Virus record (IMG/VR): IMGVR_UViG_3300050821_001527
Location: 62,001 to 126,000 of that record
Length of the DNA stretch: 64,000 bases
Origin: a virus
Reading direction: 5' to 3' (one strand)
Shown here: piece by piece, positions 1-64,000 of the stretch
How the letters are laid out: each line of letters opens with the position of its first letter
Numbering within the stretch: the stretch's first letter is position 1
Translations under genes and position numbers: made by a program
The notes under the pieces: generated by a model
What the model was told of the DNA's origin: nothing
The model's input: the letters and a program-made list of their open reading frames with translations, nothing else
Database searches by the model: none

Positions 1-2
1 TC

Positions 3-752
3 CAGATTAACGCGAGCATCGTATCCGGGGTCGGCGATGAATTCAACGGGTTTTTCGATTTCGACTTGGATATGAGATGGGATAGGGTGATGGATGTAAA
101 GCAGTTTTCTTTAAATGGAAAATTCATCAGCAAGGCTCCAATCTCTTTGAGGAAGACTTTCCTTAACACGTTCAAGACAAACGTTACCACCGCCTATGGT
201 GATTATCGTAACTACGTCTATTCCTTGATTACGGGCGAGAGTCCTAACATGGGCGTTTCTCTGAGAAGTTTAAACCCGATTCCTACATCCCTCAGTATCA
301 ACGAGAACACGGGACTTGCAGAATTGTCCATCACGGCCACGTTCAATGACAAGGACTTCTTGGATGGGATTGGCGAGTCGTCCTTCAACGCGAGCTTTGA
401 TGTCCCGAAAAACATCTACGAATTTAAGCCGTCCGCGAACATCGAAGGAAACTACATCATTCAGGACTTGCAGACCAACACCCGAGAAACCTTGAAACTC
501 ACGTCGAGCTTCAAGACCACGGGAAACATGGATTACGCGCTTTCAAATGGGCCGCAAGTTCTCACCCAAATCGGAAATCAAGTATTGAGCAATTTCTTCC
601 TGACCGAAAGCGGGTTCAGCACGGGGGTCTTTGACTTGGACATCAATGCCTCTTACCTAAACAGCGGCAGCGTATTCGGACTTGACACCAGATACTATCT
701 TTCCTCGAACCCTAGCTCGATTAGGCCACCGGGATACAAGTATGGTCTGTAA
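3..752 (+). CDS. Virion-type protein, 5' end outside window
   Basis: The frame is open from the first bases of the window, so the 249 codons seen are the C-terminal part of a longer protein; the first internal ATG is at 66. I recognise no family. The protein is rich in Asn, Ser, Thr, Phe and Gly with alternating polar and hydrophobic stretches typical of beta structure, and has no Cys and no signal peptide, as in many phage fibre or tail-tip proteins. It heads a run of five same-strand genes of similar character reaching 8622. The virion role is inferred from composition and context only. Confidence 0.7.
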   Translation, partial: QINASIVSGVGDEFNGFFDFDLDMRWDRVMDVKQFSLNGKFISKAPISLRKTFLNTFKTNVTTAYGDYRNYVYSLITGESPNMGVSLRSLNPIPTSLSINENTGLAELSITATFNDKDFLDGIGESSFNASFDVPKNIYEFKPSANIEGNYIIQDLQTNTRETLKLTSSFKTTGNMDYALSNGPQVLTQIGNQVLSNFFLTESGFSTGVFDLDINASYLNSGSVFGLDTRYYLSSNPSSIRPPGYKYGL

Positions 753-767
753 AGGGCCGAATGCGTG

Positions 768-773
768 TAATAT
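768..773 (+). promoter_or_regulatory. -10 box (TAATAT) before virion gene 791
   Basis: The GTGTAATAT motif that precedes many genes in this window lies 17 nt before the ATG at 791. No good -35 is seen, so it is weaker than other copies. A GAGG follows and could help ribosome binding. Confidence 0.4.
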
Positions 774-790
774 ACTGAGAGGTTTGAGGC

Positions 791-2608
791 ATGAATTGTA
801 GCGGTTTTCTACTTGGGATGAGCGGCAACGGTTTCCGAACAGGAAGCCTGCTGGCATATTATGATTTGACCGTGCCCGAAAGCCTGCTATATCCGAACCT
901 CAAATTCGACCCGTCTTTCTCCTTCGTTGAGGCCGGTGAAGATGCTTTGGAAGATAATTCTGATGACGTAATCACAGATATTTCAGGGGATGCTATTGAG
1001 GTCGCGGCGGCGTTTTACATCAACCTAGATGCGGTTCCGGGCGTTATTCTCGGAACGATTCCAAATATCAGCGGCCAAATGTCCGTTCAAATCGGACGAG
1101 ACTTGGAACTCCAGAATCTTCATTGCCTTTTCGACTTTGACTTTAATGCCTGTAGCAATACCGGAGCTACCGAAGCCACCATTCTCTTGACTTCCAGACG
1201 AGAGCATAATGACACTTCCGGCTTCGTGTTCGGAATCAATTCAAGCAATCGCTTGTTCTTCGAGAATAATGGGAAAATCAGGACTCTCAACCAAGAACTC
1301 AGGGATAAAAACATTATTGGCTTGAGTATCGCCCAAAATCAATACGTCAATTTCGGGGTTTTTGACTTCACGACCAATTCGTTCGTAAGCGAAAGCCTGA
1401 CGAACCCATTATCCAAGAGTTTGGACGACCTTTTCCTGATTAGCTACCCAAGCGGCGACCATTCCGTATATTCCGGGGCAATGGGCAATCTTAACCATTT
1501 CGCCATCCTTGATGACGTGATTTTGGACAGGTATGACCTAGCCCTCTCTCTTTTCTGCACAAACGCCTCCACAATCGCCTATACGACCACGGGAAGGCTC
1601 ATCTCGGTAAATGGGGTAACGGGCGTCAACATCTATGAAAGCGGCGTGACGGGCTTCCAGACGTTTACTGGGGCCATCCTAAAAGAAGATAGCACGACGG
1701 TCACGGGTATCTACACTTTGGGGGTCAGCGGGTTGATTTTGACGGACACTCGTATTTTACCCATCGTCATTACTGGTGGAGCGGTAACTTTCACTTCATA
1801 CTCATCTGTTTTGGGGTATAATCAAAGCGAAATCAAGGGATATTCCCGCTTTGACGGTATTTTTGGTAATGATTTGAACGGTAGTCAAGTCGAAGTTTAC
1901 TACTACGACAAATTCCAGCCATATAAAAATATCAATTTATCGAATTTTATATTGCCAAACGTGGGAAATTCACTTCATCCAAATCTCTATGTAAATGGCC
2001 TTTTAGCCAGTTCCGGGGTTGATTATGACGTAGAAGACGGGGAAATCCTTGTCTTTAACGATAACTCTCTAGTAGAAACGTTGACCGTGAGCTACTCCGT
2101 GAACCCTGCGATTTCCATGTATTACACCGGACAATTTCCTGTAGATGGTGGTGGGGGTATTTGGGTATCGGCCTCGGGTGTATTGGTCGAAAATCAAGAC
2201 GTTTACCTGAATGGCCAGAAGCTTGTCAGAGGCATTGATTTCGAGCATGGGGTGTCTGGGACTTTGTTTAATTCGGGCGTTTTGGAAACTGGATGTGAGA
2301 TTGTTTTCATAGCTATGGATGACATACCAATTCAACAAGTGGCGCAATACAACTCCACGTCTTATTTGGTGACTGGCATTTGGGGATTTTCAGAACAGAT
2401 ATGGCTTAATGGAGTTTTGCAGACACGCGGGGAGGACTATTATTTGGTTCAACCCTGCACCCCTCCTGAATACTTTTTCTCAGCGAATAACACTCAGCTA
2501 GTCTATAATAATGACGGCTACTATCTGAATTTTGTTGACTTTCCGTTTTTGACGGATATTAACGGGGACATCATTTATGATGGCGACGGTTTCCCGATTA
2601 CGGTTTAA
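791..2608 (+). CDS. Fibre-like virion protein with NG..DY repeats
   Basis: 605 residues. Three diverged copies of a motif of the form (L/Y)xxNGxxxxxGxDYxxxxG lie at about residues 397-425, 469-500 and 536-560; motifs like this are common in phage tail fibres and appendages. Earlier, around residues 270-330, there is a run of Gly-Val-Thr-Gly turns. Composition is Gly, Ser, Thr, Asn and Tyr rich with no signal peptide. It is followed after 3 nt by the next structural gene, so the genes are probably co-transcribed. Fibre assignment is inference; no adhesin or lysozyme domain is recognisable. Confidence 0.7.
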   Translation: MNCSGFLLGMSGNGFRTGSLLAYYDLTVPESLLYPNLKFDPSFSFVEAGEDALEDNSDDVITDISGDAIEVAAAFYINLDAVPGVILGTIPNISGQMSVQIGRDLELQNLHCLFDFDFNACSNTGATEATILLTSRREHNDTSGFVFGINSSNRLFFENNGKIRTLNQELRDKNIIGLSIAQNQYVNFGVFDFTTNSFVSESLTNPLSKSLDDLFLISYPSGDHSVYSGAMGNLNHFAILDDVILDRYDLALSLFCTNASTIAYTTTGRLISVNGVTGVNIYESGVTGFQTFTGAILKEDSTTVTGIYTLGVSGLILTDTRILPIVITGGAVTFTSYSSVLGYNQSEIKGYSRFDGIFGNDLNGSQVEVYYYDKFQPYKNINLSNFILPNVGNSLHPNLYVNGLLASSGVDYDVEDGEILVFNDNSLVETLTVSYSVNPAISMYYTGQFPVDGGGGIWVSASGVLVENQDVYLNGQKLVRGIDFEHGVSGTLFNSGVLETGCEIVFIAMDDIPIQQVAQYNSTSYLVTGIWGFSEQIWLNGVLQTRGEDYYLVQPCTPPEYFFSANNTQLVYNNDGYYLNFVDFPFLTDINGDIIYDGDGFPITV

Positions 2609-2611
2609 TTT

Positions 2612-5600
2612 ATGGCGTTCCAAGCACTCAAAGGCGTAAGCATAATCCCCAAAGGGGCGAACAACAGGTATGTCAGTCAGAACTGGCAGACCTCGCAGGC
2701 TTTTGGCGGCTGGATTTTCAAGGCTGATTGCAAAATAGGATTCAGCGATAAGCCTACAGAAATCTCCATGCAGATAGTATTGGAGACGAATTCGGACTTG
2801 AGCAACCTTGTTCCGCAGGTTTTCGATATTTCCCCGAACGATTTGCAATGCGGGGCCGGGGCCGGTGGAACCGAACAGGAAAGTCTTTACGATATTGACT
2901 TCAATGGAGTGCTTCTGAGCGACTTTGTTTTGTTCAGTTACGACATGGATATTCAACCAAACCAGAAGACCCTTTCCGTAGTCTTCAAGGACTACTCCAT
3001 CGTTCTGGACAAAATCTATGTCGGGCTTATCAAGCGTCAAGGAACTGAATTCATAAAGTCGGCGCAGGCGTCCGGCATTATCCCGGTCGTATGTCCTGAC
3101 TGTGAATTCGGCTCATGGACAGGCGATGGGGCGGTGGTCAGGGATATTGATTACGGCTCTTACGTGGGCATTGGAGGAAAGACCTACGACAACTTGGCCG
3201 GAACCCCAATCACCAATGCTCTCTCGGCTTGGCAATATCTTTACGAACTTCCGACGCAGCAACCGACTTTCGACCTGAACGGTGGTTATATCATCTTGGG
3301 AATGGAGCAGATGTATTCGGATGTTTGTTCCACTGTGCCCGAAATGAAATACACGTTCCACCAACTCCTTGCTTCCTTGAGAGTTAGGGGTCTGAATTTT
3401 GACGGAGCCTTTACAGGATTCCTGCTGACGGGAACGCCATACATGCAGAATTATGTTGGCACTTTGAGGGAAGTGCTTAATAACTGGTGTTCGGATTTCG
3501 GATTACAGTTCTATACCACGGGCAGAACTTTCATCGGACTCAACATGGTCAACCAGATTGACATTGAGAGAATCATGTCAATCGCAGACCCGAAGACGAC
3601 CTTGGGTGCGGAGTTTGACGGGTCTTCTCAAGTGGCCTTGAGCAACTACCGCGAATCCCACACGCTCGAAAATACTTTCAAGCAGTCCGTTATCACGGCT
3701 GACGTTCGCCCGCGTCAAATCAACAATGAATCTAGGGATGTAAAGAACTTCGTCTCGTTCCAGCCTTTGCATCCTTTGGACTTCTACAGCCCTGACTTCT
3801 CCCCTTTGTTTGCGGAAGTATTGCAGAATCATCTGTCAACAGTCAGGCACAGGACAACCGGCGTCCAGTTTGCAAACGATTTCATGGCGACGAAAAAGAG
3901 ATTCTCGTCGTTCACAAACAGATACTTCAAGGATATTGACATCTCGATTGCCTTGACGAAATATGACCCTGATATGAGGGACATCTACTGCGCGAACAGG
4001 GCCATCCAAGCCAACATTGATGAAGGCGGTGTTTTCGACCCGAACACGACCAGTAACGACAATGTTTCGGATTTCTACGCGAACTTTGCAGCCCTTGGTT
4101 TCATTCCTCAGATTCAGATTACCAACGTTACAGCCAAGGAAGCGGCTATCAGAAAGTTACTGGGAGGAAATCTCAGCCAGAATATTTCCCTCAACCCGGA
4201 CTTCTACGAGGTCTTCGTGGGATATTATCAGCCTTACTTGAAGCAGGAAGTCACGTCCTTTGAAGGAACATGGGCCGGGGCGATGTATAAATACGGGGTA
4301 TTGAACATTGGAACTACTGACGTTCCCCCGTTCGTCCACAAAGACTTTAACCAATGGGACACTCCGACAGGGGGGCTATACGGTGTTTCTGGCGATTATC
4401 TAACTAAATTGGTAAACACGTTCACGCCAGCAGCGAATTTCTACCCGATTTATCAAGACGCTCCATATTACGATTTGATGCCGTATCACATCCTCGGTTT
4501 CAATCCTAACGCTTACACGGGCGCGTCACTTGGAAATATCGGGTTCGACTCCAACCAATACTATGTTGGTTCTCTAAGTAACGAATGGGGAACGCTGGAC
4601 TTCCAATACAAACAGGAGCTATACGATGCCCTTTCCCCTGTCTGCGAACAGATGTTCAGCGTGTCTGATAACCTTCAGAAAATCCAGAGGGAACTTCCGC
4701 AAAGCATCCAGCACTTCAATATCAAAGACTTCATGCCAACGTTCCATCCGAACATCGGTGAAGTTTACAACGACTTGAAGGCGGAATTGGACAACCTTTC
4801 CACAACGGCGACAGATGCCATTGGTATCTTGGCTGTCGGAACTGACAGTCGAATCCATCAGGAGTGTGCCAAGTTGCACGTTTGCATCGTTCCTAACATC
4901 GAGACACACCCGAATGCCAGAATCTCGTTCAATATGAACGACTACTATGATTCGTATAATGCAATCATGGCCCGTAATTTGTTCCTGCAATACGAAACCC
5001 AGCGTCTTGAATTGTTAAAGCAGGTTCCACCGAACATCTGTAAATATTCCCCTGTGTCCGTGGTCTGCAATACCGGGCTTCTGCTTAGTGGCGAGGCTCA
5101 TTCAGGGGACTCGAAATTCTCCTGCACGAACATTGATGACCCTATTTCTATTCTGTGGGCGGGATGGCCGTCGGGATTCGCGTCGGGAAACAACGCTCGT
5201 TCCCTGTCCATTACCGTGGAGAGAAACCCGGTAACGAGCATGGAGCAGAAGGGACTGGACGGAGAATATTACTATGACGAGGCTTTGCAGGCAGTCCCAT
5301 CGTTGATTCACAGAATCGCCTCCACCAAAATCATCTACCCAATCTCAAACAAGCCGAACGACCTGTTCGAGTATATCGGGCTAATGAGTTCTACCATCAG
5401 CAGAGAATTGAGAACTCCACCGTTCATGGAAATCTACGGTTCTCCGGTAAGTGAGACGGGGAACAACACTTCAATGGTAAAGACCATCAATAACACCATT
5501 GACCCGGACGTAAAGCCAATCCTAGACCCGAATACCATGCGTTTCAAAAACTACGCCACGGTTTACTCTGGGAATGCCAATGGAACTGTTTTGCAGACGA

Positions 5601-5869
5601 TACAGGACTATCACAATTTCATTTCCGAATTGAACTCCTATCAATCTAATTTCCCAATGAAGTCTGCGACATTCAATGTCGTTGGCTCGCCGAACCTGTT
5701 CGGAGACTTTATCAATTCGGTCACACCGTCCAGTGGGCTTACGAGCTTCACTGTGTCAATCGGGGACAATGGAGTAGAGACAAGTCTTTCGTTCTCCAAT
5801 AAGCCGCCGACGCTACCTAAGCAGGAGGCCATCCTCAACAGTATCGGCCCAAGACTCAAGCCTTTGTAA
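2612..5869 (+). CDS. Large virion protein, possible tail-hub-like region
   Basis: 1085 residues, no signal peptide. Residues about 256-310 read as a segment in which a TLREVL-type helix is followed by GLQFY and a strand resembling the tail-hub fold of gp27/gpD-type baseplate proteins, where this region organises the trimeric hub. The rest is unrecognised, Asn/Tyr/Phe rich, with long stretches that look like beta structure. Start at 2612 gives a 3-nt gap to the preceding stop. Hub-like assignment is tentative; what is solid is a very long open gene in a structural cluster. Confidence 0.65.
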   Translation: MAFQALKGVSIIPKGANNRYVSQNWQTSQAFGGWIFKADCKIGFSDKPTEISMQIVLETNSDLSNLVPQVFDISPNDLQCGAGAGGTEQESLYDIDFNGVLLSDFVLFSYDMDIQPNQKTLSVVFKDYSIVLDKIYVGLIKRQGTEFIKSAQASGIIPVVCPDCEFGSWTGDGAVVRDIDYGSYVGIGGKTYDNLAGTPITNALSAWQYLYELPTQQPTFDLNGGYIILGMEQMYSDVCSTVPEMKYTFHQLLASLRVRGLNFDGAFTGFLLTGTPYMQNYVGTLREVLNNWCSDFGLQFYTTGRTFIGLNMVNQIDIERIMSIADPKTTLGAEFDGSSQVALSNYRESHTLENTFKQSVITADVRPRQINNESRDVKNFVSFQPLHPLDFYSPDFSPLFAEVLQNHLSTVRHRTTGVQFANDFMATKKRFSSFTNRYFKDIDISIALTKYDPDMRDIYCANRAIQANIDEGGVFDPNTTSNDNVSDFYANFAALGFIPQIQITNVTAKEAAIRKLLGGNLSQNISLNPDFYEVFVGYYQPYLKQEVTSFEGTWAGAMYKYGVLNIGTTDVPPFVHKDFNQWDTPTGGLYGVSGDYLTKLVNTFTPAANFYPIYQDAPYYDLMPYHILGFNPNAYTGASLGNIGFDSNQYYVGSLSNEWGTLDFQYKQELYDALSPVCEQMFSVSDNLQKIQRELPQSIQHFNIKDFMPTFHPNIGEVYNDLKAELDNLSTTATDAIGILAVGTDSRIHQECAKLHVCIVPNIETHPNARISFNMNDYYDSYNAIMARNLFLQYETQRLELLKQVPPNICKYSPVSVVCNTGLLLSGEAHSGDSKFSCTNIDDPISILWAGWPSGFASGNNARSLSITVERNPVTSMEQKGLDGEYYYDEALQAVPSLIHRIASTKIIYPISNKPNDLFEYIGLMSSTISRELRTPPFMEIYGSPVSETGNNTSMVKTINNTIDPDVKPILDPNTMRFKNYATVYSGNANGTVLQTIQDYHNFISELNSYQSNFPMKSATFNVVGSPNLFGDFINSVTPSSGLTSFTVSIGDNGVETSLSFSNKPPTLPKQEAILNSIGPRLKPL

Positions 5870-5870
5870 C

Positions 5871-7709
5871 ATGTATCTAACAGGCAACATCAAAAAGGTT
5901 TTTCCACTGACCAAGAGCTTCGCTTTTGAGTTGGATAATCTTTTTCTGTTCGGAACAGGCACGGCCCAGATAGGGTTCTCTGGATACGGAAGCCCAAGCG
6001 GGCAGGACGGAACGTTCTACCTTACGCTGACCAATGACAAGCTTTACGATAACAGCGGCATGTTCGTTTGGGGATACGACAAGCCATTCAATCTGCGCGG
6101 AGAGGTCGTCAGCGGACAATCCCAGCTTTTCATCAATGGCGAACCTTTGAGAATAGAGTCCTGCTCGCCAAACTGGTTCAACATACTAAGTGTCACGTTG
6201 GACGGGGCATCCGGGGTCAACGCAGACGTTTACTTATACACGCCCGCAATCCCAATTTCGATTTCAGTTAGCCCGACATATCTGCCGGGTGGAGAACTGA
6301 CCGTAGATGTAACCAACAACTCGGACATGGATGTTCTTGTTTTTGGATATGACATCCAATTTACCGACAATACATTCTTCCTTCCGCCTCCGCTATCTGG
6401 TATAATTTCAGGTATGGTGTTCGCAAGTGGAACGTCTCACTTTAATCTGTTCGATACGTCAAATACCCAAGACGACAAGACTTACCAGTTCGATTTGTTC
6501 TTGAACACAAGCTTAGGTCAGGTGGCTCAGACGTTTTTCACTTCTTCTGTATCTGGATTCAATTACATAGTTCCATCGCTATCCAAATTAAGTCCAGACC
6601 CTAGCATCCCTACGCTGTTTTACGATGTAACTGGATTAAACACTTTGACGTTCGAGAGTAATCCGGCGCAGGGATTCTTAGCAGCTAGAGTATCGAAGTT
6701 CAATGTTTTTACTCAAACTGACGGAACGGGCGTAGTTCATGTTGACTTTTCTCCGGGTTTGCCAGCTACCAACATTTTCTACACACATGAGTATGTGACG
6801 GGGTTTGAAGTTACTGTGACTGGATTCTATGATTCGTGCCCAAACGCTGAATTCACCCAATACTATTCGGTTAGAAATTTTGATTTCGGGCTTAACATTT
6901 TCACGACTGGGTGCCCGGTGGCCATTCCTCTGCTCTTTTCTGGAATCAATGGCATCGGAAGCGGAGCATCGGGTTGGTTGTATTTGAATCCACAACCCGT
7001 GGTTGACCAAGTTGTCTATGGCTCCATCATCAGTCCGGCGTATTTTTACATTGCAACTGGATTTGAAATCTTGGATAAGGGTTCTGGATATGTGGAACCA
7101 CCTTTTGCTTATTTAGGAACAGGAGGGGGCTGCTCAGACTACACGCTGGACAGCGGGGTCAGATTCCCGTTTAGTGCATTTGCCGGTTTACCGGTCATGG
7201 GATTGGACGCGGGATACCTTACTGGATTCCCAATTTGCGGAGCAACGGGAAGTGGTTATTATTTGCAGGGGTTGATTTTCACGAATCCGGGTTCCGGTTA
7301 TTCGTCGGCCTTTTACCCAAAGGTTTCATTCGTAAGACAATCAGGAGACATGCAGGTTGGTGATGCTTCTGGGGTCATAGTATTAAATTCTACTCACAAT
7401 CATTACGTGTTCAATGACGTGTGGCAACTGTCTAGTGGGCTGAATGCAGAATCATTAAGCCCAGTTACGGGTAGTGTAATACCTTATAGTGGCGAGACTC
7501 CTTTGTATTTCGGACTGACTGTGAATCCGATACCTTATACTGGAATAATGACGGCGATTGTGACTTTGACGGCAGATGGCTCATCAATTTCATTCACCGC
7601 CAGTGGATACAAGGCATACTCCACAAACCCGAAAATCTTGATGACAGACCTGAATTATTTCTCAGACTCTTCATCAGTATTAAATTTCCTGAACCAAGGA
7701 TTGACATAA
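5871..7709 (+). CDS. Virion-type protein, unknown
   Basis: 612 residues, starting 1 nt after the upstream stop, so probably translated as part of the same message. The sequence is Gly, Ser, Thr, Phe and Tyr rich with repeated SG/TG turns (for example VTVTGFY near residue 320) and few charged residues, which suits an elongated beta-rich fibre or baseplate accessory. No enzymatic motif or signal peptide is visible. No Shine-Dalgarno is seen before the ATG. Function beyond virion-type is unknown. Confidence 0.65.
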   Translation: MYLTGNIKKVFPLTKSFAFELDNLFLFGTGTAQIGFSGYGSPSGQDGTFYLTLTNDKLYDNSGMFVWGYDKPFNLRGEVVSGQSQLFINGEPLRIESCSPNWFNILSVTLDGASGVNADVYLYTPAIPISISVSPTYLPGGELTVDVTNNSDMDVLVFGYDIQFTDNTFFLPPPLSGIISGMVFASGTSHFNLFDTSNTQDDKTYQFDLFLNTSLGQVAQTFFTSSVSGFNYIVPSLSKLSPDPSIPTLFYDVTGLNTLTFESNPAQGFLAARVSKFNVFTQTDGTGVVHVDFSPGLPATNIFYTHEYVTGFEVTVTGFYDSCPNAEFTQYYSVRNFDFGLNIFTTGCPVAIPLLFSGINGIGSGASGWLYLNPQPVVDQVVYGSIISPAYFYIATGFEILDKGSGYVEPPFAYLGTGGGCSDYTLDSGVRFPFSAFAGLPVMGLDAGYLTGFPICGATGSGYYLQGLIFTNPGSGYSSAFYPKVSFVRQSGDMQVGDASGVIVLNSTHNHYVFNDVWQLSSGLNAESLSPVTGSVIPYSGETPLYFGLTVNPIPYTGIMTAIVTLTADGSSISFTASGYKAYSTNPKILMTDLNYFSDSSSVLNFLNQGLT

Positions 7710-7710
7710 G

Positions 7711-8622
7711 ATGGACATAAAAGTTGAAAAGGCATATTCCGCATCGCCGCTATTGAACGGGGTCAATAGCAATACTCCCCCATGTAAAGCCTATGTCATC
7801 GGAAATGTCGGTGACCCCGGACTGACGAGCGACTACTATGTGGACATTCTTAGCAGATTTGTTCTGGCCATTAAGGAACCTAGAAAACGCCCGATGGTTA
7901 CTGCCGGTTCGGATGGGGCGGGCATATTCCTGCAAGACAACCTGATTCTGGTGGCTAGACCTCAACAACTATGGATTAGCTGCCCCTCTGGAATGAACGT
8001 CGGCGTAACGCAACCGAGTCAATTAACAAGGGTTGACGCACAAGGGAATGTAAACGTGGGAAGTTACGTGGCTTTTTCAACGAACGAAATCACTCCAATC
8101 AACGCCCCTTACAAAGTGGGGGAGGTAATCACTGTCCAGAAAATGAGGGATTATCTGACTGCTGATACGCAGTTTTTCCAGTCTTGGTTCTCCACCAATG
8201 GAATCAATACCCCGTATCTTGGCAGCAACGCGGCAATGCTTGGGCAAACCCTACCGGCGTCACTTGATGATTCAGGAAAGATTGTGGGCGGGGGCAAGGC
8301 CAATGGAACCGTGGGACAGTTCGACCCTGCAAAAAATTACTTTTATATCAACCTGCCAAAAGCAGACTACGAGAATTTCATCAACTCGTATTTCTTGGGC
8401 AGGGGGTATCAGCCGGGAGCGAATATCCCGCCGAACACGGAATACGTTTTCGGTTCAAGGGACTCCATCACGTTCAAGTGTTCCTCTTACGTGGACTTGA
8501 ATGTGGGTGGTAAGGAAAGAGTCGCCGGTGGGTCTTGCTTGCCGACGATAGTAGCCACGCCCGACTCGTTTCTGACTCCAATGGAGAGGCAGACAACCTA
8601 CTTCTACTACACGCAGATTTAA
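7711..8622 (+). CDS. Virion-type protein, unknown
   Basis: 303 residues, last of the rightward structural run, starting 1 nt after the previous stop. It contains a central Gly/Ala-rich region (residues about 180-215) and an FNFK/ITFK-type beta C-terminus. It ends 4 nt inside the 3' end of the leftward gene 8619-9362, so the two transcripts converge with overlapping stops. No family recognised; role inferred from context. Confidence 0.65.
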   Translation: MDIKVEKAYSASPLLNGVNSNTPPCKAYVIGNVGDPGLTSDYYVDILSRFVLAIKEPRKRPMVTAGSDGAGIFLQDNLILVARPQQLWISCPSGMNVGVTQPSQLTRVDAQGNVNVGSYVAFSTNEITPINAPYKVGEVITVQKMRDYLTADTQFFQSWFSTNGINTPYLGSNAAMLGQTLPASLDDSGKIVGGGKANGTVGQFDPAKNYFYINLPKADYENFINSYFLGRGYQPGANIPPNTEYVFGSRDSITFKCSSYVDLNVGGKERVAGGSCLPTIVATPDSFLTPMERQTTYFYYTQI

Positions 8623-9362
8623 GCCGGTTCGGGCTTCTCTTTGTTGGAGACGGCCTTTTTGATGCGCTCGATAAGCTCGAATTTCTTGAAGTTCGGAATA
8701 TCCTCGACACGCGTGAATAGCTCGGCTCCGGGGAATTGCTCTTTGACGAGAGTGCTTTTGACCTTCTCGAAGGATACGTTGTGTGCGGCCATGACCGCCA
8801 AAAGGGTAGCAGATGTTTGGTCGGTTTCAGGAGCGTCCTGCGTAGGGCCAGCAGTCCCGCCCAATTCGTCTTGACCAACGATGTTGACCTTGAGGAAGTT
8901 GCGGACGGCACGAACGAAGGCACGATTTTCCGCACAGGCTCCAAGGAAGTTCTTGCCGAAATTAGTAGTGTTGAATGGAGTGGCATCACCAATCGCGCTA
9001 AAAGTGACTGGTCGGTTTTCCGTTTCGTAGTTTGGAAGCCAGCTAATAGCGCAGGAAGAAATAATGCAATCTGCGGCGGGGGATTGAACTGTATGTCTAA
9101 CCTCACTGTAGCCGCGAAGCGCAGCCAAATCCTTGATTCCCCCAAGGAGAATAATCAAGTCCCTGTCTTCCAATCCTTCAATGGATTCTGGAATCTGCTT
9201 GCCGCGACGTTCAAAAGCCTGTTTGTTTGGGACGAGGAATTCGGGTTTGACCATCTTGCGCCAGTTGACCGAACCGTCTTCGTTAAAGACGTATGATATG
9301 GATTCGTCATCAATCAGACCAAACTCGTTTCGCTTGAACAGTTTCGGAGGCGTATTGCTCAT
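8619..9362 (-). CDS. Possible ssDNA-annealing/recombination protein
   Basis: 247 residues. A segment at about residues 130-175 (AENRAFVRAVRNFL followed by a short charged stretch) resembles the AExxAxxRAxxxxL signature seen in Rad52/Erf/DdrA-type single-strand annealing proteins. It is preceded by a beta-rich domain, and the C-terminal 60 residues, after a Gln/Thr-rich linker, form a small helical domain. It has its own strong promoter (9369-9397), whose -10 box ends 6 nt before the ATG, so the mRNA should be leaderless. The annealing assignment rests on a short motif and is low confidence; the gene itself is sound. Confidence 0.5.
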   Translation of the reverse strand: MSNTPPKLFKRNEFGLIDDESISYVFNEDGSVNWRKMVKPEFLVPNKQAFERRGKQIPESIEGLEDRDLIILLGGIKDLAALRGYSEVRHTVQSPAADCIISSCAISWLPNYETENRPVTFSAIGDATPFNTTNFGKNFLGACAENRAFVRAVRNFLKVNIVGQDELGGTAGPTQDAPETDQTSATLLAVMAAHNVSFEKVKSTLVKEQFPGAELFTRVEDIPNFKKFELIERIKKAVSNKEKPEPA

Positions 9363-9368
9363 GGTATA

Positions 9369-9397
9369 AGATTACGGTATGTTTCGGGTTTTGTCAA
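9369..9397 (-). promoter_or_regulatory. sigma70-like promoter of gene 8619-9362, leaderless
   Basis: On the minus strand TTGACA (9392-9397), 17-nt spacer, TAATCT (9369-9374), then 6 nt and ATG. Transcription would start at or within 1-2 nt of the start codon. The promoter overlaps the 3' end of the upstream glycosyltransferase gene; its -10 contains that gene's TAA. Confidence 0.75.
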
Positions 9398-10562
9398 GCA
9401 TTTCCACAAACATGCAGTTTTCGGCTTCATCGTTCCAGAAGTCCGGGGAGTCAATGACGGGCTGGAAACCCTCAGTTTTGACGACTCCTGCGATTTGGGA
9501 GGCTCGGGAGGCATAAACCTTGCCCTCGCTGTGGACGTTGCGGCAGGATTTAAAATGCAAATTATTGATTTTTTTTAGCTTTTCCAGCAACTCGGGCTTG
9601 ATTTTAGGAATCACGTTGATGTTGGCGTGTTCGTAATAGTCAATCTTTTTGCGCTCGATTTGCTCGGATGGCAAATTACACAGAAGGGCACAGCGAATCC
9701 CAAGTTCGGCCACTTCCCTGACGAAAGCGGGTTCGTCGTTTTCGCGGATAAAGTAGAACATGCCCTCAATCGCGGCCTTGTTTGCGGCGAGGATTTGGAG
9801 ATTGATTCTCCTGTCTGTGAAGATGCGGCAGCGATTCACGCGTAGCTGACGGGCAAGGATTTCTTCGTCGAACAGATAATCCATGCGGACATCCAAAACC
9901 GCCTTCTTGTCATGGACATTGACCACTTGATTAGGCACGAAGTCATTGATTTGAATACGGCCATAACCATCCCCAATGTGGATTGTGCGGAACGCAGGCG
10001 CGTAAGCGATGCCGAGAAGCTTCAAAATGGCTTCGACTATTTCTTCTGGAAAAATAGTGTTGATGGTCTTTGGGTTTTCGTCGGAGGCATACGAAGGCTT
10101 TTGACCAAGACGTTCATAGCATTTGAATACGATGTGCTGGCTCTTGTCGCCGAAATAAGGGCCAGCGTTCTCTGGCTGGATGATGTTGTAGAGGGCAACG
10201 ATGGGGATGTTGAACGCGGAGGCAAGGTGAATGGCGAAACTATCGCATCCAAAATGGAGCGCGGAACGTTTCACGATATAAGCCAACTGGTTGACTGTGG
10301 TTCTTCCGCGATAGTCAATCGCCCCCGCGATTGCTGGGTCGTTAGGGCCACCCGTTTGGACAATCTTGATGTTCTCCTTCGCAAGAATGGGCAGGAGAAG
10401 GCCGATTACGTCCTGCCAGTAATCGTAGTTCTTGGAGTTGAACTTGGTGTTCGTGTGGAAAGAAATGTATTTTCCTTCCGGCAACGGAGTGAAAGACTCG
10501 TAGATAAACGGCTCGTCAATCTTGGCTCCGCAAGCTAGGGCGTATGTTTCAATCAGGTGCAT
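9372..10562 (-). CDS. GT9-type glycosyltransferase, C-terminal half
   Basis: 396 residues. Residues 1-165 match the nucleotide-sugar-binding half of GT9 (heptosyltransferase-like) enzymes: a strand near FIxGGPND-type sequence, then HFGCDSFAIHLASAFNIPIVALYN, where family members have the G(C/N)D(S/T)xxxHxAxA motif. The N-terminal acceptor half of the GT9 fold is missing here and is instead fused to the end of the preceding gene, with which this one overlaps as TAATG at 10562. Residues about 190-396 are an unrecognised domain with conserved-looking charged motifs. Probably translated by stop/restart and assembled with the upstream product. Glycan target unknown. Confidence 0.7.
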   Translation of the reverse strand: MHLIETYALACGAKIDEPFIYESFTPLPEGKYISFHTNTKFNSKNYDYWQDVIGLLLPILAKENIKIVQTGGPNDPAIAGAIDYRGRTTVNQLAYIVKRSALHFGCDSFAIHLASAFNIPIVALYNIIQPENAGPYFGDKSQHIVFKCYERLGQKPSYASDENPKTINTIFPEEIVEAILKLLGIAYAPAFRTIHIGDGYGRIQINDFVPNQVVNVHDKKAVLDVRMDYLFDEEILARQLRVNRCRIFTDRRINLQILAANKAAIEGMFYFIRENDEPAFVREVAELGIRCALLCNLPSEQIERKKIDYYEHANINVIPKIKPELLEKLKKINNLHFKSCRNVHSEGKVYASRASQIAGVVKTEGFQPVIDSPDFWNDEAENCMFVEMLDKTRNIP

Positions 10563-12478
10563 TAGTGGTAGCTTTCTAAATCAAAATCAAGCTTATCTTC
10601 CCCGTTGTGCTGATAAGTGAAAATTCTCTGCGTGGGGACGTGCGGAAGATAGGCGATATTGAAATATCCCTTGTTAGTTCCATTGCCTTCCAGCCATAAG
10701 AGATTGTCCATGATTGGATTGTATTCAAGCCAGTGGTCAACGTGCGGGTTTCCATCCAGCACCGACCTGTATTCCGGCTTCGTGGCAACGTAAAGGGCAT
10801 AATCCGGGTAACGGCGTTTGATGGACGGGAAGACGCTCGACAGTAGGAACAAGTCCCCCGCGCTTTCGGGCATGACCACAAGGATTCTGCCCTTGTCGTT
10901 TTTATTCAAGAGTTCATTGAAGTCCGTCTTATTTTTCTCCTGTAGTTCCTTGGCGGCGGTTTGACGGAAGAATTGCTCGATGACTTCGCGCTTCTGGCCC
11001 TTGCTCAATTCCCCAATCCAATACTTGACGCCATCGTCCTCCTTGTCAATGTCTTGACGATTCAGGATTTCCTTATACAGACTGATGACCCATTCCGTGT
11101 TGTCTTCGATTGGCTGGATGGAAACGAATGGATTTGGCAGCGACTCCTTTTCAAGATTGGAGAAGTCCGCTGGCGGGCAGTTGTCAATAAATTCCTCGAA
11201 AATGCCGCCTACGGTCTGCGTGGAGAAATTTTTGATAGTCCATTCCCTCGCCTGCTTGCCCATCGCGGTTTTCTTGGAGGCGTCCATCTTCAATACCTTG
11301 CCCAGTTGTTTGGCGATGGAGGCGGGATAAGTAGAAGCCTTGATGAATTCAGTTTGATGCTCGCGGTATTCCGCCCAGTCTAGGGGGATGGAACCTGCGT
11401 CCGGTTCGCACATTTCTTCACCACACGAATAGTTCGTGACGAGAGTAATCAGTTCGGTAAGCTTTGCTTCCTGAATGGGGATTTCCTGACCGCCCGAAGT
11501 GAACGGGTGACAGTAAACATCCATCAGGTTGTAAATCTCGTTCAGGTATTTTTCGGAAACCCCAAGACCCGGCCCGGTTGTGATTTGGGACTTTTCCGTT
11601 TTACAATGCTTGCAGTTCTGGTCGTGACCCGTGAAAGGCTTGACTTCGTATTTCAGGCACGACTTGCAGACGTAGGTGGTAAGAATCTCGTTCTTGTTGA
11701 CCCCGTATTCGGCGGCAAGCTTATGAATGTCCCAACCCTCAGACCAGTTGGTATGCAGGAGCAAGCGCGGATTCTTGACTTCGGGATGCTCCTTCGTGAA
11801 CATCTTATATCCTTCAAGAAGGTTAGGGACGCTCTTTCTTAGCTGATTACGGAACACGAAACCAACGATGAAGGCATCAAGGGGGATGCCGTTTTTCTTT
11901 CGCAGTTCCGTTCTTTGCAGATTCGGAAGCTTGCAGAAATGCGACGTATCAACCGCACCGTGAACTGTCCTGACGTGAGTATGACCCAGCTTGTGCAGGG
12001 CGTTGGTGGCGAAGCTGCTCCAAATCCAGAAATTCTTGATTTTTGGGGCAATTTTAATGTCGCTTGGTCGCAGAGGAAGTGAGTCAAGAGTAGTCCAAAT
12101 GACCGAATTGGTCTTCTTGAACCATTTCTTTTCGACAGCGAAATCAACGCCCCAAATATCTTGCGAGGCAACGTAAACGTCCGGCTTTTCTTCAAGGATT
12201 ACCTTGTCGAGATTCCATGCCCCGTATCCGGCCTGACGAGCGATGTGAGGGTCTTTATTTAACTCCTGAATCTGTCTTGGGTCGTTGGGGAGACAGCCCA
12301 CGCTTTTCCAAGGGGTGCGGGCGAGTTCTGGATGCCCCACTGGGACTCCGATACAATAATGAACCAAGTCATACTTGCCCGTGCGGAACAGGTATTCAAG
12401 TATGGCTCGGATATTGCGTCCGAACCCGGTTTTAGCTAGGCTAAAATCGGTTTGGAAAACGATTTTCTTTTTCTTCAT
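10562..12478 (-). CDS. GT4 glycosyltransferase fused to DUF4214 and GT9 N-terminal half
   Basis: 638 residues with three parts. Residues 1-440 are a GT-B fold GT4-type transferase (GFGRNIR loop near the start, a GxxEIPIQEAK-type donor-binding region near 355) carrying an inserted CxxC...CxxC zinc knuckle around residues 270-300. Residues about 470-530 look like DUF4214 (YKEILNRxD...YWxxELxxG...). Residues about 545-638 are the N-terminal half of a GT9 enzyme (RILVVMPESAGDLFLLSSVFPSIK). The ORF stops exactly in the GT9 interdomain linker and the next gene continues the fold. It overlaps the upstream stop by a TAATG. Confidence 0.75.
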   Translation of the reverse strand: MKKKKIVFQTDFSLAKTGFGRNIRAILEYLFRTGKYDLVHYCIGVPVGHPELARTPWKSVGCLPNDPRQIQELNKDPHIARQAGYGAWNLDKVILEEKPDVYVASQDIWGVDFAVEKKWFKKTNSVIWTTLDSLPLRPSDIKIAPKIKNFWIWSSFATNALHKLGHTHVRTVHGAVDTSHFCKLPNLQRTELRKKNGIPLDAFIVGFVFRNQLRKSVPNLLEGYKMFTKEHPEVKNPRLLLHTNWSEGWDIHKLAAEYGVNKNEILTTYVCKSCLKYEVKPFTGHDQNCKHCKTEKSQITTGPGLGVSEKYLNEIYNLMDVYCHPFTSGGQEIPIQEAKLTELITLVTNYSCGEEMCEPDAGSIPLDWAEYREHQTEFIKASTYPASIAKQLGKVLKMDASKKTAMGKQAREWTIKNFSTQTVGGIFEEFIDNCPPADFSNLEKESLPNPFVSIQPIEDNTEWVISLYKEILNRQDIDKEDDGVKYWIGELSKGQKREVIEQFFRQTAAKELQEKNKTDFNELLNKNDKGRILVVMPESAGDLFLLSSVFPSIKRRYPDYALYVATKPEYRSVLDGNPHVDHWLEYNPIMDNLLWLEGNGTNKGYFNIAYLPHVPTQRIFTYQHNGEDKLDFDLESYH

Positions 12479-13026
12479 TACACGTCGAGACTGGTGGCCT
12501 CGATTGTTTGACCGTCGGAAGCGGCGGGCGATTCACTTTTTGGAGATTTTGCAGCGTAATTGGCAACGTCAATTTCGATGGCCTTGCGGATAAACAAGGT
12601 GAGGGCTTCCTTCAAAAGCCTGCCTTCGCCGAAGTTCAGACCGATGACGAAATTGGTTTTCTTCGAGGAGTCCTCCTTCGAGGATTTGACGACTGAGAAA
12701 GAGTGACCAATCTGCACCCCATCCTTCATATACGGCTCGAATTTGATGGACGTGGAAAACTGGGTGACTGCGCCGTCATGGTAGGCCGAGAATGCACGGC
12801 CCGTGTCAATAGAGTCAAGGATTCCCCCGATTTCAGTGTGGGAGAACTTGACCACAGCCTTCTTCGCCGGGTCTTTTGCGTTTTGGGAGAAGGAGCCGGT
12901 GCGGGTCGCAGGGTTCCATGAGTCTTGTTTGAGGATTTCCGCGTAAAAGCGGTTATCTTGGTTGGATAGTTTGAATGAGCAGGCGTGGCCGGTATTTCTT
13001 GGGTTTGGTTTATAGAAGTTTATCAT
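12478..13026 (-). CDS. Possible ssDNA-binding protein
   Basis: 182 residues. The N-terminal 130 residues are beta-rich with conserved aromatic and basic residues (FYKPNP, FYAEILKQ, SIKFEPY), followed by a helix and a low-complexity Ser/Ala/Glu tail. This layout recalls PC4/Whirly-type or phage ssDNA-binding proteins but I cannot place it firmly. First gene of the leftward unit 13026-9372, starting from a promoter that overlaps a divergent one for the giant gene at 13072. Unknown function is equally possible. Confidence 0.5.
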   Translation of the reverse strand: MINFYKPNPRNTGHACSFKLSNQDNRFYAEILKQDSWNPATRTGSFSQNAKDPAKKAVVKFSHTEIGGILDSIDTGRAFSAYHDGAVTQFSTSIKFEPYMKDGVQIGHSFSVVKSSKEDSSKKTNFVIGLNFGEGRLLKEALTLFIRKAIEIDVANYAAKSPKSESPAASDGQTIEATSLDV

Positions 13027-13029
13027 AGC

Positions 13030-13052
13030 TTATGTGTATTATAGTATAGAAG
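13030..13052. promoter_or_regulatory. Overlapping divergent promoters between 13026(-) and 13072(+)
   Basis: The 45-bp gap between divergent genes holds TATAAT read leftwards and TGTGTATTATAGTAT read rightwards, on the same few base pairs. The leftward -10 ends about 11 nt before its ATG; the rightward one is about 25 nt before its ATG. The -35 elements are poor on both sides, so activation by another factor, such as a phage sigma, is possible. Confidence 0.5.
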
Positions 13053-13071
13053 GTCGAAGGAATCTAAAAAA

Positions 13072-16000
13072 ATGCAGTTTGTGTTCACAGGTTTCAGGAG
13101 CGGGGACGTGCTGGATTATGCCCCGGCAAGCGGAGGCGAAAACTCCGGGGTTTTCCGTGGCCTGACCCGAGCAAAGACCGCCCCGACTGGCATAAGCTAC
13201 GGCCTCGTTTTCACGACTTCCCCTCCCGACAGTTCGATTGACATTTTCGATTCCAACTTCACAGGCCCGTATTATCTCTATGGATGGGCGGGCGCGGGAA
13301 GGACTTTTTCGGGCGAATACGTTACCCCGTCCTGTTCCATTTACGAAACCTGCCACGGTATCAGGCAACCCGACAAGCCGTTCAAGAACTTCTACAACGC
13401 CTACTATCGTCATGGATTCTTTGAATCTCCGTGGGGAGCAAATCCGACCCGAACATCGGTATTGTCGAACTTTGGAACGTCCAGAACGCTTACCCAATCC
13501 GATGCCGGGGATGCGATAAATTTCGCAGACGCATTCCAAATCACCGTAGAAGAATACCATCAGTTGAACGGAATCGTTCCTATTAACTGTGGTGGTGGAA
13601 AGTCCCCCGAAAACTGCAATCCACTTATCTCCCCCTTGCAGCACTTTCGCTACTTCTATTACGAATGCCCGAGTGACATTGACGCGAATTGTCCGACCTA
13701 TCAGGAAGCGGAAATCAAATGGGTTCCGGGCAACGGAATTGAATATGCGGGGCCGAGTGGTTATCCTTCCTATATCTTCGGGGGAAGCCTATACAACAAT
13801 TCTCCCATCCCTACCGTATTGGACTTGGATGGAAACTTCTTCATGCAGGATGTGTGCGCCGTGGGAGGCAACATCAACATCTACAATAACAATCTCTGCC
13901 CTGCTCTGGTATTGGAAACGGACACGTCCATACTTAGAGGCAGCAACGACCTAATGGCTACCTTCGTGGCCAACGCCATCGCTGGTTTTGGATTCGCCGG
14001 ACTGGGTGGGAATGGCAAGGGCGGAAACGTTGATGGATATGGAGCGGGAGCGCAAGACCTTGGCAATGAAGACTGGTGGTTCTGGAACTTCGTGTATCAA
14101 GAAAACGCGGACACATTTCCGTTTGATAACAGCCCCGACGAAGGAAGGGTAATCGGCAAGCCTGTCACCAGTAACATAGTCAATTCAGACGGCTCTGTTA
14201 CCGTGGTGACTACTCAGAGAACGGACGGAAATAACCCAACCCCTCAGACCTTTGACTCGTCTATCGCTTGGGAAAGCTGGTATTGGCAGCACCGTCTTTG
14301 CGCGGACTATCCGAAATACCTGCCTTGGACTTTCGGGGCCAACATCTTTGCCTCGCCTGAAACCTACTTTGAAGTTCCGTATTACTCTGCCATTGGTAAA
14401 TATGGATTCTATGGAGTGAGGTTCCTTGAGTCTGCCGGGACGTTAATCAACCCGGATGGAACAGTGAACAGTGGATGCACGACGGGAGACAACGCGAATC
14501 CCTTTGATAACGCGACTGTGGGACTCGGCGGGCCTGAAATTTATAACAGGCTGCTGAAGACTTCCGCCCTACAGAGGAAATACAGCGATTACTACGCCGG
14601 AAATCAAGGATTGTTCTTGGCCCTGAACTACGACTTCCTTACCGGGGACGCGGGATACAACAGGCTACAGAACTTCACAAAGAGCGGAATCAAAGTCCTG
14701 CATGACAAGTTTTGGATTGAATGCAAATACTCCCAGATGGGTGAGCCTTACTTGTTGACGGCTTGGATTAACGACATCCCAACGCTCTACAATGACAACG
14801 GCTATCTTGAAATCAACCCTAATGGCTCTGTCACAGACCCAATCAATAACGTCACCCATACTGGGTATTACAGGTCTGGTGTTCCTGACAGTTATCTATA
14901 TACCAACAATCTGTTCGAGAGTGTGTTCTTTAATCAGGGGGACTTGCCTGCCTTCGACGCCGGTTTCATTGGTAAGTATGGCAACTACATCGTTCGTGAC
15001 ACGCAGGGGAGTCTCAACACCGGAAGCTACAACTTCATGGCGAATGTCCAGAGGAATCTTTCCCATAAGAGAAACTTGGGTAACGAATCCTACGGAACGC
15101 CGGTTGACCTGTATCCAATGGGCAGGATTTATTACGGAATGGACGACCCTTCGGGATATTACAATGCGTTCTGGCTGGTCGCCCCGAACAGCAAGAGTAA
15201 GCCCCCGCAAATCCCAAGAAGATATTTCGAGGGGTATTACGCGTCGAACTCGGGAGTATTCCCTAATCTATCCGCACTCCAAACCTACACTCCGGTTGGG
15301 GAGCCATTGGGATTCAACGCCGGGTTCTACAACAAAATTGGCAATGGGAAAATGCACCCGAAACGCGGTTATGTTCCAGTGGCCTCTGGCAACGGACTTA
15401 CGAATAACAATACACATGTGCATTTGGATTATACAGGCGTTCTGCAAGTTTTGGGCTACCACCAAATCGGGGTTTTAGACCCGAGCTTCTCATGCTTTAA
15501 CCCAATCTTTGTTCAACAGCCAAACGACATTATCTGCAAGGTTGGGCAAACGCCTACGTTCAGGTCGCTCGCGGTTGATTACCACACCTTGCCGGAAGAC
15601 AAAGTTCAGGATGGGCGATGGCCGGAAATCAATTATTGGGCTGACAGACTCAAGCTGACCGATGATAATGGAAAGATTATATCCAAGCTTTCCTATAAGT
15701 GGGGAAGGTTCCCTACTGGGCTATACGCTAATTACAACTTGGGGAATCTGAGCGGAGTGGAATGGTCTAATCCCACGGGCGAATGGTGTAACCTAGAAGG
15801 CGACGGAAGCAATAACTGCACAGTCATCCACCCAAATGAATGCGTCCCGAAACTAACGGGATACAGAACTTCAATCACTCCGGGGCTTCCTAACCAATTC
15901 GCTGAGTTTGTAAAGGGTGCCAAGGTGGGTATTGACGACCAATATTACTACTTCTGCGTAGTCTCGGGCATCTTCGGGGAAAGAAGAAGCGAGCCTGCCC

Positions 16001-17931
16001 GATTGATTATTGATGATACTTTGATTTTGGACGTAGCAGTAAAGAACGGAAGTTCCCAAGGATGGCCGTCAAAGCTTGTGTTCACTTCAATGGATGGAAG
16101 TGGGAACCAGAAGAATATCGCCCTGTCCAGTTACACCGGCCCGTATTATGGATACACGCCGAACACAGATGCCATTCCAGAAACGGCGTTTGCGGAACGC
16201 AGGACTCCAAGTGCCGTGGGATGTCTGCCTAGCTGGTCGCCTTGCTGTGACGACAATAAGAAACGAACGATGGGGATGATTGGATACGATACGTGGAACT
16301 TCACTTGGCAACCACCAGCCATTCAGGATTTGCCGCTTCTGAACACTAACTGGGGTCAGGTCGTCCCTTACGGTGCGTTGGTGACGTTCTCGAAAATTCT
16401 GACTCAGGAAGAAGGAGACGCCATGTATGGTAGAACGGCCCTGCCTAAAGTTTCGGAGGGTCAGTTCTTGGGAGATTATTTCGGTATTCCGTTTGACTTG
16501 TATCTGAATGGCGGCACGAAAGTCAAGCATTGGTCTGTTGAGGAGCCAGCTTGGGCTACAGATAATACCAAGCAAGGCATTCCGTTCAACGCCGGGGACA
16601 TAGTTTCCGCCCTGTATCCCGCGTCAGAAGGAGCGAAGAAGTGGTCGGCGTTCCCAACCAAATCGGCCAGTCAAAATTACGGCAAGGGACAATGGCAGTT
16701 TAGCAATAACCTCGGACTTATCAAGAGGCTTGGATATACAGACCTTGTTGGCAAGGATGATACTTGGGACGGAAAAGACAGCCGTGGCGAGACGCTGATT
16801 ACGTTCTCAAATATCCTAACGGATAAGAATAAACTTCTGGATAACATCAGAACCAGCTTGAAGTCCTATCCGGGCGGAAATGCCGGATGGAGGAAAAGTT
16901 CTTTGGGTAGGCACATGGCATACTTCGTGGAAGGATTTAGCTCGTTCTACATATTCTGCGGAAATAAGAAGAAGGAGTTCGTTACCAACTGGTCTTACAT
17001 CGCGCCGGGGCTGCGAGTCGGCAATGCTGGTTTCCAGTATTCTTGGGTCGGGCAACCGAATAGCTCTTACCTTACGCGCCAAACCATGCCGGGGCCATAC
17101 TCGTTCTTCTGGAAGATGAACAGGCACAACCGCGACAAGAATGGCAACGGAATGCCATTGGGTATGTATGCCTATTCTACAGACGGCCCATACACAATGA
17201 TGTATGACCTTCCTGCGGTCTATGGATTGTATATCCGTAACTTCGACAGGGTGAGTAAGAACGACGCGCTGTTTGAAGAAATTAGAAGCATTAGAACCGA
17301 TGCGGCGGGGGGGCAGCCAAACTACATCAACGCTGGCGCGGCGGTGTGGACACAGAAATTTGAGTTCAATCAGACGACCAATGATGACGGGACTATTAGC
17401 TGGTGCGGCGTTCCGTTCGGGACTTGGAGAAACAGGTGCAGCGGTTTGGCCCCGGCAGACGGAACCGACGCCAGATATTGCCAGTATCCGAATGATGCCA
17501 TAGCTGTGGCGGGTTCTCAGGACTTGGACATTTATGAATGTCCTACTTTGGGGGTAAAGGCTAACGTATGTTTCCCGCCATGCCTAAGCCTTAGATACGA
17601 CCAAGGAATTCTACCGGGTGGAAAGAGTCTCGATTTGTTTGGAAATTTGTCATCGAAATACGGGCCTGATAAGATTGTCTCCGACGCGAGATATAACGGC
17701 TTGGACGCAACGAGGGTTCTTGGGCCAGCACAAACGCCTTGGGCGCAGGCTGTTGAGGGGTTCTTGGCCCCGGACTTGCTGCCGAAGCTGGCTGAATACC
17801 AGTCCATAGACCCGTGCCACGGTGGGGGTTCCGACCATTGCAACTACGTGACTCCTACGGCTTGGATTGGTTCGACGCAAAAGGCTTACTCAAACATGAA
17901 CTATATGTCCGATTTGATTAACGGTTTCTAA
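13072..17931 (+). CDS. Giant Cys-containing virion-type protein
   Basis: 1619 residues, no signal peptide, no recognised domain. Very rich in Gly, Asn, Tyr, Pro and Ser. Cys residues come in close pairs and clusters (for example CGGG...ENCNP near residue 175, CP...CP near 200, CNLEG...CTVI...C near 910, and DPCHGGG...HC near the C-terminus), unusual for a cytoplasmic protein and suggesting metal- or disulfide-stabilised loops. Such size and composition fit a tail fibre, tailspike or baseplate arm. Start chosen at 13072 because it follows the divergent promoter. Adhesive role is inference. Confidence 0.65.
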   Translation: MQFVFTGFRSGDVLDYAPASGGENSGVFRGLTRAKTAPTGISYGLVFTTSPPDSSIDIFDSNFTGPYYLYGWAGAGRTFSGEYVTPSCSIYETCHGIRQPDKPFKNFYNAYYRHGFFESPWGANPTRTSVLSNFGTSRTLTQSDAGDAINFADAFQITVEEYHQLNGIVPINCGGGKSPENCNPLISPLQHFRYFYYECPSDIDANCPTYQEAEIKWVPGNGIEYAGPSGYPSYIFGGSLYNNSPIPTVLDLDGNFFMQDVCAVGGNINIYNNNLCPALVLETDTSILRGSNDLMATFVANAIAGFGFAGLGGNGKGGNVDGYGAGAQDLGNEDWWFWNFVYQENADTFPFDNSPDEGRVIGKPVTSNIVNSDGSVTVVTTQRTDGNNPTPQTFDSSIAWESWYWQHRLCADYPKYLPWTFGANIFASPETYFEVPYYSAIGKYGFYGVRFLESAGTLINPDGTVNSGCTTGDNANPFDNATVGLGGPEIYNRLLKTSALQRKYSDYYAGNQGLFLALNYDFLTGDAGYNRLQNFTKSGIKVLHDKFWIECKYSQMGEPYLLTAWINDIPTLYNDNGYLEINPNGSVTDPINNVTHTGYYRSGVPDSYLYTNNLFESVFFNQGDLPAFDAGFIGKYGNYIVRDTQGSLNTGSYNFMANVQRNLSHKRNLGNESYGTPVDLYPMGRIYYGMDDPSGYYNAFWLVAPNSKSKPPQIPRRYFEGYYASNSGVFPNLSALQTYTPVGEPLGFNAGFYNKIGNGKMHPKRGYVPVASGNGLTNNNTHVHLDYTGVLQVLGYHQIGVLDPSFSCFNPIFVQQPNDIICKVGQTPTFRSLAVDYHTLPEDKVQDGRWPEINYWADRLKLTDDNGKIISKLSYKWGRFPTGLYANYNLGNLSGVEWSNPTGEWCNLEGDGSNNCTVIHPNECVPKLTGYRTSITPGLPNQFAEFVKGAKVGIDDQYYYFCVVSGIFGERRSEPARLIIDDTLILDVAVKNGSSQGWPSKLVFTSMDGSGNQKNIALSSYTGPYYGYTPNTDAIPETAFAERRTPSAVGCLPSWSPCCDDNKKRTMGMIGYDTWNFTWQPPAIQDLPLLNTNWGQVVPYGALVTFSKILTQEEGDAMYGRTALPKVSEGQFLGDYFGIPFDLYLNGGTKVKHWSVEEPAWATDNTKQGIPFNAGDIVSALYPASEGAKKWSAFPTKSASQNYGKGQWQFSNNLGLIKRLGYTDLVGKDDTWDGKDSRGETLITFSNILTDKNKLLDNIRTSLKSYPGGNAGWRKSSLGRHMAYFVEGFSSFYIFCGNKKKEFVTNWSYIAPGLRVGNAGFQYSWVGQPNSSYLTRQTMPGPYSFFWKMNRHNRDKNGNGMPLGMYAYSTDGPYTMMYDLPAVYGLYIRNFDRVSKNDALFEEIRSIRTDAAGGQPNYINAGAAVWTQKFEFNQTTNDDGTISWCGVPFGTWRNRCSGLAPADGTDARYCQYPNDAIAVAGSQDLDIYECPTLGVKANVCFPPCLSLRYDQGILPGGKSLDLFGNLSSKYGPDKIVSDARYNGLDATRVLGPAQTPWAQAVEGFLAPDLLPKLAEYQSIDPCHGGGSDHCNYVTPTAWIGSTQKAYSNMNYMSDLINGF

Positions 17932-17936
17932 ACGAA

Positions 17937-17942
17937 AAATCT
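17937..17942 (+). promoter_or_regulatory. -10 box TATAAT, 9-15 nt before ATG 17957
   Basis: TATAAT lies just upstream of the second giant gene, followed by AGAGGGAAA and the ATG. The -35 is weak. The short distance implies a 2-4 nt leader; GAGGG could alternatively act as a ribosome binding site on a read-through message. Confidence 0.45.
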
Positions 17943-17956
17943 ATAATAGAGGGAAA

Positions 17957-20900
17957 ATGTCACAGGAATTCTTAACGATGGTAAACGGCAGCAACGAACC
18001 TTTGGATTCGGCGCTGGCGCAAAGCGTTCGCAAGCTGGCTATGGCTATGGCCAGTCTGGACGCCAAGGGCGACCTGAGAAAGTCCTCCATCATTTCCACG
18101 ACATACAACGGAATCGCCAGCGGATTCAGCGTCACATATTCTGACGAAAGCGCGGTCAGTCTGTTCAACACAAACGTTCTTAGCAAGGCCGATTCTCTAG
18201 TATTCGGCGGATACTTGGGATACGATGGTCTTGTCCATGACACCCTCACTGGCTTTGTAACCGAACTTGGGGGAGACACGAATCCGAATTTTGAATCATT
18301 GTTGAGTGCTGTCAACGCCCTTTTCTGTTCCGCAAGCGTAAACAGGTTGAGCCAGTGGCAAACCAAACAGTTACTCACCGCGACTTTCTCCTATTATGCT
18401 TCCGTATATCCAGAGCAGGCTTCGCAGCTTAATGCCACGGGATTCAGGGACGGCGTAATTTCCCGAATCCTTTCGCAGCCGTATAATCTGGTCTTGAGCG
18501 GCATAGCCTTGAACAGCCCGAAGGACGACGAGGTTGATGTTTACCATTATCCATTCTATGATACGACGGGATTGTTTTCGCAGACCGTTGACTATCAAAT
18601 TATGGGGGATTCCGAAACCCAATACTACTATGTATCCGGGGGAATCATCTATGACAACATGCCGTCCTTGGATAACCCCTGCATAAAACAGGCGGTAACT
18701 GGAGAGGATAATACCGTATTCTATGTCTATACCAATCTGCCTTGCACCGACGATGGAAATTCCGTATATCCGGTCAACAACATTTCTTTCTACAGAAAAT
18801 TCCCAGATGCGCCAAATGTTATTGGCTCAGAGGATTTGTCAGAAGTCTTTGCTGGCTTTAACGTTTCGGCGGCACCAGAACTCTACGACCAAAGAACCGG
18901 CTTATGGTCTGACCCTGCTAGACAATACCTGCTAGGCAGAATCAATGTGGACTTGCCGGTTTACGAATCAATCAATACTATTGAGACGGGTCAAGTCCCT
19001 CAAGCTCCTAACCCTACGGGATATAGTCTCTCTCATATCGGGGGAAATAGCCCGCGATGGAGAATCACCGGATACACGAACGACATGCCGCCACAGCCGC
19101 TTTATGATTTCGTGCCGATGACCGGATTCAAAATCATACCTTTGTCTCTGGACAAGAATGTATGGGGCGCGGATTACGCGAAGCTAAGAACCAATCCTGA
19201 TGTCATTCTCGACAAGCTTCTGATTCGTTCCCTAAGTCTGGTGGACTATTTGGATACTGGGACGGTTGGAGGGCCAGCGGTCAACTCTACCTCTTTCGAG
19301 TTGCCGTGTTTGTATGTTAGCGAGCAGCTATACAACAAGACCATGAGCGGCTTTCAAAGCGGGGACTTCTTCTTTGGGACTTTCCAAAATGGTGGAAGCT
19401 TTGATTCTGCTTTGCGTCCGGTTATTAACGGCATGAAATATACCGGCGTTGGCAATTCCGGGGCTTCCTACGATATTGGGGCTACGGGCAACAAACCTAA
19501 GATTTCATTCATGTGGACTGTCCCGAATACGGGATTAACCGGGGCTAACGCGGCATACGCAAAAAAGTGCCTTGGCATGGGAGACGGCGGGGGTGGTATT
19601 CTTTCGACGGAAAGCGGAGCAACCGGATACAATGCCAGTCATCCATACCAAAGCTTTATAGCCAAGAGTGGGGAATCGGTAATCTCAATGGGAGACTTCT
19701 TTAGGGAATTACTGCCGAATGTCATCGGGGCGAATCAGGGGCCAACGCTAAGATTTATTGATGGTTACACTTCCGTTCTCCCGGCGTCCACGACAAATCT
19801 TTGGGGGTATAGCGAAAGTGGCGACCTAATCTCTTTCCACTATTTTCCGGCTTGGGACGGAGGGGTATTGAGTGGTTGGGAAACGCCATTCCCGCAGTCC
19901 GGGCTATTGACTCCAATTATAGTCGAGCAGGATAGAGAAAATTATCTTCCAAGATATTCCACCGGGCCATTCAGTTCGGAAGCCGTGACATTCCTCTACC
20001 CAAGCGCAAGCGGTGTGAATGAGGATTACCCAACCGGATTTCCTTTGGAGGTTATGGTCAATCTTACTGTATCAGAACAGATTGCCAGAGTATTCCATAA
20101 GTCATCCGTAATTTCGAGGGTCTATGTGGGAGGGGTTCCTGTTCTATCTGATAAATTTGACTTGGTGGATAATGACGTATTTGACAGTTACGGCAATTTC
20201 TCAGAGGCTATGCTATGGGCCACGGAGAACAATCCTAACACGGGATTCCTAGAAGCTCTGCCGCCTCCGAATTCGGCCTACGTTGATAACTACTGGTCTG
20301 ACGCTTCTGCTGTATGGGAACACTTTTACGCGGGTGGCGGTGTATCCGCAATGTATTCGGGGCAATGCAGTCAGCCGGGAAAGACTGGGATACTTGTTAC
20401 AAAGGCTCTCGGACTGAATGGTGTGGTTTCCTTGGGCACATACCCTTCTGGTTTCTACGTTTTTGAATACGTGACCGGATGCTATCAGGCCACCGATAAT
20501 CCTTCAACGCCATTTCAGATACAATCAGCAGACCCGCAATCCGGTTATTTCCTGACATATTCTGATGGGGCGGAAATGCAAAAGTTGCCGCTTGATTCGA
20601 CTTTTCATTCGACTGTTCCGGTTTACTCGAACCAGCACCTATCTATTTTCCATACCGGGGGCGCAATGTTTATCTCGGGCAATTTCCCAAGCACTTATTC
20701 AAATCCTTCTAGGGTCGCCCCTGTGACGATAAGGCTTGAAAAGGATTGCGACTCATGCCTGCAAGTATTCCAAGTCATTTCTCCGAATCAGGTTAGCGGA
20801 GGTGGCTGTAAATACCTTGGTGAATCCCAGAATTTCGCATGTTGCCCAATCGTGAAGACTTATCCGAGCGGAATGCTACAGGCTTATTCTGCTAGGGGAA

Positions 20901-22606
20901 ATTCTGTCCCTTCATTTGTCAAGGGGCTTAGGGAAATCTCTTTGGAAAGAGTCGCGGCGTGTGGTGGTCAATGTTTCGCATTTCACTTCGCTAGGCACCG
21001 TTATTCTGCTGATGGCCCGGACTACTACTCAATCATGCCGGACTTGGACAGGGATTTGCCATTCCACGGGCAGCAGAGCCAGAACGTCAACGTTACGCTG
21101 AAATATACATTACCAGCCACAAGTCTGCGAGACATGAACCTGCACCCTGAATACGCCGACAATGCGTTACAGACATTCTTCTGTGGCAGTTCGGGTTCTC
21201 CGATTTCAGCACTTGCAGGATGCTCTAACCCGATTTACAATAGGTCTGGTGAGTTGATTCAAGATGGGTATGACTTGATTTGGTTGGAGAGGGTCGCTGG
21301 TAATTTGGGGGTGGATGGGCAATATCACTCGCAGGGGCTTTACGGGGACGCTTGGTTCGGCATGACCGGGGGTTATGGACTGGATACTTCCGATTGTGAT
21401 TGCGTCAAGAGAAATCCTTCCGCCGACCAATCGCTCATCGAATTAAATCTGCGCCCCGGTTTTGAGGTTGCCCTGCATACTAGAGCCATGAATTTGACAC
21501 CGGGCTTCTATGCCGTTGAGCCGCAGGACGGGCAGAATTGGTTCTACAACTTCGACCTCACTGGAATCGAACGCGCCCATCGTATCGGAGGAGCTTCATC
21601 CTCAATCTCGGAGGCGATAAAAGCTTTCGTGACTACCGGATTTAGCGAGTATGCCTACGAATCCCCGGATTACATCTGGCCTGCTCCGGGCGATGACTAC
21701 GCAACGATTTGCAGCGGGATGGACTCAAGGGGTAATGCCACCACCAAGGGCGTGAAATACTACTGGCAACAGAAGGTTTTGGAGAATGGGGTGCCTATTA
21801 CGGGCTTCCGTTTCCGCGATAAGGCGAGGCTCAACTTCAAAATAAATTCAATAAAATTCAATAAATATGGAAGTCAGCCCATAGACTATGAGCAAAACAT
21901 CCAACTGACCGGCCAATGCAGGATTTCCGGGGAGTTCGGATACGACAGTCAGGCCGAGTCTGCTGTATTCTCGGAGGGCATTTTCCTCAAAGACGTATCC
22001 AAGAACGCTCCATTAGCCTCATTCTATGCCCCTAGCTTCGCTTCTGACGTGCTTTTGAGGCTTCCGCTAGTGGAATCAGGCTCCCCTACCTCTCCGATTC
22101 AACCTGCGCCATCCAAGTGCGTTACGAGGGTGAACGTGCCCCACATCAGCAACAGGGGCAATATCTACGCCCCTCACTTGACACAAGGCCCATTTTACTA
22201 CAACCGTTACGTGGTTCCGGCCATGAGCGACCTATCGGTGTTGAACGAGGGCAACGATTTCGCCGGGTTTGAGCAAGTTCTTGCCAACGACGGCACCATA
22301 TTCCCCAACTCCGTGTTCCTGTTGAGCGCATCCATTTCTCAACATACCGGAACTCCTTATGAGCCATTTATGAGGATTCCGAATGCTCCGAAGATTTACT
22401 ACTTGGAAGACATGAGGCAGTTCTATGATTCATCCGTAACCGACGCCATTCTGAACAGTGGGTGGTTCGTAACGACTGGTAGGGGGCCGAAAGTCACGCT
22501 GAATCAATCCGACGCATCGGGATTCATGGGGCCGTTAAACGCATCCTACAATCTCTGGCAGTTGGGCATATACGACGTGGCCGAATACACGGGTTATTCC
22601 TCCTGA
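17957..22606 (+). CDS. Giant Cys-containing virion-type protein
   Basis: 1549 residues, 25 nt after the previous giant gene. No recognised domain. Gly/Ser/Tyr/Asn rich with beta-type alternation throughout; Cys clusters occur around residues 930-970 (CDSC, GGGC, CC) and near 1150 (CDC). Composition matches the neighbour at 13072, so the two are probably parts of the same appendage or paralogues that have diverged beyond my ability to align by eye. The 3' end overlaps the convergent polymerase gene by 13 nt. Confidence 0.65.
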   Translation: MSQEFLTMVNGSNEPLDSALAQSVRKLAMAMASLDAKGDLRKSSIISTTYNGIASGFSVTYSDESAVSLFNTNVLSKADSLVFGGYLGYDGLVHDTLTGFVTELGGDTNPNFESLLSAVNALFCSASVNRLSQWQTKQLLTATFSYYASVYPEQASQLNATGFRDGVISRILSQPYNLVLSGIALNSPKDDEVDVYHYPFYDTTGLFSQTVDYQIMGDSETQYYYVSGGIIYDNMPSLDNPCIKQAVTGEDNTVFYVYTNLPCTDDGNSVYPVNNISFYRKFPDAPNVIGSEDLSEVFAGFNVSAAPELYDQRTGLWSDPARQYLLGRINVDLPVYESINTIETGQVPQAPNPTGYSLSHIGGNSPRWRITGYTNDMPPQPLYDFVPMTGFKIIPLSLDKNVWGADYAKLRTNPDVILDKLLIRSLSLVDYLDTGTVGGPAVNSTSFELPCLYVSEQLYNKTMSGFQSGDFFFGTFQNGGSFDSALRPVINGMKYTGVGNSGASYDIGATGNKPKISFMWTVPNTGLTGANAAYAKKCLGMGDGGGGILSTESGATGYNASHPYQSFIAKSGESVISMGDFFRELLPNVIGANQGPTLRFIDGYTSVLPASTTNLWGYSESGDLISFHYFPAWDGGVLSGWETPFPQSGLLTPIIVEQDRENYLPRYSTGPFSSEAVTFLYPSASGVNEDYPTGFPLEVMVNLTVSEQIARVFHKSSVISRVYVGGVPVLSDKFDLVDNDVFDSYGNFSEAMLWATENNPNTGFLEALPPPNSAYVDNYWSDASAVWEHFYAGGGVSAMYSGQCSQPGKTGILVTKALGLNGVVSLGTYPSGFYVFEYVTGCYQATDNPSTPFQIQSADPQSGYFLTYSDGAEMQKLPLDSTFHSTVPVYSNQHLSIFHTGGAMFISGNFPSTYSNPSRVAPVTIRLEKDCDSCLQVFQVISPNQVSGGGCKYLGESQNFACCPIVKTYPSGMLQAYSARGNSVPSFVKGLREISLERVAACGGQCFAFHFARHRYSADGPDYYSIMPDLDRDLPFHGQQSQNVNVTLKYTLPATSLRDMNLHPEYADNALQTFFCGSSGSPISALAGCSNPIYNRSGELIQDGYDLIWLERVAGNLGVDGQYHSQGLYGDAWFGMTGGYGLDTSDCDCVKRNPSADQSLIELNLRPGFEVALHTRAMNLTPGFYAVEPQDGQNWFYNFDLTGIERAHRIGGASSSISEAIKAFVTTGFSEYAYESPDYIWPAPGDDYATICSGMDSRGNATTKGVKYYWQQKVLENGVPITGFRFRDKARLNFKINSIKFNKYGSQPIDYEQNIQLTGQCRISGEFGYDSQAESAVFSEGIFLKDVSKNAPLASFYAPSFASDVLLRLPLVESGSPTSPIQPAPSKCVTRVNVPHISNRGNIYAPHLTQGPFYYNRYVVPAMSDLSVLNEGNDFAGFEQVLANDGTIFPNSVFLLSASISQHTGTPYEPFMRIPNAPKIYYLEDMRQFYDSSVTDAILNSGWFVTTGRGPKVTLNQSDASGFMGPLNASYNLWQLGIYDVAEYTGYSS

Positions 22607-25158
22607 GATTTACAGTCGGATAGCTTGGTGTAAATTTTGTTCTGCTGGACTGCGATAAGGTCGGCGAAAATCGTGCCTTCCTTTTTCGTGCCCTTGACGA
22701 TAACAATGTCGCCCTCTTTGGGTAAGCGGATATTCAAACTTTCGCATTCTTCAAGTTTCTTATTGAAAATCATTACCTTGGTCGAGCCGGTTTCGTCGGC
22801 TACGAACATGGATGCGTATTTGCTGCCCTTGCCTCTGGATACGCCGCGCTTGACTTCCTCGGAGATTTTACCGATGAACACGACACGCGAATCCATGTCG
22901 CTGTCGTTGACCTTGCCGACTTCGGTAAGACCTTCAATCTTCTCCTGAAAAATATCAATCAGTCGGCAGCTAGAAGCATAGCCCAACAAGGAGTTCTCAT
23001 ACCACCAATTAGCGAATCTTTCGCAAAGTATGTTCTGTTCGTAAATGACCTTGTAGTTCTTGGCCTTTTCACGGATGGTGGCGACTCGCGTTTCCTTGAT
23101 TATCAGTTTGCCCTTTTCATTTCTCAACGTGGTCAGATGCTTGAGTGTCTTGACCAAATCGTAGTTGAATGTCGGGGCATACTGCAAGACAAGCGGCTTC
23201 TCCCTGTCCGTGAGGACGTTCCAAAGTTGGGCTTCGTAAACGGTCTTGACGCGGGAATTTTTATAGTCTTCGAGCGCACCGGCTTGGACAAGCGCGGAGA
23301 GAATACCAATGGACAGCCCACACTGTTTAGCCGCCTCAAACATTTCCAACTTGGAGAGCGACTTGGATTTGAATTTGAGAAGCTTGTCAATCGTCTTTTC
23401 GGAAACCCCCTTGATGGATGAAAGACCGAAGCGAATGTTGTTGCCTTCAATGGAAAAGTCCACTTCCGACTTCTGCAAGTGCGGCGGTAAAAGCTTGAGG
23501 TCGAAATGAGCCATTTCTTTCTGGATGATGGAGATTTCCCCAATCGGGTCAGGTTCGTGTCTGCTCATTTGGAGCAACGCCAAGAAAAATTCCTTCGGGT
23601 GGTTGAATTTCAGATAGACCGTCGAGGCGGCGAGGGCGGCATAGGAACAGGAGTGCGACTTGTTGAATGAGTAGTTCGCCGAGTCTTCCAGAACCTTCCA
23701 CAGCACGTCACCGACTTCGACGGGAAGATTACTCTCTTTGACCTTATCGGAAATGCGCTGCTTCCAAGCCTTGACTTCCTCAACCTTTTTCTTACCGACG
23801 ATTCGGCGTAGAATTTCAGCTTCGTCGAGTGTGAAGCCAATCTTGTGAGCCATCTGCATCATCTGCTCCTGATAAAGACAGACGCCGCCCGTAACTTTCA
23901 GGATACTGTCGAAGAACGGATGAATGGCTTCATATTCCCCGTTGTTCGTGTAAGCAGCGAATTTGTCCACGAACGCCATAGCACCGGGGCGGGCCAGAGC
24001 GAGAATCGCGCTCAATTCTTCCATGTTCTTAGGCTTGACCTTCTGCGTAACCTTGAACGCTAGGTCGGCTTCGATTTGGAATAACCCGTGAGGACACTTC
24101 AAGTCGTAGAGATTTTGATAGATGGTAGGATGCTCCAAGTCAAGGTCGGCAACTTTCTTGCCTAGAAGCTTGCATACTCTGTCAATGACGGAAACGCTGC
24201 GAAGACCGAGGGCGTCAAGTTTGACGTTCGACAACGCCACCCAATTCATGTCGTATGACGATACAATGTCTCCATCCGAGGATAGCTCTGTCGGGGAATT
24301 CCCGTCCAAATCGTCGTAGGAAAGCAGGATGCCGGAAGCATGGACGCCTTTGTTCTTAATAAGGTCGCGCAGTTTTAGGGCCGTCTGATAGACTCGCGGA
24401 TTTGCGTCTGCCCATTTTTTGAATTCCTCGGAGTGGGAGTAGGCTACTTCCAAGTCTTCGACGTTGCCGAAAATCTTGGGAATCATGGCCGAGACTTCCT
24501 TCATTTCTTCCTCGGACTTGCTGCCGATGATTTTACCGCACTCCTTGATTAGCAGTTTGCCGCTCAAGGTGGTCAGCGTAAGAATTTTCCCGGTCTTGCC
24601 TTTGAATTTTTGGTCGAGGTATTCGAGAACCTTGTGACGGCTGTAAAAGCAAATGTCCAAGTCAATATCACACATGAGCGAACCATCGAGATACGTCACG
24701 CCGTCAACCACCTGTTTCTTGGCACGGGTCTTGGATATGAAACGCTCGAAATACAAACCATACTTGATAGGGTCAATCTTGGTGACGCCAATCAGGTAGA
24801 GAACCAAACTGCCCGCCGCGCTACCACGACCCACCCCTGTCGGAATGTCATTTTCCACGCAGAAGTTGATTACGTCCCAAACCAGCAGCATGTAATCCAC
24901 GAAGCCAAGCTCGTTGATGATGTTGAGTTCAAGTTTAACCCTGTCCGCATATTGGGCATAGGCAGGGGACTTTTTATCCAATTTTAATGCCTTGAAGCCC
25001 TTGAGACAAAGGCCGTGGAGGAATTCGTAATTGGTGCAGTCATTGTCCAGACCGATTTGTTTCTTGTAGCGAGGCTCAATTTTGAACTGAGGAAGTCTGA
25101 CGCCGTGCATAGGAATATCCACAGTCTCGAAAGACGATATGAAGTTTGATGGTGTCAT
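22594..25158 (-). CDS. dnaE: DNA polymerase III alpha, polymerase part
   Basis: 854 residues covering the palm, fingers, thumb, HhH and OB parts of a DnaE-type replicative polymerase. Visible: GVGRGSAAGSLVLYL (nucleotide-binding loop), CDIDLDICF (catalytic aspartates of the PDIDLDF motif), KSHSCSYAALAA with the following YLKFNHPKEFFLALL, and a C-terminal OB fold from about residue 745 (VVFIGKI...MFVADETGSTKVMIF). The N-terminal PHP domain is absent and is encoded two genes upstream. It starts 1 nt after the exonuclease stop. It would replicate the phage genome together with the PHP and exonuclease proteins. Confidence 0.93.
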   Translation of the reverse strand: MTPSNFISSFETVDIPMHGVRLPQFKIEPRYKKQIGLDNDCTNYEFLHGLCLKGFKALKLDKKSPAYAQYADRVKLELNIINELGFVDYMLLVWDVINFCVENDIPTGVGRGSAAGSLVLYLIGVTKIDPIKYGLYFERFISKTRAKKQVVDGVTYLDGSLMCDIDLDICFYSRHKVLEYLDQKFKGKTGKILTLTTLSGKLLIKECGKIIGSKSEEEMKEVSAMIPKIFGNVEDLEVAYSHSEEFKKWADANPRVYQTALKLRDLIKNKGVHASGILLSYDDLDGNSPTELSSDGDIVSSYDMNWVALSNVKLDALGLRSVSVIDRVCKLLGKKVADLDLEHPTIYQNLYDLKCPHGLFQIEADLAFKVTQKVKPKNMEELSAILALARPGAMAFVDKFAAYTNNGEYEAIHPFFDSILKVTGGVCLYQEQMMQMAHKIGFTLDEAEILRRIVGKKKVEEVKAWKQRISDKVKESNLPVEVGDVLWKVLEDSANYSFNKSHSCSYAALAASTVYLKFNHPKEFFLALLQMSRHEPDPIGEISIIQKEMAHFDLKLLPPHLQKSEVDFSIEGNNIRFGLSSIKGVSEKTIDKLLKFKSKSLSKLEMFEAAKQCGLSIGILSALVQAGALEDYKNSRVKTVYEAQLWNVLTDREKPLVLQYAPTFNYDLVKTLKHLTTLRNEKGKLIIKETRVATIREKAKNYKVIYEQNILCERFANWWYENSLLGYASSCRLIDIFQEKIEGLTEVGKVNDSDMDSRVVFIGKISEEVKRGVSRGKGSKYASMFVADETGSTKVMIFNKKLEECESLNIRLPKEGDIVIVKGTKKEGTIFADLIAVQQNKIYTKLSDCKSQEE

Positions 25159-25159
25159 G

Positions 25160-25807
25160 TTAGATTTCGATTTGAAACTTCTGCTTGTTCCAGACTTTCA
25201 CGTTCAACTGTAAGTCAACGATGGCGTTGTGCAGGTTTGCGTAGTCATGGTCAATATTATACTCTTTACCAAGGGCGGTCAAGGATGTTTTTGTTCCTCT
25301 GACTGACCTGTTGAGCATTCGATATTGATACTCGATAAGCGACCCCATGTTTCTGTCGTATGGAATGCTGAGTTTCATTCCGAGAGCCAAGCATCGGGTG
25401 TCAATCATCTTGGGGGTGAAATGCTTCCAAGGTCTGTTCAGATATTCCGCCCAGCCTTTTAGGATATAGGCGTCGAAGTTGAGGATGTTGTGTCCGGCGA
25501 TAAAGTCGCATTCCTCAAAATATTTTTCGGCGGTCATCCAAACTTCCTTGGGGTCTTTGCCTAGCGCAAGAAGCTTGCTGTGGTCGTATCGCGTAATGCG
25601 GGCGGCTTCGGCACCGACTCTCAAGTCAGTCTGCTTCGTCCAGTTGACTAGCATGTCCTCCGACCCAATGATGTTGTCGCCTTGGACTTTGACGATACCC
25701 AACTGCCACGCCCTATTCTGCCTGAAATTCAGGCAGAGATTAAAAGTTTCCGCGTCGAAGAAGCAATACGTCTTTTTCTTGTCAAACCTAAGCAGTTCTT
25801 CAAACAT
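25160..25807 (-). CDS. dnaQ: DnaQ-like 3'-5' exonuclease
   Basis: About 215 residues from the ATG at 25807, chosen because it overlaps the upstream stop by 8 nt; an upstream ATG at 25831 is also open. DEDD-type motifs are visible: FFDAETFN (Exo I), AGHNILNFDAYIL (Exo II, HNxxFD), and LHNAIVDLQLNVKVW (Exo III, HxAxxD). It is the proofreading subunit for the polymerase whose two halves flank it. The three-gene order PHP, exonuclease, polymerase with 1-8 nt junctions implies co-translation and a complex. Confidence 0.88.
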   Translation of the reverse strand: MFEELLRFDKKKTYCFFDAETFNLCLNFRQNRAWQLGIVKVQGDNIIGSEDMLVNWTKQTDLRVGAEAARITRYDHSKLLALGKDPKEVWMTAEKYFEECDFIAGHNILNFDAYILKGWAEYLNRPWKHFTPKMIDTRCLALGMKLSIPYDRNMGSLIEYQYRMLNRSVRGTKTSLTALGKEYNIDHDYANLHNAIVDLQLNVKVWNKQKFQIEI

Positions 25808-26588
25808 TCGCGGCCTCCTTCCATGCTTCAAAGCAAAAATCGTCGCTGCACAAATGGTCTAGGTCTGGATTTTCCAGAGTGGAGCGGTTATTGATACATC
25901 TGGCCGTGAGATAGGCAATGAAGTCATCGCGGTTCTCGTAGAAGATGCTCTTGGCCGCAATTTCCTGATACTTGTTCGTCGCCAAATACTCGGTAAGGCG
26001 CGTTTGCAGGAATTGGTCGAACGGCATGTTATTGTCCTCACGAAAGAACACGGGTTCGATTGAAGAAAAGTCAGGGACGCATGAACCGCAGCTAAGAGTG
26101 TTCATGTAGAGGAACGAATCGTAGAACGGAACCGCCAGTTGCAGATTTTTCGTCCACAGTTTCTTGAGGGTGGGATAATCAATATGTGGAACCTTTGCCT
26201 GCTGGCTGACACCGGAGAAAAGACCTTGTGAAGCGGCAAGGCTCCAAATCCTGCATAGGTCGCCGTAGCCTTCGGTGTTGCGAATGAAGATTATGATTTT
26301 TGACCTTTTGCAGACCGAGGCGGGCGTCATGTCGGCGAGGGATTCGGTTACAAACATCCTGATACCGTAAATCAGCTTCATCTTGGCGGCTTTGGCGTTC
26401 TTAAAAGCTTCCAAAAAGCTTGAAAAATTGTCCTCTACCAAGACAAGCTCCCCAAGACCGGCTTCCTTAGCCAAGGAGATAATCGAAACCGGCGAGTGCG
26501 GCTTCTTCTCGGAGTTTTCCAAGGTTAGGATGGATTTGCCAATGGAGTAGTGAGACTTCCACAACGGCAAGACTTTAAAATCGGTCAT
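25800..26588 (-). CDS. PHP-domain part of DNA polymerase III alpha
   Basis: 262 residues matching the N-terminal PHP region of DnaE by overall pattern: the opening strand with HYS, a LxxLVLVED-type strand near residue 45, KLIYGIRMFV, and the end segment PVFFREDNNMPFD...FCFEAWKEA that in full-length DnaE joins PHP to the polymerase core. The HxH and other metal ligands of active PHP domains are not evident (WKSHYS replaces LHxHS), so it is probably structural. It is encoded separately from the polymerase part, with an exonuclease between them. Its own promoter (26595-26623) places the -10 box 6 nt before ATG. Confidence 0.75.
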   Translation of the reverse strand: MTDFKVLPLWKSHYSIGKSILTLENSEKKPHSPVSIISLAKEAGLGELVLVEDNFSSFLEAFKNAKAAKMKLIYGIRMFVTESLADMTPASVCKRSKIIIFIRNTEGYGDLCRIWSLAASQGLFSGVSQQAKVPHIDYPTLKKLWTKNLQLAVPFYDSFLYMNTLSCGSCVPDFSSIEPVFFREDNNMPFDQFLQTRLTEYLATNKYQEIAAKSIFYENRDDFIAYLTARCINNRSTLENPDLDHLCSDDFCFEAWKEAANV

Positions 26589-26594
26589 TGTAAT

Positions 26595-26623
26595 ATACTG
26601 GCACGTTTTTCACAAAAAGTCAA
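26595..26623 (-). promoter_or_regulatory. Promoter of polymerase operon, leaderless
   Basis: Minus strand TTGACT (26618-26623), 17-nt spacer, CAGTAT (26595-26600), 6 nt, ATG. Starts transcription at the start codon of the PHP gene and so drives the three-gene replicase operon. Confidence 0.65.
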
Positions 26624-26628
26624 GGGAT

Positions 26629-27648
26629 TTAAAACGTGTCAATCGGAGGGCGGTATTTAGGGCATCCGGCGTAGTGGAGCTTGATGATTGATTGACCCTC
26701 TTTGGCGGTTAAATCATCCTTTAGACTGGTTTGGACGACCTTTCCGTCCTTGTCCTTGAGGGCGTAGTAAAAAAATGGAAATTTATATGGGCAATGCCAC
26801 ATAGGGGTTCCATCCTTCTTTAACTGGTCGGGTCTGGTGGCAAATCCGCAGGCCAGCCTGCCGTGGAACGAGCCGTCCTTGGGGATTGGGTGGTCGGCGG
26901 CGAAATTTGCGTAAGCATCATTGATGTGGAAATTGTCAACCCTTTTCTGCACATCAGCAAGGTAATACTCAAATCCTTTGAGTGTCTGGTCGGAGAATGC
27001 GACTTCCTGATGCGGCTCCTTCGGATACTGCAAAAAGATGAACCTGACTTTGGGAGTCAAATCTGGCCAGAGCTTCTTGCAGGCCAGTGAATACATGAGA
27101 GCCTGAACGCTAGAATTGATGTCCTCGCCGGAATATTTCAGCTTCGAGGATTTGAAGTCGTCAATGACTATGTGCGTTTTGGTTAGGGCGATTTTGTCAA
27201 TCGTTCCGTAAATGAAGTATCTCGGAGTCTCGCTTTGGATTTTAAAACGATGCTCCTTACCCACGACTTTTCCGCCCTTAACGAAGAAGTCCGTCTTTAG
27301 CCCGACGAGAATCATGCCGTCAATCTTCTCGAAGGTTTCCTTATCGTCGAGAAGATGATTGTTCCTAATCAGCTTTCTGACCAGCCTTTCAGTGGAGGGC
27401 TTGGCGCAAATGGTTCCCGCTTTGACTATGGCGGTGAATGTTTTCTTGCGTCTTGGATTAAGCAGGCACTCAAAGAATGAGTGGCAGACGTTCCCCATTA
27501 ACGCCCCTCGGTTGTCCTTCTGCGGGAGCTTGAGAATGTAGTTGCAGTAATAGAGCCAGCTACACGTCTCAAGAGATTTGAGCGCGGAACTTCTGAGGAA
27601 ATTCTCTCCGTCTGACTGATAGAACGAAGCATCTGTTTCGCGCTTCAT
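26629..27648 (-). CDS. RecB/Cas4-type Fe-S exonuclease
   Basis: About 339 residues from the ATG at 27648, which overlaps the primase stop as ATGA; a start at 27669 is also open. PD-(D/E)XK core: GNVCHSFFECLL helix with the conserved His, IYGTIDKI (GxxD), VIDDFKSSK (DxK) and QALMYSLACKK (QxxxY). A Cys near the N-terminus (SLETCSWLYYC) and C-terminal Cys residues (ACGF, HCPYK, AGCPKY) fit the 4Fe-4S arrangement of Cas4/AddB nucleases. No CRISPR genes are near, so a role in phage recombination or end processing beside primase and helicase is likely. Confidence 0.8.
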   Translation of the reverse strand: MKRETDASFYQSDGENFLRSSALKSLETCSWLYYCNYILKLPQKDNRGALMGNVCHSFFECLLNPRRKKTFTAIVKAGTICAKPSTERLVRKLIRNNHLLDDKETFEKIDGMILVGLKTDFFVKGGKVVGKEHRFKIQSETPRYFIYGTIDKIALTKTHIVIDDFKSSKLKYSGEDINSSVQALMYSLACKKLWPDLTPKVRFIFLQYPKEPHQEVAFSDQTLKGFEYYLADVQKRVDNFHINDAYANFAADHPIPKDGSFHGRLACGFATRPDQLKKDGTPMWHCPYKFPFFYYALKDKDGKVVQTSLKDDLTAKEGQSIIKLHYAGCPKYRPPIDTF

Positions 27649-28544
27649 CCCAACTGGTGCTTTTTCCAAAGTGCTATCTCCTCATAATTCATCGCTCCGA
27701 AATCCTTCTTAGTAGGAAGGCCAATTTTTATCTGTCTTTCATCAAAGTGTTGCAAGAGTTGCTCGCGGGCATCCTCGGCGGCGTTATTGCCTATCCTATT
27801 ATTGTCTGGTTCGTTGTTAAACGCTAGAATGATTTCATCCATGTCGAATTTGATGAACGTGGAGATAATCGCGGAACTTAGCTCCGTTCCAAAAGAGACA
27901 ATGACATTTTTGATGCTGGAATCCCACAGCGCGAGCAAATCGCCAATACTTTCAACGATGACTACCTTTCTCTCTCGCAGGATGATTTCCTTGTTGAAAA
28001 TCAATGGATAGCACCAACGAGATTTTGAGCCGATGTGTTTCCATTTCGGCCTATAGTCGGAATTCGGCAGAAGGTCGCGCCCGCTGAATCCCACAATATC
28101 CTGCTTGTCGTCGAAGATTGGGAATACGAATCTGTTGGCCATCTTCCCCGTGGACACGACGCCCCCTTGAAATAGTTCGAGCGTCTGTCTTGAAACCCCT
28201 CGGCCTTCCCAATAGGAGTAATCCTTCTGCAACTTGACGAGAAGTTCCTTGGAGAAAATCTTCGGTTGCTCCAATCTGACACACTCGCTGGCGGGAACCG
28301 GGGTGAACCCATCCATGTATTTCCCCATTTCCGTTCCATCGGGCAGTCTCAGGGTAAGCTTGATTAACGATGAAAGGTCGCCGTGCTGGTTTGTGCTAAA
28401 GTCATGCCACTCACCTGTTTCCTTGTTGATGACAAGGCTGGTGTTGTTGCCGGACTCTCGGTAAAGGGGTTTGGCGCGATAAGAGCGTCCAAGGTCGCGC
28501 AAATCGTATCCGATACCAGATAGAATGTCCCTTACGGAACTCAT
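27645..28544 (-). CDS. DnaG-like primase, Zn-finger ligands lost
   Basis: 299 residues. N-terminal part resembles the DnaG zinc-binding domain layout (YRESGNNTSLVINKETGEWHDF...GDLSSLI) but the Cys/His ligands are replaced. TOPRIM core: VIVESIGDLLALW (acidic ESxGDxL) and VIVSFGTELS; the second acidic motif is EIILAFNNEPDN rather than the usual DxD. It overlaps helicase by 4 nt (ATGA) and the downstream nuclease likewise, so all three are translationally coupled. Makes primers for lagging-strand synthesis (family knowledge). Confidence 0.8.
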   Translation of the reverse strand: MSSVRDILSGIGYDLRDLGRSYRAKPLYRESGNNTSLVINKETGEWHDFSTNQHGDLSSLIKLTLRLPDGTEMGKYMDGFTPVPASECVRLEQPKIFSKELLVKLQKDYSYWEGRGVSRQTLELFQGGVVSTGKMANRFVFPIFDDKQDIVGFSGRDLLPNSDYRPKWKHIGSKSRWCYPLIFNKEIILRERKVVIVESIGDLLALWDSSIKNVIVSFGTELSSAIISTFIKFDMDEIILAFNNEPDNNRIGNNAAEDAREQLLQHFDERQIKIGLPTKKDFGAMNYEEIALWKKHQLG

Positions 28545-30028
28545 ATAGTTTCCGACTCGCCTCTTTCTTTGGCACCTTCGTCAATAACTTCAAACTGGGC
28601 GTTCTGTCGGGCAATGGAATCCCTCAAGGAACCGCGTTCTTCAACGTGGAAGTCTTGAATGTTGATGTTGATGAAGTTCTTGACCCACTTCACTTTTCCG
28701 TTCGGGAATTTCCTTCTGATAAGGTCTTGGTGACCCGCCGCTTCTCGGCCTTGGTGACGAACCACCAACTCGATTAGCTTGTGCGTTCCGCTTTCGGGGG
28801 TGTCCAATACGATTTCCTCCTCGACGCGTCTGCGGAGAATATGAACGGAAGACGCATACCAAGTGATACGGTCAGAGATACCAACCGAGCTTTCGTCGTC
28901 AATAATATCCTCGACTGCTCTGGACGTGGTAATGCCGCTACGGTTGTTCTGAACTGCGGTGACGATTGGAAGGTCAAGTTCTTCCGCCAGTTTTTTCATG
29001 GCGTCAATCTTGTCACCCATCATCTGATATTCTTGCTTATTGCCGGTAAGGGCGTCAACTGCCTTGACATAATCAAGGACAACCATGCACTTCTTGTCGC
29101 GGCCCTGTTTGAGCCTCCAACGGCGGCAGATGGATTTGATTTGCTCGACGTTCTTGTTGCCGACAAAGCGGTGCGTCACCTTATAGCAGGTAACGTCCTT
29201 GAGAAGACCCCTGATTTTCGCCACCATCTGCGGGTGCTTGCGCCAGTTTCCGGTTTCCACAAACCACATTGGGACTCCGGTTTTGGCAGAAATAGCGCGG
29301 AACCTTTGTTCCTCGGTGGACATTTCGGTGTCCAGATACAAGACAGCCATGTCGTGCATCTTGCTCATTTCAGCAGCGACGGCGTTTAGGTATGTGGACT
29401 TACCGGCTTTGGCGCGGGCGGCGATGATGTAGAGGTTTTTCTTGCGGTAGCCACCGTAAAGGCGGTTGTATTCGGGGAATGGCGTGGCATACCCGACTTC
29501 CTCCTGTGGATTGTTTCCGCGTTCCTCGGCCAAGTTCAGAAGACCGGCGAACAAATCTTCGTCCTCGTCATTGAGTGAAAGATGCTGGATTTCCTCCCCG
29601 TAGATTTCGTCAATGGCCGCGACCACTTCGTCCAGCGTGTCGTTTACATGCCTTTCGATGTGAGTCTTGATTGCGTCGGCGTTTTGAGAAAGTTCACGAA
29701 AGACACGTAGCTTGGCTAATTCGCGGAATGCTTCGATGGTAGCCTCCGGGGAAACCGGAATGAAGCTAAGGCTGTCAATATAGTCGAAGATGTTGATTTC
29801 GGACTTGAATGAAATTCCGAGGTTCTTGATTTTTTGGGCGAGAAGAACCTTATCCGGCTTTTCGTTCAGGAGGATGGAATTTTTCAGACAGTTGAAGATT
29901 GTCTGGTGAACGTCAACGAAATAGTCCCTGTCAGAAACAAAACGGTCAATGTCCGCGAAAATATGCGGATTTCGCATCAAGCCCGCGAGAGAGTGTTTTT
30001 CGACTTGGAGGGAGTAAAGCTTAGACAT
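28541..30028 (-). CDS. dnaB: DnaB-like replicative helicase
   Basis: 495 residues. N-terminal helical domain (residues 1-110), linker, then RecA-fold motor from about residue 190: Walker A AARAKAGKSTYL (lacking the usual Pro), LYLDTEMS after it, Walker B CMVVLDYVKAV near 330, AVQNNRSG sensor near 375, and an RRR finger-like stretch near 430. Hexameric 5'-3' fork helicase by family. First gene of the helicase-primase-nuclease unit, with a strong promoter (30035-30063) whose -10 ends 6 nt before ATG. Confidence 0.9.
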   Translation of the reverse strand: MSKLYSLQVEKHSLAGLMRNPHIFADIDRFVSDRDYFVDVHQTIFNCLKNSILLNEKPDKVLLAQKIKNLGISFKSEINIFDYIDSLSFIPVSPEATIEAFRELAKLRVFRELSQNADAIKTHIERHVNDTLDEVVAAIDEIYGEEIQHLSLNDEDEDLFAGLLNLAEERGNNPQEEVGYATPFPEYNRLYGGYRKKNLYIIAARAKAGKSTYLNAVAAEMSKMHDMAVLYLDTEMSTEEQRFRAISAKTGVPMWFVETGNWRKHPQMVAKIRGLLKDVTCYKVTHRFVGNKNVEQIKSICRRWRLKQGRDKKCMVVLDYVKAVDALTGNKQEYQMMGDKIDAMKKLAEELDLPIVTAVQNNRSGITTSRAVEDIIDDESSVGISDRITWYASSVHILRRRVEEEIVLDTPESGTHKLIELVVRHQGREAAGHQDLIRRKFPNGKVKWVKNFININIQDFHVEERGSLRDSIARQNAQFEVIDEGAKERGESETI

Positions 30029-30034
30029 ACTATC

Positions 30035-30063
30035 ATACTATCGGATTATGCGGTAAAAGTCAA
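30035..30063 (-). promoter_or_regulatory. Promoter of helicase operon, leaderless
   Basis: Minus strand TTGACT (30058-30063), 17-nt spacer, TAGTAT (30035-30040), GATAGT, ATG. One of the clearest copies of the short-gap promoter class. Confidence 0.75.
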
Positions 30064-30065
30064 GG

Positions 30066-30317
30066 TTATTCAGGTTCTTCGGTATTGGGCTGTTCCTGAT
30101 AGATTTGCTCCATTGAGTTTTCAAGATTCAGGTTGTCAACGACGGCAAGCCAGTTTTGGATGTATTTCTGCATACCAAGCCCGCGAGCAGGGTCGTCGAA
30201 TGTAGCGTATGGCTTTGGCCTTCCTTCATTATCGTAGATAAAAAGGATGAATCCCCCTCCCGAGTATTCGTTCAATTCGCTCAGGATACTATCTGGAACG
30301 CGAAATTTTTCAGGCAT
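30066..30317 (-). CDS. Small acidic protein, unknown
   Basis: 83 residues, no recognised domain. Contains IIFLFIYDNEGRP-like beta strands early and an acidic Glu/Pro-rich tail. Start at 30317 follows a TGTGTAATTATAGG element 6-10 nt upstream, with TTGGTA 18 nt before it, so it may have its own leaderless transcript. Lies between helicase and a nuclease in the replication region. Confidence 0.6.
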   Translation of the reverse strand: MPEKFRVPDSILSELNEYSGGGFILFIYDNEGRPKPYATFDDPARGLGMQKYIQNWLAVVDNLNLENSMEQIYQEQPNTEEPE

Positions 30318-30338
30318 CTTACCTATAATTACACTGTC

Positions 30339-30752
30339 CTATAGGGATATACCAAATTTATCGAGAAAAAATGCAGGAGAAATCAAATCAACTTCCTTAG
30401 TGTATATCACCACCAAGGTAAAACCGTTCTTTTCTAGCCATTCGGTTTTGATAACGTCATTTTTAATTCCTTTTAAGTAATTAAATCGAGATTTATTGTG
30501 AAAGTAATGGAACTCCTCATGCTGCGGGCCATGTATCTCTACACCGACTTTCTTAGTGGCATTGAGAATGTCAACCTTGAGACGAGAGCCAAAAACGGGA
30601 AATTCCTCATAACACATATCAAACTGCCAATATGGTTTGAGGAATTGTTTGACCTTGAACTGCGGGGAAGATAGAGAGTCGCCGTCCCATTTGATAGCGA
30701 ATCGGGCGACGTTTAGATTGGTTGGCTTCCCGCGAACATTCAGTAGTCTCAT
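30339..30752 (-). CDS. Small PD-(D/E)XK endonuclease-like protein
   Basis: 137 residues. Core motif RLKVDILNATKKVGVEIHGPQHEEFHYF (residues about 55-85) has the VD...VEIxGxxH pattern of Vsr/DUF559-type PD-(D/E)XK nucleases, followed by a DVIKTEWLEKNGFTLVVIY strand-helix-strand. A resolvase or recombination endonuclease role fits its position next to the RecA-like gene, whose stop it overlaps. Substrate not deducible. Confidence 0.6.
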   Translation of the reverse strand: MRLLNVRGKPTNLNVARFAIKWDGDSLSSPQFKVKQFLKPYWQFDMCYEEFPVFGSRLKVDILNATKKVGVEIHGPQHEEFHYFHNKSRFNYLKGIKNDVIKTEWLEKNGFTLVVIYTKEVDLISPAFFLDKFGISL

Positions 30753-31918
30753 TACGAGGGCAGGATATTCCTGAACTTCTCGACTAGAAATTTTGAGGCT
30801 TCGGGCTTGGACTCAAGATATTCAAGCGCGACTCTGGTTCCCCTAAACTTGTCGGGAATGTCAGCGTCAATTTTCTTGAGTTCTTTGAGCAAACCGGCCT
30901 CGACGTTGAATGACCCCTTGGCGCTTTCACGCTTTAGGAACTCCCAAGCGATAAGCTGGTCGAGAATGTCGCGCTCAATCCAAACGCTGTTACCGTTGGT
31001 TCTGCCATACTTGACGGCATACTCGAACCTTGTATCGTATTTTTCGTTGTCAGACTTGCGGACGATACCCTTGACCAAATGGCCTACTTTGGGGTTTTTC
31101 TTTTCGTCGTATTTGGCGTCCCCGGATTCGTCGGCGAGGATGTAGTCCCCCTCGTAGCGGAGGGAGAAGTCAAGGACGAGGGAGGCTTGATATTGGACGT
31201 TCGTGCCACCGCTGGAACCGCCCTGACGGAGCGGGTCTTTGGCGTATGGGTCAATCTTCGGGGCCGCGCTCTGTTGTGACGTGGCGAGAAGGATGTGCTG
31301 TCCAGAATTGAAAGGCAGGGCAATCTTAGACCAAAGCATCTTGGTCATGTATTGGGGGCCAGCGACCTTGCGGCTCTTGCCGATTTCCTTGTCCATGTCA
31401 TCGGCCAGCATGAGGTAGTCCATGCAGTCAATCATCACGATGAAGTTCTCCCTGTCCTCCATGTCTTTAAGCTCGTTCGTTTTAACGAGCGTCCAAATGA
31501 AGTTGGCGAGCTTATCGTAAATATTCATCGGCAGAATCAAGCAAGTGCCATTCTCCCATTCCTCTGGCGAATGCACGAACTTGACGCCGGAACGTGATTT
31601 TATTTTCTCGGTGAGTCGGGCTTCCGTGGGGATGATAAGGCCACGGCCTTTCTTGCGCGTCTCCAAGAAGTTCTTGATAATCAGCAGACCTTCGGATGAC
31701 TTTCCAGTGGTCGGCGGGCCGAGCAAACGAACGAGGGTGCCGCTTTGGACGCCACCCCCCAACATCGTGTCAAGCCCGATAACGCCCGTGGAGACGTAGA
31801 ATGGCTTAGAGGCTCTGTCCTCTGTGTAAATGTCATCCTTGTGGGCCTTGAAGAAGCTGGTGGCAGCGACCTTTACAGAATCAACTACTTCCTCTTTTTC
31901 TTTAGCTTTTGGTGGCAT
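30752..31918 (-). CDS. uvsX: RecA/UvsX-like recombinase
   Basis: 388 residues. RecA-fold ATPase: GLDTMLGGGVQSGTLVRLLGPPTTGKSS (Walker A about residue 70-80), FIVMIDCMDYLML (Walker B), HILLATSQQSAAPK (sensor), then a loop region GGSSGGTNVQYQAS that corresponds to DNA-binding loop L2. The N-terminus is a charged Lys/Glu tail. Length fits UvsX/phage RecA. Strand-exchange in phage recombination and replication restart by family. Overlaps the upstream small gene by 17 nt and the downstream nuclease by 1 nt. Confidence 0.85.
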   Translation of the reverse strand: MPPKAKEKEEVVDSVKVAATSFFKAHKDDIYTEDRASKPFYVSTGVIGLDTMLGGGVQSGTLVRLLGPPTTGKSSEGLLIIKNFLETRKKGRGLIIPTEARLTEKIKSRSGVKFVHSPEEWENGTCLILPMNIYDKLANFIWTLVKTNELKDMEDRENFIVMIDCMDYLMLADDMDKEIGKSRKVAGPQYMTKMLWSKIALPFNSGQHILLATSQQSAAPKIDPYAKDPLRQGGSSGGTNVQYQASLVLDFSLRYEGDYILADESGDAKYDEKKNPKVGHLVKGIVRKSDNEKYDTRFEYAVKYGRTNGNSVWIERDILDQLIAWEFLKRESAKGSFNVEAGLLKELKKIDADIPDKFRGTRVALEYLESKPEASKFLVEKFRNILPS

Positions 31919-32297
31919 ATAAATTTAGAAAATCTTTCAGGGACTTCGGCTTCTGCGGGGAAAGAACAGCGTCTTCCCCAATTTTGTCAGTATCTAATAC
32001 TATAGCCGGTTTTTCCGGCATTGTCAAGGTGTTCTTCTTGAAGTTGAAGAATTGCTCCATGAGATACTGCTTCCCGTAATCCGCCATGAAATAAGCCAGC
32101 GACGGAACCGGCTTGCCGTATGGTGGGATGACCCACATTAAAAATTCAATATTATACTCGGCCACCAATTTTGAGGCCATTTTCATCTCCCTTGGCCAAA
32201 AACCCTTGTCTGCGCGGCGGGCGGGGCCAACGAACTTACCAATGAGGACTTGCTGCTTATTGGGCTGTCTTGGCTTTTTCGGCACGGCAGTATTCAT
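31902..32297 (-). CDS. Unknown protein upstream of recombinase
   Basis: 131 residues from the ATG at 32297 (a longer frame to 32387 overlaps the dehydratase heavily). No family recognised. Basic, Pro-rich N-terminus (KKPRQPNKQQ), a central FLMWVIPPYGKPVPSLAYFM stretch that is hydrophobic but contains Pro, and a Lys-rich tail. Sits in the same leftward operon between gmd and the recA-like gene; could be a recombination accessory, but this is only position-based. Confidence 0.55.
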   Translation of the reverse strand: MNTAVPKKPRQPNKQQVLIGKFVGPARRADKGFWPREMKMASKLVAEYNIEFLMWVIPPYGKPVPSLAYFMADYGKQYLMEQFFNFKKNTLTMPEKPAIVLDTDKIGEDAVLSPQKPKSLKDFLNLYATKS

Positions 32298-33354
32298 CAA
32301 TATCTGATAATACCATGACTTCCACCAGTTTGTCAAATGAAATTTCCGGTTTCCAACCCAATTCCGTTCGGGCGGGTGTTGAATCACCCAGTAACAAATC
32401 TACTTCCGCTGGGCGGTAGAATTTGGGGTTGACGCGCACCAGCAAGGGGTAAGCCCCATTTGGCTGGCGTTGGGCGAAAACATCCTTCTGAGGGTCGTAG
32501 GGGCGACTGTCTTGCAGTTCTTGACCGTTGACCCAGTATCCTTCGATGCCAGCGACCCTGAACGCCTGCTCAACAAAACTTCTAATCGAGTGAGTCTCCC
32601 CGGAAGATAGCACGTAATCCTTGGGCTTGGGCTGGTTAATGACCATCCAAATTCCGCGAATGAAGTCCTTGGCGTGTGACCAGTCTCGCTTTGAATCCAA
32701 GTTTCCAAGCTCTAAAGGCTCAAATTGACTTCCGGTATCCAAGGCGTGTTTGATGCGAGCTACGTTCCTTGTGATTTTCCTTGTGACGAATTCAATTCCT
32801 CGGCGTTCGCTTTCGTGATTGTAGAGAATGCAATGGACTGCGTAGAGATTGTAGGATTCTCGGTAAACCTTCGTCAAGTGACGAGCGGCGGCTTTGGCGG
32901 CACCATAAGGGGAGCGGGGGCGAATTGGATGATTGATGTCTTGAGGGCTATAAAGAACGTCTCCCATTTCCTCCGAACTGCCCGCGCTGTAGAAACGGCA
33001 TTGAGGGGCGAATTTACGAATGGATTCCAGACACCTTAGAGTGCCCATAGCCACGGACTCGAAAGTCTGTTCGGGAATCTTCCAGCTATCCCCCACGAAC
33101 GACTGGGCGGCGAAGTTAAAAAGGTAGTCGGGCTGGATTTCACGAACCATTGACTCGATTGATTGCGAGTCAGAAAGGTCGCCAGTAACCAAAGAGAAAC
33201 GAGGGTTCTCCAAGGCATCTTTGAGATTTGAATAGTCCGGCTTCGAGGTTCGGCGAACCATGCCGAAGACTTGGTGGTCGGTATTCTCAAGCAGGTAATC
33301 GGCCATATACGACCCATCCTGTCCGGTCACGCCAGTAATGATTACCTTTTTCAT
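32257..33354 (-). CDS. gmd: GDP-mannose 4,6-dehydratase
   Basis: 365 residues from the ATG at 33354, chosen over an in-frame ATG at 33402 because MKKVIITGVTGQDG starts there and a TAGTAT box lies 4 nt upstream. Extended SDR: GxxGxxG (GVTGQDG), AGSSEEMG (catalytic Ser/Glu), YGAAKAAA (YxxxK), and the RDWSHAKDF substrate region typical of Gmd. Converts GDP-mannose to GDP-4-keto-6-deoxymannose, precursor of GDP-fucose, rhamnose or perosamine. Neighbouring glycosyltransferases, including a GT11-like one, suggest local use. Confidence 0.92.
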   Translation of the reverse strand: MKKVIITGVTGQDGSYMADYLLENTDHQVFGMVRRTSKPDYSNLKDALENPRFSLVTGDLSDSQSIESMVREIQPDYLFNFAAQSFVGDSWKIPEQTFESVAMGTLRCLESIRKFAPQCRFYSAGSSEEMGDVLYSPQDINHPIRPRSPYGAAKAAARHLTKVYRESYNLYAVHCILYNHESERRGIEFVTRKITRNVARIKHALDTGSQFEPLELGNLDSKRDWSHAKDFIRGIWMVINQPKPKDYVLSSGETHSIRSFVEQAFRVAGIEGYWVNGQELQDSRPYDPQKDVFAQRQPNGAYPLLVRVNPKFYRPAEVDLLLGDSTPARTELGWKPEISFDKLVEVMVLSDIDEYCRAEKAKTAQ

Positions 33355-33361
33355 GCTTATA

Positions 33362-34066
33362 CTAACCGTCTTGTATGTCGTAGAAAAATCTTTTTTTGTC
33401 AAAAAACTCTTGGAACTTGCTCGGGAATATCTTTTTCGTCAGAGTTGACGAGTCCAGAGAGCGGTTTGACGAGTGCCATTGATATATGGAAACAAGACGA
33501 TTGATGTGTTTAAACTTACCCAAACGGTATATCGTCTTGGCTAATTCCCAGTCGCATCCCCTTTTAGGGAAGGTGATTGGAATGGTGTGGTAAACGGAAG
33601 CCTTATACATCAACTGCCCGTTATCAACTCCCCATCCGTTAGGCAGGGTGGGATTCCAATGGGGGTTATATATCTCGGGAGAGAGGACTCCATTCCTAAA
33701 ATCCTGTCTGTTGCCATAACACAGCACCGTATATTCATCGAACCCGGAAACCAGATGCTCAAATTTATCAACCAGATTAACCACATCGTCGTCAATCGGA
33801 GCGATGAACTCTCCGTTTGACTGGGAGATACCAACGGCCCTTGGAATGGAAACGCATCCAGAGTTCAGTGGTAGATTGATGACCTTGACCCTTGGGTCGT
33901 TAATGGAATTTAGAAATTCAAAAGTTCCGTCCGTGGAGTAGTCATTGACTACAATTAGTTCCCAATTCTCATAGGTCTGAGCCAGTATCTCTGGCAGGCG
34001 AACCCTGAGAAAGTCGCAGCGGTTGAATGTCGGAAGAACCGCAGATATGAGTCCCTTAGTATTCAT
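33362..34066 (-). CDS. GT2 family glycosyltransferase
   Basis: About 234 residues from ATG 34066 (overlaps the upstream stop; 34084 also open). GT-A fold start ISAVLPTFNRCDFL, then WELIVVNDYSTDGT (nucleotide-binding acidic motif) and FIAPIDDDV, the DxD metal site, near residue 85. Transfers a sugar from a nucleotide donor in the cytoplasm; acceptor unknown. Part of the 42070-32257 leftward glycan block. Confidence 0.85.
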   Translation of the reverse strand: MNTKGLISAVLPTFNRCDFLRVRLPEILAQTYENWELIVVNDYSTDGTFEFLNSINDPRVKVINLPLNSGCVSIPRAVGISQSNGEFIAPIDDDVVNLVDKFEHLVSGFDEYTVLCYGNRQDFRNGVLSPEIYNPHWNPTLPNGWGVDNGQLMYKASVYHTIPITFPKRGCDWELAKTIYRLGKFKHINRLVSIYQWHSSNRSLDSSTLTKKIFPSKFQEFFDKKRFFYDIQDG

Positions 34067-34691
34067 GCACGAATTTGAATTCAACCGGATGTTCGGAAAG
34101 GAATCTTTCCATCGTCAGGAAGGTCTGCTTGATTCCATTATCACAAACGTTCCATGTGTGTCCGTGGCCGACTATAACATCTGCTTCCGGCGCAGCTTCG
34201 TCTTTCAGGTTCCAGTTATAGATGACGCTTTTGATTTTTGATTCAGATGGAATAAACCCCTTGAACATTTCATGTGTGTAGAAATGGGAGTATCCAAGAG
34301 ACTCCAAGGCTGGGTAGATTGTTCTGTTGCAAGTCCACTGTGGACAGCGGAATGCTTTGACGAAAGGAAGCCCAGCGTTACCAAATTCCCTCTCAGCCGC
34401 GCCAATCGTATCCCTTGATTCGGCGTAGCTCTTATCCTTAAACTCCTCGGTAGAATGAAAAAGTCCATGAACCGCCAAACAGATATTGCCAGAAGATATG
34501 AAACTTCGGATTGCATCGCACCATTTCCTGTTCCTAGACAACGGAAGGTAACTGTGCATTGGAGTGCAGAAAAAAGACATCTTGATACTTGGATACCTGC
34601 TGACTGCCTTCTCAATAACATCGAGGCAGTTCTCCGGGCTTTTCCAATGCAAGTCGTCGTATTCGAGTATTAGGGTTTTCTTACCAGACAT
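34056..34691 (-). CDS. Polysaccharide deacetylase-like protein
   Basis: 211 residues. NodB-type features: TLILEYDDLHW at the start (Asp-Asp metal motif region), LAVHGLFHS (HxxxxH metal ligands) near residue 78, AFRCPQW (conserved RxP) near 117, and VIVGHGHTWN near 180. Predicted to remove N-acetyl groups from sugars. No signal peptide, so it would act on cytoplasmic or phage-associated substrates. Overlaps both neighbours, so co-translated. Confidence 0.75.
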   Translation of the reverse strand: MSGKKTLILEYDDLHWKSPENCLDVIEKAVSRYPSIKMSFFCTPMHSYLPLSRNRKWCDAIRSFISSGNICLAVHGLFHSTEEFKDKSYAESRDTIGAAEREFGNAGLPFVKAFRCPQWTCNRTIYPALESLGYSHFYTHEMFKGFIPSESKIKSVIYNWNLKDEAAPEADVIVGHGHTWNVCDNGIKQTFLTMERFLSEHPVEFKFVHEY

Positions 34692-35173
34692 GATGTTAGG
34701 TTGTCGGTTGATGTAACATGAAGGATGTCAAAATACGGGCTAAACAGTTCTCGCATTCCGTCCTTGCTGATTCTCCAATAATCTCCGAATCCGGGTTCTG
34801 CATGGTATGGATATAACCAAGGTGTGTCAACAATGGCATATCCTCCCCTGCATAGAATCCTGTTGATTTCTTTGGGGGCTGTCCAGATGGACTTTACATG
34901 TTCCAAAACCTGAACACACACCACTACCCCCCATTCTCCGTCCTCAAACGCGGTTTGCGTTATGTCTCCAACAATGTCTGGGCGAAAGGAGGCATTAACG
35001 TCGAACGTCTTAACCTGAAAGTCTCCCCTGAACAAAGGTGTGTATTCGCCTCCGGGCGGGTCGCCAGCGATGCCCACATAGAGCATGTTCTTTTTCTCTG
35101 GTGGGTTCTTCTTTATTTCCTTCGTGTAGAAGGCCACGGCGTTGTCACAATCAATTCTGGTTTTGCTTCTCAT
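34670..35173 (-). CDS. SAM-dependent methyltransferase
   Basis: 167 residues. Class I Rossmann pattern: MLYVGIAGDP (motif I), VKTFDVNA (motif II acidic), ADIT/VVVCVQVLEHV (motif post II, typical of type 11 methyltransferases), then LCRGGYAIVDTPW. Starts at a TAATG overlap with the upstream glycosyltransferase. Probably methylates a sugar in the same glycan pathway; substrate not shown by sequence. Confidence 0.78.
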   Translation of the reverse strand: MRSKTRIDCDNAVAFYTKEIKKNPPEKKNMLYVGIAGDPPGGEYTPLFRGDFQVKTFDVNASFRPDIVGDITQTAFEDGEWGVVVCVQVLEHVKSIWTAPKEINRILCRGGYAIVDTPWLYPYHAEPGFGDYWRISKDGMRELFSPYFDILHVTSTDNLTSCLVRKP

Positions 35174-35853
35174 TAAAATCGTCCTTTGAAATAGGCTTCC
35201 CCGTATCGGGCGTGTTGACCCAAAGTGCTTTCCTGATGCTCTACAATTAGGGCGTTCTCCAAGTAATACATCGGGATGTTATTCCTGCCGCAGAACTGGG
35301 AAGTCTCCGTGTCCTCCATCCTGCCATCCGAGAAATTAACCTGCTGCAAGAGATTGGTGGGGATGATTTTGGCAAAGCCCCCTATGTGGTGGACTTTTCT
35401 GAATATGTAATACGTGTCCGTGTCCGGGGAGTATTTGACGGAATGGTCTTTGGATAACACTCCACCGGGGTTATTGATTAACCCAACTGGATACGGGCTA
35501 AACATGGCATTGGGAACCAGCTTGTTAATGGCCAGCACATGATTGAAGTAATCAGGGCTTCTCATTACCGCATCGTCGTCCATCTTCATGGTTAGCGGGA
35601 ACACGCACTTCTTTTTGAGGATGTTCATTGCTGCCCCGTCTTGCTTGACATCCTCCCAATGTTCAGTAGTTATCTTACTGGCGAAGCTAAGATTACTGAT
35701 GAACTTCTCCATATCCGGCGTTGGTCGCGCACCCATGAAAATCAAAAGGTGTTGGAAATCGCAGGCGGTAACATTGCCAAGCTGCTCCATAGACAGTAAC
35801 AGCTTTTTCAGGTAGTATTCCCTACTTATCGTTTTGGTAATAATGCTTATCAT
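35173..35853 (-). CDS. Glycosyltransferase-like protein (GT-A)
   Basis: 226 residues from ATG 35853, which overlaps the upstream TGA. Starts MISIITKTISR, a GT2-like first strand, and carries FPLTMKMDDDAVM at about residue 90 (DxD metal motif). C-terminal half has GGFAKIIPTNLL and a DTETSQFCGRNN segment similar to the acceptor region of GT2-type enzymes. Same glycan block; donor unknown. Confidence 0.7.
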   Translation of the reverse strand: MISIITKTISREYYLKKLLLSMEQLGNVTACDFQHLLIFMGARPTPDMEKFISNLSFASKITTEHWEDVKQDGAAMNILKKKCVFPLTMKMDDDAVMRSPDYFNHVLAINKLVPNAMFSPYPVGLINNPGGVLSKDHSVKYSPDTDTYYIFRKVHHIGGFAKIIPTNLLQQVNFSDGRMEDTETSQFCGRNNIPMYYLENALIVEHQESTLGQHARYGEAYFKGRF

Positions 35854-36545
35854 ATAACAGACCAATCAATTACTGGCGACACCCAAGGCTCGTCAGCGTG
35901 AGTTGAATAACCCGGAATCGGGGTGTATAACTTTCTCCCCATTCTTGCCAACTCAAGAAATTTGTCATGGTCGCGTGTTATCGGCCCCATAGTGGAAAAT
36001 CTCTTATGAATTTCCATGTCCTTCATCAGAGTCCCAAAGCGACACGCGTATGTATTAGTGGTTGACGGCGTAGTTCTCCAATGGGAACTCTTTGTCACCC
36101 TAACCTCGGACAAAATCGGCGGATAATACAGAGCCTCGCTGTATTTGTCCGCATGGTCAAACAACGATATATAGTCGGCCTTTAGCTCGTCAATGCCTTC
36201 CAGCAGAATCGTGGGCCATCCGGGTCTATGCAGATAATCGTCTTCAACGATGTAGATTATTGTATCGTCAGGGAACTTAAACGACTTAACAAAATCCAAT
36301 AAAGATAGGAAGGCCGAGGCTTCGGTTCCGCAATTAGCAATCATGTTGGCTTTTCCGTTAAGGAAGTGCCCTTCGATTCCTCCCGCCGCCTCGTCGTAGA
36401 AAAAGTGCAAATCTGTCACCGACCTGTCCGCGCTCTTGAGCAGATTTTCAAAGCATCTCTCCCTGCTAAACCACGCAGGCTTTTCCTTGCTGGCCCCAAC
36501 ATCGGAGAAGTAGCAATGTCTGTTAAATACTTGTAGTCTTTTCAT
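35850..36545 (-). CDS. Glycosyltransferase-like protein
   Basis: About 231 residues from ATG 36545 (the longer frame runs inside the upstream gene). Around residue 105 TIIYIVEDDYLHRPGW carries an EDD motif followed by His, as in GT-A glycosyltransferases, and ISLFDHAD follows. The last 60 residues contain TTPSTTNTYACRFGTL and ITRDHDKF. No signal peptide. Tandem with three other transferase-like genes; specific reaction unknown. Confidence 0.65.
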   Translation of the reverse strand: MKRLQVFNRHCYFSDVGASKEKPAWFSRERCFENLLKSADRSVTDLHFFYDEAAGGIEGHFLNGKANMIANCGTEASAFLSLLDFVKSFKFPDDTIIYIVEDDYLHRPGWPTILLEGIDELKADYISLFDHADKYSEALYYPPILSEVRVTKSSHWRTTPSTTNTYACRFGTLMKDMEIHKRFSTMGPITRDHDKFLELARMGRKLYTPIPGYSTHADEPWVSPVIDWSVI

Positions 36546-37179
36546 GCAGCATGGATAGGTATTCTTTGTGCCAAGGCAAATGCCTGCCGTGGAACCCGAA
36601 TGAGTTTTTTGGCTGGTTTTCCTCCACATCATTCTCCAAAGCAAAGCGAGCGGCCACTTCAACAGGGGCGAATTTTATTCCATTTTTTTGTAAATAAATT
36701 CGGTTATGCAAACACAGAATGTTATCCTCTGGTTCCTTGTAGTCGAAAGTCGCGGGAACATTTTGGTTCAGGAGTTTCTTGCTCCTTAATGAAAACCCAC
36801 CATTGCCGACTCTGGCTATGCGGTTGGGCCATTGCCTCGGCCAAGGCGCACCGATGTAATCGTATTTGAGAAATTCCTTGTCCCACAGATGGGGATTGAC
36901 GATAAAACCATCCCACTGGACGAGAAGAACAAAGTCAGCCCCAACGTAACTCCCCAACTCACAGAGCATGAACTTGTTATATCCCACCAAATCCAATGGC
37001 TTTATTTTAACATGTAGAATTCTCGGGTCACGTAAGGGGTCAATGGGGGAAAGCAATCTGACGGAATTGAAGGTCATGCCCTGAGTCGAATGAATTAAGG
37101 CTCTGGATGAAGCGGCGACTTTATCGTCCTCGCTCCTTCCGTCCACGCAGATAAGGTCAACGTTGGTTAGGTCTTGCAT
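36523..37179 (-). CDS. DUF5672-type glycosyltransferase-like protein
   Basis: About 218 residues from ATG 37179, overlapping the upstream stop. The segment FVLLVQWDGFIVNPHLWDKEFLKYDYIGAPW (near residues 95-125) followed by RVGNGGFSLRSKKLL matches my recollection of DUF5672, found in proteins of glycan loci. D in WDGF probably binds the donor. Fits the surrounding sugar-modifying operon. Confidence 0.75.
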   Translation of the reverse strand: MQDLTNVDLICVDGRSEDDKVAASSRALIHSTQGMTFNSVRLLSPIDPLRDPRILHVKIKPLDLVGYNKFMLCELGSYVGADFVLLVQWDGFIVNPHLWDKEFLKYDYIGAPWPRQWPNRIARVGNGGFSLRSKKLLNQNVPATFDYKEPEDNILCLHNRIYLQKNGIKFAPVEVAARFALENDVEENQPKNSFGFHGRHLPWHKEYLSMLHEKTTSI

Positions 37180-37919
37180 GGCTTCATATTTGCCCTGACA
37201 ACATCCAAGGAGTAGTTCGGGTGCCAAGAGGCTGTCCCGTATTCTTGGGTGGCGTCGTTCATAGTTATGATTTCGACTTCCGCCTCGGGGCTGGCTAACG
37301 CTCCAATCCAAAATGAATATGAACCAAGGGACAAAACCATCTTGCGGTGGGAGGCTCCTATGACCAAGGTTTCGGAGGCGTTGTTGTATTTTAGTGTCTT
37401 GAACCCATATTTCTTCACCAGAGCGCGGGTGATGTCGTCATTCTCGTCGTGGCTGGCTATTACCCCGTTCTTAAAATCCATCAACGATAATCTGCGGTCA
37501 TAGTATTCAAACGGAAGGACACATGACTTTGGGACGGGGGCGGCAGGGCAACTATTCCTAATATGGATGAACACTGTCTCCGGGTCTGTATCCACCTTCT
37601 TGAAGGAAAACAGGTCGGCTAAATGCTCACCAAAGGCTCGGTGATTAACAACGGAAGGTTGTTGGCAATACGAGAGAATCATGGCTCCTCCATTCAGTTT
37701 CCTATCCATGAACTCGCCAGCGTTGTTTTCGTCTATTCGGTGGACTATCGAAAGCTTTCTTCCGAGTCTCAAGAATTTTGAACGCGCCAGATTGAAGGAC
37801 TGTTCGATGTCGCAATCCCAATACAGGTCGTTATTCTTGGATAGAAAACTAGCGTAGGCGTGGCGAAAAAGCTTGTTGCCTAAGTTAGTGTTCCATATCC
37901 CGAATGGGACGGTAATCAT
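37167..37919 (-). CDS. GT11-like (alpha-1,2-fucosyltransferase-type) protein
   Basis: 250 residues. Three features recall GT11: NTNLGNKLFRHAYA near the start (family GxLGNQxFQYA), VFIHIRNSCP near residue 115 (family HIRRGDY) and LSLGSYSFWIGALASP near 200 (family SxSWWGA). GT11 enzymes use GDP-fucose, whose precursor the nearby Gmd makes, so the pairing is chemically sensible. The catalytic-loop Asp of HxRxGD is not conserved exactly, so the donor may differ. Confidence 0.65.
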   Translation of the reverse strand: MITVPFGIWNTNLGNKLFRHAYASFLSKNNDLYWDCDIEQSFNLARSKFLRLGRKLSIVHRIDENNAGEFMDRKLNGGAMILSYCQQPSVVNHRAFGEHLADLFSFKKVDTDPETVFIHIRNSCPAAPVPKSCVLPFEYYDRRLSLMDFKNGVIASHDENDDITRALVKKYGFKTLKYNNASETLVIGASHRKMVLSLGSYSFWIGALASPEAEVEIITMNDATQEYGTASWHPNYSLDVVRANMKPCKT

Positions 37920-38260
37920 TACGGGCCTTTCGCTTGAGGGTGTGGCTTCTTCGTTCTCTTGGAATAGTCCGACTTGGCCTTTTCCTTGATTGGGTCATTG
38001 CCTAAAACACGCGCCCTCTTTTCGGACATTTCCGCACTCTTATCCCACATATCCCCTATCGTGTAATTCTTCTTGGAGGTTTTATCCGTGAAGTCTTTTT
38101 GGGAATGAGGATTGATTTTAGTGTCAATGGAGGCGTTGGGAATTGTGAAAATCCTATTCCATTTCACTCCGTTCTCCTCAAAGGTATGCGACTCGTTCAC
38201 TCTTTGAACGATTTCTCTGACCTCTTTCGAGGATGGGTGCTGGAATATGTAGATTGGCAT
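37919..38260 (-). CDS. Unknown basic protein, FmdB-like N-terminus
   Basis: 113 residues. The opening MPIYIFQHPSSKEVREIVQ resembles the first strands of FmdB-type small zinc-ribbon proteins but the Cys pairs are missing. C-terminal half is Lys-rich and low complexity. Overlaps both neighbours by 1 nt. Function unknown. Confidence 0.55.
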   Translation of the reverse strand: MPIYIFQHPSSKEVREIVQRVNESHTFEENGVKWNRIFTIPNASIDTKINPHSQKDFTDKTSKKNYTIGDMWDKSAEMSEKRARVLGNDPIKEKAKSDYSKRTKKPHPQAKGP

Positions 38261-38445
38261 TAGTTAGCCCAAATGAACTTCACCTTTTCAAGCGGGACGG
38301 TCACCCACTTGTTTTCCTTGTTCAAGACTTCCACGGTGACCTGTTCGGTTTTTCCGATAATCTTAGGCTCGCTGCAAGCCAGTTGATTGACCAAAATACC
38401 GGCGACTTCCGCCCCGGTTAGTTCTGCGCTAATGTTGAGTTTCAT
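38260..38445 (-). CDS. Small unknown protein
   Basis: 61 residues: a short amphipathic helix, then three beta strands (QVTVEVLNKENKWVTVPLEKVKFIW). No family recognised. In the leftward operon, 1 nt from the following gene. A small all-beta cofactor-like fold is possible; nothing more can be said. Confidence 0.5.
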   Translation of the reverse strand: MKLNISAELTGAEVAGILVNQLACSEPKIIGKTEQVTVEVLNKENKWVTVPLEKVKFIWAN

Positions 38446-38446
38446 G

Positions 38447-38755
38447 TTATTTTAGATGCTTCCCTTCGACGCCACGTTGCTGACGCTCATACGTCCTCGA
38501 TTGCTGGGCATATAATGCCGACTTGAGATGACCGATAGAGCAAAGAGTTTCCTCGGACGGGAACTTGTTGTAGAGACTCTGCATACGGTCAATCAACATT
38601 TTGAGGACTTCCTCGTTGGTTGTCCCGTCGTTGAGGGTGACAAGCTCGCCGGGATTGGCCGTAGGAGTCTTCTCGATAAACTGGATGGTCTGTCCAGCTT
38701 CCTTGTTCTCGAAATTCTCAAGAACGTATTTGTGTCCGGGTGTTAGGATTTTCAT
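38447..38755 (-). CDS. Tad1/Acb2-type hairpin protein (possible anti-defence sponge)
   Basis: 102 residues. N-terminal beta part (KILTPGHKYVLENFE...TIQFIEK), then LNDGTTNEEVLKMLIDRMQSL, KFPSEE, a second helix with LKSALYAQQSR, and RQQRGVEGKHL. This helix-hairpin layout and the NDGTTNEEV...RGVEGKH wording match my recollection of small phage proteins carrying the Acb2/Tad1 hairpin domain, which sequester cyclic nucleotides (CBASS) or gcADPR (Thoeris). Assignment is from memory of the motif only; binding residues cannot be verified here. Sits among small accessory genes. Confidence 0.55.
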   Translation of the reverse strand: MKILTPGHKYVLENFENKEAGQTIQFIEKTPTANPGELVTLNDGTTNEEVLKMLIDRMQSLYNKFPSEETLCSIGHLKSALYAQQSRTYERQQRGVEGKHLK

Positions 38756-38758
38756 AAA

Positions 38759-39100
38759 TTAGTCAACCTTGAAGTGCATCAGTTCTCCGATGGGAGCCTT
38801 TGCTTCGGTTTCTACTGCAAGTTCCGATAAACGTGCGGGTGCGCCGTTTTGCTCCATGCAGGCGACGGCGATTCCGGCAATTTTTCTGATATTGTCCAGA
38901 CTTGGCCTTTCCGCTACCGGGCCTGAATCTGACTCCTTGATATACGCATCCTCCGCTTTTCGCAGGTAGGCGCGAAGGATGGTCAGATACTCACCGACAC
39001 GCTTGGGGTCAATCCAACCGTTTTCCTTGATAAGAGCGTCCTGATAATCCCTTTCGCCGTCAATCAGGGAGTAAACTTGCTGTCTAGTTAGAGGGTTCAT
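38759..39100 (-). CDS. Unknown phage protein (ERDYQD motif)
   Basis: 113 residues, helical. GERDYQDALIKENGW at the start and IRKIAGIAVACMEQNGAP in the middle recur in small hypothetical phage proteins, sometimes fused to or near nucleotide-metabolism genes. No catalytic site I can defend. Overlaps the FkbM-like gene by 17 nt. Confidence 0.55.
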   Translation of the reverse strand: MNPLTRQQVYSLIDGERDYQDALIKENGWIDPKRVGEYLTILRAYLRKAEDAYIKESDSGPVAERPSLDNIRKIAGIAVACMEQNGAPARLSELAVETEAKAPIGELMHFKVD

Positions 39101-39818
39101 AATTTCTTGATTTCAAATCTTCCACGTCAAATGCGTCCGTCAGTTTATTCTTTGAGAAAAATCCCAAGAATCCAAAATTTTGTCCCTTGTCTTTCAGTTC
39201 AAGAACAAGGTTATCGGAGAATCCAATGGACGCCAGCTTGGACTTCAAATATTTAAGCTCGTTCGGGGAGTGTGGAATTTCAAAACATACGTTCTCCACG
39301 TTCCCAAAAGCCTGCTCATTCAACGATACGAAATCAAACAGGTAGGCACCAATGTTGATTTTTAAAAGATTGATACGCTGCTCGGTTATTAGTCCTTGTA
39401 GTATCTCAATCATGGACAGGGACAGAACATTCTCTCCGCTATCCGACGGCTGGATAGTCCCGTAGTCGAGGACGTGTTGGGAATTGATTTTTGGTTCAGG
39501 AAGCTTGAACGTGGTGTGTCTGTGAAACGCGGCAATCTGGTAAGGCGAAACTGCGTCAGTGAATACTTCCGTATTCTTCAACAGCATCCTGTAATTGTCC
39601 GCGAAAGGCTCGAAGGCGTAGCATTTCGTGTAATTCGCGGCCAAAGCAGCCAGAACAAAATACCCGCAATGTGCCCCAATATCAACAGCCACTATCCTGC
39701 TTCCGGCTTGGGGGTCAACATCCAATTTCTTGAGGCGATAAAAATTGGAATAAAATACCTTGTCCAAGTAATACTGGTCAGTGGAGTAGCTGCGGATATG
39801 GATGTTAGGCGTTTGCAT
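39084..39818 (-). CDS. FkbM-type SAM methyltransferase
   Basis: 244 residues. VAVDIGAHCGYFVLAALAA (SAM motif I) at about residue 43, CYAFEPFADNYRMLLKN, INLLKINIGAYLFDFV (family LLKIDVEGxE, diverged) and a C-terminal CFEIPHSP strand fit FkbM methyltransferases, which O-methylate sugars. Overlaps the glycosyltransferase upstream by 14 nt, suggesting action on the same glycan. Confidence 0.75.
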   Translation of the reverse strand: MQTPNIHIRSYSTDQYYLDKVFYSNFYRLKKLDVDPQAGSRIVAVDIGAHCGYFVLAALAANYTKCYAFEPFADNYRMLLKNTEVFTDAVSPYQIAAFHRHTTFKLPEPKINSQHVLDYGTIQPSDSGENVLSLSMIEILQGLITEQRINLLKINIGAYLFDFVSLNEQAFGNVENVCFEIPHSPNELKYLKSKLASIGFSDNLVLELKDKGQNFGFLGFFSKNKLTDAFDVEDLKSRNYEPSN

Positions 39819-40914
39819 CGAAGGTCTTGATTATGGATTCAGCGAGCTTCTCCTTGGAGAATTGGGTTTGTAACTTGAGTCCGGGAGAATTGAGTCTGCT
39901 CTGACCGACTCGCGCAATCACCTTTTCACATGCCGCGATAAAGGCTTCCTCGTCCCAAGTGAAGATGGAGCCTTGGTTGAATGGCTGTCCCTTTTGGAAG
40001 AACATTCCGTCGTATGCTTCTTCCTTGCCGTTAGTAGGAACGATAACAGAGTTTGACTCGTTTGACCAATCCGAATATCCGGGGCCGTCGAGGATTACCG
40101 CGTGTTTTCCGAGGGCGACAGATTGGAACTCTGGTAGCCCCCAGCCTTCGCCACCAGACATGCCAAGCACAATATCTCCCGAGTTGAGGAACTCGTTATA
40201 CGAGGCGTTTTCCTGCATGGAAGGAAGGAAAGTAACGTTGAACGGCTTTGGCTTTCCTTCAAGAATCAGATTGGCCGCGATATGGTTATTCTGTTGAGCG
40301 TTGATGAAGGGGTTGTAGATGGCACATTGCAGGGCGTAGCGGGAGTTGTTCCCATATTTCTTAATCCAAGCCTTAATCATCTTCAAGTGCTGCTTGCGCT
40401 TTTCAAACTTTCCGCAAATATTGAACACGATTCTCCCGTCGGGGAAGTATGTCTTGTTCGTGTTTTGGAAGTTATAAGAGTCGAACGCCAGCGGCATGTG
40501 CGACGTTTCAACCCCGAATTTCTTGAAGACTTCGCAGGTAAACTTGCTTGAGAAGAACGTCTTGTTATTTCTGGCGATGTTAAGCTCGACTGGCGTGGGA
40601 GCATCAAGTTCATAGAATGATAACAGGGTTTGCTTCTCCGAGAACGACTCCATTGAGCCATTAAGATGCCACAGCTTGAAAATGGGATTCGAGCGTTCGT
40701 GCATGTTGTAGGCTGCGTGAATACAGTCCTCCAACCATTTGAGAAATTCAGGGTCTTGCTTTTGAGAGGCGAGGTCGTATCCGCCACCCACCGGGAAAAG
40801 CCTGACATCATAATCTGCGCCCGTCTTTATCAGGTCATAGATAGTCCTGAGAATCAATACGGATGTTTGTCCGAACGATACTCCATTAACGGGTAGATTG
40901 AATGTCAGAATCAT
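39805..40914 (-). CDS. GT4 family glycosyltransferase
   Basis: 369 residues, GT-B fold. Visible: NGVSFGQTSVLI (N-domain glycine-rich loop), MPLAFDS, IVFNICGKFEKRKQHLKMIKAW (start of C-domain, family GxxxxxKG), then LGMSGGEGWGLPEFQSVALGKHAVIL, the E(x)7E-type donor motif. First large gene of the glycan block after the small genes at 40886-42070. Donor and acceptor not deducible. Confidence 0.85.
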   Translation of the reverse strand: MILTFNLPVNGVSFGQTSVLILRTIYDLIKTGADYDVRLFPVGGGYDLASQKQDPEFLKWLEDCIHAAYNMHERSNPIFKLWHLNGSMESFSEKQTLLSFYELDAPTPVELNIARNNKTFFSSKFTCEVFKKFGVETSHMPLAFDSYNFQNTNKTYFPDGRIVFNICGKFEKRKQHLKMIKAWIKKYGNNSRYALQCAIYNPFINAQQNNHIAANLILEGKPKPFNVTFLPSMQENASYNEFLNSGDIVLGMSGGEGWGLPEFQSVALGKHAVILDGPGYSDWSNESNSVIVPTNGKEEAYDGMFFQKGQPFNQGSIFTWDEEAFIAACEKVIARVGQSRLNSPGLKLQTQFSKEKLAESIIKTFDANA

Positions 40915-41089
40915 TTTTTCTTTGTTCGAGCGTTGATTTTATCTCGGCCCATAGGGTTTCCCATCGCTCCTTGAAGATTCCGCCTTTCGCATATCCATCT
41001 TCTCGGATTTTATCCACTCTCCAATAGCATGGAGAGCAGTAAAGGGCGTCCGTTGGTATCCTACACGGACATAGTAGGCAAACTTTCAT
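40886..41089 (-). CDS. Small zinc-knuckle protein
   Basis: About 67 residues from ATG 41089. KVCLLCPCRIPTDALYCSPC holds two CxxC pairs, a probable zinc finger, followed by a helical acidic/basic tail. Overlaps the GT4 start by 29 nt. Function unknown. Confidence 0.55.
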   Translation of the reverse strand: MKVCLLCPCRIPTDALYCSPCYWRVDKIREDGYAKGGIFKERWETLWAEIKSTLEQRKNDSDIQSTR

Positions 41090-41133
41090 AAGCGAAACGG
41101 GCGGCGGGATTGCCACCGCCCGTCACGAAGACA

Positions 41134-41451
41134 TTAAATGTCCAGTTCGGTCGGTTCGAGGACGGGCGCGGCAGCAGGCTTCGCGGCTGGTGCCTGAGCC
41201 TTCGGAGCCGGGGATGCGGCGGCAGGAGCGGGCTGACCGTTCCCTTCGCGGTTGGACAGGTAAATCTTGAAGTCCGGGTGCTTTGGTTCCTTCTTACCCT
41301 TGTTCTTGAATGCAACAAGGTTTACCTTCTGGTTGATTCCCCACTGATTGAGGTCAATGGAGAGAGAGATGAACTGTGCGCCGGATGCGGCCTTCTTGAC
41401 CCATACTGCGCCCAAGTCCTTCTCGAACTGCTTTTCATTTGGATTTTCCAT
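41134..41451 (-). CDS. Small protein, DUF736-like or ssDNA-binding-like
   Basis: 105 residues. Beta-rich first 65 residues (LGAVWVKKAASGAQFISLSIDL...DFKIYLSNRE) resemble the small DUF736-type fold; then a long Ala/Pro linker and an acidic tip (EPTELDI), the general layout of SSB-like proteins. Both readings are tentative. Lies 16 nt after the sigma gene stop. Confidence 0.5.
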   Translation of the reverse strand: MENPNEKQFEKDLGAVWVKKAASGAQFISLSIDLNQWGINQKVNLVAFKNKGKKEPKHPDFKIYLSNREGNGQPAPAAASPAPKAQAPAAKPAAAPVLEPTELDI

Positions 41452-41467
41452 GTTATTTAGTTTCGGT

Positions 41468-42067
41468 TTATACTATGTCAGCGAAGTCCGTGCTACGGAG
41501 CTTCGTGCGAAGAAAATTCATTCCTCGCTCATGTAGATTGATTACCGTCTGAGACGAAATATTCATTTTTTCTGCAATTTGTTTCCACTCCTTCTTTTCC
41601 GGGGACAAATGGCGCATTTCAATGATTTGCGGGATTCTCTTATCCTTCATTTGGGACAGTAGATTTTTCAGGAAGTCGTAAGTCTCTTTGTTTTCCTCTT
41701 TCTCCCTTGAGCCGTGCATGGAGTCTGCATTATCCAGCATTTCCCTCATTTCGTCAGTGTCAACACTTATCAGACACTTCCTCTTGGTTATCGAATTCAG
41801 ACACAGAAATCTCGCGTAGTTGCAGATGTGGGTGGACAATTTCGCGCCCCTTTTAGGGTCGTATGTTTTAATGCAGTTAAATATAATGATATTTTTCTCA
41901 TTAAATATGTCCGTCGGACTGATACCTGAGTTGATTAACGCCGGGGTAAATTTGTGGCACATCTTGTAAAAGACGTTTTCATACCTTCGGCATAGTTCGA
42001 GGAAACTGTCATTACAACCGTCCTTCTTGACTCTACGAATCAAGGTTTTATCGGGGATATTGGTCAT
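41468..42067 (-). CDS. RNA polymerase sigma factor
   Basis: 199 residues from ATG 42067 (ATGATG at 42070). Region 2-like: ICNYARFLCLNSITKRK preceded by TYDPKRGAKLSTH (core-binding and -10 recognition helices). Region 4-like: KEWKQIAEKMNISSQTVINLHERGMNFLR helix-turn-helix near the C-terminus. No regions 1 or 3, so a group 3/4-type sigma. Probably redirects host polymerase to phage promoters. Upstream, TATCCT lies 5 nt before the start codon. Confidence 0.82.
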   Translation of the reverse strand: MTNIPDKTLIRRVKKDGCNDSFLELCRRYENVFYKMCHKFTPALINSGISPTDIFNEKNIIIFNCIKTYDPKRGAKLSTHICNYARFLCLNSITKRKCLISVDTDEMREMLDNADSMHGSREKEENKETYDFLKNLLSQMKDKRIPQIIEMRHLSPEKKEWKQIAEKMNISSQTVINLHERGMNFLRTKLRSTDFADIV

Positions 42068-42159
42068 CAATAAGGATAGACCATTTTTTTGAAATAAAAT
42101 TCACGAACGCACGGGACTGCCCCTGTATGATGTTTCTTAGCAAATATAGGCAGACATCC

Positions 42160-42195
42160 CCTTACCGGAGTAATGGTTACACTACTCTAGTAAGG
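42160..42195 (+). repeat. Inverted repeat hairpin
   Basis: CCTTAC pairs with GTAAGG at the ends and GAGTA (4268 onward) with TACTC inside, giving a two-step stem with a loop of about 10 nt. It sits just before the AAGGAG of the leader peptide, part of which lies in the 3' strand, so folding would hide that ribosome site. Confidence 0.6.
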
Positions 42196-42204
42196 AGATT
42201 CTGT

Positions 42205-42243
42205 ATGCCGTTTCTTGAGGGCTTGAAATATTTAATGTGGTAA
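42205..42243 (+). CDS. 12-residue leader peptide MPFLEGLKYLMW
   Basis: An AAGGAG ribosome site 9 nt upstream of the ATG is one of the best in a window where such sites are rare. The ORF has 12 codons (MPFLEGLKYLMW) and stops at 42241. Hairpin upstream, structured RNA and U-rich stem downstream give the layout of an attenuator or translation-coupled leader. Peptide reality is inferred. Confidence 0.45.
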   Translation: MPFLEGLKYLMW

Positions 42244-42279
42244 GCCACTCCACGCAGCATTGAAACTTTGTTAGTCAGC

Positions 42280-42388
42280 AGCTACCGGAAGTCCGGGGAT
42301 GCGAAAGGTCTTAAAACGCATTTACGCTGCCGTCCCCGTGCTTACGCACAACGGCGGGTGAGCCTCTACGATTTCTCGTAGCCTTTTT
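42280..42388 (+). ncRNA. Structured RNA with terminator-like end
   Basis: GGGGATGCG (42295 on) pairs with CGCAT and TCCCC further on, GTGC-TTAC-GCAC forms a tetraloop hairpin near 42340, and CTACGA-TTTC-TCGTAG (42366-42381) is followed by CC and five Ts. It could be a small RNA, riboswitch or attenuator. I could not match it to a known RNA family by eye. Confidence 0.45.
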
Positions 42389-42675
42389 ATTTTCTCGTCA
42401 AATCGAGAGCCTAGCCCTTGTTGCGTCTGTTTGGCTTCAGCGCGTCCGCGATGGAGCAACGTGGGAAAACCTTACTGTTTGTTCTCAGCAGGCTGAAAAT
42501 GGATACAACCATTTGTTCTATACTACGGAAAGTTTACAAAGGAGTCAAGGATAAAATTCCGCTTGACAAAACTTCTGGTTATCAATTACACTTGAAAGGT
42601 GAACATTGGCCCTTTAATATTCTTCGGTTTGATTTTCTTGTATGCGGCTATTTTCTTCGCTAATATAAGGAAGAC

Positions 42676-43029
42676 ATGATAGACCAATTTCTAATTTGGG
42701 CGGTAGCTCTGGTGATGATTTTCATTTGGCTGGACACGGACGCGGTTGTGGAATATGCGGTTTTGCTCAATATTCCGCTGCCCCTCATCGTGGATTATCT
42801 GGCTTACAAGCAAACCCAAAACGTAACTTACCCCGATTTCCTAGCGTTTCACATGAATTCGTTCGGAACCCGCCTGCTGACGTGCCCATATTGCCTCACC
42901 GTGGTCTTGAACGCCATGTTCTACAGCATCTACGCGGGACTGCATTATACTTTCAACCCCATCGTCCTGTGTGTAAACATTGTAGTAGGGTGGGCGGTTT
43001 ACCCGTTCTTGTCCAAGGTCAGCAAGTAA
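42676..43029 (+). CDS. Small membrane protein with CPYC motif
   Basis: 117 residues, three likely membrane segments (about 5-20, 30-45, 85-105) and RLLTCPYCLTVVLN near residue 68, as in DUF1360-like small membrane proteins. Start follows TAATAT (42661-42666) with TTGTAT 17 nt before it and a 9-nt gap to ATG. Function unknown; the CxxC could be redox active or bind metal at the membrane. Confidence 0.65.
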   Translation: MIDQFLIWAVALVMIFIWLDTDAVVEYAVLLNIPLPLIVDYLAYKQTQNVTYPDFLAFHMNSFGTRLLTCPYCLTVVLNAMFYSIYAGLHYTFNPIVLCVNIVVGWAVYPFLSKVSK

Positions 43030-43030
43030 A

Positions 43031-43507
43031 ATGCAGAGATTCATTAACAGGCTTAACGCCCAAAAGAGGGCGAATATAGGAGAACCTGTTGCAGCAAAGC
43101 AGACCGGGCTGGACGATACCTGTGCCTCCCAAACGGTTCTCGATGAGCCGCTATCAGCAAAAGAGATTGAATTTTATTTAAAAAAATTGGACACGCAAGC
43201 CAACACTTTACCGGAGAATACGGTTGTTTTTGACTCAATACAGGCTTTCGCGTCTTGGTATGAGGGTAATAAGCATAGCTTTAACGATAAACAGAACGTG
43301 GCCTTGGGAACGCTCGTCACCGTAAGGAACCAAATCAACCTCGGGTGTTCGTGCCGACTGCATATTCGTCAAAACATGGGCAACGATTACTTCAAGCACT
43401 TCTTCATTAAGAACGCTAATACCGACATTATTCCCTCCATCAAACAGGCGTTCGCAGGTCAAAACGTCATCTTGAAAGTCGGAGACGTTGAGTTCATGCG
43501 AATCTGA
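43031..43507 (+). CDS. Unknown protein
   Basis: 158 residues, no recognised family. N-terminal 45 residues are polar; then helices (SAKEIEFYLKKLDTQ) and a beta-rich C-terminal part with a CSCR segment. Starts 1 nt after the membrane protein stop, so probably co-transcribed. Its 3' end precedes the strong nrdJ promoter. Confidence 0.6.
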   Translation: MQRFINRLNAQKRANIGEPVAAKQTGLDDTCASQTVLDEPLSAKEIEFYLKKLDTQANTLPENTVVFDSIQAFASWYEGNKHSFNDKQNVALGTLVTVRNQINLGCSCRLHIRQNMGNDYFKHFFIKNANTDIIPSIKQAFAGQNVILKVGDVEFMRI

Positions 43508-43548
43508 TACACCTAATTCCAACAGTGGGAGTTGCTACGAAACAATTC

Positions 43549-43577
43549 TTTACACTCATGGAAAAATGCTGTAATAT
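43549..43577 (+). promoter_or_regulatory. Promoter of nrdJ, leaderless
   Basis: TTTACA (43549-43554), 17-nt spacer, TAATAT (43572-43577), 9 nt, ATG. The leader would be about 2 nt. Confidence 0.7.
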
Positions 43578-43586
43578 CTTCTTGCA

Positions 43587-46166
43587 ATGGATAATAAATT
43601 TGGTTACGAAGAATCTCTGGAAGCCTCGATTTCTTACTTTAACGGCGATGAACTGGCCGCGAAAGTCTTTCTCGACAAATACGCCCTGAAAAACGAGCAG
43701 TCCGAAATCTTGGAGAAGTCGCCGTATATGATGCACAGCAGACTGGCGAAGGAGTTTGCCCGCATCGAGAAAAACAAATTCAAGGTCGCCCTCACCGAAG
43801 CTGAAATATTTTCGTTCTTCGACAGGTTCAAATACATCGTCCCTCAAGGGTCGCCGATGTTCGGCATCGGTAACAATTTCCAAATCATTTCGCTGTCCAA
43901 CTGCTACGTTGTGGAAACGCCGAGTGACAGCATCGGCGGCATTCTAAAGACCGACCAGCAGCTTGCTCAGATTTCCAAGCGCAGGGGCGGCAATGGAGCA
44001 TCACTCAATTCACTTCGCCCTTCCGGTGCGCCGACCAAAAACTCCTCCCGTTCTTCAACCGGAGTTCCGTCTTTCGCAGAAAGATACTCCAACACGATTC
44101 GTGAGATTGGACAGTCTGGTCGTCGTGGAGCCTTGATGCTTACCTTGTCAGTTCATCACCCGGACTGCTGCAAGATTGACGACGCCCAATGGGAATCTCC
44201 TAAGAAAATCGTTCTCAAGGGTGACGCCGAAAAACAGGAGCGCGACATTGTTACCGACTCCCGATTCTACGACGAGAACAACGTTGACTTTTGCTCAATG
44301 AAGTTAAACAGAAAGAAAGTCACGGGAGCAAATATCTCCATCCAGCTTTCGGACGAGTTTCTCAACGCCGTTAAGAAGGGCACAAAATACGAGCAGCGTT
44401 TCCCTCTCGACTATAAGGAGAAGGGTGTCAAGCCGATGGTATCGAAGATGGTTGACGCCCGCAAGGTGTGGCAAAAAATCATTCATTGCGCGTGGCAGTC
44501 TGCCGAACCCGGATTGCTTTTTTGGGATTTGATTAGACAGTTCAACGCGGTTGACTGCTATGCAAAACATGGGTTCGCCACGGAGTCCACAAACCCTTGT
44601 TCCGAATTGCCGCTCTGCATACTCGACTCTTGCAGGCTGATGGTGCAGAACCTATACTCTTACGTTCTCCATCCGTTTTCCAAAGACGCAAGGTTTGACT
44701 ACGACTTGTTCTACGCCCACGCGAAAATCTCGCAGAGGCTCATGGATGATTTGATTGACCTTGAACTCGAAAAGATTTATCAGATTATCGCCAAAATCAA
44801 GTCAGACCCGGAACCCGAAGAAATCAAGAGAGAAGAACTGACGCTGTGGGAAAAGATAGCTGAGAAATGTTCCTCTGGTCGAAGGACTGGGCTTGGCGTT
44901 ACTGGTGAAGGCGATGCCATTGCCGCCGTAGGTCTGAAATACGGTTCCGACGAAAGCATTAAGTTCGTGGAAAAAATCCACAAGACTCAGAAACTTGCCT
45001 CATTCGATTCGTCCTGTGAAATGGCCCAAGAGATTGGGGCTTTCCCTGTTTGGGATTGGGAATTGGAAAAGGATTCGGCGTTTCTTCTTCAAATCAAAAA
45101 GGAGGATGAAGCTCTTTATGAGCGCATCAAGAAATACGGACGCCGTAATATTGCGAACCTGACGATTGCCCCTGCGGGAACAGTTAGCATTATGACGCAG
45201 ACTACTTCCGGCGTAGAGCCGTTGTTCGACATTAAGCCATACGAACGCCGCAAGAAAATCAACCCCAACGACAGTTCCTCTAGGGTGGACTTCACCGATA
45301 CTAACGGAGACAAGTGGCAGAAGTTCGAGGTTAAACATCCCAAGCTCCAAATATGGATGGATGTAACCGGGGAGAAGGACTGGAAGAAGTCCCCTTGGTA
45401 TGGTTCCTGCGCTCCTGATATTGACTGGAAGCAGCGCGTCAAACTGCAAGCCGCCGCGCAGAGGCACATTGACCACGCCATTAGCAGCACCATCAATCTC
45501 CCGGCAGAAGTCACCGAAGAAAAGGTAGCCGAGATTTATCTTGAGGCTTGGGAGAGTGGGTGCAAGGGGATTACGGTTTATCGTGAAGGATGCCGTAGTG
45601 GAGTCCTTATCCGCAAGGACAAGGAAGAAGGCCCGAAGATTACCAAGACCGTAGCTCCTAAAAGGCCAAAGAGTCTGGAAGGAAAGCTTCACTTCTTCAA
45701 TTTCCGTGGCGACAAGTATTTCGTTGCCGTGGGGTTATTGGGTGGAACACCGTATGAAATCTTCACCGGATTCAACAGCGAGAAAAAGCGCGACTTTATC
45801 CCGAAAGACTGTAATACTGGGCAAATCAAAAAGCACCGCAGAGGGCATTATGTATTCGAGTCCGCAACGGATGGCGAGACGTATGCTCTTAACAATGGTC
45901 ACTCCGACGACAACGCCGACGCTTTGACCCGCATGATTTCTTGCAGTCTTCGCCACGGCAGCGACATTGCCTTCGTCATTCACCAGCTTGAAAAAACTTC
46001 CGGCGACTTGTCCTCGTTCTCGAAGTGCTTGGCTAGAACGCTAAAGTGCTACGTCGAAAACGGTAAAGAGGTTTCCGGCGAAGAATGTTCGGAATGCGGA
46101 AGCAAGCTCCACAGGGAGAACGGCTGCATTATTTGCAAGAACTGCGGAAACTCAAAATGTGGATAA
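43587..46166 (+). CDS. nrdJ: Class II (B12-dependent) ribonucleotide reductase
   Basis: 859 residues. PMFGIGNNFQIISLSNCYV (first active-site Cys), KRRGGNGASLNSLRP (loop), SGRRGALMLTL, TNPCSELPLCILDSC (thiyl-radical Cys and Glu), NLTIAPAGTVSIMTQT, and a C-terminal zinc ribbon (CSECGSKL...GCIICKNCGNSKC). The NrdJ family makes dNTPs from NTPs using adenosylcobalamin and needs no oxygen or NrdB; no ATP cone is evident at the N-terminus. A phage dNTP supply matches the replication operon. The promoter is leaderless. Confidence 0.92.
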   Translation: MDNKFGYEESLEASISYFNGDELAAKVFLDKYALKNEQSEILEKSPYMMHSRLAKEFARIEKNKFKVALTEAEIFSFFDRFKYIVPQGSPMFGIGNNFQIISLSNCYVVETPSDSIGGILKTDQQLAQISKRRGGNGASLNSLRPSGAPTKNSSRSSTGVPSFAERYSNTIREIGQSGRRGALMLTLSVHHPDCCKIDDAQWESPKKIVLKGDAEKQERDIVTDSRFYDENNVDFCSMKLNRKKVTGANISIQLSDEFLNAVKKGTKYEQRFPLDYKEKGVKPMVSKMVDARKVWQKIIHCAWQSAEPGLLFWDLIRQFNAVDCYAKHGFATESTNPCSELPLCILDSCRLMVQNLYSYVLHPFSKDARFDYDLFYAHAKISQRLMDDLIDLELEKIYQIIAKIKSDPEPEEIKREELTLWEKIAEKCSSGRRTGLGVTGEGDAIAAVGLKYGSDESIKFVEKIHKTQKLASFDSSCEMAQEIGAFPVWDWELEKDSAFLLQIKKEDEALYERIKKYGRRNIANLTIAPAGTVSIMTQTTSGVEPLFDIKPYERRKKINPNDSSSRVDFTDTNGDKWQKFEVKHPKLQIWMDVTGEKDWKKSPWYGSCAPDIDWKQRVKLQAAAQRHIDHAISSTINLPAEVTEEKVAEIYLEAWESGCKGITVYREGCRSGVLIRKDKEEGPKITKTVAPKRPKSLEGKLHFFNFRGDKYFVAVGLLGGTPYEIFTGFNSEKKRDFIPKDCNTGQIKKHRRGHYVFESATDGETYALNNGHSDDNADALTRMISCSLRHGSDIAFVIHQLEKTSGDLSSFSKCLARTLKCYVENGKEVSGEECSECGSKLHRENGCIICKNCGNSKCG

Positions 46167-46168
46167 TT

Positions 46169-46372
46169 ATGGACGAGCAACTTACATTTCCCTTCGATAA
46201 AAAGGTATTCGCCACGCAATTCCTTAGTGGGCTTGATATAAAATGCAATTTATCGAAAGCACTTGGCAAGGCTTACTGCCCCAAATGCGTCATCAGGCAG
46301 GTAGGAACCTGTAGTTGCCGTTTCTGCATGATTTGCCCAAAGTGCGGCGGGCACATGGAAGAAATTACTTGA
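46169..46372 (+). CDS. Small zinc-ribbon protein
   Basis: 67 residues from ATG 46169 (the frame opens further upstream inside nrdJ; a start at 46157 would overlap its stop). CPKC, CSC, C and CPKCGG pairs near residues 35-65 imply a zinc ribbon. Two nt after nrdJ. Role unknown; redox support of NrdJ is only a guess from position. Confidence 0.55.
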   Translation: MDEQLTFPFDKKVFATQFLSGLDIKCNLSKALGKAYCPKCVIRQVGTCSCRFCMICPKCGGHMEEIT

Positions 46373-46396
46373 CTTAAACCGCAATCCGTGTAGAAT
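46369..46396 (+). promoter_or_regulatory. Promoter of gene 46402, leaderless
   Basis: TTGACT (46369-46374), 16-nt spacer, TAGAAT (46391-46396), 5 nt, ATG at 46402. The expected start site is the A of ATG. Confidence 0.7.
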
Positions 46397-46401
46397 AGTA
46401 T

Positions 46402-46602
46402 ATGAAGAAGTCATTTGATTACGCCATCGGCGAGACAGTGGAATGGAACGGCATGACGTTGGTAAAGACCGTTCAAGGCACGGGTGAATTGACCAACCAA
46501 GAATCGGAAGAAATTTGGAAGTGCAAGAAGTCGGGGAAGAAGTATTCCCCCGCACTCCGATTCGAGCAGGGGTTGAGTGGCCCTGACTTCGAGAGTTACT
46601 AA
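46402..46602 (+). CDS. Small unknown protein
   Basis: 66 residues, no recognised family. Short beta strands then a Lys/Ser-rich region with a single Cys (WKCKKSG). Own leaderless promoter, tmRNA follows 15 nt after its stop. Function unknown. Confidence 0.55.
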   Translation: MKKSFDYAIGETVEWNGMTLVKTVQGTGELTNQESEEIWKCKKSGKKYSPALRFEQGLSGPDFESY

Positions 46603-46617
46603 TTTGTTCTTTGTAAT

Positions 46618-47001
46618 GGGGACGTAATGGTTTCGACATTTATTGTTGAAAGCCGAACGCAAGCACGGGATGATTGTTGGCCCGTTAAAAATTCAATCAA
46701 AACATAAATGCTAACAAAGTAGCACTTAGAAATGCAGTTGACTGCGGAGTAGTTCGCGGTTTTGCAGCATTTGCGATGGCTTAATGCCGTCCCGTCCACC
46801 ACTCCGATTCTCGCTACGAGTGAATGGGCGTAAAAACAGCGGGAAAAAACCCTAGAGCCGGTTCGAGGGTAACGGAACCGGATATTGATGGTGAGTTTTG
46901 CTGCCAGTGTAGCCAATCAAGAATATCAAAGGCTGATAAGCTTGTAGTGTTTTTCTTGCAAACGTAAGTGGACGCGGGTTCAACTCCCGCCGTCTCCACC
47001 A
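46618..47001 (+). ncRNA. ssrA: tmRNA (SsrA), 384 nt with encoded CCA
   Basis: GGGGACG (46618-46624) pairs with CGTCTCC (46991-46997) as the tRNA-like acceptor stem, followed by ACCA. The 3' end carries a normal T-arm with loop TTCAACT and the family's conserved AAGCTTGTAGT stretch. The likely resume codon is GCT near 46709 and the tag would read ANKVALRN... ending ...FAAFAMA before TAA (24 residues, longer than the usual 8-15). Rescues stalled ribosomes; reading frame of the tag is inferred. Confidence 0.85.
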
Positions 47002-47006
47002 TTTTC

Positions 47007-47123
47007 GGGGCTACTGGTCAGACTTGATGAACGAAAGCTAATACCGACAAACCGGATTGCTAGAGAATAGCATTTACGCAGGCCGTCATTGAGGCACGGT
47101 TTAACTCCGTGTAGCTCCACCAA
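47007..47123 (+). tRNA. Unusual 117-nt tRNA-like RNA, identity unresolved
   Basis: GGGGCTA (47007-47013) pairs with TAGCTCC (47113-47119) before ACCA, and CACGG-TTTAACT-CCGTG is a sound T-arm. The middle is about 30 nt longer than a class II tRNA and contains the hairpin TGCTA-GAGAA-TAGCA; I cannot place an anticodon confidently. It abuts the tmRNA. Confidence 0.55.
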
Positions 47124-47504
47124 TTACGCCTGCTGGTTTACTTCGACATTGACTCCCAATGCCTTCAAACGGCTGACGAGAGAATCAACTTCCGCGCTTG
47201 CGGCATCAGCGGCAGTCTTAACGGCTTGTTGGGCGGTTGCTTGAGCAGTCTGGATGGCATCCTTGGCCACCTGAACCGGCTGATACTTTTCCTGAAACTT
47301 GGTCAACTGGTGACTGGCAATGCCGATTAACAGCAGCTTCCAATTCGCCTGAGTCAAATCAGCCCCGCTGGATTCGATAGCCGCCTTCACTTGAGGGAAC
47401 AGCGCGGTCAAGGTCGTGAGCAAAGCAATAACACGGCCCATTGAAATGTTGCCTTCCCCGTCCCCAAGGCCAAGGGTGTGCAGAAAATTCTGGAGTGCTT
47501 TCAT
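47124..47504 (-). CDS. Small membrane/coiled-coil protein, possible holin-like
   Basis: 126 residues: Gly-rich start, a hydrophobic helix (residues about 20-38), a second weaker one near 58, then a long Ala/Gln/Thr helix likely to be coiled coil. Resembles small phage membrane proteins including holin-like ones, without a specific family. Promoter: TTGAAT, 18-nt spacer, TAATAA, 5 nt, ATG. Confidence 0.5.
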   Translation of the reverse strand: MKALQNFLHTLGLGDGEGNISMGRVIALLTTLTALFPQVKAAIESSGADLTQANWKLLLIGIASHQLTKFQEKYQPVQVAKDAIQTAQATAQQAVKTAADAASAEVDSLVSRLKALGVNVEVNQQA

Positions 47505-47543
47505 ACCTTTTATTACACTAAAAGTAAATAAAAATTCAATTTA

Positions 47544-47831
47544 ATGGGTCTATTAGGTATGGAACTTGATAAATCATCGGTGGCCGAGAAGGATATATTT
47601 AACACCTTGCTCGCGCTGAAAAGTGTGACGTTTTTGGAGGAAGAATCCGCAAAGCTTCTCCGAAAGATGGACAGGCTTGAAGTGAGGCGTTCACTGAGCC
47701 GAGATTATGCGGAAAGGGAGCGTCTCTTGGCGCAGATAGAATCCCACCTACCCCAGTTGAGAGTCCTCAAGGCCAGATGTGACGTGGAGTATAGAAATAT
47801 TACCAACCTGTCTCGCCGCAAGATACAATAG
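47544..47831 (+). CDS. Small coiled-coil protein
   Basis: 95 residues, almost entirely helical with heptad-like Leu spacing (about 20-80), highly charged. First of a rightward set of tiny genes (47544-48439). No family recognised. Confidence 0.5.
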   Translation: MGLLGMELDKSSVAEKDIFNTLLALKSVTFLEEESAKLLRKMDRLEVRRSLSRDYAERERLLAQIESHLPQLRVLKARCDVEYRNITNLSRRKIQ

Positions 47832-47833
47832 TC

Positions 47834-47977
47834 GTGAAAGACTATATTCTGGTTCTTGAAAAGAAAAAGCGTTACCAATACGGAGCCTTCCCCCGCACGA
47901 AGGCCGGTAGGGAGAACGCGAAGAAATACGTGAAGAAGCTTAAAAAGGAACACAATATGGACTTCGTTTTGAAGTAA
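47834..47977 (+). CDS. 47-residue basic protein, GTG start
   Basis: GTG at 47834, 2 nt after the previous stop, gives a 47-residue Lys/Tyr-rich protein (KDYILVLEKKKRYQYG...VKKLKKEH...). Its close packing with neighbours (next ATG 1 nt after its stop) supports translation. Probably nucleic-acid or anion binding by charge; function unknown. Confidence 0.5.
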   Translation: MKDYILVLEKKKRYQYGAFPRTKAGRENAKKYVKKLKKEHNMDFVLK

Positions 47978-47978
47978 C

Positions 47979-48164
47979 ATGAAAGACCTTGACGACATTA
48001 TTGCCCTTTTGAACGACATCATTCTGGTAAGCCGCGTCCAAGATGCGAAGCTTGACCCCATGAGGCCGGGGGAGGGTTTCGTGACTTTTCATATCAAGCT
48101 GGTGCGAGACAGATTACAGGAGATGAACGCCGGTTCGGGCAATCAGGAGACGAAAACATGCTAA
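47979..48164 (+). CDS. Small acidic helical protein
   Basis: 61 residues. DLDDIIALLNDIILVSRVQ forms a hydrophobic helix, then a short beta segment and polar tail. Overlaps the next gene by 7 nt. Unknown. Confidence 0.45.
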   Translation: MKDLDDIIALLNDIILVSRVQDAKLDPMRPGEGFVTFHIKLVRDRLQEMNAGSGNQETKTC

Positions 48165-48439
48165 CGGTTGGGGTAATCAGGGAGTTGAATTTCATGTCAG
48201 AGTTGACCAGCCTGCCGCTCAAGGCGGATTTGTGCCTTTCTGACGTTTTGTGCCTGACGGTCAATATATCGAATAAAATTCTGACCGTCCATCACGAAGG
48301 GGAACTCATTTGGGAGGAGTCCTTGGATGATGAATTTGGGAACTTTGGCATCGAATCCTGCCACCGTATCGCTCAAATTCTGCAAGCCAAACACTCCAAA
48401 AGTGACTATAAACACCTGATTTACAGAGAAAAATCTTGA
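48158..48439 (+). CDS. Small unknown protein
   Basis: 93 residues, mixed alpha/beta, two Cys near residue 28-32. Last of the tiny gene run before the ECF-like sigma gene. No family recognised. Confidence 0.45.
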   Translation: MLTVGVIRELNFMSELTSLPLKADLCLSDVLCLTVNISNKILTVHHEGELIWEESLDDEFGNFGIESCHRIAQILQAKHSKSDYKHLIYREKS

Positions 48440-48465
48440 CCGTAACGGAAAACTCGTATATGCTG
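48438..48465 (+). promoter_or_regulatory. Promoter of ECF-like sigma gene
   Basis: TTGACC, 17-nt spacer, TATGCT, then 9 nt and ATG at 48474; it overlaps the previous gene's stop. Predicted leader about 2-3 nt. Confidence 0.55.
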
Positions 48466-48473
48466 GTATTACG

Positions 48474-49061
48474 ATGTCGTGTGAAAAAACTCTGATTGAA
48501 AGAATCCAGACTGGGAAAGATGAAAAAGCGTTTGAAGAACTTATGGAGTTACATAGGGAAAGAACGCTTGGCTCCATAAAAAGCCAATGCCGTTTCTCTC
48601 CGGTTGACCCAAATGAAGTCTGGAATATCGCGCTCGTCAAGGTCTGGAACTCAATCGGGGCTTTTCGAGGCGACAGCAAATTCAGCACATGGCTGTATCA
48701 TATTGTCCGAAACGTCATTTATAATGAGTGGGCCAAACTGAATCGAATTTCCCGCAACGAGGTTCATCTTGAAAATATTGACACTCAGACCAGCGAATTT
48801 TCCACGTCAGAAACCCCGTTGTCAACAATTTCCAAGGAGGAATTTCAAGCCGAACTGGGTAATAGAATTTGCGGGTTGAAAATGGAGTTGGGGGAAAAGC
48901 ACAGGAAGGTTTTTGAATTAGTGTTTGAACAGGGCAAGTCTTACTCCGAAGTCGCGCAGTTGCTTGATTGCCCGCGTGGAACCGTAATGAGTCGAGTCTT
49001 TGCTGTCAGGAGAAAACTCCAAGCCGCCCTTGAAAAATATGAACATATTACAGCTAACTAA
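48474..49061 (+). CDS. ECF-type RNA polymerase sigma factor
   Basis: 195 residues. Region 2: EVWNIALVKVWNSIGAFRGDSKFSTWLYHIVRNVIYNEW, with the F(R)GDSKFSTWLY core typical of ECF sigmas. Region 4: LVFEQGKSYSEVAQLLDCPRGTVMSRVFAVRRKL helix-turn-helix. A second phage sigma in addition to 41468-42067; together they could serve different expression phases. Confidence 0.88.
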   Translation: MSCEKTLIERIQTGKDEKAFEELMELHRERTLGSIKSQCRFSPVDPNEVWNIALVKVWNSIGAFRGDSKFSTWLYHIVRNVIYNEWAKLNRISRNEVHLENIDTQTSEFSTSETPLSTISKEEFQAELGNRICGLKMELGEKHRKVFELVFEQGKSYSEVAQLLDCPRGTVMSRVFAVRRKLQAALEKYEHITAN

Positions 49062-49587
49062 CAGCCCCAGCCGAATCGTGGTTGATTACGCGCTTCCCAA
49101 TCTTCCCGAGGAAGTCAAGGCTGCGGTTGCCGCCCCGGAATACTGCTTCTATGTCATGGGGTTCTTGGAGGCGAATACTATGTATGATTTCTCCGCTCAA
49201 CAGCTTTACAAGAAAAAAAAGGACGGCATCGAGGCCACGTATCACACCGGGATAATATTCTTCGGCGACACGTTCTACCTTGAAGGAGCCAAAGACCTGA
49301 ACCTTATCTACCGCGCTGTTTTTCACAAGGGAGTCCTTGAAGAAATTGAATTGCATTCGGCGGAATGGTATGACAATTCGGAACGAAAGCGCACGATGAA
49401 AAAGGTCATCGCCCGAATCGAGAACAAGGGCAAGCTGGAAAAGAACTGTCTCTATCGCTGGCTCTACGTTCCCTATAAGGTTTGCGCGGACGTTGTGCTG
49501 AAACTTGTCAGAACCTTGTTGTTCCTGATTTTTAGCTGGATTGATTATGGGTTTCTGTGGCTGCACAATCTTTTGACTCCGCTGTGA
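49039..49587 (+). CDS. Unknown protein with C-terminal membrane segment
   Basis: About 182 residues from ATG 49039, overlapping the sigma gene by 23 nt. A soluble alpha/beta domain (FYVMGFLEANTMYDF, GIIFFGDTFYLEG) is followed by basic residues and a C-terminal hydrophobic stretch (VLKLVRTLLFLIFSWIDYGFLWLHNLL), a probable membrane anchor. An anti-sigma role is conceivable from overlap with the sigma gene and the anchor but nothing in sequence proves it. Confidence 0.55.
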   Translation: MNILQLTNSPSRIVVDYALPNLPEEVKAAVAAPEYCFYVMGFLEANTMYDFSAQQLYKKKKDGIEATYHTGIIFFGDTFYLEGAKDLNLIYRAVFHKGVLEEIELHSAEWYDNSERKRTMKKVIARIENKGKLEKNCLYRWLYVPYKVCADVVLKLVRTLLFLIFSWIDYGFLWLHNLLTPL

Positions 49588-49600
49588 AAATCCGTATGAT
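49573..49600 (+). promoter_or_regulatory. Promoter of gene 49606, leaderless
   Basis: TTGACT (49573-49578), 16-nt spacer, TATGAT (49595-49600), 5 nt, ATG. Confidence 0.65.
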
Positions 49601-49605
49601 AGACT

Positions 49606-49830
49606 ATGGAAACCGCTCCTAAAATTAAACTCGATGAAATGGAAGAATTGAACTGTGGCTCTTGCGGCCATAACCGATTTGTCCAGAAGATTACCATGCG
49701 CCGAATCAGCCCGCTTCAAATGACCGCCCTGACCGGGGGCGCGACGGACGCGAAGATTCAACCCTTCGGAATCATCTGCTGCGACAAGTGCGGAGCCATC
49801 TACGAAGCTCCCAAAATCATCACGAAATAA
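49606..49830 (+). CDS. Small zinc-ribbon protein
   Basis: 74 residues. CGSCGH near residue 17 and CCDKCG near 60 make a split CxxC...CxxC zinc ribbon. Leaderless promoter upstream, TAATAG five nt before the next ATG. Unknown function. Confidence 0.55.
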   Translation: METAPKIKLDEMEELNCGSCGHNRFVQKITMRRISPLQMTALTGGATDAKIQPFGIICCDKCGAIYEAPKIITK

Positions 49831-49854
49831 GGGCAATCTGGTGTAATAGATAGT

Positions 49855-50439
49855 ATGCCCATCCCAACACCTAGAACCGGCGAGCAGCAAAAGGACTTCA
49901 TCAACCGATGTATGTCGGACAAGACCATGATGGGGGATTTTACTCAGAACGACCAGCGTTTCGCCGTGTGCATCAACAAATGGGAAAAGTCGCATCTGAA
50001 AGAAAACTCCACCGCTGGACTCAGCATTGACGCTACCCAGCCCTTCAAAGTCCAGTTTTCCATCGAAGCCTCAACAGGAACCGAGGTACTCGGAAACGTT
50101 CTTACCAACATCATCCAGATGCAGGAACAGTTCCGCCTTTTTCGTTACAACCATAAGGCCAACGCAAGTGTTCTGGCCGCTTACGACAAGATGGACAAGG
50201 AGCTTGGAAGCATGGTTGACTATTTCATTGATACCTTTGGCAAAAGTCTGAAAGACTCCGAAGTCGAAATCAATGTGCTGGATTTCAAAAGCGGCCTTGC
50301 TCGTCAAGCCGTTGCCCGTCAATACAAGGACTACATGGTAAATATTCCCCAATTCCTGTCCGTGGGGTATGCCGAAGTCTTAGCGTTCAGGGATAGGGTC
50401 GTGGATGACCTTAGCGAGCTACAAACACTTTTAAGCGCG
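49855..50439 (+). CDS. Unknown phage protein with QRxAxC N-terminal motif and DUF5856-like C-terminal part
   Basis: 195 residues. First 45 residues: EQQKDFINRCMSDKTM...NDQRFAVCINKWEK, a short motif recurring at the start of phage head or prohead-related proteins. From about residue 80, NIIQMQEQFRLFRYNHKANASVLAAYDKMDKEL resembles DUF5856, a helical ferritin-like family. TAATAG lies 5 nt before ATG. Role unknown; the stop overlaps the next GTG start. Confidence 0.6.
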
Positions 50440-50984
50440 TGAAACTAACCGCAAAGCTTTGCACTATCCTTCTGCTATTTTTGGCCTGCCAGTCTTTCGC
50501 CGGGACAAACTCTTGGTTCACCACGTTTAAGCAAAGGGTTCTTCTCTCCACCAACCAGTTCTATGCCGCGAAGGAGATGACTTATGAAATCACTCCTACG
50601 ATTTCCGCCCCCTCTTTCTTAGGCAAGCCCAATTACACCATTGGTATGTCTATGGAATATGAGTATTGGCAGACCCCAAGCATGGGCACGGGAATGGAAA
50701 TCGGCACCTACGACTACAAGCACTTCGTTGACCATATTTCTGTGATGGAAGATTACCGTATCGTTCCGTTCATTTCCCCGATTTGGAACCGCGTGGCTTT
50801 GGAGGGCAAGATTGCCACCGAACACTTCTTCGTGGACAACTCCCACGACATTGGATTCGGCCTTGGAGTGGACTTTGCTTTCACCAGAAGGATTCGAGGG
50901 GAGTTCGATTTCATGCAGCATTACCGCCTAGATAGCTCGAAAAACGGGGCTACTTTAAGGGTGGGACTGCAATGGGTATTTTAA
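50439..50984 (+). CDS. Outer-membrane beta-barrel-type protein
   Basis: 181 residues with GTG start inside the previous stop. A signal peptide is clear (KLTAKLCTILLLFLACQSFAG, cleavage after the Ala near residue 21). The mature part alternates aromatic/hydrophobic and polar residues and ends in VGLQWVF; a C-terminal Phe is the BamA targeting signal of outer-membrane barrels. A phage-made outer-membrane protein could block superinfection or alter permeability (inference). Confidence 0.7.
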   Translation: MKLTAKLCTILLLFLACQSFAGTNSWFTTFKQRVLLSTNQFYAAKEMTYEITPTISAPSFLGKPNYTIGMSMEYEYWQTPSMGTGMEIGTYDYKHFVDHISVMEDYRIVPFISPIWNRVALEGKIATEHFFVDNSHDIGFGLGVDFAFTRRIRGEFDFMQHYRLDSSKNGATLRVGLQWVF

Positions 50985-51020
50985 TTTGGATTTTGGATAG
51001 GAGGTTGTGTAATATAGGTT

Positions 51021-51518
51021 ATGAAATATTTCAATAAATTCATTCTCGGTTTGGCCTTGGTTGCCTCGCTGTTCCTTGGTGTTGGCTGTGCCACTGGCCC
51101 TCAAATCAACCCAGCCTTGGAACAGGCCGGTATCACCACGGCTGCTGCCGTTGGAACGCAAATCGCCATTACCCCGCCAACGGGTAACGCTGCAAATATC
51201 CCTTATTTCAAGGCCGGGGAAAGCGCCCTGAACGTCCTTTCGGGCGAAACCAACCAGCTTTCCATCGCGGATATTACTGCCGCCTTGGATAAGGCCATCG
51301 GCAACAACCAATATGCGAATCTAATTGCCCCATTGGTTTTGAACATCCTGAACGCTGACTTGCAGAACACTGGCACCAACTCTGTCGTCCAGAACCAGCA
51401 ATTACGCGATGCCTGCGGTTGGATTGCCACGGGTATTGGTGAAGGTTTGGGCAACGCCAATCTGCCACCGGCTTCCGTCGCGCTCAAGTTGAGCCTCGTC
51501 AAGCCGAACAAGAAGTAA
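51021..51518 (+). CDS. Predicted lipoprotein
   Basis: 165 residues. N-terminus KYFNKFILGLALVASLFLGVGC is a lipobox (LGVG|C) signal. The mature part is a soluble helical domain rich in Ala, Asn and Gly. TAATAT ends 5 nt before ATG with TTGGAT 18 nt before it, hence nearly leaderless. Its stop overlaps the patatin start (TAATG), suggesting they act together at the envelope. Confidence 0.75.
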   Translation: MKYFNKFILGLALVASLFLGVGCATGPQINPALEQAGITTAAAVGTQIAITPPTGNAANIPYFKAGESALNVLSGETNQLSIADITAALDKAIGNNQYANLIAPLVLNILNADLQNTGTNSVVQNQQLRDACGWIATGIGEGLGNANLPPASVALKLSLVKPNKK

Positions 51519-52426
51519 TGAAAGCGTTGTGCTTGCAGGGTGGCGGTATCCTCGGATACGGCCAGTCTGTGATGTTGAGCGAGCTAGAGTCGGGGCTTAA
51601 CAGCCCTAGCTCTGGCTTGTTTGACATTATAGGGGGCACATCTGTTGGTTCTATCGTCGGAGCGCACCTAGCTCTTGGCATCCCCGCCTCTACCTGCAAG
51701 CAGTTCTTTACTACTCACTCTCCGCTTATCTTCAAGAAAAACTGGCTTTCGCTTATCTCGGTGTTATGGGGAGCTAAATACAATTCCTCAATTATCGAAG
51801 CAAAGCTTCAAGAATGTTTGGGTGATGCAACCCTTGCAGATTGCAAGACCAGATTTATCGCCACGTCCTACGATTGGGCAACCGACAGGCCGGTCTATTT
51901 CAAGTCGTTCGAGAAGTCTTCTGAAACGAAAGATTGGGTGGTCTTGGGCTACGATAGCCCGATAAAGCTTTGGCAGGTTTGCCGAGCGTCGTCAGCCGCC
52001 CAAACCTATTTCCCGGCCTACAAGTATCAAGATATGATTTTGATGGACGGCGGGAACATCGGGGATAACGCCTGTGACATGCTCGTTATCTCAGAGTGCG
52101 CTCAAATCGCGCCATTGACCGAATGGCAGGTTTTGTCGCTTGGGGCGGGTGATACCGTCTGGAAGGAGCGTCCGAGCCTCATGGTCAATCCTAGTGCGGC
52201 TGTAGCGGGTTTGGCAACCATCAAAATTATCTTTTCAGCCGGGGAGTCCTCGGACGTTTACAAAGCTTACCAAATACTTGGGGATAAAAATTACTTGAGG
52301 GTGTCGCCTGACTTGGGGAATGGCTATGCTATTGACGACGCTTCCGTGAAAACCTTGAACGCTCTCGGTGCCGCTGCTGACAAAGCAGGAATCTTGAAAC
52401 TGTTCAAAGACTCGTTCGGGGCTTAA
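51518..52426 (+). CDS. Patatin-like phospholipase
   Basis: 302 residues. LCLQGGGILGYG (oxyanion hole), GGTSVGSIVGAHLAL (GxSxG, nucleophile Ser) near residue 42 and LMDGGNIGDNA (Asp of the catalytic dyad, DGG) near 177. No signal peptide. Family members hydrolyse acyl lipids. Coupled to a lipoprotein gene; may help envelope breakdown, host lipid use or exclusion. Converges with the PAS-domain gene by 4 nt. Confidence 0.88.
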   Translation: MKALCLQGGGILGYGQSVMLSELESGLNSPSSGLFDIIGGTSVGSIVGAHLALGIPASTCKQFFTTHSPLIFKKNWLSLISVLWGAKYNSSIIEAKLQECLGDATLADCKTRFIATSYDWATDRPVYFKSFEKSSETKDWVVLGYDSPIKLWQVCRASSAAQTYFPAYKYQDMILMDGGNIGDNACDMLVISECAQIAPLTEWQVLSLGAGDTVWKERPSLMVNPSAAVAGLATIKIIFSAGESSDVYKAYQILGDKNYLRVSPDLGNGYAIDDASVKTLNALGAAADKAGILKLFKDSFGA

Positions 52427-53004
52427 TCCAGCCTCAAAATCGAACCAATATAGCCCCCCTGCGTCTTGTTGGCTATAACCTTCACCTTGACTACCCTGTC
52501 CTTTGCCAGAACCCTGAACGTATCTTCTGCGTCAATCCCATCCCTAATACACTCGTTCCAATGAGCCTCTACGCGCTCTCGGTCATCCGGGTGAATAATG
52601 TTCTTCCATCCGTTCCCTAAAAACACCGTCGAACTTTTGCCAAAGAACTGGGCATACTTCTCATTGACCCAAGTGCAGAAACCTGTGGGGTCGCTTTCAA
52701 AAATCGGGATTTCTTGGTTTTCCATAATCCAACGCTGGCGATAGAAGATTTTTTCAGTAAGCTCGTTGTTACGGGTAATGTCTTTCTCCATTTTGGAGAT
52801 TTTATCTTTCAGGGAGGAGCCGTGGTTCGGGGTAAGTTCAGTAAATACAACCATCAGCCTTTCTCTATCCTGCTTGAGAGATACCACAGTTTTTCGCAGC
52901 CACCTAATCATAACATGGCCCGTTTTCCACAGAAAGCCTAGTCCAGCTATGGCAGCAGCGATAGTATAGTAGATATTCTCCGGTGATGTCAAGTGAAAAG
53001 TCAT
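52423..53004 (-). CDS. Membrane-anchored PAS-domain protein
   Basis: 193 residues from ATG 53004, preferred because a TGTGTAATTA element and CAGGAA precede it (the frame opens at 53088). An N-terminal membrane helix (about 8-28), a coiled-coil linker (45-85), then a PAS fold (ESDPTGFCTWVNEKYAQFFG, then NIIHPDDRERVEAHWNE). No kinase or other output domain. Could sense a small ligand or light/redox, or act as a decoy in host signalling. Confidence 0.75.
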   Translation of the reverse strand: MTFHLTSPENIYYTIAAAIAGLGFLWKTGHVMIRWLRKTVVSLKQDRERLMVVFTELTPNHGSSLKDKISKMEKDITRNNELTEKIFYRQRWIMENQEIPIFESDPTGFCTWVNEKYAQFFGKSSTVFLGNGWKNIIHPDDRERVEAHWNECIRDGIDAEDTFRVLAKDRVVKVKVIANKTQGGYIGSILRLD

Positions 53005-53075
53005 ATTGTTCCTGCCAATAATTACACACATTGATTGGATAAGAGACATTTGTAGGGTAAATACGGACAAATTTT

Positions 53076-53104
53076 TTGAATAAAACACCCGTTCCGTGTA
53101 TCAT
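53076..53104 (+). promoter_or_regulatory. Promoter before gene 53168
   Basis: TTGAAT (53076-53081), 17-nt spacer, TATCAT (53099-53104). Here the predicted leader is about 57 nt, unlike most promoters in this window. Confidence 0.6.
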
Positions 53105-53167
53105 ATACTTGAAGGCGGAACTGTGTTCCCCTTCGTAAAAGTCGCCCAAGGGCGCAGAAAGGCAAAA

Positions 53168-54028
53168 ATGTATCGCTACGATACCGAAGTAGAAATACTG
53201 GTCAATGGGAAACCAGTCCGCAAATACTCCCACGAAGGCAAAACCTTCATTCAGGCCAACCGAGGCACTCCCTACGCAATCAGAGTCAAGAACAACTCCC
53301 CAAACAGGCGCATGTTCAATGTTTCTGTTGACGGGGTAAATGTCGTCAACGGTCAGCCCGCAGGTTCCTCGAACCTTGGATACGTCATTCCCGGTTATTC
53401 GTCTTACGAAGTCGTCGGTTTCCGCACGTCCAACGAGGAAGTCCACCCGTTCAAATTCAACATCAAGGAGCGCAGCTATGCCGCGAAATCCGATGAAACC
53501 CAAGGTGATACGTCGAATTGTGGCGTGATTGGGGTTGAGGTTTACGAGGAAAAAGAGAAGCCACAGCCTGTCGTTAAGCACGTTCACCACTACCACAAGG
53601 AGAAGGAATACATTCCTTACGACCCATATCCGTGGCGTTCAAGACCTTGGCGTCCTTGGAGCGAGCCTATCTGGACGTGTAATTTGGGCGACTCTGGTGC
53701 TGGGGAAATGCTCCGCAGTTCTTCCGCGACACGCGGCCTGAGTGCGGGAAACATCACCGCCAAGTGTGCGAACATGAGCTTCTCGGCGGAATCCGCTAAT
53801 CTGGCCGGTGCCGAATCATGGAGTGCCGGGACAGAATTCTCGAAAGATGCTGTGGAAGACCGTGTTACCACAACCAGTTTCGAGATTGGAAGCCTGTTGA
53901 CGACCTTTGAAATCTTCTACGACTTCAAGGAAGGCTTGCTCAAGACTGGCGTTCCTATCACGAAGGAGGCTAAAGTCGCAGCCCCTTCCGCGTTCCCGAG
54001 CCGCTTCTGCAAGCCGCCAAGGGATTAA
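53168..54028 (+). CDS. Conserved phage-type beta protein, unknown function
   Basis: 286 residues from ATG 53168, preceded by AGAAAGG. VEILVNGKPVRKYSHEGKTFIQANRGTPYAIRVKNNSPNRRMFNVSVDGVNVVNG is a domain I have seen in many phage and bacterial hypothetical proteins; then a His/Pro-rich linker (KHVHHYHKEKEY, PWRSRPWRPW) and a C-terminal domain. The VDGVNVVNG motif ends the conserved part. Followed by a terminator. Function unknown. Confidence 0.65.
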   Translation: MYRYDTEVEILVNGKPVRKYSHEGKTFIQANRGTPYAIRVKNNSPNRRMFNVSVDGVNVVNGQPAGSSNLGYVIPGYSSYEVVGFRTSNEEVHPFKFNIKERSYAAKSDETQGDTSNCGVIGVEVYEEKEKPQPVVKHVHHYHKEKEYIPYDPYPWRSRPWRPWSEPIWTCNLGDSGAGEMLRSSSATRGLSAGNITAKCANMSFSAESANLAGAESWSAGTEFSKDAVEDRVTTTSFEIGSLLTTFEIFYDFKEGLLKTGVPITKEAKVAAPSAFPSRFCKPPRD

Positions 54029-54044
54029 AATTCAATAAATATGC

Positions 54045-54078
54045 AGCCCGCCCTTAGAGATGGGGGCGGGTTTTTTCT
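54045..54078 (+). terminator. Rho-independent terminator
   Basis: CCCGCCC, short loop, GGGCGGG and a run of six Ts follow gene 53168-54028. Classic shape. Confidence 0.9.
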
Positions 54079-54091
54079 TTTCAGAAAGCCC

Positions 54092-54120
54092 TTGACACAA
54101 ACAGAAAACTCGCGTAATCT
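54092..54120 (+). promoter_or_regulatory. Strong sigma70-like promoter
   Basis: TTGACA (54092-54097), 17-nt spacer, TAATCT (54115-54120). It precedes an 18-codon ORF by 8 nt. Confidence 0.75.
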
Positions 54121-54128
54121 TAGTAAAG

Positions 54129-54185
54129 ATGAGCGAAGTTCGAGAGTCGAAAAAGATTCTTGAAAAAAGTTCAAAAAAGATTTGA
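54129..54185 (+). CDS. 18-residue peptide MSEVRESKKILEKSSKKI
   Basis: ATG 8 nt after a strong -10 box; codons run MSEVRESKKILEKSSKKI before TGA. Highly charged. Could be a real leaderless mini-protein or chance in a regulatory RNA; the next strong promoter overlaps its end. Confidence 0.35.
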   Translation: MSEVRESKKILEKSSKKI

Positions 54186-54210
54186 CATTAGGTGAAAATC
54201 TGTGTAATAT
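54182..54210 (+). promoter_or_regulatory. Strong sigma70-like promoter of small RNA/ORF
   Basis: TTGACA (54182-54187), 17-nt spacer, TAATAT (54205-54210) with TGTG before it. One of the best promoters here. Confidence 0.8.
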
Positions 54211-54220
54211 AGTTTTGAAG

Positions 54221-54362
54221 ATGAAATTTAGTTCGACAATTAGTAAACAGCGTAGAGGCGAGAGCCTCGATAGGGCTTTGTGCCCCGTGCTGCAAACTAA
54301 TTATGCGTGGACGGGGGAAACTATGGGCGGCTAATCGAACCCTAAAAAGGTAAGAAAGGTCG
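54221..54362 (+). ncRNA. Candidate small RNA (or 37-codon ORF 54221-54334)
   Basis: A short transcript runs from a strong promoter to a terminator at 54390. AGGC-GAGA-GCCT is a GNRA-type hairpin; CCCCGT pairs with ACGGGG 30 nt later. The same stretch encodes a possible 37-residue leaderless peptide starting MKFSSTISKQRRGESL. Whether RNA or protein is the product cannot be decided by sequence. Confidence 0.5.
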
Positions 54363-54390
54363 CCCGAGAGAGAAATCTTTCGGGTTTTTT
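54363..54390 (+). terminator. Rho-independent terminator
   Basis: CCCGAGAG, short loop, CTTTCGGG and six Ts. Ends the small transcript from 54211. Confidence 0.85.
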
Positions 54391-54432
54391 GTTTTGTCGG
54401 TAAGTCGGAAAGTCAGGCAGAAAAGAAAAAGC

Positions 54433-54461
54433 TTGACAAGGTTAGAAAAGTCGGATACAAT
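54433..54461 (+). promoter_or_regulatory. Strong promoter leading into the tRNA array
   Basis: TTGACA (54433-54438), 17-nt spacer, TACAAT (54456-54461). The only strong rightward promoter directly before the first tRNA at 54682, so likely the main array promoter. Confidence 0.8.
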
Positions 54462-54467
54462 GGGTTG

Positions 54468-54681
54468 AGCGGTGAGTGAAGCTCCCCAAAAAGAATTTAG
54501 GCTTAGACCAGTAGATGTGCCTTAAACATCATGCTGCGTTCGGTATCGCCAGCAGGGTTGTCCCTGAACAGATATTTGAGCGACTGAAACAGGTGTTCTC
54601 CTTGTATCGTTTACCCGAGCAAGTCGAGATACTGTTAAGTGTTATGGGATTCATCAGTCTAGCAGAAAAATCCCAATATTT
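54468..54681 (+). ncRNA. 214-nt untranslated leader of tRNA array, structured
   Basis: No convincing ORF. GAGC/GCTC near the start, and GGGATT pairing with AATCCC just before the first tRNA (54647-54673), suggest structure. May be a leader processed off with the first tRNA, or a separate RNA. No family recognised. Confidence 0.4.
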
Positions 54682-54755
54682 GCGGTAGTGGTGAAATAGT
54701 ATCACACGACGTTGCCAACGTTGAAGCGTCGGGGCAGAACCGACTTACCGCACCA
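54682..54755 (+). tRNA. tRNA-Gly(GCC)
   Basis: GCGGTAG/TTACCGC acceptor, ACCA encoded, anticodon loop TTGCCAA, all stems good. D-loop AATAGTA and T-loop GGCAGAA: A18-G19 with G55-C56, not the standard GG with TTC. Confidence 0.85.
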
Positions 54756-54833
54756 ATTACTTCTCGCAGGAGTGCGATGGGCCAATCCAAAAGGTTCGCC
54801 CGCTAAAAACTCCCCGTCCAACGACGGGCATAC

Positions 54834-54905
54834 ATCCAGTTGTTCAAGAGAACAATGCGAACTCCAAATCCGCAGAGCAGGGCGCGATACCTTGACTGGA
54901 TGCCA
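54834..54905 (+). tRNA. tRNA-Trp(CCA), short D-loop
   Basis: ATCCAGT/ACTGGAT, discriminator G, CCA. Anticodon loop CTCCAAA; stem with one mismatch. D-arm GTTC-AAGA-GAAC has only a 4-nt loop. T-loop CGCGATA (G55-C56). Confidence 0.7.
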
Positions 54906-54906
54906 T

Positions 54907-55386
54907 TTAATGAGGGTTGTGTTTGACGACCCTTTCGCATAGAGCGATAAACTCGTCAACCGAAAGGTCTTGTTTAGCGTAGTTCACTTCGCTAGTAACC
55001 AAGCCACAGTTCGCCAGAGATGATTCGCCGCCTTTTGAAACTGCGACGATATGGTCTAGGGAATAGGTTTCCGGCTTGGAAATGTCAATTCTTTCACCAG
55101 TAAGATAGCAGCGTGGCTCACTTCCGATTTTATCCTTGAGTTGTTGAACGGTGAATTTGACGACTTTTGGGCGCACAGAACTTCTTCGATTGCCCCTGTA
55201 AAACGTCGCAATCTTAGAAACGAGAGGATTAGTTTCTCGGTAGTTTTTGGTGTTCTTTTGCATAGAAAGCTTTCTGTTCGGGCTGAAACGGTAGATAAGA
55301 GTCCATTTTGAGATTCCGGTTTCCTTGGCAACCGCGTCATAGCTCATTCCGTCAGTAAGCATTTTTTGAATTTTTTCATCGTTCAT
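54907..55386 (-). CDS. HNH endonuclease in tRNA array
   Basis: 160 residues from ATG 55386, chosen because TAATAT (55392-55397) lies 5 nt upstream on this strand. An N-terminal helix-turn-helix-like part (MSYDAVAKETGISKWTLIYRF), then CYLTGERIDI...YSLDHIVAVSKGGESSLANCGLVTSEVNYAKQ: the HNH metal motif with DH, then N and N. It runs opposite to the tRNAs and its 3' end is 2 nt from tRNA-Trp. Probably a selfish homing enzyme within the array. Confidence 0.85.
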   Translation of the reverse strand: MNDEKIQKMLTDGMSYDAVAKETGISKWTLIYRFSPNRKLSMQKNTKNYRETNPLVSKIATFYRGNRRSSVRPKVVKFTVQQLKDKIGSEPRCYLTGERIDISKPETYSLDHIVAVSKGGESSLANCGLVTSEVNYAKQDLSVDEFIALCERVVKHNPH

Positions 55387-55437
55387 ACAAGATATTACAC
55401 TTGCAAATTGCCAGTGGGAACTTGCAATGACGATTTT

Positions 55438-55509
55438 GGGCGTGTGTAGAAGGCTACTGGTTTGCTTTGCAAGCAAATTGTCGGGGAGCGTTACCCCGCA
55501 TGTCCACCA
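55438..55509 (+). tRNA. tRNA-Ala(TGC)
   Basis: GGGCGTG/CATGTCC, ACCA; anticodon stem TTTGC/GCAAA, loop TTTGCAA. D-arm GTAG-AAGG-CTAC with a 4-nt loop. T-loop AGCGTTA (G55-C56). Confidence 0.8.
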
Positions 55510-55515
55510 ATTTTA

Positions 55516-55677
55516 CGGGTGTTGGCGAAAGTCAGTCAAGCTGACAGCGGAACCGTTAGAAAACCCGCCAAACGCAACCTCAAGTGTGGAGAATACTGGC
55601 TCATATAATTGCCTGAAAAGGCGATACAATGGGGGTTTTTAATGTCTCCTTGTGGGTATAACTCCCACACACCCGCC
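55516..55677 (+). tRNA. tRNA-like RNA with about 75-nt insertion, unresolved
   Basis: CGGGTGT pairs with ACACCCG before CCA, and GTGGG-TATAACT-CCCAC is a T-arm, but the span is 162 nt. An internal AAACCCGCCA at 55561-55570 repeats the 3' end pattern. Either a tRNA with an insertion or two nested tRNA remnants. Anticodon unassigned. Confidence 0.4.
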
Positions 55678-55997
55678 AATTTCAGTAGCATTAGCGGTTA
55701 AGGCAATACGATTAGTTACGTGAGCCTCCGTCCACAAGGTAGTGGGTATAATCAAGAAACAAGTGACTCGGTGCCTAAAAGGAGTCATCCCAATGAGCGG
55801 GCGAAAGCTTGTCGCGTTCACCGATTACAAGGTGCATTGGTGCGATAAATGCAGGGTGCGAATCCCAAGCTGAAAGTATTTCTATCGGCATCAACACAAT
55901 GAACACACCGGCTTAAATGAGTTTCATAACTATGTTGAGTTAGCCGCGTGGTGCTGGTGAGTCGGCGGGTAATCAATCCCGTATGGAGAAAAGTTTC
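55678..55997 (+). other. 320-nt segment without CDS, hairpin rich
   Basis: Contains strong hairpins, for example TGACTC/GAGTCA near 55763-55787 and TGCATT/AATGCA near 55833-55853, and a T-arm-like CAGGG-TGCGAAT-CCCAA near 55851. No CCA-ended cloverleaf resolved. May hold decayed or permuted tRNAs. Confidence 0.35.
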
Positions 55998-56071
55998 GGG
56001 GTTGTGGTTCAATAGCAGAACGGCGGATTCGCAATTCGCAGACGACGGCGCGATACCGTCCTACTCCACCA
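55998..56071 (+). tRNA. tRNA-Ala(CGC)
   Basis: GGGGTTG/CTACTCC with one U-U mismatch, ACCA. Anticodon loop TTCGCAA on GCGGA/TTCGC. D-loop AATAGCA, T-loop CGCGATA. Confidence 0.8.
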
Positions 56072-56075
56072 ATTT

Positions 56076-56158
56076 CAATTTCCGGCCTGCCGTTTGGGTG
56101 CGAGTCCCAAGTTTAAGCAAGTGAAAGCGGCTAACTAGCATAGGTCAATGGTCGGCCA
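56076..56158 (+). tRNA. Possible permuted tRNA-like element, unresolved
   Basis: A T-arm (TTGGG-TGCGAGT-CCCAA, 56094-56110) precedes a D-arm (CTA-ACTAGCA-TAG) and the ends CGGCC (56083-56087) and GGTCG (56150-56154) pair. This is the order expected of a permuted tRNA, but acceptor pairing is poor and the gap before the 3' stem is long. Confidence 0.3.
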
Positions 56159-56162
56159 ATTT

Positions 56163-56236
56163 GGGGTCATAGTTCAATAGTAGAACGCGAGGCTGGCAGT
56201 CTTGTAATCAGAGTGCGATTCTCTGTGGCTCCACCA
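56163..56236 (+). tRNA. tRNA-Ala(GGC)
   Basis: GGGGTCA/TGGCTCC, ACCA. Anticodon loop CTGGCAG on CGAGG/TCTTG. D-loop AATAGTA, T-loop TGCGATT. Confidence 0.8.
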
Positions 56237-56343
56237 ATTTCTGAAACGTTCGGGATGGTGTAACGCGCTTTGGCGGTTCATTCGCCATTGCGAACTTCCG
56301 TTGTATCGAGAGAAGCGAAACGGCGTTTCGGGCAAACTTTAAT

Positions 56344-56437
56344 GGCCGGTGTCCCCATCGGGAGTCTGTAAAACTTCTATGCTTACAAATGTGATGGGAA
56401 GTTGCACCGAAGGAGCGTTACCTTCACCGCGCCACCA
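56344..56437 (+). tRNA. tRNA-like, class II size, anticodon uncertain (TCT?)
   Basis: GGCCGGTG pairs with CACCGCGCC with one bulge, ACCA follows. D-arm TCCC-CATC-GGGA has a 4-nt loop; T-arm GAAGG-AGCGTTA-CCTTC is sound. The anticodon arm is weak; loop CTTCTAT would give TCT. Confidence 0.45.
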
Positions 56438-56651
56438 ATTTCTTCTTGACCGAAAACCAGACCTGTAAACCGAATGTCCCGGTAGGTTGCACGTATTGGT
56501 GAGTAAGAGGACACAGGAAGGAAAATTTTCATCCACTGGCGCACTGGCGCTAGTGCGAGATTCGGGGTGGGTGGCAATGAAGACCGAAGCCCCGACAACG
56601 CGAAACCTGCAAAAAGTGGTTTAACTACCGAGAGAGAGGACTCGGCGTAAT

Positions 56652-56727
56652 GGTGGTATTGATGTAATAGTTAGCATCTTCCCCTGTGAAGGGAACTGTG
56701 CGGGTGCGAATCCCGTATATCACCCCA
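56652..56727 (+). tRNA. tRNA-His(GTG) with encoded G-1
   Basis: GTGGTAT/ATATCAC with G-1 at 56652 opposite C73, the histidine identity pair, then CCA. Anticodon stem TTCCC/GGGAA, loop CTGTGAA. D-loop with AATAGTTA, T-loop TGCGAAT. Correct identity elements argue it is functional despite the odd elbow. Confidence 0.88.
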
Positions 56728-56767
56728 ATTTCATTCACGTAGAACATGAAAGTGTGTAATAAAAGTT

Positions 56768-57214
56768 ATGAGCAGCGTTGACTCACTCGAAAACCACGAC
56801 CAGTTCCATTTGGAACAACTGCACAAGCTTTCCTGTCAAAGCGGCTCGAAGGACATTCTCGTTATTGACGATAGCACGGGCGACTTGATGGACATTCAGA
56901 AGATTATGAACCTCAAGTATGCAGACCAATTTCACGTAAGGTATTGTCTGGACGCTGAAAAGGGGATTGAGATTCTCAAGGAAAACAATTTCTTTTTGGT
57001 TTTGCTCGATTTCAAGATGCCGAAGTTGAACGGTCTTGAAGTAATCGAGACGGTAAACAAGATGAAGCAGAACGTTCCGTTCGTAGTTTTGACGGGATAC
57101 GGCGACCCATCCATGCGCGAAGCATTGACAAGATTGGGCGTAATGCTCCTGTTGGACAAGCCAATCACGGAGAAGAAGCTGGACATGCTCCTGACTTTGA
57201 CTCACGCGAAATAA
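56768..57214 (+). CDS. CheY-like response regulator receiver protein
   Basis: 148 residues. Receiver fold from residue 28: ILVIDDSTGD (acidic pair), FFLVLLDFKMPKLNG (phospho-acceptor Asp), PFVVLTGYG (Thr), MLLLDKPI (Lys). No output domain. A 27-residue polar N-terminal extension. TAATAA ends 5 nt before ATG, so leaderless. Sits inside the tRNA array. It may sequester phosphoryl groups or tap into a host phosphorelay. Confidence 0.88.
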   Translation: MSSVDSLENHDQFHLEQLHKLSCQSGSKDILVIDDSTGDLMDIQKIMNLKYADQFHVRYCLDAEKGIEILKENNFFLVLLDFKMPKLNGLEVIETVNKMKQNVPFVVLTGYGDPSMREALTRLGVMLLLDKPITEKKLDMLLTLTHAK

Positions 57215-57219
57215 TTTCT

Positions 57220-57296
57220 GGCCGCATAGCTCAAATAGATAGAGCAGCACCCCGCGAAGGTGAAGGTTGTAGGTGCGACTCCTACTGTGGCTACCA
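57220..57296 (+). tRNA. tRNA-Arg(GCG), C33
   Basis: GGCCGCA/TGTGGCT, ACCA; D-stem GCTC/GAGC with loop AAATAGATA; T-arm GTAGG-TGCGACT-CCTAC. Anticodon loop CCGCGAA has C at position 33, where U is near universal. Confidence 0.78.
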
Positions 57297-57493
57297 TTTT
57301 CCCGCATAGTCCGTTGAGCAGCCCCGTAGCAACGAGGAAACAAAAGCTTGATGGTTCAGCCAAGCCGTGCGCCAGCGCGGTATTTGCGTGGTGCGAGTCC
57401 ACGGGGAACGATTTATCCCCCTGCTGGTATAGTCCAGCGAAGTAGGTGAGGCTAACCTATGAGTGGTTCGTAACGCACAAGAGGGAATTTTAT
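57297..57493 (+). other. 197-nt segment between tRNAs, T-arm-like and hairpin elements
   Basis: Holds CGTGG-TGCGAGT-CCACG (T-arm-like, 57388-57404) and CTGG-TATAGT-CCAG (D-arm-like, 57423-57436), in that order, without a CCA end. No full cloverleaf found. Confidence 0.35.
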
Positions 57494-57576
57494 GGGCATG
57501 TAACCGAAGCAGTCCTCGAAACTGATTAACCGTAATTATGTTGCAAATGTGGGTGAGATTCCCTCCATGCCTACCA
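57494..57576 (+). tRNA. tRNA, probable Arg(TCG), C33, D-arm unclear
   Basis: GGGCATG/CATGCCT, ACCA. Anticodon CAGT/ACTG with loop CCTCGAA. T-loop TGAGATT with one stem mismatch. The D region is too short for a normal arm and the variable region is long (about 23 nt). Confidence 0.5.
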
Positions 57577-57662
57577 ATTTCTCTGTTTGACAATCGAGCC
57601 TAAATAGTCTGCACAGACGGCGCGGGTTCGTAGATGTTGTGCGAAACGGAGGATTCATTTCT

Positions 57663-57755
57663 GTTCCCGTAGCTGAAAGACAGCCGGTGCCCTTATAAAG
57701 CACTTAATCGCTAGATTGGCGTAAGACTCAGGAGCGTTACCTGACGGGAATACCA
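57663..57755 (+). tRNA. tRNA, class II size, anticodon probably TAT
   Basis: GTTCCCG/CGGGAAT, ACCA; T-arm TCAGG-AGCGTTA-CCTGA; D-arm GCTG-AAAGA-CAGC. Anticodon stem GTGCC/AGCAC, loop CTTATAA. A stem-forming variable arm (about 20 nt) is odd for Ile. Confidence 0.6.
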
Positions 57756-57762
57756 AATTTTA

Positions 57763-57846
57763 CGCATCGTGACATAAGCGCGAATAGCACAGCCACACGT
57801 CTCAAAAATGTGAGTTTTAAGGGTGCGAGTCCCTTCGATGCGACCA
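57763..57846 (+). tRNA. tRNA-Leu(CAA), short variable loop
   Basis: CGCATCG/CGATGCG, ACCA; anticodon stem CACGT/ATGTG, loop CTCAAAA; T-arm AAGGG-TGCGAGT-CCCTT. Variable region only about 6 nt (AGTTTT). Confidence 0.75.
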
Positions 57847-57852
57847 ATTTAT

Positions 57853-57928
57853 GTGCCTATGATGGAATAGCATACATACCAGCCTCAGAAGTTGGGTTTT
57901 GCAGGTGCGAGTCCTGCTAGGCATACCA
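57853..57928 (+). tRNA. tRNA-Leu(CAG), short variable loop
   Basis: GTGCCTA/TAGGCAT, ACCA; D-stem ATG/CAT with GAATAGCATA; anticodon CCAGC/GTTGG, loop CTCAGAA; T-loop TGCGAGT; variable region GTTTT. Confidence 0.8.
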
Positions 57929-57933
57929 TTTCC

Positions 57934-58017
57934 CGCTCCGTGACCTTGTAGCGAACAGCACAGCTTGCCGTCTTAGACACGGTGGTTTTGCAGGTGCGAG
58001 TCCTGTCGGAGCGACCA
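57934..58017 (+). tRNA. tRNA-Leu(TAG), short variable loop
   Basis: CGCTCCG/CGGAGCG, ACCA; anticodon GCCGT/ACGGT, loop CTTAGAC; T-arm GCAGG-TGCGAGT-CCTGT; variable GGTTTT. The D region is longer than usual. Confidence 0.78.
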
Positions 58018-58022
58018 ATTTA

Positions 58023-58110
58023 GCCAGTGTGGTGAAAGAGCAGACACACCATCTTGAGAAGGTGGCGCGAATAAAGTAGCGTGTAGGTGCGAATCCTATC
58101 ACTGGCACCA
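58023..58110 (+). tRNA. tRNA-Leu(GAG), class II
   Basis: GCCAGTG/CACTGGC perfect, ACCA; D-stem GTG/CAC loop AAAGAGCAGA; anticodon CCATC/GGTGG, loop TTGAGAA; variable arm with CGC...GCG; T-loop TGCGAAT. Confidence 0.85.
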
Positions 58111-58192
58111 ATTTCCTAATGGAAGGTCTGTTAGGACACAGTAGCAGTCGAGATTCTAACCGCCTCGCCGGGGCGTTGCTACACGGCATTAC

Positions 58193-58267
58193 GGTCTATT
58201 GTTGAATGAGTTATCATAGTTCCCTGTCACGGAGCAATAACGGGTGCGAGTCCCGTATAGACCGCCA
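58193..58267 (+). tRNA. tRNA-Asp(GTC)
   Basis: GGTCTAT/ATAGACC, G73 as expected for Asp, CCA; anticodon GTTCC/GGAGC, loop CTGTCAC; D-loop ATGAGTTA, T-loop TGCGAGT. Confidence 0.83.
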
Positions 58268-58271
58268 TTTT

Positions 58272-58340
58272 ACGGCTGAGTTAGCGATTCCTGCGCGTGG
58301 GAACGAGACGATTCACTTCGTTTAACTGATGAAGCCGCCA
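58272..58340 (+). tRNA. Degenerate tRNA-like element
   Basis: CGGCT pairs with AGCCG before CCA; TTCC/GGAA and TTCA/TGAA stems inside with a TTTAACT stretch. Too few pairs for a firm tRNA; perhaps decayed. Confidence 0.35.
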
Positions 58341-58345
58341 ATTTT

Positions 58346-58422
58346 GGGATAGAAGGTAAAGTAGTGGAACCGTTCCGTTGTCTGCGGAAAAAAAGTGGGT
58401 GCGACTCCCATCTATCTCGCCA
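58346..58422 (+). tRNA. tRNA, probable Asp(GTC)
   Basis: GGGATAG/CTATCTC, G73, CCA; anticodon TTCCG/CGGAA, loop TTGTCTG; T-arm GTGGG-TGCGACT-CCCAT. D-stem GGT/ACC with an 11-nt loop. Confidence 0.7.
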
Positions 58423-58432
58423 TTTTGTCAGA

Positions 58433-58512
58433 GAAGTCCGTCAACCATGCGGTTGACCCGTATGGAGAACGTCGAGTTCAGACATATTGTATAGCTGGCC
58501 ACTTAGGACTTC
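58433..58512 (+). ncRNA. CCA-less four-arm structured element
   Basis: GAAGTCC (58433-58439) and GGACTTC (58506-58512) close a perfect 7-bp stem around a 7-bp hairpin GTCAACC-ATGC-GGTTGAC and a GAAC/GTTC hairpin. No CCA and no tRNA loops, but it occupies a tRNA slot. Confidence 0.4.
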
Positions 58513-58517
58513 CGTTC

Positions 58518-58595
58518 AGTCAGTGAGGGAGTAAGATAACCCCGACGCCTGCAAAGCGTTTCGTATAGTCGGAGCATTACCGACACTGACTTCCA
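58518..58595 (+). tRNA. tRNA-Cys(GCA)
   Basis: AGTCAGT/ACTGACT, U73 as required for Cys, CCA; D-stem GGG/CCC loop AGTAAGATAA; anticodon GACGC/GCGTT, loop CTGCAAA; T-loop AGCATTA. Confidence 0.85.
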
Positions 58596-58599
58596 TTTC

Positions 58600-58676
58600 G
58601 TCCTAATGGTGTAAGGGAATTACAACACGGTAGTCTTCGGACTACAGATGCAAGCCAACTATTGCAAGGGACTCCA
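58600..58676 (+). tRNA. tRNA, anticodon uncertain (TCG or TTC)
   Basis: GTCCT pairs with GGGAC, U73, CCA. Anticodon arm GTAGT/ACTAC closes only six nt (CTTCGG). T-arm TGCAA...TTGCA with GCCAACT loop. Reads as a diverged tRNA. Confidence 0.45.
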
Positions 58677-58680
58677 ATTT

Positions 58681-58757
58681 CGGTTTGTCGCCTAGTGTTC
58701 ATGGCACTCGCCTTGGGAGCGAGCATAACGCGGGTTAAAATCCCGCCAAGCCGACCA
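58681..58757 (+). tRNA. tRNA-Pro(TGG)
   Basis: CGGTTTG/CAAGCCG, ACCA; anticodon CTCGC/GCGAG, loop CTTGGGA; T-arm GCGGG-TTAAAAT-CCCGC (U55-A56) with D-loop TAGTGTTCAT (G18-U19), another matching pair. Confidence 0.82.
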
Positions 58758-58766
58758 TTTTTTAGA

Positions 58767-58843
58767 CGGGGTATAATGTCAGCAGCTAGACGGCTCCCTT
58801 CGGAGGGGAGAGGCCGTGGGTGCGAATCCCACTACCCCGACCA
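58767..58843 (+). tRNA. tRNA-Pro(CGG)
   Basis: CGGGGTA/TACCCCG perfect, ACCA; anticodon CTCCC/GGGAG, loop TTCGGAG; D-stem GTC/GAC loop AGCAGCTA; T-loop TGCGAAT. Confidence 0.83.
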
Positions 58844-58847
58844 TTTA

Positions 58848-58919
58848 TGCAGGAAGAATGAGATTCAAGCGGGCCTCATAAGCCTACCCCCGTGGACGCG
58901 ACTTCCACTCCTGCTTCCA
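58848..58919 (+). tRNA. tRNA, CAT anticodon (Met or Ile2)
   Basis: TGCAGGA/TCCTGCT with a 1-72 mismatch, then TCCA. Anticodon loop CTCATAA. D-arm GAAT-GAG-ATTC has a 3-nt loop. T-arm GTGGA-CGCGACT-TCCAC. Confidence 0.65.
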
Positions 58920-58947
58920 TTTTTTATCGAACAGAAACCGTTCTCCG

Positions 58948-58953
58948 ATATAA
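58948..58953 (+). promoter_or_regulatory. -10 box TATAAT inside array
   Basis: TATAAT lies 10 nt before tRNA 58964; the -35 is poor (ATCGAA at 17 nt). Possible internal array promoter. Confidence 0.4.
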
Positions 58954-58963
58954 TAGATATTTA

Positions 58964-59041
58964 CGCGGGGTGGACAAGTAGTAAGTCGTTGGCCTCATAA
59001 GCCAAATATCGTCAGGTGCGATTCCTGACCTCACGCAACCA
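58964..59041 (+). tRNA. tRNA-Met(CAT), possibly initiator
   Basis: CGCGGGG against CCTCACGCA with a bulge; C1 opposite A72 and A73 as in bacterial initiators. Anticodon TTGGC/GCCAA, loop CTCATAA, lacking the GGG/CCC initiator pairs. D-loop AAGTAGTAA, T-loop TGCGATT. Confidence 0.68.
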
Positions 59042-59044
59042 TTT

Positions 59045-59461
59045 ATGGAAGACGCCGTTCTCAACACGCAAAAAGCCTTGGACACCGCATTGGCATCATT
59101 GAATGCGCTGGCTAAAAAAGATTACGTTCCTCCGACAACCCCCGACATTGACCCCGAAACTGAAATGCCGATTAAAGGGAATGGCACGGAAGAATATGAT
59201 ACCGAAGACGCTTACGAGGATGGGGAAGAAGCAGTCCGTCTGTGCATTGAAATTGCCCAGTTGAGGCTAGAGGTCGAGGGCCAGCCCCGCCGTGCTATCG
59301 TCAACACGGAAAAGGCGGCAGAAATCCGAGCAAGGGGAGCGATTGACAAGGTAAGACCAGAGCGTCACCTGAGCGTTTCTCCCGAACTTATCAAGAGTAT
59401 CGAACATTCCGTAGCTAAACCGGAAATGATGTTCTTCGTTTTGGAAGAACCCAAGGAATAA
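59045..59461 (+). CDS. Unknown acidic protein in tRNA array
   Basis: 138 residues, very acidic (EEYDTEDAYEDGEEAV), helical. No family recognised. ATG is 4 nt after the CCA of tRNA-Met and its stop lies 7 nt before the next tRNA, so RNase processing would release it with a 3-nt leader. Confidence 0.6.
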   Translation: MEDAVLNTQKALDTALASLNALAKKDYVPPTTPDIDPETEMPIKGNGTEEYDTEDAYEDGEEAVRLCIEIAQLRLEVEGQPRRAIVNTEKAAEIRARGAIDKVRPERHLSVSPELIKSIEHSVAKPEMMFFVLEEPKE

Positions 59462-59467
59462 GATTTC

Positions 59468-59542
59468 GCGTTGTTGGCAGAGAAGTGATGCGCTTGCCTT
59501 CCAAGCAAGTTTAAGTGGGAGCATTACCCACACAACGCTCCA
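59468..59542 (+). tRNA. tRNA-Gly(TCC)
   Basis: GCGTTGT/ACAACGC perfect, U73, CCA; anticodon CTTGC/GCAAG, loop CTTCCAA; D-stem GCA/TGC loop GAGAAGTGA; T-loop AGCATTA. Confidence 0.85.
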
Positions 59543-59973
59543 ATTTGTCCGAAGCTATAATCCCCGTGCGTAATAGCACTAAGCGCAAGTAGGCCGAAAG
59601 GCAGAACCGTGATGGTGGATGAACTGCTCGTCTAAAATATCGGCTACATAATTTAGTCAGGTCGTCGGTCTGTCGTTGCGGTGAGCAATCACCAAGCCTA
59701 TGGGACGGCGGCTCGAAAAGGTATCCGTAAGCTGGCAGGAATCGCTTGTGCAAGATTCCACTACCGAAGGAGAATGCGGCGAAAGCCAAGTTCGTTCGCA
59801 CTTGTAGTAGGTCAGTCATCTCAGCCGAGGCAGGCATTTTCAAAATCGTTAGGGTTAGTCCAACCACGGTAAAACGTGAGAGGGGTCATAAAAGACTGCA
59901 AGCGTCACCCTGCCTAAAACCCCCTGTTGGTGAGTGGATAGTTGAAAACGAGGTCAGCGATGACCTGACTTTT
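59543..59973 (+). other. 431-nt segment without CDS, several hairpins
   Basis: Has GGAATC/GATTCC near 59739-59760 and AGGTCA-GCGA-TGACCT at 59951-59966, but no CCA-ended cloverleaf and no sound ORF. The longest rightward frame (59746-60072) runs through tRNA 59974. Could be a structured RNA or several decayed tRNAs. Confidence 0.4.
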
Positions 59974-60049
59974 AGCCGCATGGTGAAATTACAATCACAC
60001 AATCCTGCGAAGATTGAAGTCCCGGTGAGATTCCGGGTGCTGGCTACCA
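59974..60049 (+). tRNA. tRNA-Arg(GCG), second copy
   Basis: AGCCGCA against TGCTGGCT with a bulge, ACCA; D-stem GTGA/TCAC; anticodon CAATC/GATTG, loop CTGCGAA (U33 present); T-arm CCCGG-TGAGATT-CCGGG. Confidence 0.7.
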
Positions 60050-60053
60050 TTTT

Positions 60054-60128
60054 GCGACATAGGTGTTTATAGATACACGCGAGTCTTCCAAACTTGAGTA
60101 GTGAGTGCGATACTCACACGTCGCTCCA
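60054..60128 (+). tRNA. tRNA-Gly(TCC), second copy
   Basis: GCGACAT/ACGTCGC with one mismatch, U73, CCA; anticodon CGAGT/ACTTG, loop CTTCCAA; D-stem GTGT/ACAC loop TTATAGAT; T-loop TGCGATA. Confidence 0.8.
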
Positions 60129-60133
60129 ATTTA

Positions 60134-60186
60134 TGCACCCAAAACTTGCAAGTTACTCGACCCATGAATCGAGTGTGGTGCAACCA
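60134..60186 (+). tRNA. 53-nt mini tRNA-like hairpin cassette
   Basis: TGCACC pairs with GGTGCA before ACCA; between them AACTT/AAGTT and CTCGA-CCCATGAA-TCGAG hairpins. No T-arm. Either a truncated tRNA or a real T-armless one; loop includes CAT. Confidence 0.45.
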
Positions 60187-60192
60187 ATTTAT

Positions 60193-60267
60193 TCCCTAGT
60201 AGTGTCAAAGTAGCACGTCTCCCTGTTAAGGAGTTTAGTGTTGGTGCGAGTCCAACCTTCGGAACCA
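60193..60267 (+). tRNA. tRNA-Asn(GTT), acceptor mismatched
   Basis: TCCCTAG against CTTCGGA has two mismatches; ACCA. Anticodon loop CTGTTAA; D-stem GTG/CAC; T-arm GTTGG-TGCGAGT-CCAAC. Confidence 0.68.
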
Positions 60268-60279
60268 TTTAGTCAGCAT

Positions 60280-60364
60280 TCCAGAGTAGGAGAATTGGTA
60301 AACCCAGCGGACTGTTAATCCGCCGCGAAAGCAACTGCTCGTTCAAGTCGAGCCTCTGGAGCCA
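60280..60364 (+). tRNA. tRNA-Asn(GTT), canonical type
   Basis: TCCAGAG/CTCTGGA perfect, G73, CCA; anticodon GCGGA/TCCGC, loop CTGTTAA; D-loop AATTGGTAAA with GG and T-loop TTCAAGT: the standard elbow. Variable region 13 nt. Looks recently derived from a bacterial tRNA. Confidence 0.88.
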
Positions 60365-60376
60365 TTTTCAAGACAT

Positions 60377-60464
60377 TTCCCCTGACGAAAGCTCTACGAT
60401 GTAGAACATCGCACCAGCAAGTCATGGTTACATGACGTGTCCGTGGACGCACGGAAGCGGGGAG
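60377..60464 (+). ncRNA. CCA-less four-arm structured element
   Basis: TTCCCC and GGGGAG close three hairpins: CTAC-GAT-GTAG, GTCATG-GTTA-CATGAC, CCGTG-GACG-CACGG. A cloverleaf-like outline without tRNA loops or CCA. Confidence 0.4.
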
Positions 60465-60474
60465 TTTGAATTTT

Positions 60475-60552
60475 GCATCCGTCAACCAAACGCGTAAATG
60501 ACTCGGGCTTTTAACCCAAAGGATGTGGTCACGCAAGCCACCGGATGCACCA
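60475..60552 (+). tRNA. tRNA-Lys(TTT)
   Basis: GCATCCG/CGGATGC perfect, ACCA; anticodon loop CTTTTAA, stem with one mismatch; T-arm GTGGT-CACGCAA-GCCAC (A55-C56); D region holds CG at 18-19. Confidence 0.75.
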
Positions 60553-60670
60553 ATTTCTACCTGAACACAAGTGCTATGTCATCGAGCCAAGTCACGGTTA
60601 TTGTGTATCGTGAAAATTCCGTTGACAATGTAGCAATGCGCGAGAAAGACGCGCACGGGTTCCTTTTCAT

Positions 60671-60744
60671 AGGGATATAGTATAAAAGTAGAACGGCACC
60701 CTGACACGGTGAAGGCGAAGGAGCGTTACCTTCTATCCCTACCA
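60671..60744 (+). tRNA. tRNA-Val(GAC)
   Basis: AGGGATA/TATCCCT perfect, ACCA; anticodon GCACC/GGTGA, loop CTGACAC; D-loop AAAAGTA; T-arm GAAGG-AGCGTTA-CCTTC. Confidence 0.82.
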
Positions 60745-60749
60745 TTTTA

Positions 60750-60830
60750 TGAGAATCGAGACGCGGGTGCATATCCCGCCTGCCTGTTTAAATACTTGCA
60801 GTAGCTTAGTAGCAGAGCGCGATTCGTCTC
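60750..60830 (+). tRNA. Circularly permuted tRNA candidate A
   Basis: Order is 3' half then 5' half: AATCG (60754-60758), AGAC, T-arm GCGGG-TGCATAT-CCCGC, CTGCCTG, 8 nt, CTTGCAG, TA, D-arm GCTT-AGTAGCA-GAGC, G, CGATT (60820-60824). AATCG and CGATT make a 5-bp anticodon stem across the ends; four acceptor pairs next to the T-stem hold. D- and T-loops share the A18/G55 type, as expected if they belong to one tRNA. No CCA encoded. Confidence 0.5.
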
Positions 60831-60838
60831 CCTTTTAC

Positions 60839-60917
60839 GGAACGGTAACTCAAATGGGTCAAGAGTGTTCGCCCGATTAGCGAAAGGTTGTGGACTCCCA
60901 AGCCACTCGTTCTACCA
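60839..60917 (+). tRNA. tRNA-Ile(GAT), C33
   Basis: GGAACGG/TCGTTCT, ACCA; D-stem ACTC/GAGT loop AAATGGGTCAA (GG); anticodon TTCGC/GCGAA, loop CCGATTA with C33; T-loop CTCCCAA (U55-C56). Confidence 0.72.
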
Positions 60918-60922
60918 ATCAC

Positions 60923-60995
60923 GGTTCCATACGATAAAGCAGTCCCCATGCCCGATTAGCGTGGTGTCTTGGTGCGAGTCCAAGTGGAACTACCA
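60923..60995 (+). tRNA. tRNA-Ile(GAT), C33, second copy
   Basis: GGTTCCA/TGGAACT, ACCA; anticodon CATGC/GCGTG, loop CCGATTA; T-arm CTTGG-TGCGAGT-CCAAG; D-loop type AAAGCA. Confidence 0.75.
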
Positions 60996-61000
60996 TTTAC

Positions 61001-61076
61001 TGCCCTTTAGCTCATTCAGCAGAGCGGCGTCTTGATAAGGCGAAGGTGGTCGGGGCAGAGCCGACAAGGGCAACCA
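61001..61076 (+). tRNA. tRNA-Ile(GAT), U33
   Basis: TGCCCTT/AAGGGCA perfect, ACCA; D-stem GCTC/GAGC loop ATTCAGCA; anticodon loop TTGATAA; T-arm GTCGG-GGCAGAG-CCGAC. Confidence 0.83.
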
Positions 61077-61079
61077 ATT

Positions 61080-61244
61080 ATGAAACCATACGGATTGACA
61101 AAGAAAATCCTACACAACCATCCCGATGTTCACCCGCCGAAGGGCTGGGTCAACTGGTGGGAAAGCGAAACGAGGGACTGTCTCCGCAAGAAAGCAGAAC
61201 GCCAACAGGCGAAAAAACAGATTTTACAAGATTTGGCTTCGTAG
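61080..61244 (+). CDS. Small basic protein in tRNA array
   Basis: 54 residues: KPYGLTKKIL...PPKGWVNWWES, then a Lys/Gln/Arg helix. Unknown. ATG is 4 nt after the CCA of tRNA-Ile and its last codons overlap the first 10 nt of tRNA-Lys (61235). Confidence 0.6.
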   Translation: MKPYGLTKKILHNHPDVHPPKGWVNWWESETRDCLRKKAERQQAKKQILQDLAS

Positions 61245-61311
61245 CTCAAGCGTCAAGAGCAGCCGCCTTTTAAGCGGAAGCGTCCGGGCAGTCAATCCGG
61301 TGGGGCCACCA
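61235..61311 (+). tRNA. tRNA-Lys(TTT), second copy
   Basis: GGCTTCG/TGGGGCC (several G-U), ACCA; D-stem GCTC/GAGC loop AAGCGTCAA; anticodon GCCGC/GCGGA, loop CTTTTAA; T-arm CCGGG-CAGTCAA-TCCGG. Overlaps the preceding ORF. Confidence 0.75.
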
Positions 61312-61317
61312 ATTTAT

Positions 61318-61425
61318 AAACACCTAGACCGTGTGCGATACCGGCATGGTTTCGTGAGTCGGCTATGTCGAAGCCGAAGAAGATTCGCGGGACTTGGAGT
61401 GTGAAAGAAGCACGGGTGTATTTTT
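61318..61425 (+). ncRNA. Terminal stem plus U-run; tRNA-like internal arms
   Basis: ACACC near 61320 pairs with GGGTGT near 61415, followed by seven Ts; CGGCT-ATGTCGA-AGCCG is a 7-nt-loop hairpin inside. May be a terminator after the Ile-Lys group with a decayed tRNA inside. Confidence 0.4.
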
Positions 61426-61453
61426 TTGAATAAAAAGCGGATTCGTTTATCAT
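61426..61453 (+). promoter_or_regulatory. Promoter of gene 61458, leaderless
   Basis: TTGAAT (61426-61431), 16-nt spacer, TATCAT (61448-61453), only 4 nt to ATG. The start site falls on or inside the start codon. Confidence 0.68.
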
Positions 61454-61457
61454 AGGT

Positions 61458-61835
61458 ATGCAAAACGTTTATCTGAACCGCGACGAACTCCTGCCGATTG
61501 TCAAGGAGAACAAGCAAAAGCACGACAACATTTTTTCCACAGCCGTTTCCGGCTATTGGGTCAAGGCCGAAGAAATCCTGAACGGCAAACTGAACAAGGT
61601 CAAAGCCAAGCAGCAAGTTGACAATTACCTTGGACTCAGCTATCCCGAAGACCATTCTGATGAATATGACCGAGTAATCAGGATGCTGGAACTTTCGTCT
61701 GATGACAAGATTCAGCTTACGTCTTCCGAGTTTGATTGCTATGTTCGCAATCAATGGAACTGGCGCAAGGCGTTCTTGACGGTCAATTCAACATACATTT
61801 CGGACTGGAACCCCATTTCCGGGGCTTCATTCTAA
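61458..61835 (+). CDS. Unknown protein in tRNA array
   Basis: 125 residues, helical, charged; NRDELLPIVKENKQKHDNIF and EEILNGKLNKVKAKQQVDNYLGLSYPEDH. Similar wording occurs in small phage proteins but I cannot name the family. Own leaderless promoter. Its stop overlaps the outer helix of permuted tRNA B. Confidence 0.6.
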   Translation: MQNVYLNRDELLPIVKENKQKHDNIFSTAVSGYWVKAEEILNGKLNKVKAKQQVDNYLGLSYPEDHSDEYDRVIRMLELSSDDKIQLTSSEFDCYVRNQWNWRKAFLTVNSTYISDWNPISGASF

Positions 61836-61916
61836 CAGTCTTGGTCGAGGCGTGGGTTCGATTCCGCCGTGTGGCTCCATGCCGCACGTAGCTTAGTGGC
61901 AGAGCGCGACCTGTTC
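61834..61916 (+). tRNA. Circularly permuted tRNA candidate B
   Basis: Order: GGTCG (61843-61847), AGGC, T-arm with canonical loop TTCGATT, GTGTGGC (61869-61875), T, CCA (61877-61879), one nt, GCCGCAC (61881-61887), then D-arm GCTT-AGTGGCA-GAGC, G, CGACC (61907-61911). The acceptor (7 bp) and anticodon stem (5 bp) pair perfectly across the halves. Outside, AACA and TGTT form a second helix across a 5-nt bulge, a bulge-helix-like junction. The T-stem has two mismatches. Anticodon not determinable before splicing is known. Confidence 0.6.
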
Positions 61917-61991
61917 GGGGCTATGGTGCAGAAGTAAGCACGTTAGGTTCTCAACCTGAAAACGTCGGAGCGTTACCGACTAGCCCTACCA
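61917..61991 (+). tRNA. tRNA-Glu(CTC)
   Basis: GGGGCTA/TAGCCCT, ACCA; D-stem GTGC/GCAC loop AGAAGTAA; anticodon TTAGG/CCTGA, loop TTCTCAA; T-arm GTCGG-AGCGTTA-CCGAC. Confidence 0.84.
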
Positions 61992-61997
61992 ATTTAC

Positions 61998-62073
61998 GGG
62001 GGAGTGGTGCATAAGTAAGCACGGTTGGCTTTCACCCAGCAGAAGCTCGGAGCGTTACCGGCCTCCCCTACCA
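61998..62073 (+). tRNA. tRNA-Glu(TTC)
   Basis: GGGGGAG/CTCCCCT, ACCA; D-stem GTGC/GCAC loop ATAAGTAA; anticodon GTTGG/CCAGC, loop CTTTCAC; T-loop AGCGTTA with one stem mismatch. Confidence 0.82.
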
Positions 62074-62078
62074 TTTCT

Positions 62079-62156
62079 GTAGCTGACCAGTAAGTCGTCG
62101 TCTGCTCTGGCTTTCAACCAGATGTGTAGTGGGTGCGAGTCCCACCAGCTATGCCA
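62079..62156 (+). tRNA. tRNA-Glu(TTC), second copy
   Basis: GTAGCTG/CAGCTAT, G73, CCA; anticodon TCTGG/CCAGA, loop CTTTCAA; T-arm GTGGG-TGCGAGT-CCCAC. The D region is irregular. Confidence 0.75.
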
Positions 62157-62161
62157 TTTCC

Positions 62162-62216
62162 GGGGTGCGCCTCGTCAATTCGTTGATAGGACGGCGAATA
62201 TATCACCCCACTTTTT
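62162..62216 (+). terminator. Rod-like hairpin followed by U-run
   Basis: GGGGTG (62162-62167) and CACCCC (62204-62209) enclose CGCC/GGCG and TCAA-TTCG-TTGA; ACTTTTT follows. Could terminate or separate array transcripts. Confidence 0.5.
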
Positions 62217-62219
62217 CTC

Positions 62220-62297
62220 GGTTCCGTGGTGTAAATGGATTAAGCACAAGAGACTTTGACCCTCTTAGCTCCGGGTGCCAGCCGGACGGAACTGCCA
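62220..62297 (+). tRNA. tRNA-Gln(TTG)
   Basis: GGTTCCG/CGGAACT, G73, CCA; D-stem GTGT/GCAC loop AAATGGATTAA (GG); anticodon AGAGA/CCTCT with one mismatch, loop CTTTGAC; T-arm TCCGG-GTGCCAG-CCGGA (U55). Confidence 0.75.
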
Positions 62298-62304
62298 TTT
62301 TTAT

Positions 62305-62380
62305 TCCCTCTTGGATTGTAATAGTAGCAACTCGGGCTTTGAACCCGAAAGCGGTGGGGCAGAACCATCAGAGGGAGCCA
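62305..62380 (+). tRNA. tRNA-Gln(TTG), second copy
   Basis: TCCCTCT/AGAGGGA perfect, G73, CCA; anticodon TCGGG/CCCGA, loop CTTTGAA; D-stem TTG/CAA loop TAATAGTAG; T-loop GGCAGAA. Confidence 0.83.
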
Positions 62381-62385
62381 TTTAT

Positions 62386-62456
62386 CGGGGTAAGGGTGTA
62401 TTCGTGTAACGACCACTCGGAAGGAGTCTGGAAGCTTACGGACAAACTTCGTCCCC
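62386..62456 (+). ncRNA. CCA-less structured element
   Basis: GGGG (62387-62390) pairs with CCCC (62453-62456); ACTC-GGAAG-GAGT hairpin at 62415-62427 and a GTC/GAC arm follow. Third example of a CCA-less element in a tRNA slot. Confidence 0.35.
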
Positions 62457-62465
62457 ATCTATTTT

Positions 62466-62541
62466 CGGAGTGTATTGTCAACAGCAGACGGCCCGCCTTG
62501 GAAGTGGGAGGTAGTTGGGGCAGCACCAACCATTCCGACCA
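62466..62541 (+). tRNA. tRNA-Pro(TGG), second copy
   Basis: CGGAGTG/CATTCCG, ACCA; D-stem GTC/GAC loop AACAGCA; anticodon CCCGC/GTGGG, loop CTTGGAA; T-arm GTTGG-GGCAGCA-CCAAC. Confidence 0.82.
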
Positions 62542-62545
62542 ATTT

Positions 62546-62728
62546 ATGAACACTGAAAAAATCGTAGGTCAAGAATATCCAGCCGAATGTCTCGTTGATT
62601 CCAAGACGGGTCTGCCGGTGATGATTCGTCATACCGAAGATTCGGACAGGATTCGTCAGTTGGCGAAGGCCAGCGCGGAGAACCTTCTGAGGGCTTTGCG
62701 AGACGAAACGGGGCTGACGCCCATTTAA
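62546..62728 (+). CDS. Small unknown protein in tRNA array
   Basis: 60 residues (NTEKIVGQEYPAECLVDSKTGLPV...), alpha/beta then helix. ATG 4 nt after the CCA of tRNA-Pro, stop 6 nt before tRNA-Arg. The frame opens at 62129 but that part is tRNA. Unknown. Confidence 0.6.
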   Translation: MNTEKIVGQEYPAECLVDSKTGLPVMIRHTEDSDRIRQLAKASAENLLRALRDETGLTPI

Positions 62729-62733
62729 TTTAC

Positions 62734-62809
62734 GGGTCTATAACTCAAATAGATAGAGCCTCGCCTTCTAAGCGATGGGATTCAGGTGCGACTCCTGATA
62801 GACCTACCA
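62734..62809 (+). tRNA. tRNA-Arg(TCT)
   Basis: GGGTCTA/TAGACCT, ACCA; D-loop AAATAGATA; anticodon CTCGC/GCGAT, loop CTTCTAA; T-arm TCAGG-TGCGACT-CCTGA. Confidence 0.82.
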
Positions 62810-62832
62810 TTTCTAGTATAGCCACATGGCGT

Positions 62833-62861
62833 TTCACAAGTGCTTCAACTAGGTGTAATTC
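62833..62861 (+). promoter_or_regulatory. Promoter of second HNH gene, leaderless
   Basis: TTCACA (62833-62838), 17-nt spacer, TAATTC (62856-62861), 5 nt, ATG. Confidence 0.6.
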
Positions 62862-62866
62862 TAGGT

Positions 62867-63343
62867 ATGGGCCACAAAGCTACAAACGAACAACTGGCGG
62901 TTATTATCGCAGAGTCTATTTCCTTCTCTGAGGCAATGAGAAAATGCGATATGAAGCCAAGGGGAGCGTCTTACCAATGGTTTCAAAAACGAGTTAAGAA
63001 GCTCGGATTAGACACGTCTCATTTTAAGGGATACTCGGCTGGTGGTCTGGAAAGGGCCAAGCAGATAAAGAAGCATTGGTCGGAGATTCTTGTTTTAGGA
63101 GACGGTTCGGGCAGAGAAAGGTCAGAGCCTCTTAGGAGGGCTTTTAAAGAATACTGCTTAGAGCAGGCAGTCCCACATATTTGCAACGTCTGCAACGTCT
63201 GCAAGATGGAACCAATTTGGAATGGCCAGCCAATGATATTTCAAATTGACCACATCAATTCAATCAATTTCGATAACAGACCGCTGAACCTTCAATGGAT
63301 TTGCGGCAACTGTCATCAACAGAAAAATTCTAACGGCTACTAA
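62867..63343 (+). CDS. HNH endonuclease in tRNA array
   Basis: 158 residues from ATG 62867, which fits the promoter; the frame opens at 62840. N-terminal HTH-like segment (SISFSEAMRKCDMKPRGASYQWFQKR), then CNVCNVC, FQIDHINSINFDNRPLNLQWICGNCHQQK: HNH core with a zinc-binding Cys set. Unrelated in detail to the HNH at 54907-55386. Its last 9 nt form the 5' acceptor strand of tRNA-Phe, so insertion preserved that tRNA. Confidence 0.88.
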   Translation: MGHKATNEQLAVIIAESISFSEAMRKCDMKPRGASYQWFQKRVKKLGLDTSHFKGYSAGGLERAKQIKKHWSEILVLGDGSGRERSEPLRRAFKEYCLEQAVPHICNVCNVCKMEPIWNGQPMIFQIDHINSINFDNRPLNLQWICGNCHQQKNSNGY

Positions 63344-63410
63344 GCTAATCAAGTGAAAGCAGCGGACTGAAAATCCGTGGAGTTTGGCGCGATACCAAAA
63401 GTAGCCACCA
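63335..63410 (+). tRNA. tRNA-Phe(GAA)
   Basis: GGCTACT/AGTAGCC perfect, ACCA; D-stem GCT/AGC loop AATCAAGTGAA; anticodon GCGGA/TCCGT, loop CTGAAAA; T-arm TTTGG-CGCGATA-CCAAA. Overlaps HNH stop codon. Confidence 0.84.
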
Positions 63411-63415
63411 ATTTT

Positions 63416-63563
63416 GGGTATATGTTGTAATGGCAGCAAAAAGGGCGGGAGAGTCGAGGGAATAGCAGACCAACTATAGCTCTGTAAGCCTAGTAGCTCG
63501 ATTTGAAAACCTGAATACTCGTCTATACGAGTGGCCTCGGTTCGATTCCGGGTATATCCACCA
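63416..63563 (+). tRNA. tRNA-like with about 60-nt extra, possibly Tyr
   Basis: GGGTATA/TATATCC, ACCA; D-stem TTG/CAA loop TAATGGCAG (GG); T-arm CTCGG-TTCGATT-CCGGG (canonical); strong variable arm ACTCG-TCTATA-CGAGT marks class II. The middle has too many bases for one anticodon arm; CTGTAAG within it could be a Tyr(GTA) loop. Maybe an intron. Confidence 0.5.
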
Positions 63564-63567
63564 ATCT

Positions 63568-63646
63568 CCGTCAGTAGCTCAAATGTGGTAAGAGCGTTGG
63601 TTTGAAACACCAAAGGTTGTCGTTCCCCAAACGACTTGACGGGCCA
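63568..63646 (+). tRNA. tRNA-Phe(GAA), second copy
   Basis: CCGTCAG/TTGACGG, G73, CCA; D-stem GCTC/GAGC loop AAATGTGGTAA (GG); anticodon TTGGT/ACCAA, loop TTGAAAC; T-arm GTCGT-TCCCCAA-ACGAC. Its 3' strand supplies TTGACG for the next gene's promoter. Confidence 0.78.
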
Positions 63647-63666
63647 TTTTAAGTGTATAATTCTGT

Positions 63667-63921
63667 GTGGAAGCACTAGCAAAACAGACCCTTCAATGTG
63701 ATGACTGCAAGAAAGTCATTGACACCCGCCGCGATACTGACCTTGAGGACAGCATCCAAGCGAAGTTGAAGAACCTCAAGGGCGACCCGCAGGTTTATCA
63801 TTTCTGCGCGGAAAGCTGCCTTGCCTCCTTTTTGCAGAAGCGCATCAAGAAAAAGAACGCCCGCGCCTCATACGACGCTTTCGCCTACGAGATTGATTTG
63901 TCCGGGGCAAAGGTTAAATAA
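63667..63921 (+). CDS. Small unknown protein, GTG start
   Basis: 84 residues from GTG 63667. CDDCKKVID near the start and CAESCL near residue 57 suggest a zinc site; Lys-rich tail. TATAAT ends 5 nt before the GTG, so leaderless. The TTGACG upstream lies in the last tRNA with only about 14-nt spacing. Confidence 0.6.
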   Translation: MEALAKQTLQCDDCKKVIDTRRDTDLEDSIQAKLKNLKGDPQVYHFCAESCLASFLQKRIKKKNARASYDAFAYEIDLSGAKVK

Positions 63922-64000
63922 TGAAATTTTCATCTTTCGCCAAGCTTGTGTTGATTTTCGGGGCAGCGATTATGCTCCTTGATGGTTGCGCTCTCGTTGG
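63921..64000 (+). CDS. Lipoprotein, 3' end outside window
   Basis: Starts in the previous stop (TAATG). The 26 codons seen give KFSSFAKLVLIFGAAIMLLDGC, a signal with lipobox Cys, then ALVG. Truncated by the window edge. Confidence 0.65.
   Translation, partial: MKFSSFAKLVLIFGAAIMLLDGCALV

Follow-up and report, generated by a model that had tools for sequence, protein, structure and literature searches.

The window analysed here, a stretch of 64,000 nucleotides (positions 62,001 to 126,000 of IMG/VR virus record IMGVR_UViG_3300050821_001527), harbours a dense tRNA array and a tmRNA gene. ARAGORN reports 16 tRNAs and one tmRNA in this window, and Rfam at its gathering score 18 tRNAs. Pooled with a cloverleaf scanner that disregards positions 18-20 and the T-loop, these tools give an array of 32 tRNAs, 26 of which carry G55. 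The array tRNAs satisfy the structural criterion, a cloverleaf whose stems pair and which carries CCA at the 3' end. The G18-U55 elbow contact, near-universal but not strictly defining for tRNAs, is replaced by A18-G55 in the G55 class. All tRNA genes cited in the initial annotation of the window exist. The principal genes, including those serving as contrast, are:

54682..54755, +, tRNA-Gly(GCC): D-loop AATAGTA (A18-G19), T-loop GGCAGAA (G54 G55 C56 G58)
55998..56071, +, tRNA-Ala(CGC): D-loop AATAGCA, T-loop CGCGATA
56163..56236, +, tRNA-Ala(GGC): D-loop AATAGTA, T-loop TGCGATT; G3:U70 retained
56653..56727, +, tRNA-His(GTG): D-loop AATAGTTA, T-loop TGCGAAT; C73
57220..57296, +, tRNA-Arg(GCG): D-loop AAATAGATA, T-loop TGCGACT
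57853..57928, +, tRNA-Leu(CAG): D-loop AATAGCAT, T-loop TGCGAGT
58023..58110, +, tRNA-Leu(GAG): D-loop AAGAGCAG, T-loop TGCGAAT
58193..58267, +, tRNA-Asp(GTC): D-loop ATGAGTTA, T-loop TGCGAGT; G73
58346..58422, +, tRNA-Asp(GTC): D-loop AAGTAGTGG, T-loop TGCGACT
58518..58595, +, tRNA-Cys(GCA): D-loop GTAAGATA, T-loop AGCATTA; U73
58681..58757, +, tRNA-Pro(TGG), contrast: G18-U19 with U55-A56; D-loop AGTGTTCA, T-loop TTAAAAT
58964..59036, +, tRNA-Met(CAT): D-loop AAGTAGTAA, T-loop TGCGATT
59468..59542, +, tRNA-Gly(TCC): D-loop AGAAGTG, T-loop AGCATTA (A54, U58)
60193..60267, +, tRNA-Asn(GTT): A18-G19, T-loop TGCGAGT
60280..60364, +, tRNA-Asn(GTT), contrast: U55 (T-loop TTCAAGT), G18-G19
60671..60744, +, tRNA-Val(GAC): D-loop AAAAGTA, T-loop AGCGTTA
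61001..61076, +, tRNA-Ile(GAT): D-loop ATTCAGCA, T-loop GGCAGAG
61235..61311, +, tRNA-Lys(TTT): T-loop CAGTCAA (A55-G56), ambiguous D-loop AAGCGTCAA
61917..61991, +, tRNA-Glu(CTC): D-loop AGAAGTAA, T-loop AGCGTTA
61998..62073, +, tRNA-Glu(TTC): D-loop ATAAGTAA, T-loop AGCGTTA
62307..62380, +, tRNA-Gln(TTG): D-loop AATAGTA, T-loop GGCAGAA
62734..62809, +, tRNA-Arg(TCT): D-loop AAATAGATA, T-loop TGCGACT
63335..63410, +, tRNA-Phe(GAA): D-loop ATCAAGTGA, T-loop CGCGATA
63568..63646, +, tRNA-Phe(GAA), third loop type: C55-C56 with D-loop G-G; D-loop AAATGTGGTAA, T-loop TCCCCAA
46618..47001, +, tmRNA of the phage, internal contrast: canonical U55-C56 T-loop TTCAACT

A18-G19 is present in at least 24 of the 26 window tRNAs with G55; the claim of at least 21 tRNAs combining A18-G19 with G55 thus held, with a larger number. 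Since a D-loop of 7 nt permits only a single placement of positions 18 and 19, its register is fixed, and every strict-scan match of this kind in the window shows A18-G19 together with G55-C56. A clear exception among the G55 tRNAs is the gene at 62079 (D-loop AAGTCGTCG, C18-G19), and a weak additional candidate at 55438 (AAGGCTA / AGCGTTA) also departs from the pattern. Six array tRNAs lack G55 (58681, 60280, 60839, 61235, 62220 and 63568). For two of these the initial annotation was confirmed, namely G18-G19 in the U55-bearing tRNA at 60280 and G18-U19 with U55-A56 in tRNA-Pro at 58681. Its assignment of C18-G19 with A55 to two Lys tRNAs needs correction. The gene at 61235 carries A55-G56, and its D-loop can be read as U18-C19 as feasibly as C18-G19; the second, at 64190 just beyond the window end, shows G18-C19 with C55-G56 and hence an inverted 19-56 pair. 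Seeming orphan 3' halves may at least partly be tRNAs with more mismatches.

Covariation was assessed on 2,277 distinct tRNAs of phage and bacterial genomes, collected by the scanner blind to positions 18-20 and the T-loop letters. Among 7-nt D-loops, the 18-55 combination is A-G in 352 cases, G-U in 310, G-C in 6 and other in 33. As the first 257 of these loops already yield p = 1e-65 for 18/55 covariation (Fisher), and as no cloverleaf was found by the scanner in 301 kb of shuffled sequence, chance is ruled out. Mutual information between the two positions lies far beyond chance (z = 152) and ranks 20 among all column pairs, exceeded only by helix pairs and 54-58. In 25 phylogenetically independent pairs, about 24 are concordant at 18/55 and none is opposite, and 14 of 17 near-identical tRNA pairs differing at position 55 show the matching change at 18. 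Positions 18 and 55 have changed together; this claim of the initial annotation held in the very test named beforehand as its possible refutation. Positions 19 and 56 covary as well, via less frequent Watson-Crick swaps. Intermediates are unequal (14 G18-G55 versus one A18-U55), and within the G55 class positions 54/58 occur as U-A, A-U, G-G or C-A.

The G55 tRNAs (n = 1,057) are not decayed, as is evident from their identity elements and from the service of all 20 amino acids. The alanine identity pair G3:U70 is present in 30 of 30 alanine tRNAs versus 3 of 1,027 others, and position 73 is U in Cys (50/50), G in Asp (49/49) and Asn (50/51), and C in His (36/43). Additionally, U33 is found in 89% and CCA is encoded. 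In one Bdellovibrionales genome, the sole tRNA-Cys found is of the A18/G55 type. From this single case, use of such tRNAs on ribosomes is inferred; data on charging, expression or maturation are not available.

Bacterial arrays with the A18-G55 elbow are almost confined to Verrucomicrobiota (54 of 55). At least 90% of the tRNAs are G55 in 39 of 48 cellular loci; in G004 the count is 18 of 18. Mixed arrays also occur. Array sizes amount to 27 tRNAs in G152, 25 in G383 and 22 in Geminisphaera, and tRNA order is kept across several genomes, three of them single contigs of 5.7-6.0 Mb. Most Verrucomicrobiota genomes lack an array. Isolates of the phylum give 58-68 tRNA matches per genome, including many ordinary ones at 60-77 bits outside the array (checked in three isolates); hence, these bacteria possess a near-complete second set alongside ordinary tRNAs, as is characteristic of the Anabaena type of tRNA operon. 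The arrays often belong to a conserved operon with genes for the RNA ligase RtcB, TROVE/Ro60 and a sigma factor, and a LysR regulator gene is found beside them; RtcB or TROVE occurs at 16 of 55 array loci versus 1 of 60 other loci. Adjacency of RtcB, the criterion for an RNA-repair operon, is thereby satisfied in Verrucomicrobiota. It failed for the phage, which encodes RtcB (363 bits) and a Band-7 protein, but where some 21 kb separate the last tRNA of the array from RtcB, located downstream.

The search for G55 in other phage tRNAs suggested in the initial annotation gave the A18-G55 elbow in none of about 92 tRNAs from five other phage records, one unreadable arm aside. A general trait of phage tRNAs was consequently ruled out, the arrays of these five phages being canonical. 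Arrays of close relatives of the phage by DNA polymerase (59-62% identity) are canonical as well, and one phage with a canonical-elbow array also has Ro-like and Band-7 genes. When compared by BLASTN with isolated phages and plasmids, the arrays matched only ordinary tRNAs where checked, and of the proteins tried with PADLOC models none clearly belonged to a defence system.

In Anabaena, translational stress switches on an otherwise silent operon of 26 tRNAs, whose repressor represses rtcB as well (PMC10272220). This trn operon (Anabaena sp. PCC 7120, plasmid delta) likewise is a dense second tRNA set beside the housekeeping set, and the genes under the control of its repressor further include those for a slipin (Band-7) and an AAA ATPase (PMC10272220). 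It is, however, governed by the RHH repressor TrcR, whereas the Verrucomicrobiota arrays adjoin LysR and sigma factor genes, and the text of PMC10272220 describes no elbow change (its sequences were not compared). Bacterial RNA-repair operons combine RtcB, TROVE/Rsr and tRNA-like cofactors; correspondingly, Verrucomicrobiota arrays contain or adjoin RtcB and TROVE genes, and the phage has RtcB and Band-7. In contrast to such operons, the Verrucomicrobiota operon adds a near-full altered-elbow tRNA set and a sigma factor gene. Phage tRNAs resistant to anticodon nucleases (T5 versus PARIS, PMC12409363; PMC10264068) likewise substitute attacked host tRNAs, but evade via anticodon loop or supply, whereas here the elbow is altered in nearly every tRNA.

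Departures from the canonical elbow have precedents. Staphylococcal cell-wall tRNA-Gly has G55 for U55, lacks the G18-G19 motif and does not serve translation. It is restricted to glycine, while the G55 tRNAs described here cover 20 amino acids with specific A18-G55 covariation. Suppressor D/T-loop libraries (Zagryadskaya, Steinberg; cited in PMC7912444) reportedly show that alternatives are tolerated both in the 54-58 pair, G54-G58 among them, and in the D/T contacts; these represent laboratory selection of one suppressor, in contrast to a natural, repeated switch across many tRNAs. tRNA-Pyl and mitochondrial tRNAs (PMC7609411) are likewise natural and without G18-G19/TPsiC pairing, yet they lose or rebuild the elbow otherwise, whereas the tRNAs described here preserve it by means of a new pair.

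By a modest margin, we favour the interpretation that the arrays serve as a backup, namely as tRNA sets whose elbow takes an alternative form and which stand in once the normal tRNAs have been damaged. Covariation, intact identity elements, the sole tRNA-Cys, operon context and phage RtcB are shown; use under stress and evasion are inferred, and expression data are lacking. According to this model, an A18-G55 pair takes over from G18 and U55 (pseudouridine), and the outer pair G19-C56 is retained or swapped for another Watson-Crick pair. Some Verrucomicrobiota hold near-complete sets of such tRNAs in one operon with RtcB ligase, TROVE/Ro60 and a sigma factor of its own. Large phages bear arrays of this kind too, in the present case together with a phage-encoded RtcB and Band-7 protein. 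Upon loss of the ordinary tRNA pool to a defence nuclease, toxin or other stress, the backup set may sustain translation. The loss of the TruB site pointed out in the initial annotation is taken up here: the new elbow lacks the target bases of TruB (U55), TrmH (G18) and often TrmA (U54), and therefore probably folds without those modifications and escapes readers of G18-Psi55. Effects on RNase P, EF-Tu and nucleases remain inferred, and escape from elbow-reading factors as selective reason has no direct support. Counting against this step, AriB cleaves without requiring Psi55 (PMC12409363), and known evasion by phage tRNAs acts via the anticodon loop (PMC10264068). Moreover, other phage arrays keep the canonical elbow, so the backup role does not need the swap. 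The distance of RtcB from the array in this phage and the canonical arrays of its DNA polymerase relatives also weigh against the model. A bolder version envisages A18-G55 as a second natural elbow dialect, with near-complete reserve sets in Verrucomicrobiota that are shared with phages and form a parallel pool spared by those modification enzymes, toxins and defence nucleases that read the elbow; here the balance tips slightly towards disbelief.

Among alternatives, it is possible that A18-G55 is merely a structurally equivalent solution without own function, which drifted in by a compensated double change, accessory tRNAs (those of phages and arrays) being less constrained. The unequal intermediates fit such a stepwise path, further elbow positions (54/58) are relaxed in the G55 class, and mixed arrays exist. 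Drift would, however, not be expected to convert entire arrays for 20 amino acids as completely as observed, and both the many phage arrays that remain canonical and the U55 retained in the tmRNA of the same phage speak against it. A role outside translation, as decoys, sponges or donors of non-protein amino acids, is unlikely. The staphylococcal tRNA-Gly offers a parallel, and TROVE proteins elsewhere partner tRNA-like RNAs (PMC7824862), but the range of amino acids, cognate identity elements, encoded CCA, frequent U33 and the Bdellovibrionales tRNA-Cys argue otherwise.

That the phage simply copies ordinary tRNAs of a host with its own dialect would fit the near-confinement of cellular elbow arrays to one phylum. 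This is very unlikely, given the many ordinary tRNAs outside the array in array-bearing isolates and the absence of the array from most genomes of the phylum. Finally, variable D-loop length could misplace positions 18/19 in longer loops. Nevertheless, an artefact is all but excluded: fixed-register 7-nt loops by themselves reproduce the result, the stems show covariation and the identity elements are preserved, and pseudogenes or misalignment were rejected on the basis of these loops and identity elements.

The G18-Psi55 contact is taught as being close to universal among tRNAs. Its repeated, coordinated natural replacement in hundreds of tRNAs shows that there is a defined way of rebuilding the elbow and affords a natural test for the roles of the elbow and of the modifications Psi55, Gm18 and m5U54. 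An arms race over tRNA integrity is possibly hinted at, and the genes represent natural parts for orthogonal tRNAs. In such genomes, tRNAs are undercounted by standard finders; the prediction of poor scoring by these tools held in part, with 16 to 18 of about 32 array tRNAs being found in the window.

The virus record, 202,882 bases in length and covered by the window from 62,001 to 126,000, is assigned to a large bacteriophage because the window codes for a phage-type DNA polymerase, a DnaB-like helicase and a ribonucleotide reductase. Its tRNA array extends from approximately 54.7 kb in the window to about 8 kb past the window end, with every tRNA gene on the + strand. The tRNAs were detected with a cloverleaf scanner whose only criteria are the stems, an encoded CCA end and certain single bases (U8, A14, A21, U33), without regard to the T-loop or to D-loop positions 18-20; applied to 301 kb of shuffled sequence, it gave no match. 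The tRNAs reported in the initial annotation were found again by this loop-blind search with identical loops. G55 is present in 26 of 32 array tRNAs of the window and absent from six, and at least 24 of the 26 carry A18-G19. Placement of 18 and 19 is unambiguous in 7-nt D-loops, while the register of longer loops was inferred; strict matches with 7-nt D-loops in the window display A18-G19 together with G55-C56 without exception. Based on positions 54 and 58, the T-loops fall into the families UGCGANU, AGCRUUA, GGCAGAA and CGCGAUA.

Features of the phage record
Window 54907-55476 and 56768-57214: small genes within the array, HNH endonuclease match (weak) and response-regulator receiver domain
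Window 60839, 61235, 62220 and 63568, and record 126,190 (about 190 in sampled locus L001), + strand: tRNAs with third-class T-loops
Record 141,040-142,059: Band-7 protein
Record 155,297-156,466: RtcB

The third T-loop class combines long D-loops with a C58-A59-A60/G60 end (TCCCCAA, TCGTCAA, CAGTCAA, CTCCCAA, GTGCCAG), and loops of a similar kind are present at viral loci L008, L087 and L097. In the class member at record 126,190, a Lys tRNA, G18-C19 is matched with C55-G56, so that the 19-56 pair is inverted. In several array tRNAs (window 57220, 60839, 60923), C33 replaces the nearly invariant U33. Most array tRNA genes (window 54600-64000) carry (A)TTT directly 3' of the encoded CCA, possibly a processing signal.

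The initial annotation had further claimed that 18 and 55, as well as 19 and 56, changed together. Covariation was assessed in tRNAs that this scanner picked out of 43 DNA-polymerase relatives and of loci from three pattern scans, two covering viral contigs and the third bacterial genome contigs; distinct sequences numbered 1,680 (viral) and 597 (cellular). These pattern scans bias the sampled T-loops, not the D-loops, and the polymerase relatives were picked without any T-loop pattern. In viral 7-nt loops, 18/55 is A-G in 184 cases, G-U in 287, G-C in 6 and another combination in 12; the cellular counterparts comprise 168 A-G, 23 G-U and 21 others. Among all column pairs (466 non-redundant sequences), 18-55 coupling ranks 20th, preceded by 18 helix pairs and 54-58, while 19-56, 8-14 and 15-48 were recovered at lower ranks. 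Using a tree whose construction excluded both loops, 25 independent supported pairs differing at 18 showed the matching change at 55 in 24.3 (average) and the opposite in none (p ~1e-7). By column-pair ranking and by pairs independent on the tree, the 18/55 claim held. Near-identical tRNAs differing at 55 exhibit the matching 18 change in 14 of 17 pairs. Mixed combinations comprise 14 G18-G55 versus a single A18-U55, suggesting that the change at 55 precedes that at 18. The 19/56 claim also held: this pair is mostly G-C, and as A-U, U-A and C-G replace it, covariation follows Watson-Crick rules, exemplified by Pro tRNA 58681 (G18-U19 with U55-A56). A19-U56 swaps are also seen in isolated phages whose arrays are canonical.

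Elbow type switches inside one phage group, since polymerase relatives are canonical (G006, G012, G014, G021, G036, G038), fully G55 (G004) or mixed (G042). Among bacteria, 54 of 55 genome loci with ≥3 G55 tRNAs belong to Verrucomicrobiota, including the isolates Chthoniobacter flavus Ellin428, Geminisphaera colitermitum TAV2 and Verrucomicrobium, which also possess ordinary tRNA genes. Since only genes that encode CCA and are trailed by (A)TTT fit the bacterial pattern, lineages lacking these features would escape detection. About a dozen of 388 genomes in the phylum sample carry an array, each chiefly as a cluster confined to one strand, with tRNA order kept across species; in three of the fetched genomes it lies within a single contig (5.7-6.0 Mb).

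The 1,057 G55 tRNAs of the sample cover all 20 amino acids. G3:U70 is found in 30/30 Ala G55 tRNAs versus 3/1,027 non-Ala ones, and the discriminator base fits the amino acid (Cys U 50/50, Asp G 49/49, Asn G 50/51, His C 36/43), with U33 slightly less strict (0.89 vs 0.98). In a Bdellovibrionales genome, the sole tRNA-Cys found is A18/G55; hence, this elbow must decode there, provided that no second copy is missing from the assembly. Typing included every ordinary-length tRNA match and part of the long ones, and tRNA-Ile(GAU) was not seen among these typed tRNAs of the incomplete assembly. Decoding is thus likely, the evidence being strong, if not final. One Peregrinibacteria tRNA-Cys is A18/G55 as well. 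Lone housekeeping-like tRNA-Cys or tRNA-Gly with A18/G55, not part of an array, occur at sampled loci L445, L449, L263, L284, L232 and L236, from Bdellovibrionales, Peregrinibacteria, Omnitrophota, Deltaproteobacteria and other Patescibacteria.

Opitutales-like genomes share a gene order in which the tRNA array is followed by an unknown protein, a FliA/WhiG-like sigma factor, either another unknown protein or an AAA ATPase, and finally RtcB (conserved operon at loci L410, L411, L412, L413, L199, L231), with a divergent LysR gene at the 5' end and, in several, TROVE (Ro60) within or adjoining the array. The operon's two unknown protein families gave no Pfam or NCBIfam match. RtcB or TROVE accompanies 16/55 array loci versus 1/60 other loci, the 8-kb stretches undercounting neighbouring genes. 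In Anabaena, translational stress switches on an otherwise silent 26-tRNA operon that improves survival; the repressor of this operon keeps down rtcB and the genes for a slipin and an AAA ATPase as well (PMC10272220). The Verrucomicrobiota operon shares this logic of spare tRNAs plus repair.

TruB targets U55, TrmH G18 and TrmA U54 (elbow positions as given in PMC7912444). A18/G55 abolishes the TruB and TrmH sites, and the TrmA site is often lost too. The spare set may thus be built to fold and function without these marks, expression data being unavailable, and may evade factors reading the G18-Psi55 elbow, an escape not shown. The outer 19-56 pair, which serves RNase P and the ribosome as a platform, would be retained while 18/55 is swapped. 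Staphylococcal tRNA-Gly and suppressor libraries reportedly offer natural or laboratory precedents, and A18-G55 may already be known from laboratory work.

Streptomyces phage Blueeyedbeauty combines a Ro-like gene with tRNAs, tmRNA and Band-7, but its elbows are canonical. The present phage's own tmRNA (window 46618-47001) retains UUC in its T-loop; its predicted tag lacks the usual ALAA end and reads ANKVALRNAVDCGVVRGFAAFAMA.

Follow-up and report, generated by a model that had tools for sequence, protein, structure and literature searches.

Protein genes directly behind tRNA CCA ends in a phage tRNA array point to probable tRNA punctuation and near-leaderless messages

The tRNA array of a largely leaderless phage holds ORFs that begin a few nucleotides past the CCA of a tRNA, and the layout of the sequence suggests that trimming behind this CCA probably yields near-leaderless mRNAs, a form of tRNA punctuation. 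The window, that is, the whole 64,000-nucleotide stretch analyzed here, comprises positions 62001-126000 of the 202,882-bp IMG/VR phage record IMGVR_UViG_3300050821_001527. The array occupies positions 54682-64000 of the window and continues in the same record to a window-equivalent position of about 71,830; the array and the features mapped in the window lie on the + strand. Within the window, ARAGORN called 16 tRNAs, Rfam in E-value mode about 24, and a purpose-written caller 36 that were well-scored and CCA-ended, and the last of these called 50 over the whole array, past the window end.

The first-pass annotation had placed the ORFs 59045, 61080 and 62546 at 3-4 nt from a tRNA CCA, and the sequence confirmed distances of 3, 3 and 4 nt, respectively. 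ORF 59045 (59045-59461, 138 aa) follows an initiator-like tRNA-Met(CAU) at 58964-59041, which carries a C1xA72 mismatch, an A11:U24 pair and a CCA at 59039-59041; folded unaided, this tRNA gave a cloverleaf in which the 1-72 pair was open and which left out the AUG of ORF 59045. The intervening TTT (59042-59044) would be the 3-nt leader, and tRNA-Gly(UCC) (59468-59542) begins 6 nt past the end of the ORF. The second ORF (61080-61244, 54 aa) encodes a conserved small protein with the motif HPPKGWVNWWE and stands behind tRNA-Ile(GAU) (61001-61076), the junction reading CCA (61074-61076), ATT and ATG (61080). It extends 10 nt into tRNA-Lys(UUU) (61235-61311) because its UAG stop codon is also U8-A9-G10 of that tRNA. 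The third (62546-62728, 60 aa) lies behind tRNA-Pro(UGG) (62466-62541), where CCA (62539-62541) and ATTT precede the ATG (62546), and it ends 5 nt before tRNA-Arg(UCU) (62734-62809); the earlier statement that the ORFs end 6-7 nt before, or up to 10 nt inside, the next tRNA was thus right for the first two and needs this small correction for the third. Stop codons spike at nt 10 of the tRNAs, although the number is small (7 cases).

Beyond the window, five further ORFs begin 3-6 nt past a CCA, at 4466, 5533, 6158, 7699 and 8119 in the numbering of locus L002 (window + 63,000), which brings the CCA-adjacent ORFs of this array to 8, at 3-6 nt. Abutment or overlap with the next tRNA at the 3′ side is true of the three ORFs in the window, whereas several of the others have more ORFs before the next tRNA. 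One of the five, of 157 aa, showed a weak match to the peptidyl-tRNA hydrolase PTH2, below the curated cut-off, and marginal PDB matches.

The layout recurs in three other phages. A pattern search of IMG/VR for a T-arm plus CCAATTT returned 120 stretches and, from these, 54 arrays with at least 5 tRNAs, this phage's included. Three records are similar to this phage: G002 (136.8 kb), with 47 genes in common and a helicase 48% identical to its own; G004 (107.6 kb), with 24 genes and 33% helicase identity; and G003 (106.8 kb), with 8 genes and no helicase match. A further record, L130, has a tail protein identical to that of this phage but lacks the array. A blastn search of the array against annotated phages gave matches to individual tRNAs only. 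In the search for a host, the helicase profile had no match over GTDB contigs, and the A18/G55 tRNA pattern described below was found on 4 contigs from MAGs of unrelated phyla, one of which bears an array with G55 in 9 of its 10 tRNAs and is possibly of phage origin.

The start signals of the genome as a whole provide the setting for these ORFs. With gene starts taken from a simple caller, a strong, purine-rich SD motif 4-16 nt upstream was present at 4.9% of the ATG starts of this phage compared to 4.1% of internal ATGs, so that none was detected above background. Among the 105 operon-leading genes, defined as those not closely behind another gene, 32 have TANNNT at -12, a criterion close to that used for bacterial leaderless genes (PMC3160421), and 26 have a -35 element at -35. 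A -10 box at -12 and a -35 element at -35 from the ATG correspond to sigma70 spacing with the A of the ATG as the start point, and the promoter-driven genes of this phage are therefore predicted to be leaderless. G002, G003 and G004 likewise peaked at -12 and had little SD. Several ORFs within the array follow this pattern, in contrast to the CCA-adjacent ones: the ORF at 61458-61835 (phrog_34511) has a -10 box, TATCAT, at 61448-61453; the response-regulator ORF (56768-57214) lies 40 nt past the CCA of tRNA-His and the HNH-endonuclease ORF (62867-63343) 57 nt past a CCA, each with its own TGTAAT 7 nt before the ATG; and a GTG ORF (63667-63921), 20 nt past a CCA, has a TATAAT of its own 5 nt upstream of the GTG. 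Relatives of ORF 61458 in DLP_6 and Vibrio phages are found in ordinary operons.

In this phage, G002, G003 and G004, we counted the distance from CCA to ATG for ORFs that begin with ATG, have 50 or more codons and lie downstream of a tRNA. The distribution was bimodal, with 19 ORFs at 2-7 nt, 2 at 8-35 nt and 17 at 36-59 nt; the near group compares with a chance level of 2.25 ORFs, the mean per 6-nt bin further on. The trailer often ends in TTTAT before a G, which also creates an ATG at +3/+4 of some tRNA-tRNA junctions and somewhat raises the chance rate. At the same 2-7 nt offsets GTG occurred 0 times and TTG once, and the control codons CTG, ATA, ACG and AAG 0, 2, 0 and 0 times. The other phage arrays peaked at 12-17 nt, the distance to be expected if the gap contains an SD, and had 6 of 105 ORFs at 0-5 nt (Fisher p = 2.6e-12 for the difference in pattern, from approximate counts). 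No SD was found in the CCA-ATG gap of the CCA-adjacent ORFs among the upstream sequences listed, and a -10 box at the leaderless distance was present in 0 of the 18 ORFs at 7 nt or less compared to 11 of the 22 at 30 nt or more. The far group is explained by the roughly 36 nt that a promoter needs if it is not to overlap the tRNA. For the near group, which has no promoter, the 5′ ends must come about in some other way, and maturation of the tRNA 3′ end requires a cut at exactly this position.

As a set, the CCA-adjacent ORFs are real protein genes judging by their codon use and orthology, although single members could be spurious. The 19 had higher codon scores than antisense ORFs (Mann-Whitney p = 3e-9), with individually weak values for ORF 61080 (0.06) and L002:8119 (0.03). 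ORF 61080 has relatives, 38-52% identical, on five other phage contigs, two of which are the same virus or nearly so, and tRNA genes were close by in all 4 of those whose surroundings were examined, with a tmRNA in two. In G004, a 133-aa ORF 7 nt past a CCA has orthologues that align with it at Met1. The orthologue in L167 starts 28 nt past the CCA of a tRNA-Gln with a GGAG SD in the gap, those in the IMG/VR records L158, L161, L163 and L165 are also SD-led, and the orthologue in the present phage belongs to an ordinary operon, 3 nt past the upstream stop codon. This is one gene whose type of start varies by phage.

These observations are consistent with a process in which the array would be transcribed as one or a few RNAs, while array ORFs set apart from the tRNAs would use a sigma70 promoter with the ATG as start point. 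A nuclease would cut just behind the upstream CCA, in the UUU/AUUU trailer, whose AU-rich sequence we take to be suited to RNase E-like cutting, and leave a leader of 2-7 nt; RNase P would cut the 3′ side of the message at the next tRNA. The released message may then be translated in the manner of a leaderless mRNA, probably by 70S-type initiation, and the phage's own initiator-like tRNA, directly before ORF 59045, counts in favor of this reading as a whole. The earlier proposal of near-leaderless release from a tRNA-mRNA transcript agrees with the missing SD, the leaderless geometry, the bimodal distances, the absent -10 boxes and the status of the ORFs as genes; co-transcription, the cuts at the tRNA ends and translation of the products are what we infer.

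The same layout could arise by other routes. The CCA-adjacent ORFs might be chance open frames: the libraries searched held no relatives of ORFs 59045 and 62546, and single-protein searches of IMG/VR gave none for these two or for the promoter-driven ORF 61458. For the set, this is refuted by the codon scores, the specificity for ATG and the homologues of ORF 61080 and of the G004 ORF, and its probability is negligible. Promoters hidden inside the upstream tRNA genes, starting messages at or near the ATG, might be supposed from the promoters that other array ORFs carry. However, the best match to TATAAT at the leaderless distance was only 1-3 of 6 positions in all 18 CCA-adjacent ORFs, and the -10 position there coincides with the 3′ strand of the acceptor stem, which is fixed by pairing, making such promoters very improbable. 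Tight packing with no functional processing, combined with SD-independent initiation on uncut polycistronic RNA, deserves more weight and would give a similar picture; ORFs of these phages also adjoin one another at 0-7 nt, and the operon copy of the G004 gene starts just behind a stop codon. On the other hand, ORF-ORF spacings that lack a -10 box fill the 8-35 nt range (72, against 106 at 0-7 nt), whereas those after tRNAs do not (2 against 19), a modest difference (p = 0.007) that indicates that packing alone is insufficient. Furthermore, an ORF behind a tRNA cannot be coupled to a preceding ORF, the folded structure of the tRNA stops 3-4 nt short of the AUG, and tRNA maturation has to cut there anyway. 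We thus consider unprocessed packing unlikely, though the most plausible of these alternatives.

The bases behind the CCA had suggested yet another origin, in which the ORFs would be mobile cassettes swapped via a repeated ATTT junction. The observation that every CCA is followed by ATTT-like bases was slightly too strong, since CCA-(A)(A)TTT is found at 32 of the 36 tRNAs of the window and 45 of the 50 of the whole array, and its interpretation as a sign of exchange did not survive comparison with other phages. The share of CCA-(A)TTT in the other arrays ranged from 0 to 100% and exceeded 80% in many unrelated ones, although most of these loci had been chosen because they contain one such site. 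A U-run is also present before tRNAs that lack a CCA just upstream (14 of 24, compared to 0.12 in the background). The ATTT therefore looks more like an AU-rich processing flank than an exchange site, and its 3-5 nt are too short for recombination specificity. There are signs of mobility: two HNH endonuclease genes lie within the array, the content of array genes varies among the four phages, and the one CCA-adjacent ORF with a relative among these phages, that of G004, has this relative elsewhere, in the ordinary operon noted above. Genes have thus been exchanged to some extent, but the ATTT is no evidence for this; exchange through this junction as the origin of the layout is highly unlikely.

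The tRNAs of the array are themselves unusual. In most of them the elbow pair G18-U55 is replaced by A18-G55, and the two positions covary across the 54 phage arrays: among 600 well-scored tRNAs, the GG of the D-loop was lost, mostly to AG, in 214 of the 228 with G55, and was present in 344 of the 363 with U55. This association (Fisher p = 4e-118, a value that overstates independence because related sequences were counted separately) also holds within mixed arrays. Positions 54-58 of the G55 tRNAs are mostly U-A, A-U, G-G or C-A. As with the initiator-like tRNA of this phage, the 1-72 pair is open in CAU tRNAs of G004. At the level of loci, SD use was lower in G55-rich arrays than in the others (10% compared to 25%, p = 8e-5). 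The -12 box showed no difference between them, and we therefore claim no causal link between G55 and leaderless starts. We found no description of an A18-G55 elbow in the open-access literature; if functional, it would be a naturally occurring substitute for a tRNA contact that ranks among the most conserved.

The arrangement is reminiscent of the tRNA punctuation of animal mitochondrial transcripts, as reportedly set out by Ojala, Montoya and Attardi in 1981, a study cited in PMC4633059. In both, ORFs lie between tRNAs with zero to a few nucleotides to spare and have neither an SD nor a promoter of their own, the messages are, or here would be, almost leaderless, and a stop codon may extend into the tRNA that follows. 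Unlike mitochondria, however, this is a bacterial DNA phage in which many of the array's ORFs carry promoters of their own, the CCA is encoded, the stop codons are complete and the cutting is suggested by the layout. Release of a message from a tRNA-carrying transcript also occurs in the tRNA-tufB operon of E. coli, where the tufB leader retains its SD, whereas here the ATG is directly behind the CCA. Bacterial leaderless (TA-led) genes have a TA-type -10 box about 10-12 nt before the ATG and no SD (PMC3160421, PMC9031893), a geometry that is dominant in this phage genome; the CCA-adjacent ORFs differ in having no -10 box, and their 5′ ends would come from tRNA processing that leaves 2-7 nt. 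Phage tRNA arrays with dense tRNA genes, short spacers and interspersed ORFs are known, for instance in mycobacteriophages (PMC5966550), as are huge phages with many tRNAs, some of which lack SD sequences (PMC7162821), but ORFs abutting a CCA, a leaderless geometry or an A18-G55 elbow are not described for such arrays in the searchable literature. Likewise, the open-access literature yielded no on-point report of phage tRNA arrays with leaderless mRNAs or of tRNA punctuation in phages.

More tentatively, these phages may belong to a large-phage lineage with mitochondria-like expression, in which nearly all messages would be leaderless, made either by transcription that begins at the AUG or by excision of the tRNAs, and which would have its own initiator tRNA and A18-G55 tRNAs; where the UAG of an ORF coincides with nt 8-10 of the next tRNA, each transcript would then yield either the tRNA or the complete message, not both. 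This broader picture is possible but rather doubtful. If the anatomy of punctuation has been found independently in leaderless phages, it would show that punctuation and leaderless starts go together. For annotation, the -10 geometry or the tRNA ends, and not the SD, should guide the calling of gene starts in such phages. These phages would also offer a bacterial setting for testing tRNA punctuation, a textbook feature of animal mitochondrial genomes.

In most tRNAs of the window's array (54682-64000), U55 is replaced by G55. Across 54 IMG/VR phage arrays of at least five tRNAs, the window's own included, this replacement covaries with a D-loop A18-G19 in place of G18-G19 (Fisher p = 4e-118 over 600 well-scored tRNAs, with related sequences counted separately), and G54-G58 and A54-U58 are frequent combinations at positions 54 and 58. 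A search for the A18/G55 pattern across 84,980 species of bacteria and archaea found it in just 4 contigs.

In other phage arrays, including those at loci L063, L109 and L071, when the 3' end of an ORF extends into a tRNA, the stop codon frequently falls on tRNA nucleotides 8-10, where U8-A9-G10 reads as UAG. L063 also carries an SD-like GGGGAGG within a tRNA acceptor strand, with an ATG shortly downstream. The small protein encoded at window 61080-61244 belongs to the HPPKGWVNWWE family, further members of which were found at phage loci L153, L171, L173 and L174; tRNA genes lie near the family's genes in several phages, and a tmRNA lies near two of them.

The window's tRNA array also contains two HNH endonuclease genes, at 54907-55383 (-) and 62867-63343 (+), the former with its stop 1 nt past a tRNA CCA on the opposite strand. 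The CCA-adjacent ORF at L002 5533-6006 (window-equivalent 68533-69006) weakly resembles peptidyl-tRNA hydrolase PTH2, scoring 20.1 bits where the cut-off is 23. Elsewhere in the window, the genes at 41468-42070 (-) and 48474-49061 (+) look, by eye, like candidate sigma-factor genes.

Within the array, a full-length match to raiA RNA (RF03072; window 59659-59966, +) scored 54.9 bits (E ~1e-11), below the gathering score of 101.3, and keeps the conserved blocks GGUCUGU and AGGUCAGC. The corresponding tRNA array of the relative phage G004 contains a GOLLD RNA (L140 6487-6856, ~46.5-46.9 kb of G004, -; 150.6 bits, gathering score 150). The phage also encodes its own tmRNA (window 46618-47001, +), which could matter if message cuts fall shortly before or behind stop codons.

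Follow-up and report, generated by a model that had tools for sequence, protein, structure and literature searches.

The tRNA array and the slot between tRNA-Val and tRNA-Ile

The window analysed here is a 64 kb stretch of DNA that corresponds to bases 62001-126000 in a virus record of 202,882 bases, and it holds DNA-replication genes together with a long tRNA array that begins at about window position 55,000 and extends beyond the window end. Within the array, on the + strand, a tRNA-Val (GAC) with an encoded CCA (60671..60744; Rfam tRNA 46.7 bits at 60671-60741) is followed by an element that we call candidate A (60754..60824, + strand) and then by a tRNA-Ile (GAT) at 60839..60917 (+), which was read by eye and is the weaker assignment, since it has neither an ARAGORN nor an Rfam call. 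Candidate A is a tRNA with the 3' half placed ahead of the 5' half. It occupies the slot between the two tRNAs, with gaps of 9 nt upstream (60745-60753) and 14 nt downstream (60825-60838). A second module of the same layout, candidate B, lies at 61843..61911, also on the + strand.

The array holds other structured RNAs as well. An Rfam match to raiA RNA (RF03072) spans window 59659-59966 (54.9 bits, E 2e-11); it covers the full length of the model, yet stays below the gathering score of 101, and it marks a sizeable structured RNA within the tRNA array of a phage. The slot at 60365-60470 is strongly structured too (MFE z -4.1), with a basal stem, including TTCAA/TTTGAA and CCCC/GGGG strands, that closes several hairpins; no Rfam family matches it. 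Distant from the array, ARAGORN calls a tmRNA at window 46618-47001 with the tag ANKVALRNAVDCGVVRGFAAFAMA, a call that is possibly spurious.

Anatomy of candidate A

Read from its 5' end, candidate A begins with AATCG (60754..60758, +), the 3' strand of an anticodon-like stem, followed by AGAC (60759-60762) and by the T arm GCGGG-TGCATAT-CCCGC (60763..60779, +), which carries G55 and C56. Then comes an acceptor-like hairpin, CTGCCTG-TTTAAATA-CTTGCAG (60780..60801, +), whose strands at 60780-60786 and 60795-60801 are connected by the linker at 60787-60794. After TA there is the D arm GCTT-AGTAGCA-GAGC (60804..60818, +), with A18 and G19, and after a single G the module ends with CGATT (60820..60824, +), the 5' strand of the anticodon-like stem. 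This stem, formed across the two ends, has 5/5 pairs. Outside it, GAG (60751..60753, +) pairs with CTC (60828..60830, +), which lies beyond a 3-nt CGT bulge; if the anticodon-like stem is taken as 4 bp, the outer helix becomes GAGA/TCTC. The RNAfold MFE structure is the full permuted cloverleaf at -24.3 kcal/mol and contains both the cross-end stem and the outer helix, although the fold energy by itself is unremarkable (z -1.5). A sequence-only reading of this DNA had named all of these elements and described the slot as filled by them, and on checking they are indeed there.

Its reservations about the acceptor also hold. The acceptor-like stem pairs at 5 of 7 positions, with adjacent T.T and T.C mismatches at 2-71 and 3-70, and no CCA is encoded. 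Further, the 5' half has no U33; an anticodon loop derived from the leader would read TTATGAG, U33 included. The T loop has no 54-58 pair and no U55, and because its position 55 is G, pseudouridine 55 cannot form. Candidate B follows the order GGTCG...CGTGTGGC-TCCAT-GCCGCACG...CGACC; its acceptor hairpin has 8 bp and a TCCAT loop, and its T stem is imperfect.

The assignment of A to an A18/G55 loop type rests on a type that is real in these phages: among 94 of their tRNAs, GG18 goes with T55 in 55, AG goes with G55 in 31, and 8 have other combinations. A is A18/G55 in both halves and B is G18/T55 in both halves, which is consistent with the halves of each module belonging together. The arrays of this virus and its relatives (L046-L050) show this D-loop/T-loop covariation, G18-T55 or A18-G55, in general, and across the same 94 tRNAs T54-A58 alternates with A54-T58, in T loops of the forms TGCRANN and AGCRTTA.

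Is the arrangement accidental?

A covariance model (R1) whose only input was ordinary tRNAs, rearranged in silico, ranks A and B first and second in the 64 kb window, with 32.3 and 30.9 bits. However, certain places where two complete tRNAs meet receive high R1 scores as well, up to 42.5 bits. Since ordinary tandem pairs can do so well with a permuted model, one may argue that A is nothing but two unrelated tRNA fragments lying side by side by chance, their cross-pairing being an accident. For this reason we counted only matches without an overlapping normal tRNA, a restriction that is essential to our argument, and we rejected a pairing p-value as sole proof. The high-scoring tandem pairs overlap complete tRNAs, whereas A and B do not.

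A structure profile trained on 93 ordinary tRNAs, taken from this virus and from relatives, gave the same result when it was run in the permuted order. In their own array its two best scores fall on A (41.3) and B (39.1), and they are the only high-scoring permuted matches there that do not overlap a normal tRNA. None of 200 dinucleotide shuffles of 17 kb of the array reached a score of 39, the maximum being 23.1. When halves of unrelated real tRNAs were recombined (8742 combinations), pairing at least as good as that of A appeared in 0.2% and as that of B in 0.02%. Taken alone across about 60 slots, A would be borderline against chance. Taken together, A and B, with the recurrence of the layout in relatives described below, are not chance, and in our opinion an accidental juxtaposition of fragments is highly improbable.

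The same layout in other viruses

The permuted layout without an overlapping ordinary tRNA recurs in many viral tRNA arrays, of related and of unrelated viruses. Module C in G002 has a perfect acceptor-like stem, GCCGTCT/AGACGGC (7/7), and further loci with the layout lie in L209, L217, L235, L237 (two), L239, L193, L265, L266 and L268. Several of them also have perfectly paired sequences flanking the module, as with AGGATACTT/AAGTATCCT in L235 and AGGTACG/CGTACCT in L209 (by eye). When 22 modules are compared, every position of the acceptor-like stem is paired in 20-22 of them and by many kinds of pair, whereas slid controls reach about 39%; the modules were partly selected by pairing and the counts are biased toward it, a selection of which the Rfam and Ro60 links given below are independent. 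In the anticodon-like stem the first three pairs are firm and the later ones looser. The idea that A and B stand for a real class was right, and with 22 members the class is far larger than these two; its members, however, are not tRNA genes awaiting circularisation or splicing. Homologues of A itself were sought with its D-arm pattern in viral contigs (0 matches) and through two proteins beside the array (no relatives found), and in viruses whose DNA polymerase is related, arrays of this kind are mostly missing.

The acceptor loops of the relatives are as short as TT, TTTT and TTCG (a UUCG tetraloop, once), which fits a permanent hairpin. In several modules the loop is an NCCA-AT(T) remnant typical of these tRNA arrays, for example GCCATAT, TCCATAT, GCCATTTA, TCCAAAT or TCCAT. 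Such loops look like what lies between two tandem tRNAs, a 3' CCA plus spacer, and may be a record of how these RNAs originated.

These remnants bear on another explanation of A, namely that it is a relic of a tandem tRNA duplication whose outer halves were lost and whose inner halves are drifting without function. Birth from tandem tRNAs is what the loops of several members suggest, and the adjacent acceptor mismatches, the odd T loop, the lack of an outer stem and the missing CCA would agree with decay. But the T, D and cross-end stems of A are perfect, the acceptor hairpin of B reaches its 8 bp, and many viruses repeat the layout with compensatory variation. It is possible that A is a decayed former module or tRNA; we consider a functionless relic unlikely.

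Other permuted RNAs were seen in these contigs. In L049, at about 4508-4648 (G017), the permutation is a different one, with the break in the D loop: the anticodon arm TTAGC-CTTGAAA-GCTAA is intact (UGA anticodon), ACCA is encoded, the acceptor pairs 7/7, and the outer ends are joined by a 9-bp helix, ACGGATCTA/TAGATCCGT. This module is a better candidate than A for a real tRNA of the permuted or two-piece kind. The permuted scanner also picked up permuted tmRNA-like loci (GGGGGTGCGATTCCCCC CGCCTCC ACCA ... GGGGGCG, identified by eye) in many viral contigs, marine ones included, among them L158, L181, L198, L213, L214 and L245.

Relationship to Y RNAs and Ro60

A bacterial Y RNA (6CU1) superposes on tRNA via a circular permutation (PMC11472068), and in YrlA the D, T and acceptor-like arms come with a basal stem to which Rsr binds (PMC8394870). 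YrlA has been noted in phages (PMC7765460), some jumbo phages carry TROVE proteins and RtcB (PMC7824862), and in archaeal tRNA clusters TROVE genes accompany 20 of 29 (PMC6333295).

Matches to the Rfam model YrlA (RF02553, Y RNA-like) coincide with the module coordinates in L217, L235 and L237 and are also present on L265, L266, L272, L273 and L274, the best with 55.9 bits (E 6.5e-10). A TROVE (Ro60) gene is found in 5 of 50 tRNA-array virus records (G002, G074, G089, G095, G102). It is near permuted modules in G002, G074, G095 and G102, and in the last three it lies within about 1 kb of YrlA matches. Two of the Ro60 proteins were checked against Pfam and have the TROVE and Ro60 vWA domains, the vWA match of G002 being under the cut-off. 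Among phage isolates, 78 records carry a relative of the G002 Ro60. In the cultured phages CcrColossus, Kikimora and Xanthomonas phage 10KY502B (L272, L273, L274), 3-4 tandem modules stand directly upstream of the Ro60 gene, and the permuted scanner, which is blind to Y RNAs, gives them scores up to 56.4. The Y RNAs upstream of phage Ro60 share the leader motif GGTGGYGTAG...TACTTC. R1, trained only on rearranged normal tRNAs, detects the phage Y RNAs as well as A and B. Some modules in these three phages are overlapped by annotated tRNA-Gln, tRNA-Ser and tRNA-Thr features, which look like misannotations.

On A itself the YrlA model aligns from end to end, with the GAG/CTC helix placed by cmscan as P2, at 13.6 bits and E 2.9 against a gathering score of 69 bits; its core scores 15.9 bits on B. 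The phage Y RNAs next to Ro60 are below the gathering score too (best 55.9). Since the model also matches weakly in E. coli and other controls, presumably on ordinary tRNAs, we do not trust weak YrlA matches alone. A genome-wide YrlA search of this virus record returned nothing at E 0.01, the Ro-binding motif is absent from the window, and a search of the 202,882-base record, which is possibly incomplete, found no Ro60 (TROVE) gene; Rsr could be supplied by the host. The flanks of 9 and 14 nt leave no space for a basal stem, the outer helix being just 3-4 bp. Given this, the lack of a Ro motif or Ro60 gene and the 13.6 bits, we refrain from classing A among the Y RNAs. A belongs to the class by its layout, and the class is tied to YrlA matches and Ro60 genes in relatives. 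Of the original description of A as a permuted tRNA gene, the layout and the cross-half pairing stand, whereas the class, where it can be checked, turns out to be the tRNA-like module that YrlA-type Y RNAs carry.

A tRNA or a tRNA look-alike?

One could still take A for a real circularly permuted tRNA gene, whose transcript is joined end to end at the anticodon stem, has its acceptor opened by RNase P and a CCA then added, and is used in translation. The 3'-half-first order, the 5-bp stem across the ends and the matching A18/G55 type of the two halves speak for it, and the leader-only loop TTATGAG would supply U33. A possible ligase is also at hand, because the record encodes an RtcB RNA ligase of 389 aa (G000:155297-156466, L270 2298-3467; Pfam 362.7 bits), and this keeps the alternative alive. 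The RtcB gene lies about 25-30 kb from the tRNA array. In Salmonella, RtcB, Rsr and YrlA are in one operon (PMC7790460). A search for T4 Rnl1 was uninformative, as the controls gave no match.

What stands against a permuted tRNA gene is, to begin with, the missing CCA, the mismatches 2-71 and 3-70 and the 5' half without U33. Moreover, the ends of A form a single 3-nt bulge and a 3-bp helix, not a bulge-helix-bulge, and a search of the virus record for a splicing endonuclease (PF01974) found none. Finally, the acceptors of the relatives are closed by short loops (TTCG, TTTT, TT), some of them accompanied by Ro60. Without an encoded CCA and without U33 in the 5' half, A is unlikely as a decoding tRNA; it more likely imitates a tRNA than works as one, and we regard the permuted-gene explanation as quite improbable. 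Splicing at a bulge-helix-bulge was rejected because the structure is not formed. A group I or other self-splicing intron was rejected as well, the flanks being just 9 and 14 nt with no Rfam match there.

In our opinion, with a probability of roughly 0.7, A is best read as a free-standing tRNA mimic of the YrlA type, with a permuted fold, a closed acceptor hairpin, and ends that meet at the anticodon stem. How it is expressed, processed and used we infer as follows. Processing of the tRNA-Val 3' end would set the 5' end of A, and RNase P acting at tRNA-Ile would set its 3' end, so that maturation of the flanking tRNAs would free A from the array transcript as an RNA of about 80-95 nt. The freed RNA would be stable and L-shaped, incapable of charging or decoding. 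Its closed acceptor and absent anticodon make it unfit for translation, yet the elbow recognised by tRNA-binding proteins stays in place. Mimicry would be the most likely role, with A offering its T-arm/D-arm/acceptor elbow to partners that bind tRNA. It may serve to divert host tRNA-cutting nucleases as a decoy, or as a Y-RNA-type ligand of PNPase or of tRNA-modifying enzymes. The tRNA-like domain of YrlA has been suggested as a competitive inhibitor of an anticodon nuclease (PMC7790460), and DusA and TruB modify YrlA, which also acts as a tether for PNPase (PMC8394870). In this virus A would do without the Ro60-binding stem.

A broader speculation, which we hold to be doubtful, is that viruses with large arrays repeatedly make Y-RNA-like mimics from tandem tRNAs, with an NCCA-AT remnant left as the acceptor loop, and that in this lineage the bare module, which has an A18/G55 elbow of its own and lacks a Ro60 stem, is a free decoy against defences that target tRNA. 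If A is a mimic, a puzzling 'permuted tRNA' is accounted for by a known RNA fold. The survey also shows that viral tRNA arrays commonly contain tRNA mimics of the Y-RNA type; some stand next to a viral Ro60 gene, and some have been annotated as ordinary tRNAs. The remnants of CCA seen in several of the acceptor loops point to a possible route from tandem tRNA genes to the tRNA-like part of Y RNAs, and cultured phages with these RNAs are available for testing their role.

Comparison with known systems

Circularly permuted tRNA genes are known from red algae and archaea (reviewed in PMC3978253); a literature search of partial coverage found no report of them in phages. Like those genes, A has its 3' half encoded first, ends near the anticodon, carries a short linker between the acceptor strands, and shows pairing acceptor and anticodon stems, the acceptor at only 5/7. 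Unlike them, it forms no bulge-helix-bulge, its acceptor is not intact, U33 is missing from the 5' half, and CCA is not encoded, though it can be added; the splicing endonuclease was not found in the record. The two-piece permuted tmRNA (RF04321, RF01849) shares with A the permuted order around the acceptor stem and is likewise a bacterial or phage RNA. However, A has neither a tag reading frame nor a tmRNA 5' domain, and its ends join at an anticodon-like stem.

The Ro60-Y RNA loci of phages such as the Caulobacter phage CcrColossus share with the present case the permuted modules, in a phage, close to tRNA genes. Such loci have 3-4 full-length YrlA RNAs with the Ro motif before TROVE, whereas the present virus has two bare modules inside the array and no TROVE. 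Compared with the YrlA module itself (RF02553; 6CU1), A lacks both the basal stem for Ro60/Rsr binding and the GGUGGYGUAG...UACUUC motif, its Rfam score is well under the cut-off, the Ro60 gene is absent from the record, and with G at position 55 the usual TruB target uridine is missing. The two share a circularly permuted tRNA fold in which the T arm comes first, followed by a closed acceptor-like hairpin and then the D arm, with the ends at an anticodon-like stem and a short second helix past it. Candidate A has the fold of the tRNA-like module of a Y RNA, and it probably works in a similar way.
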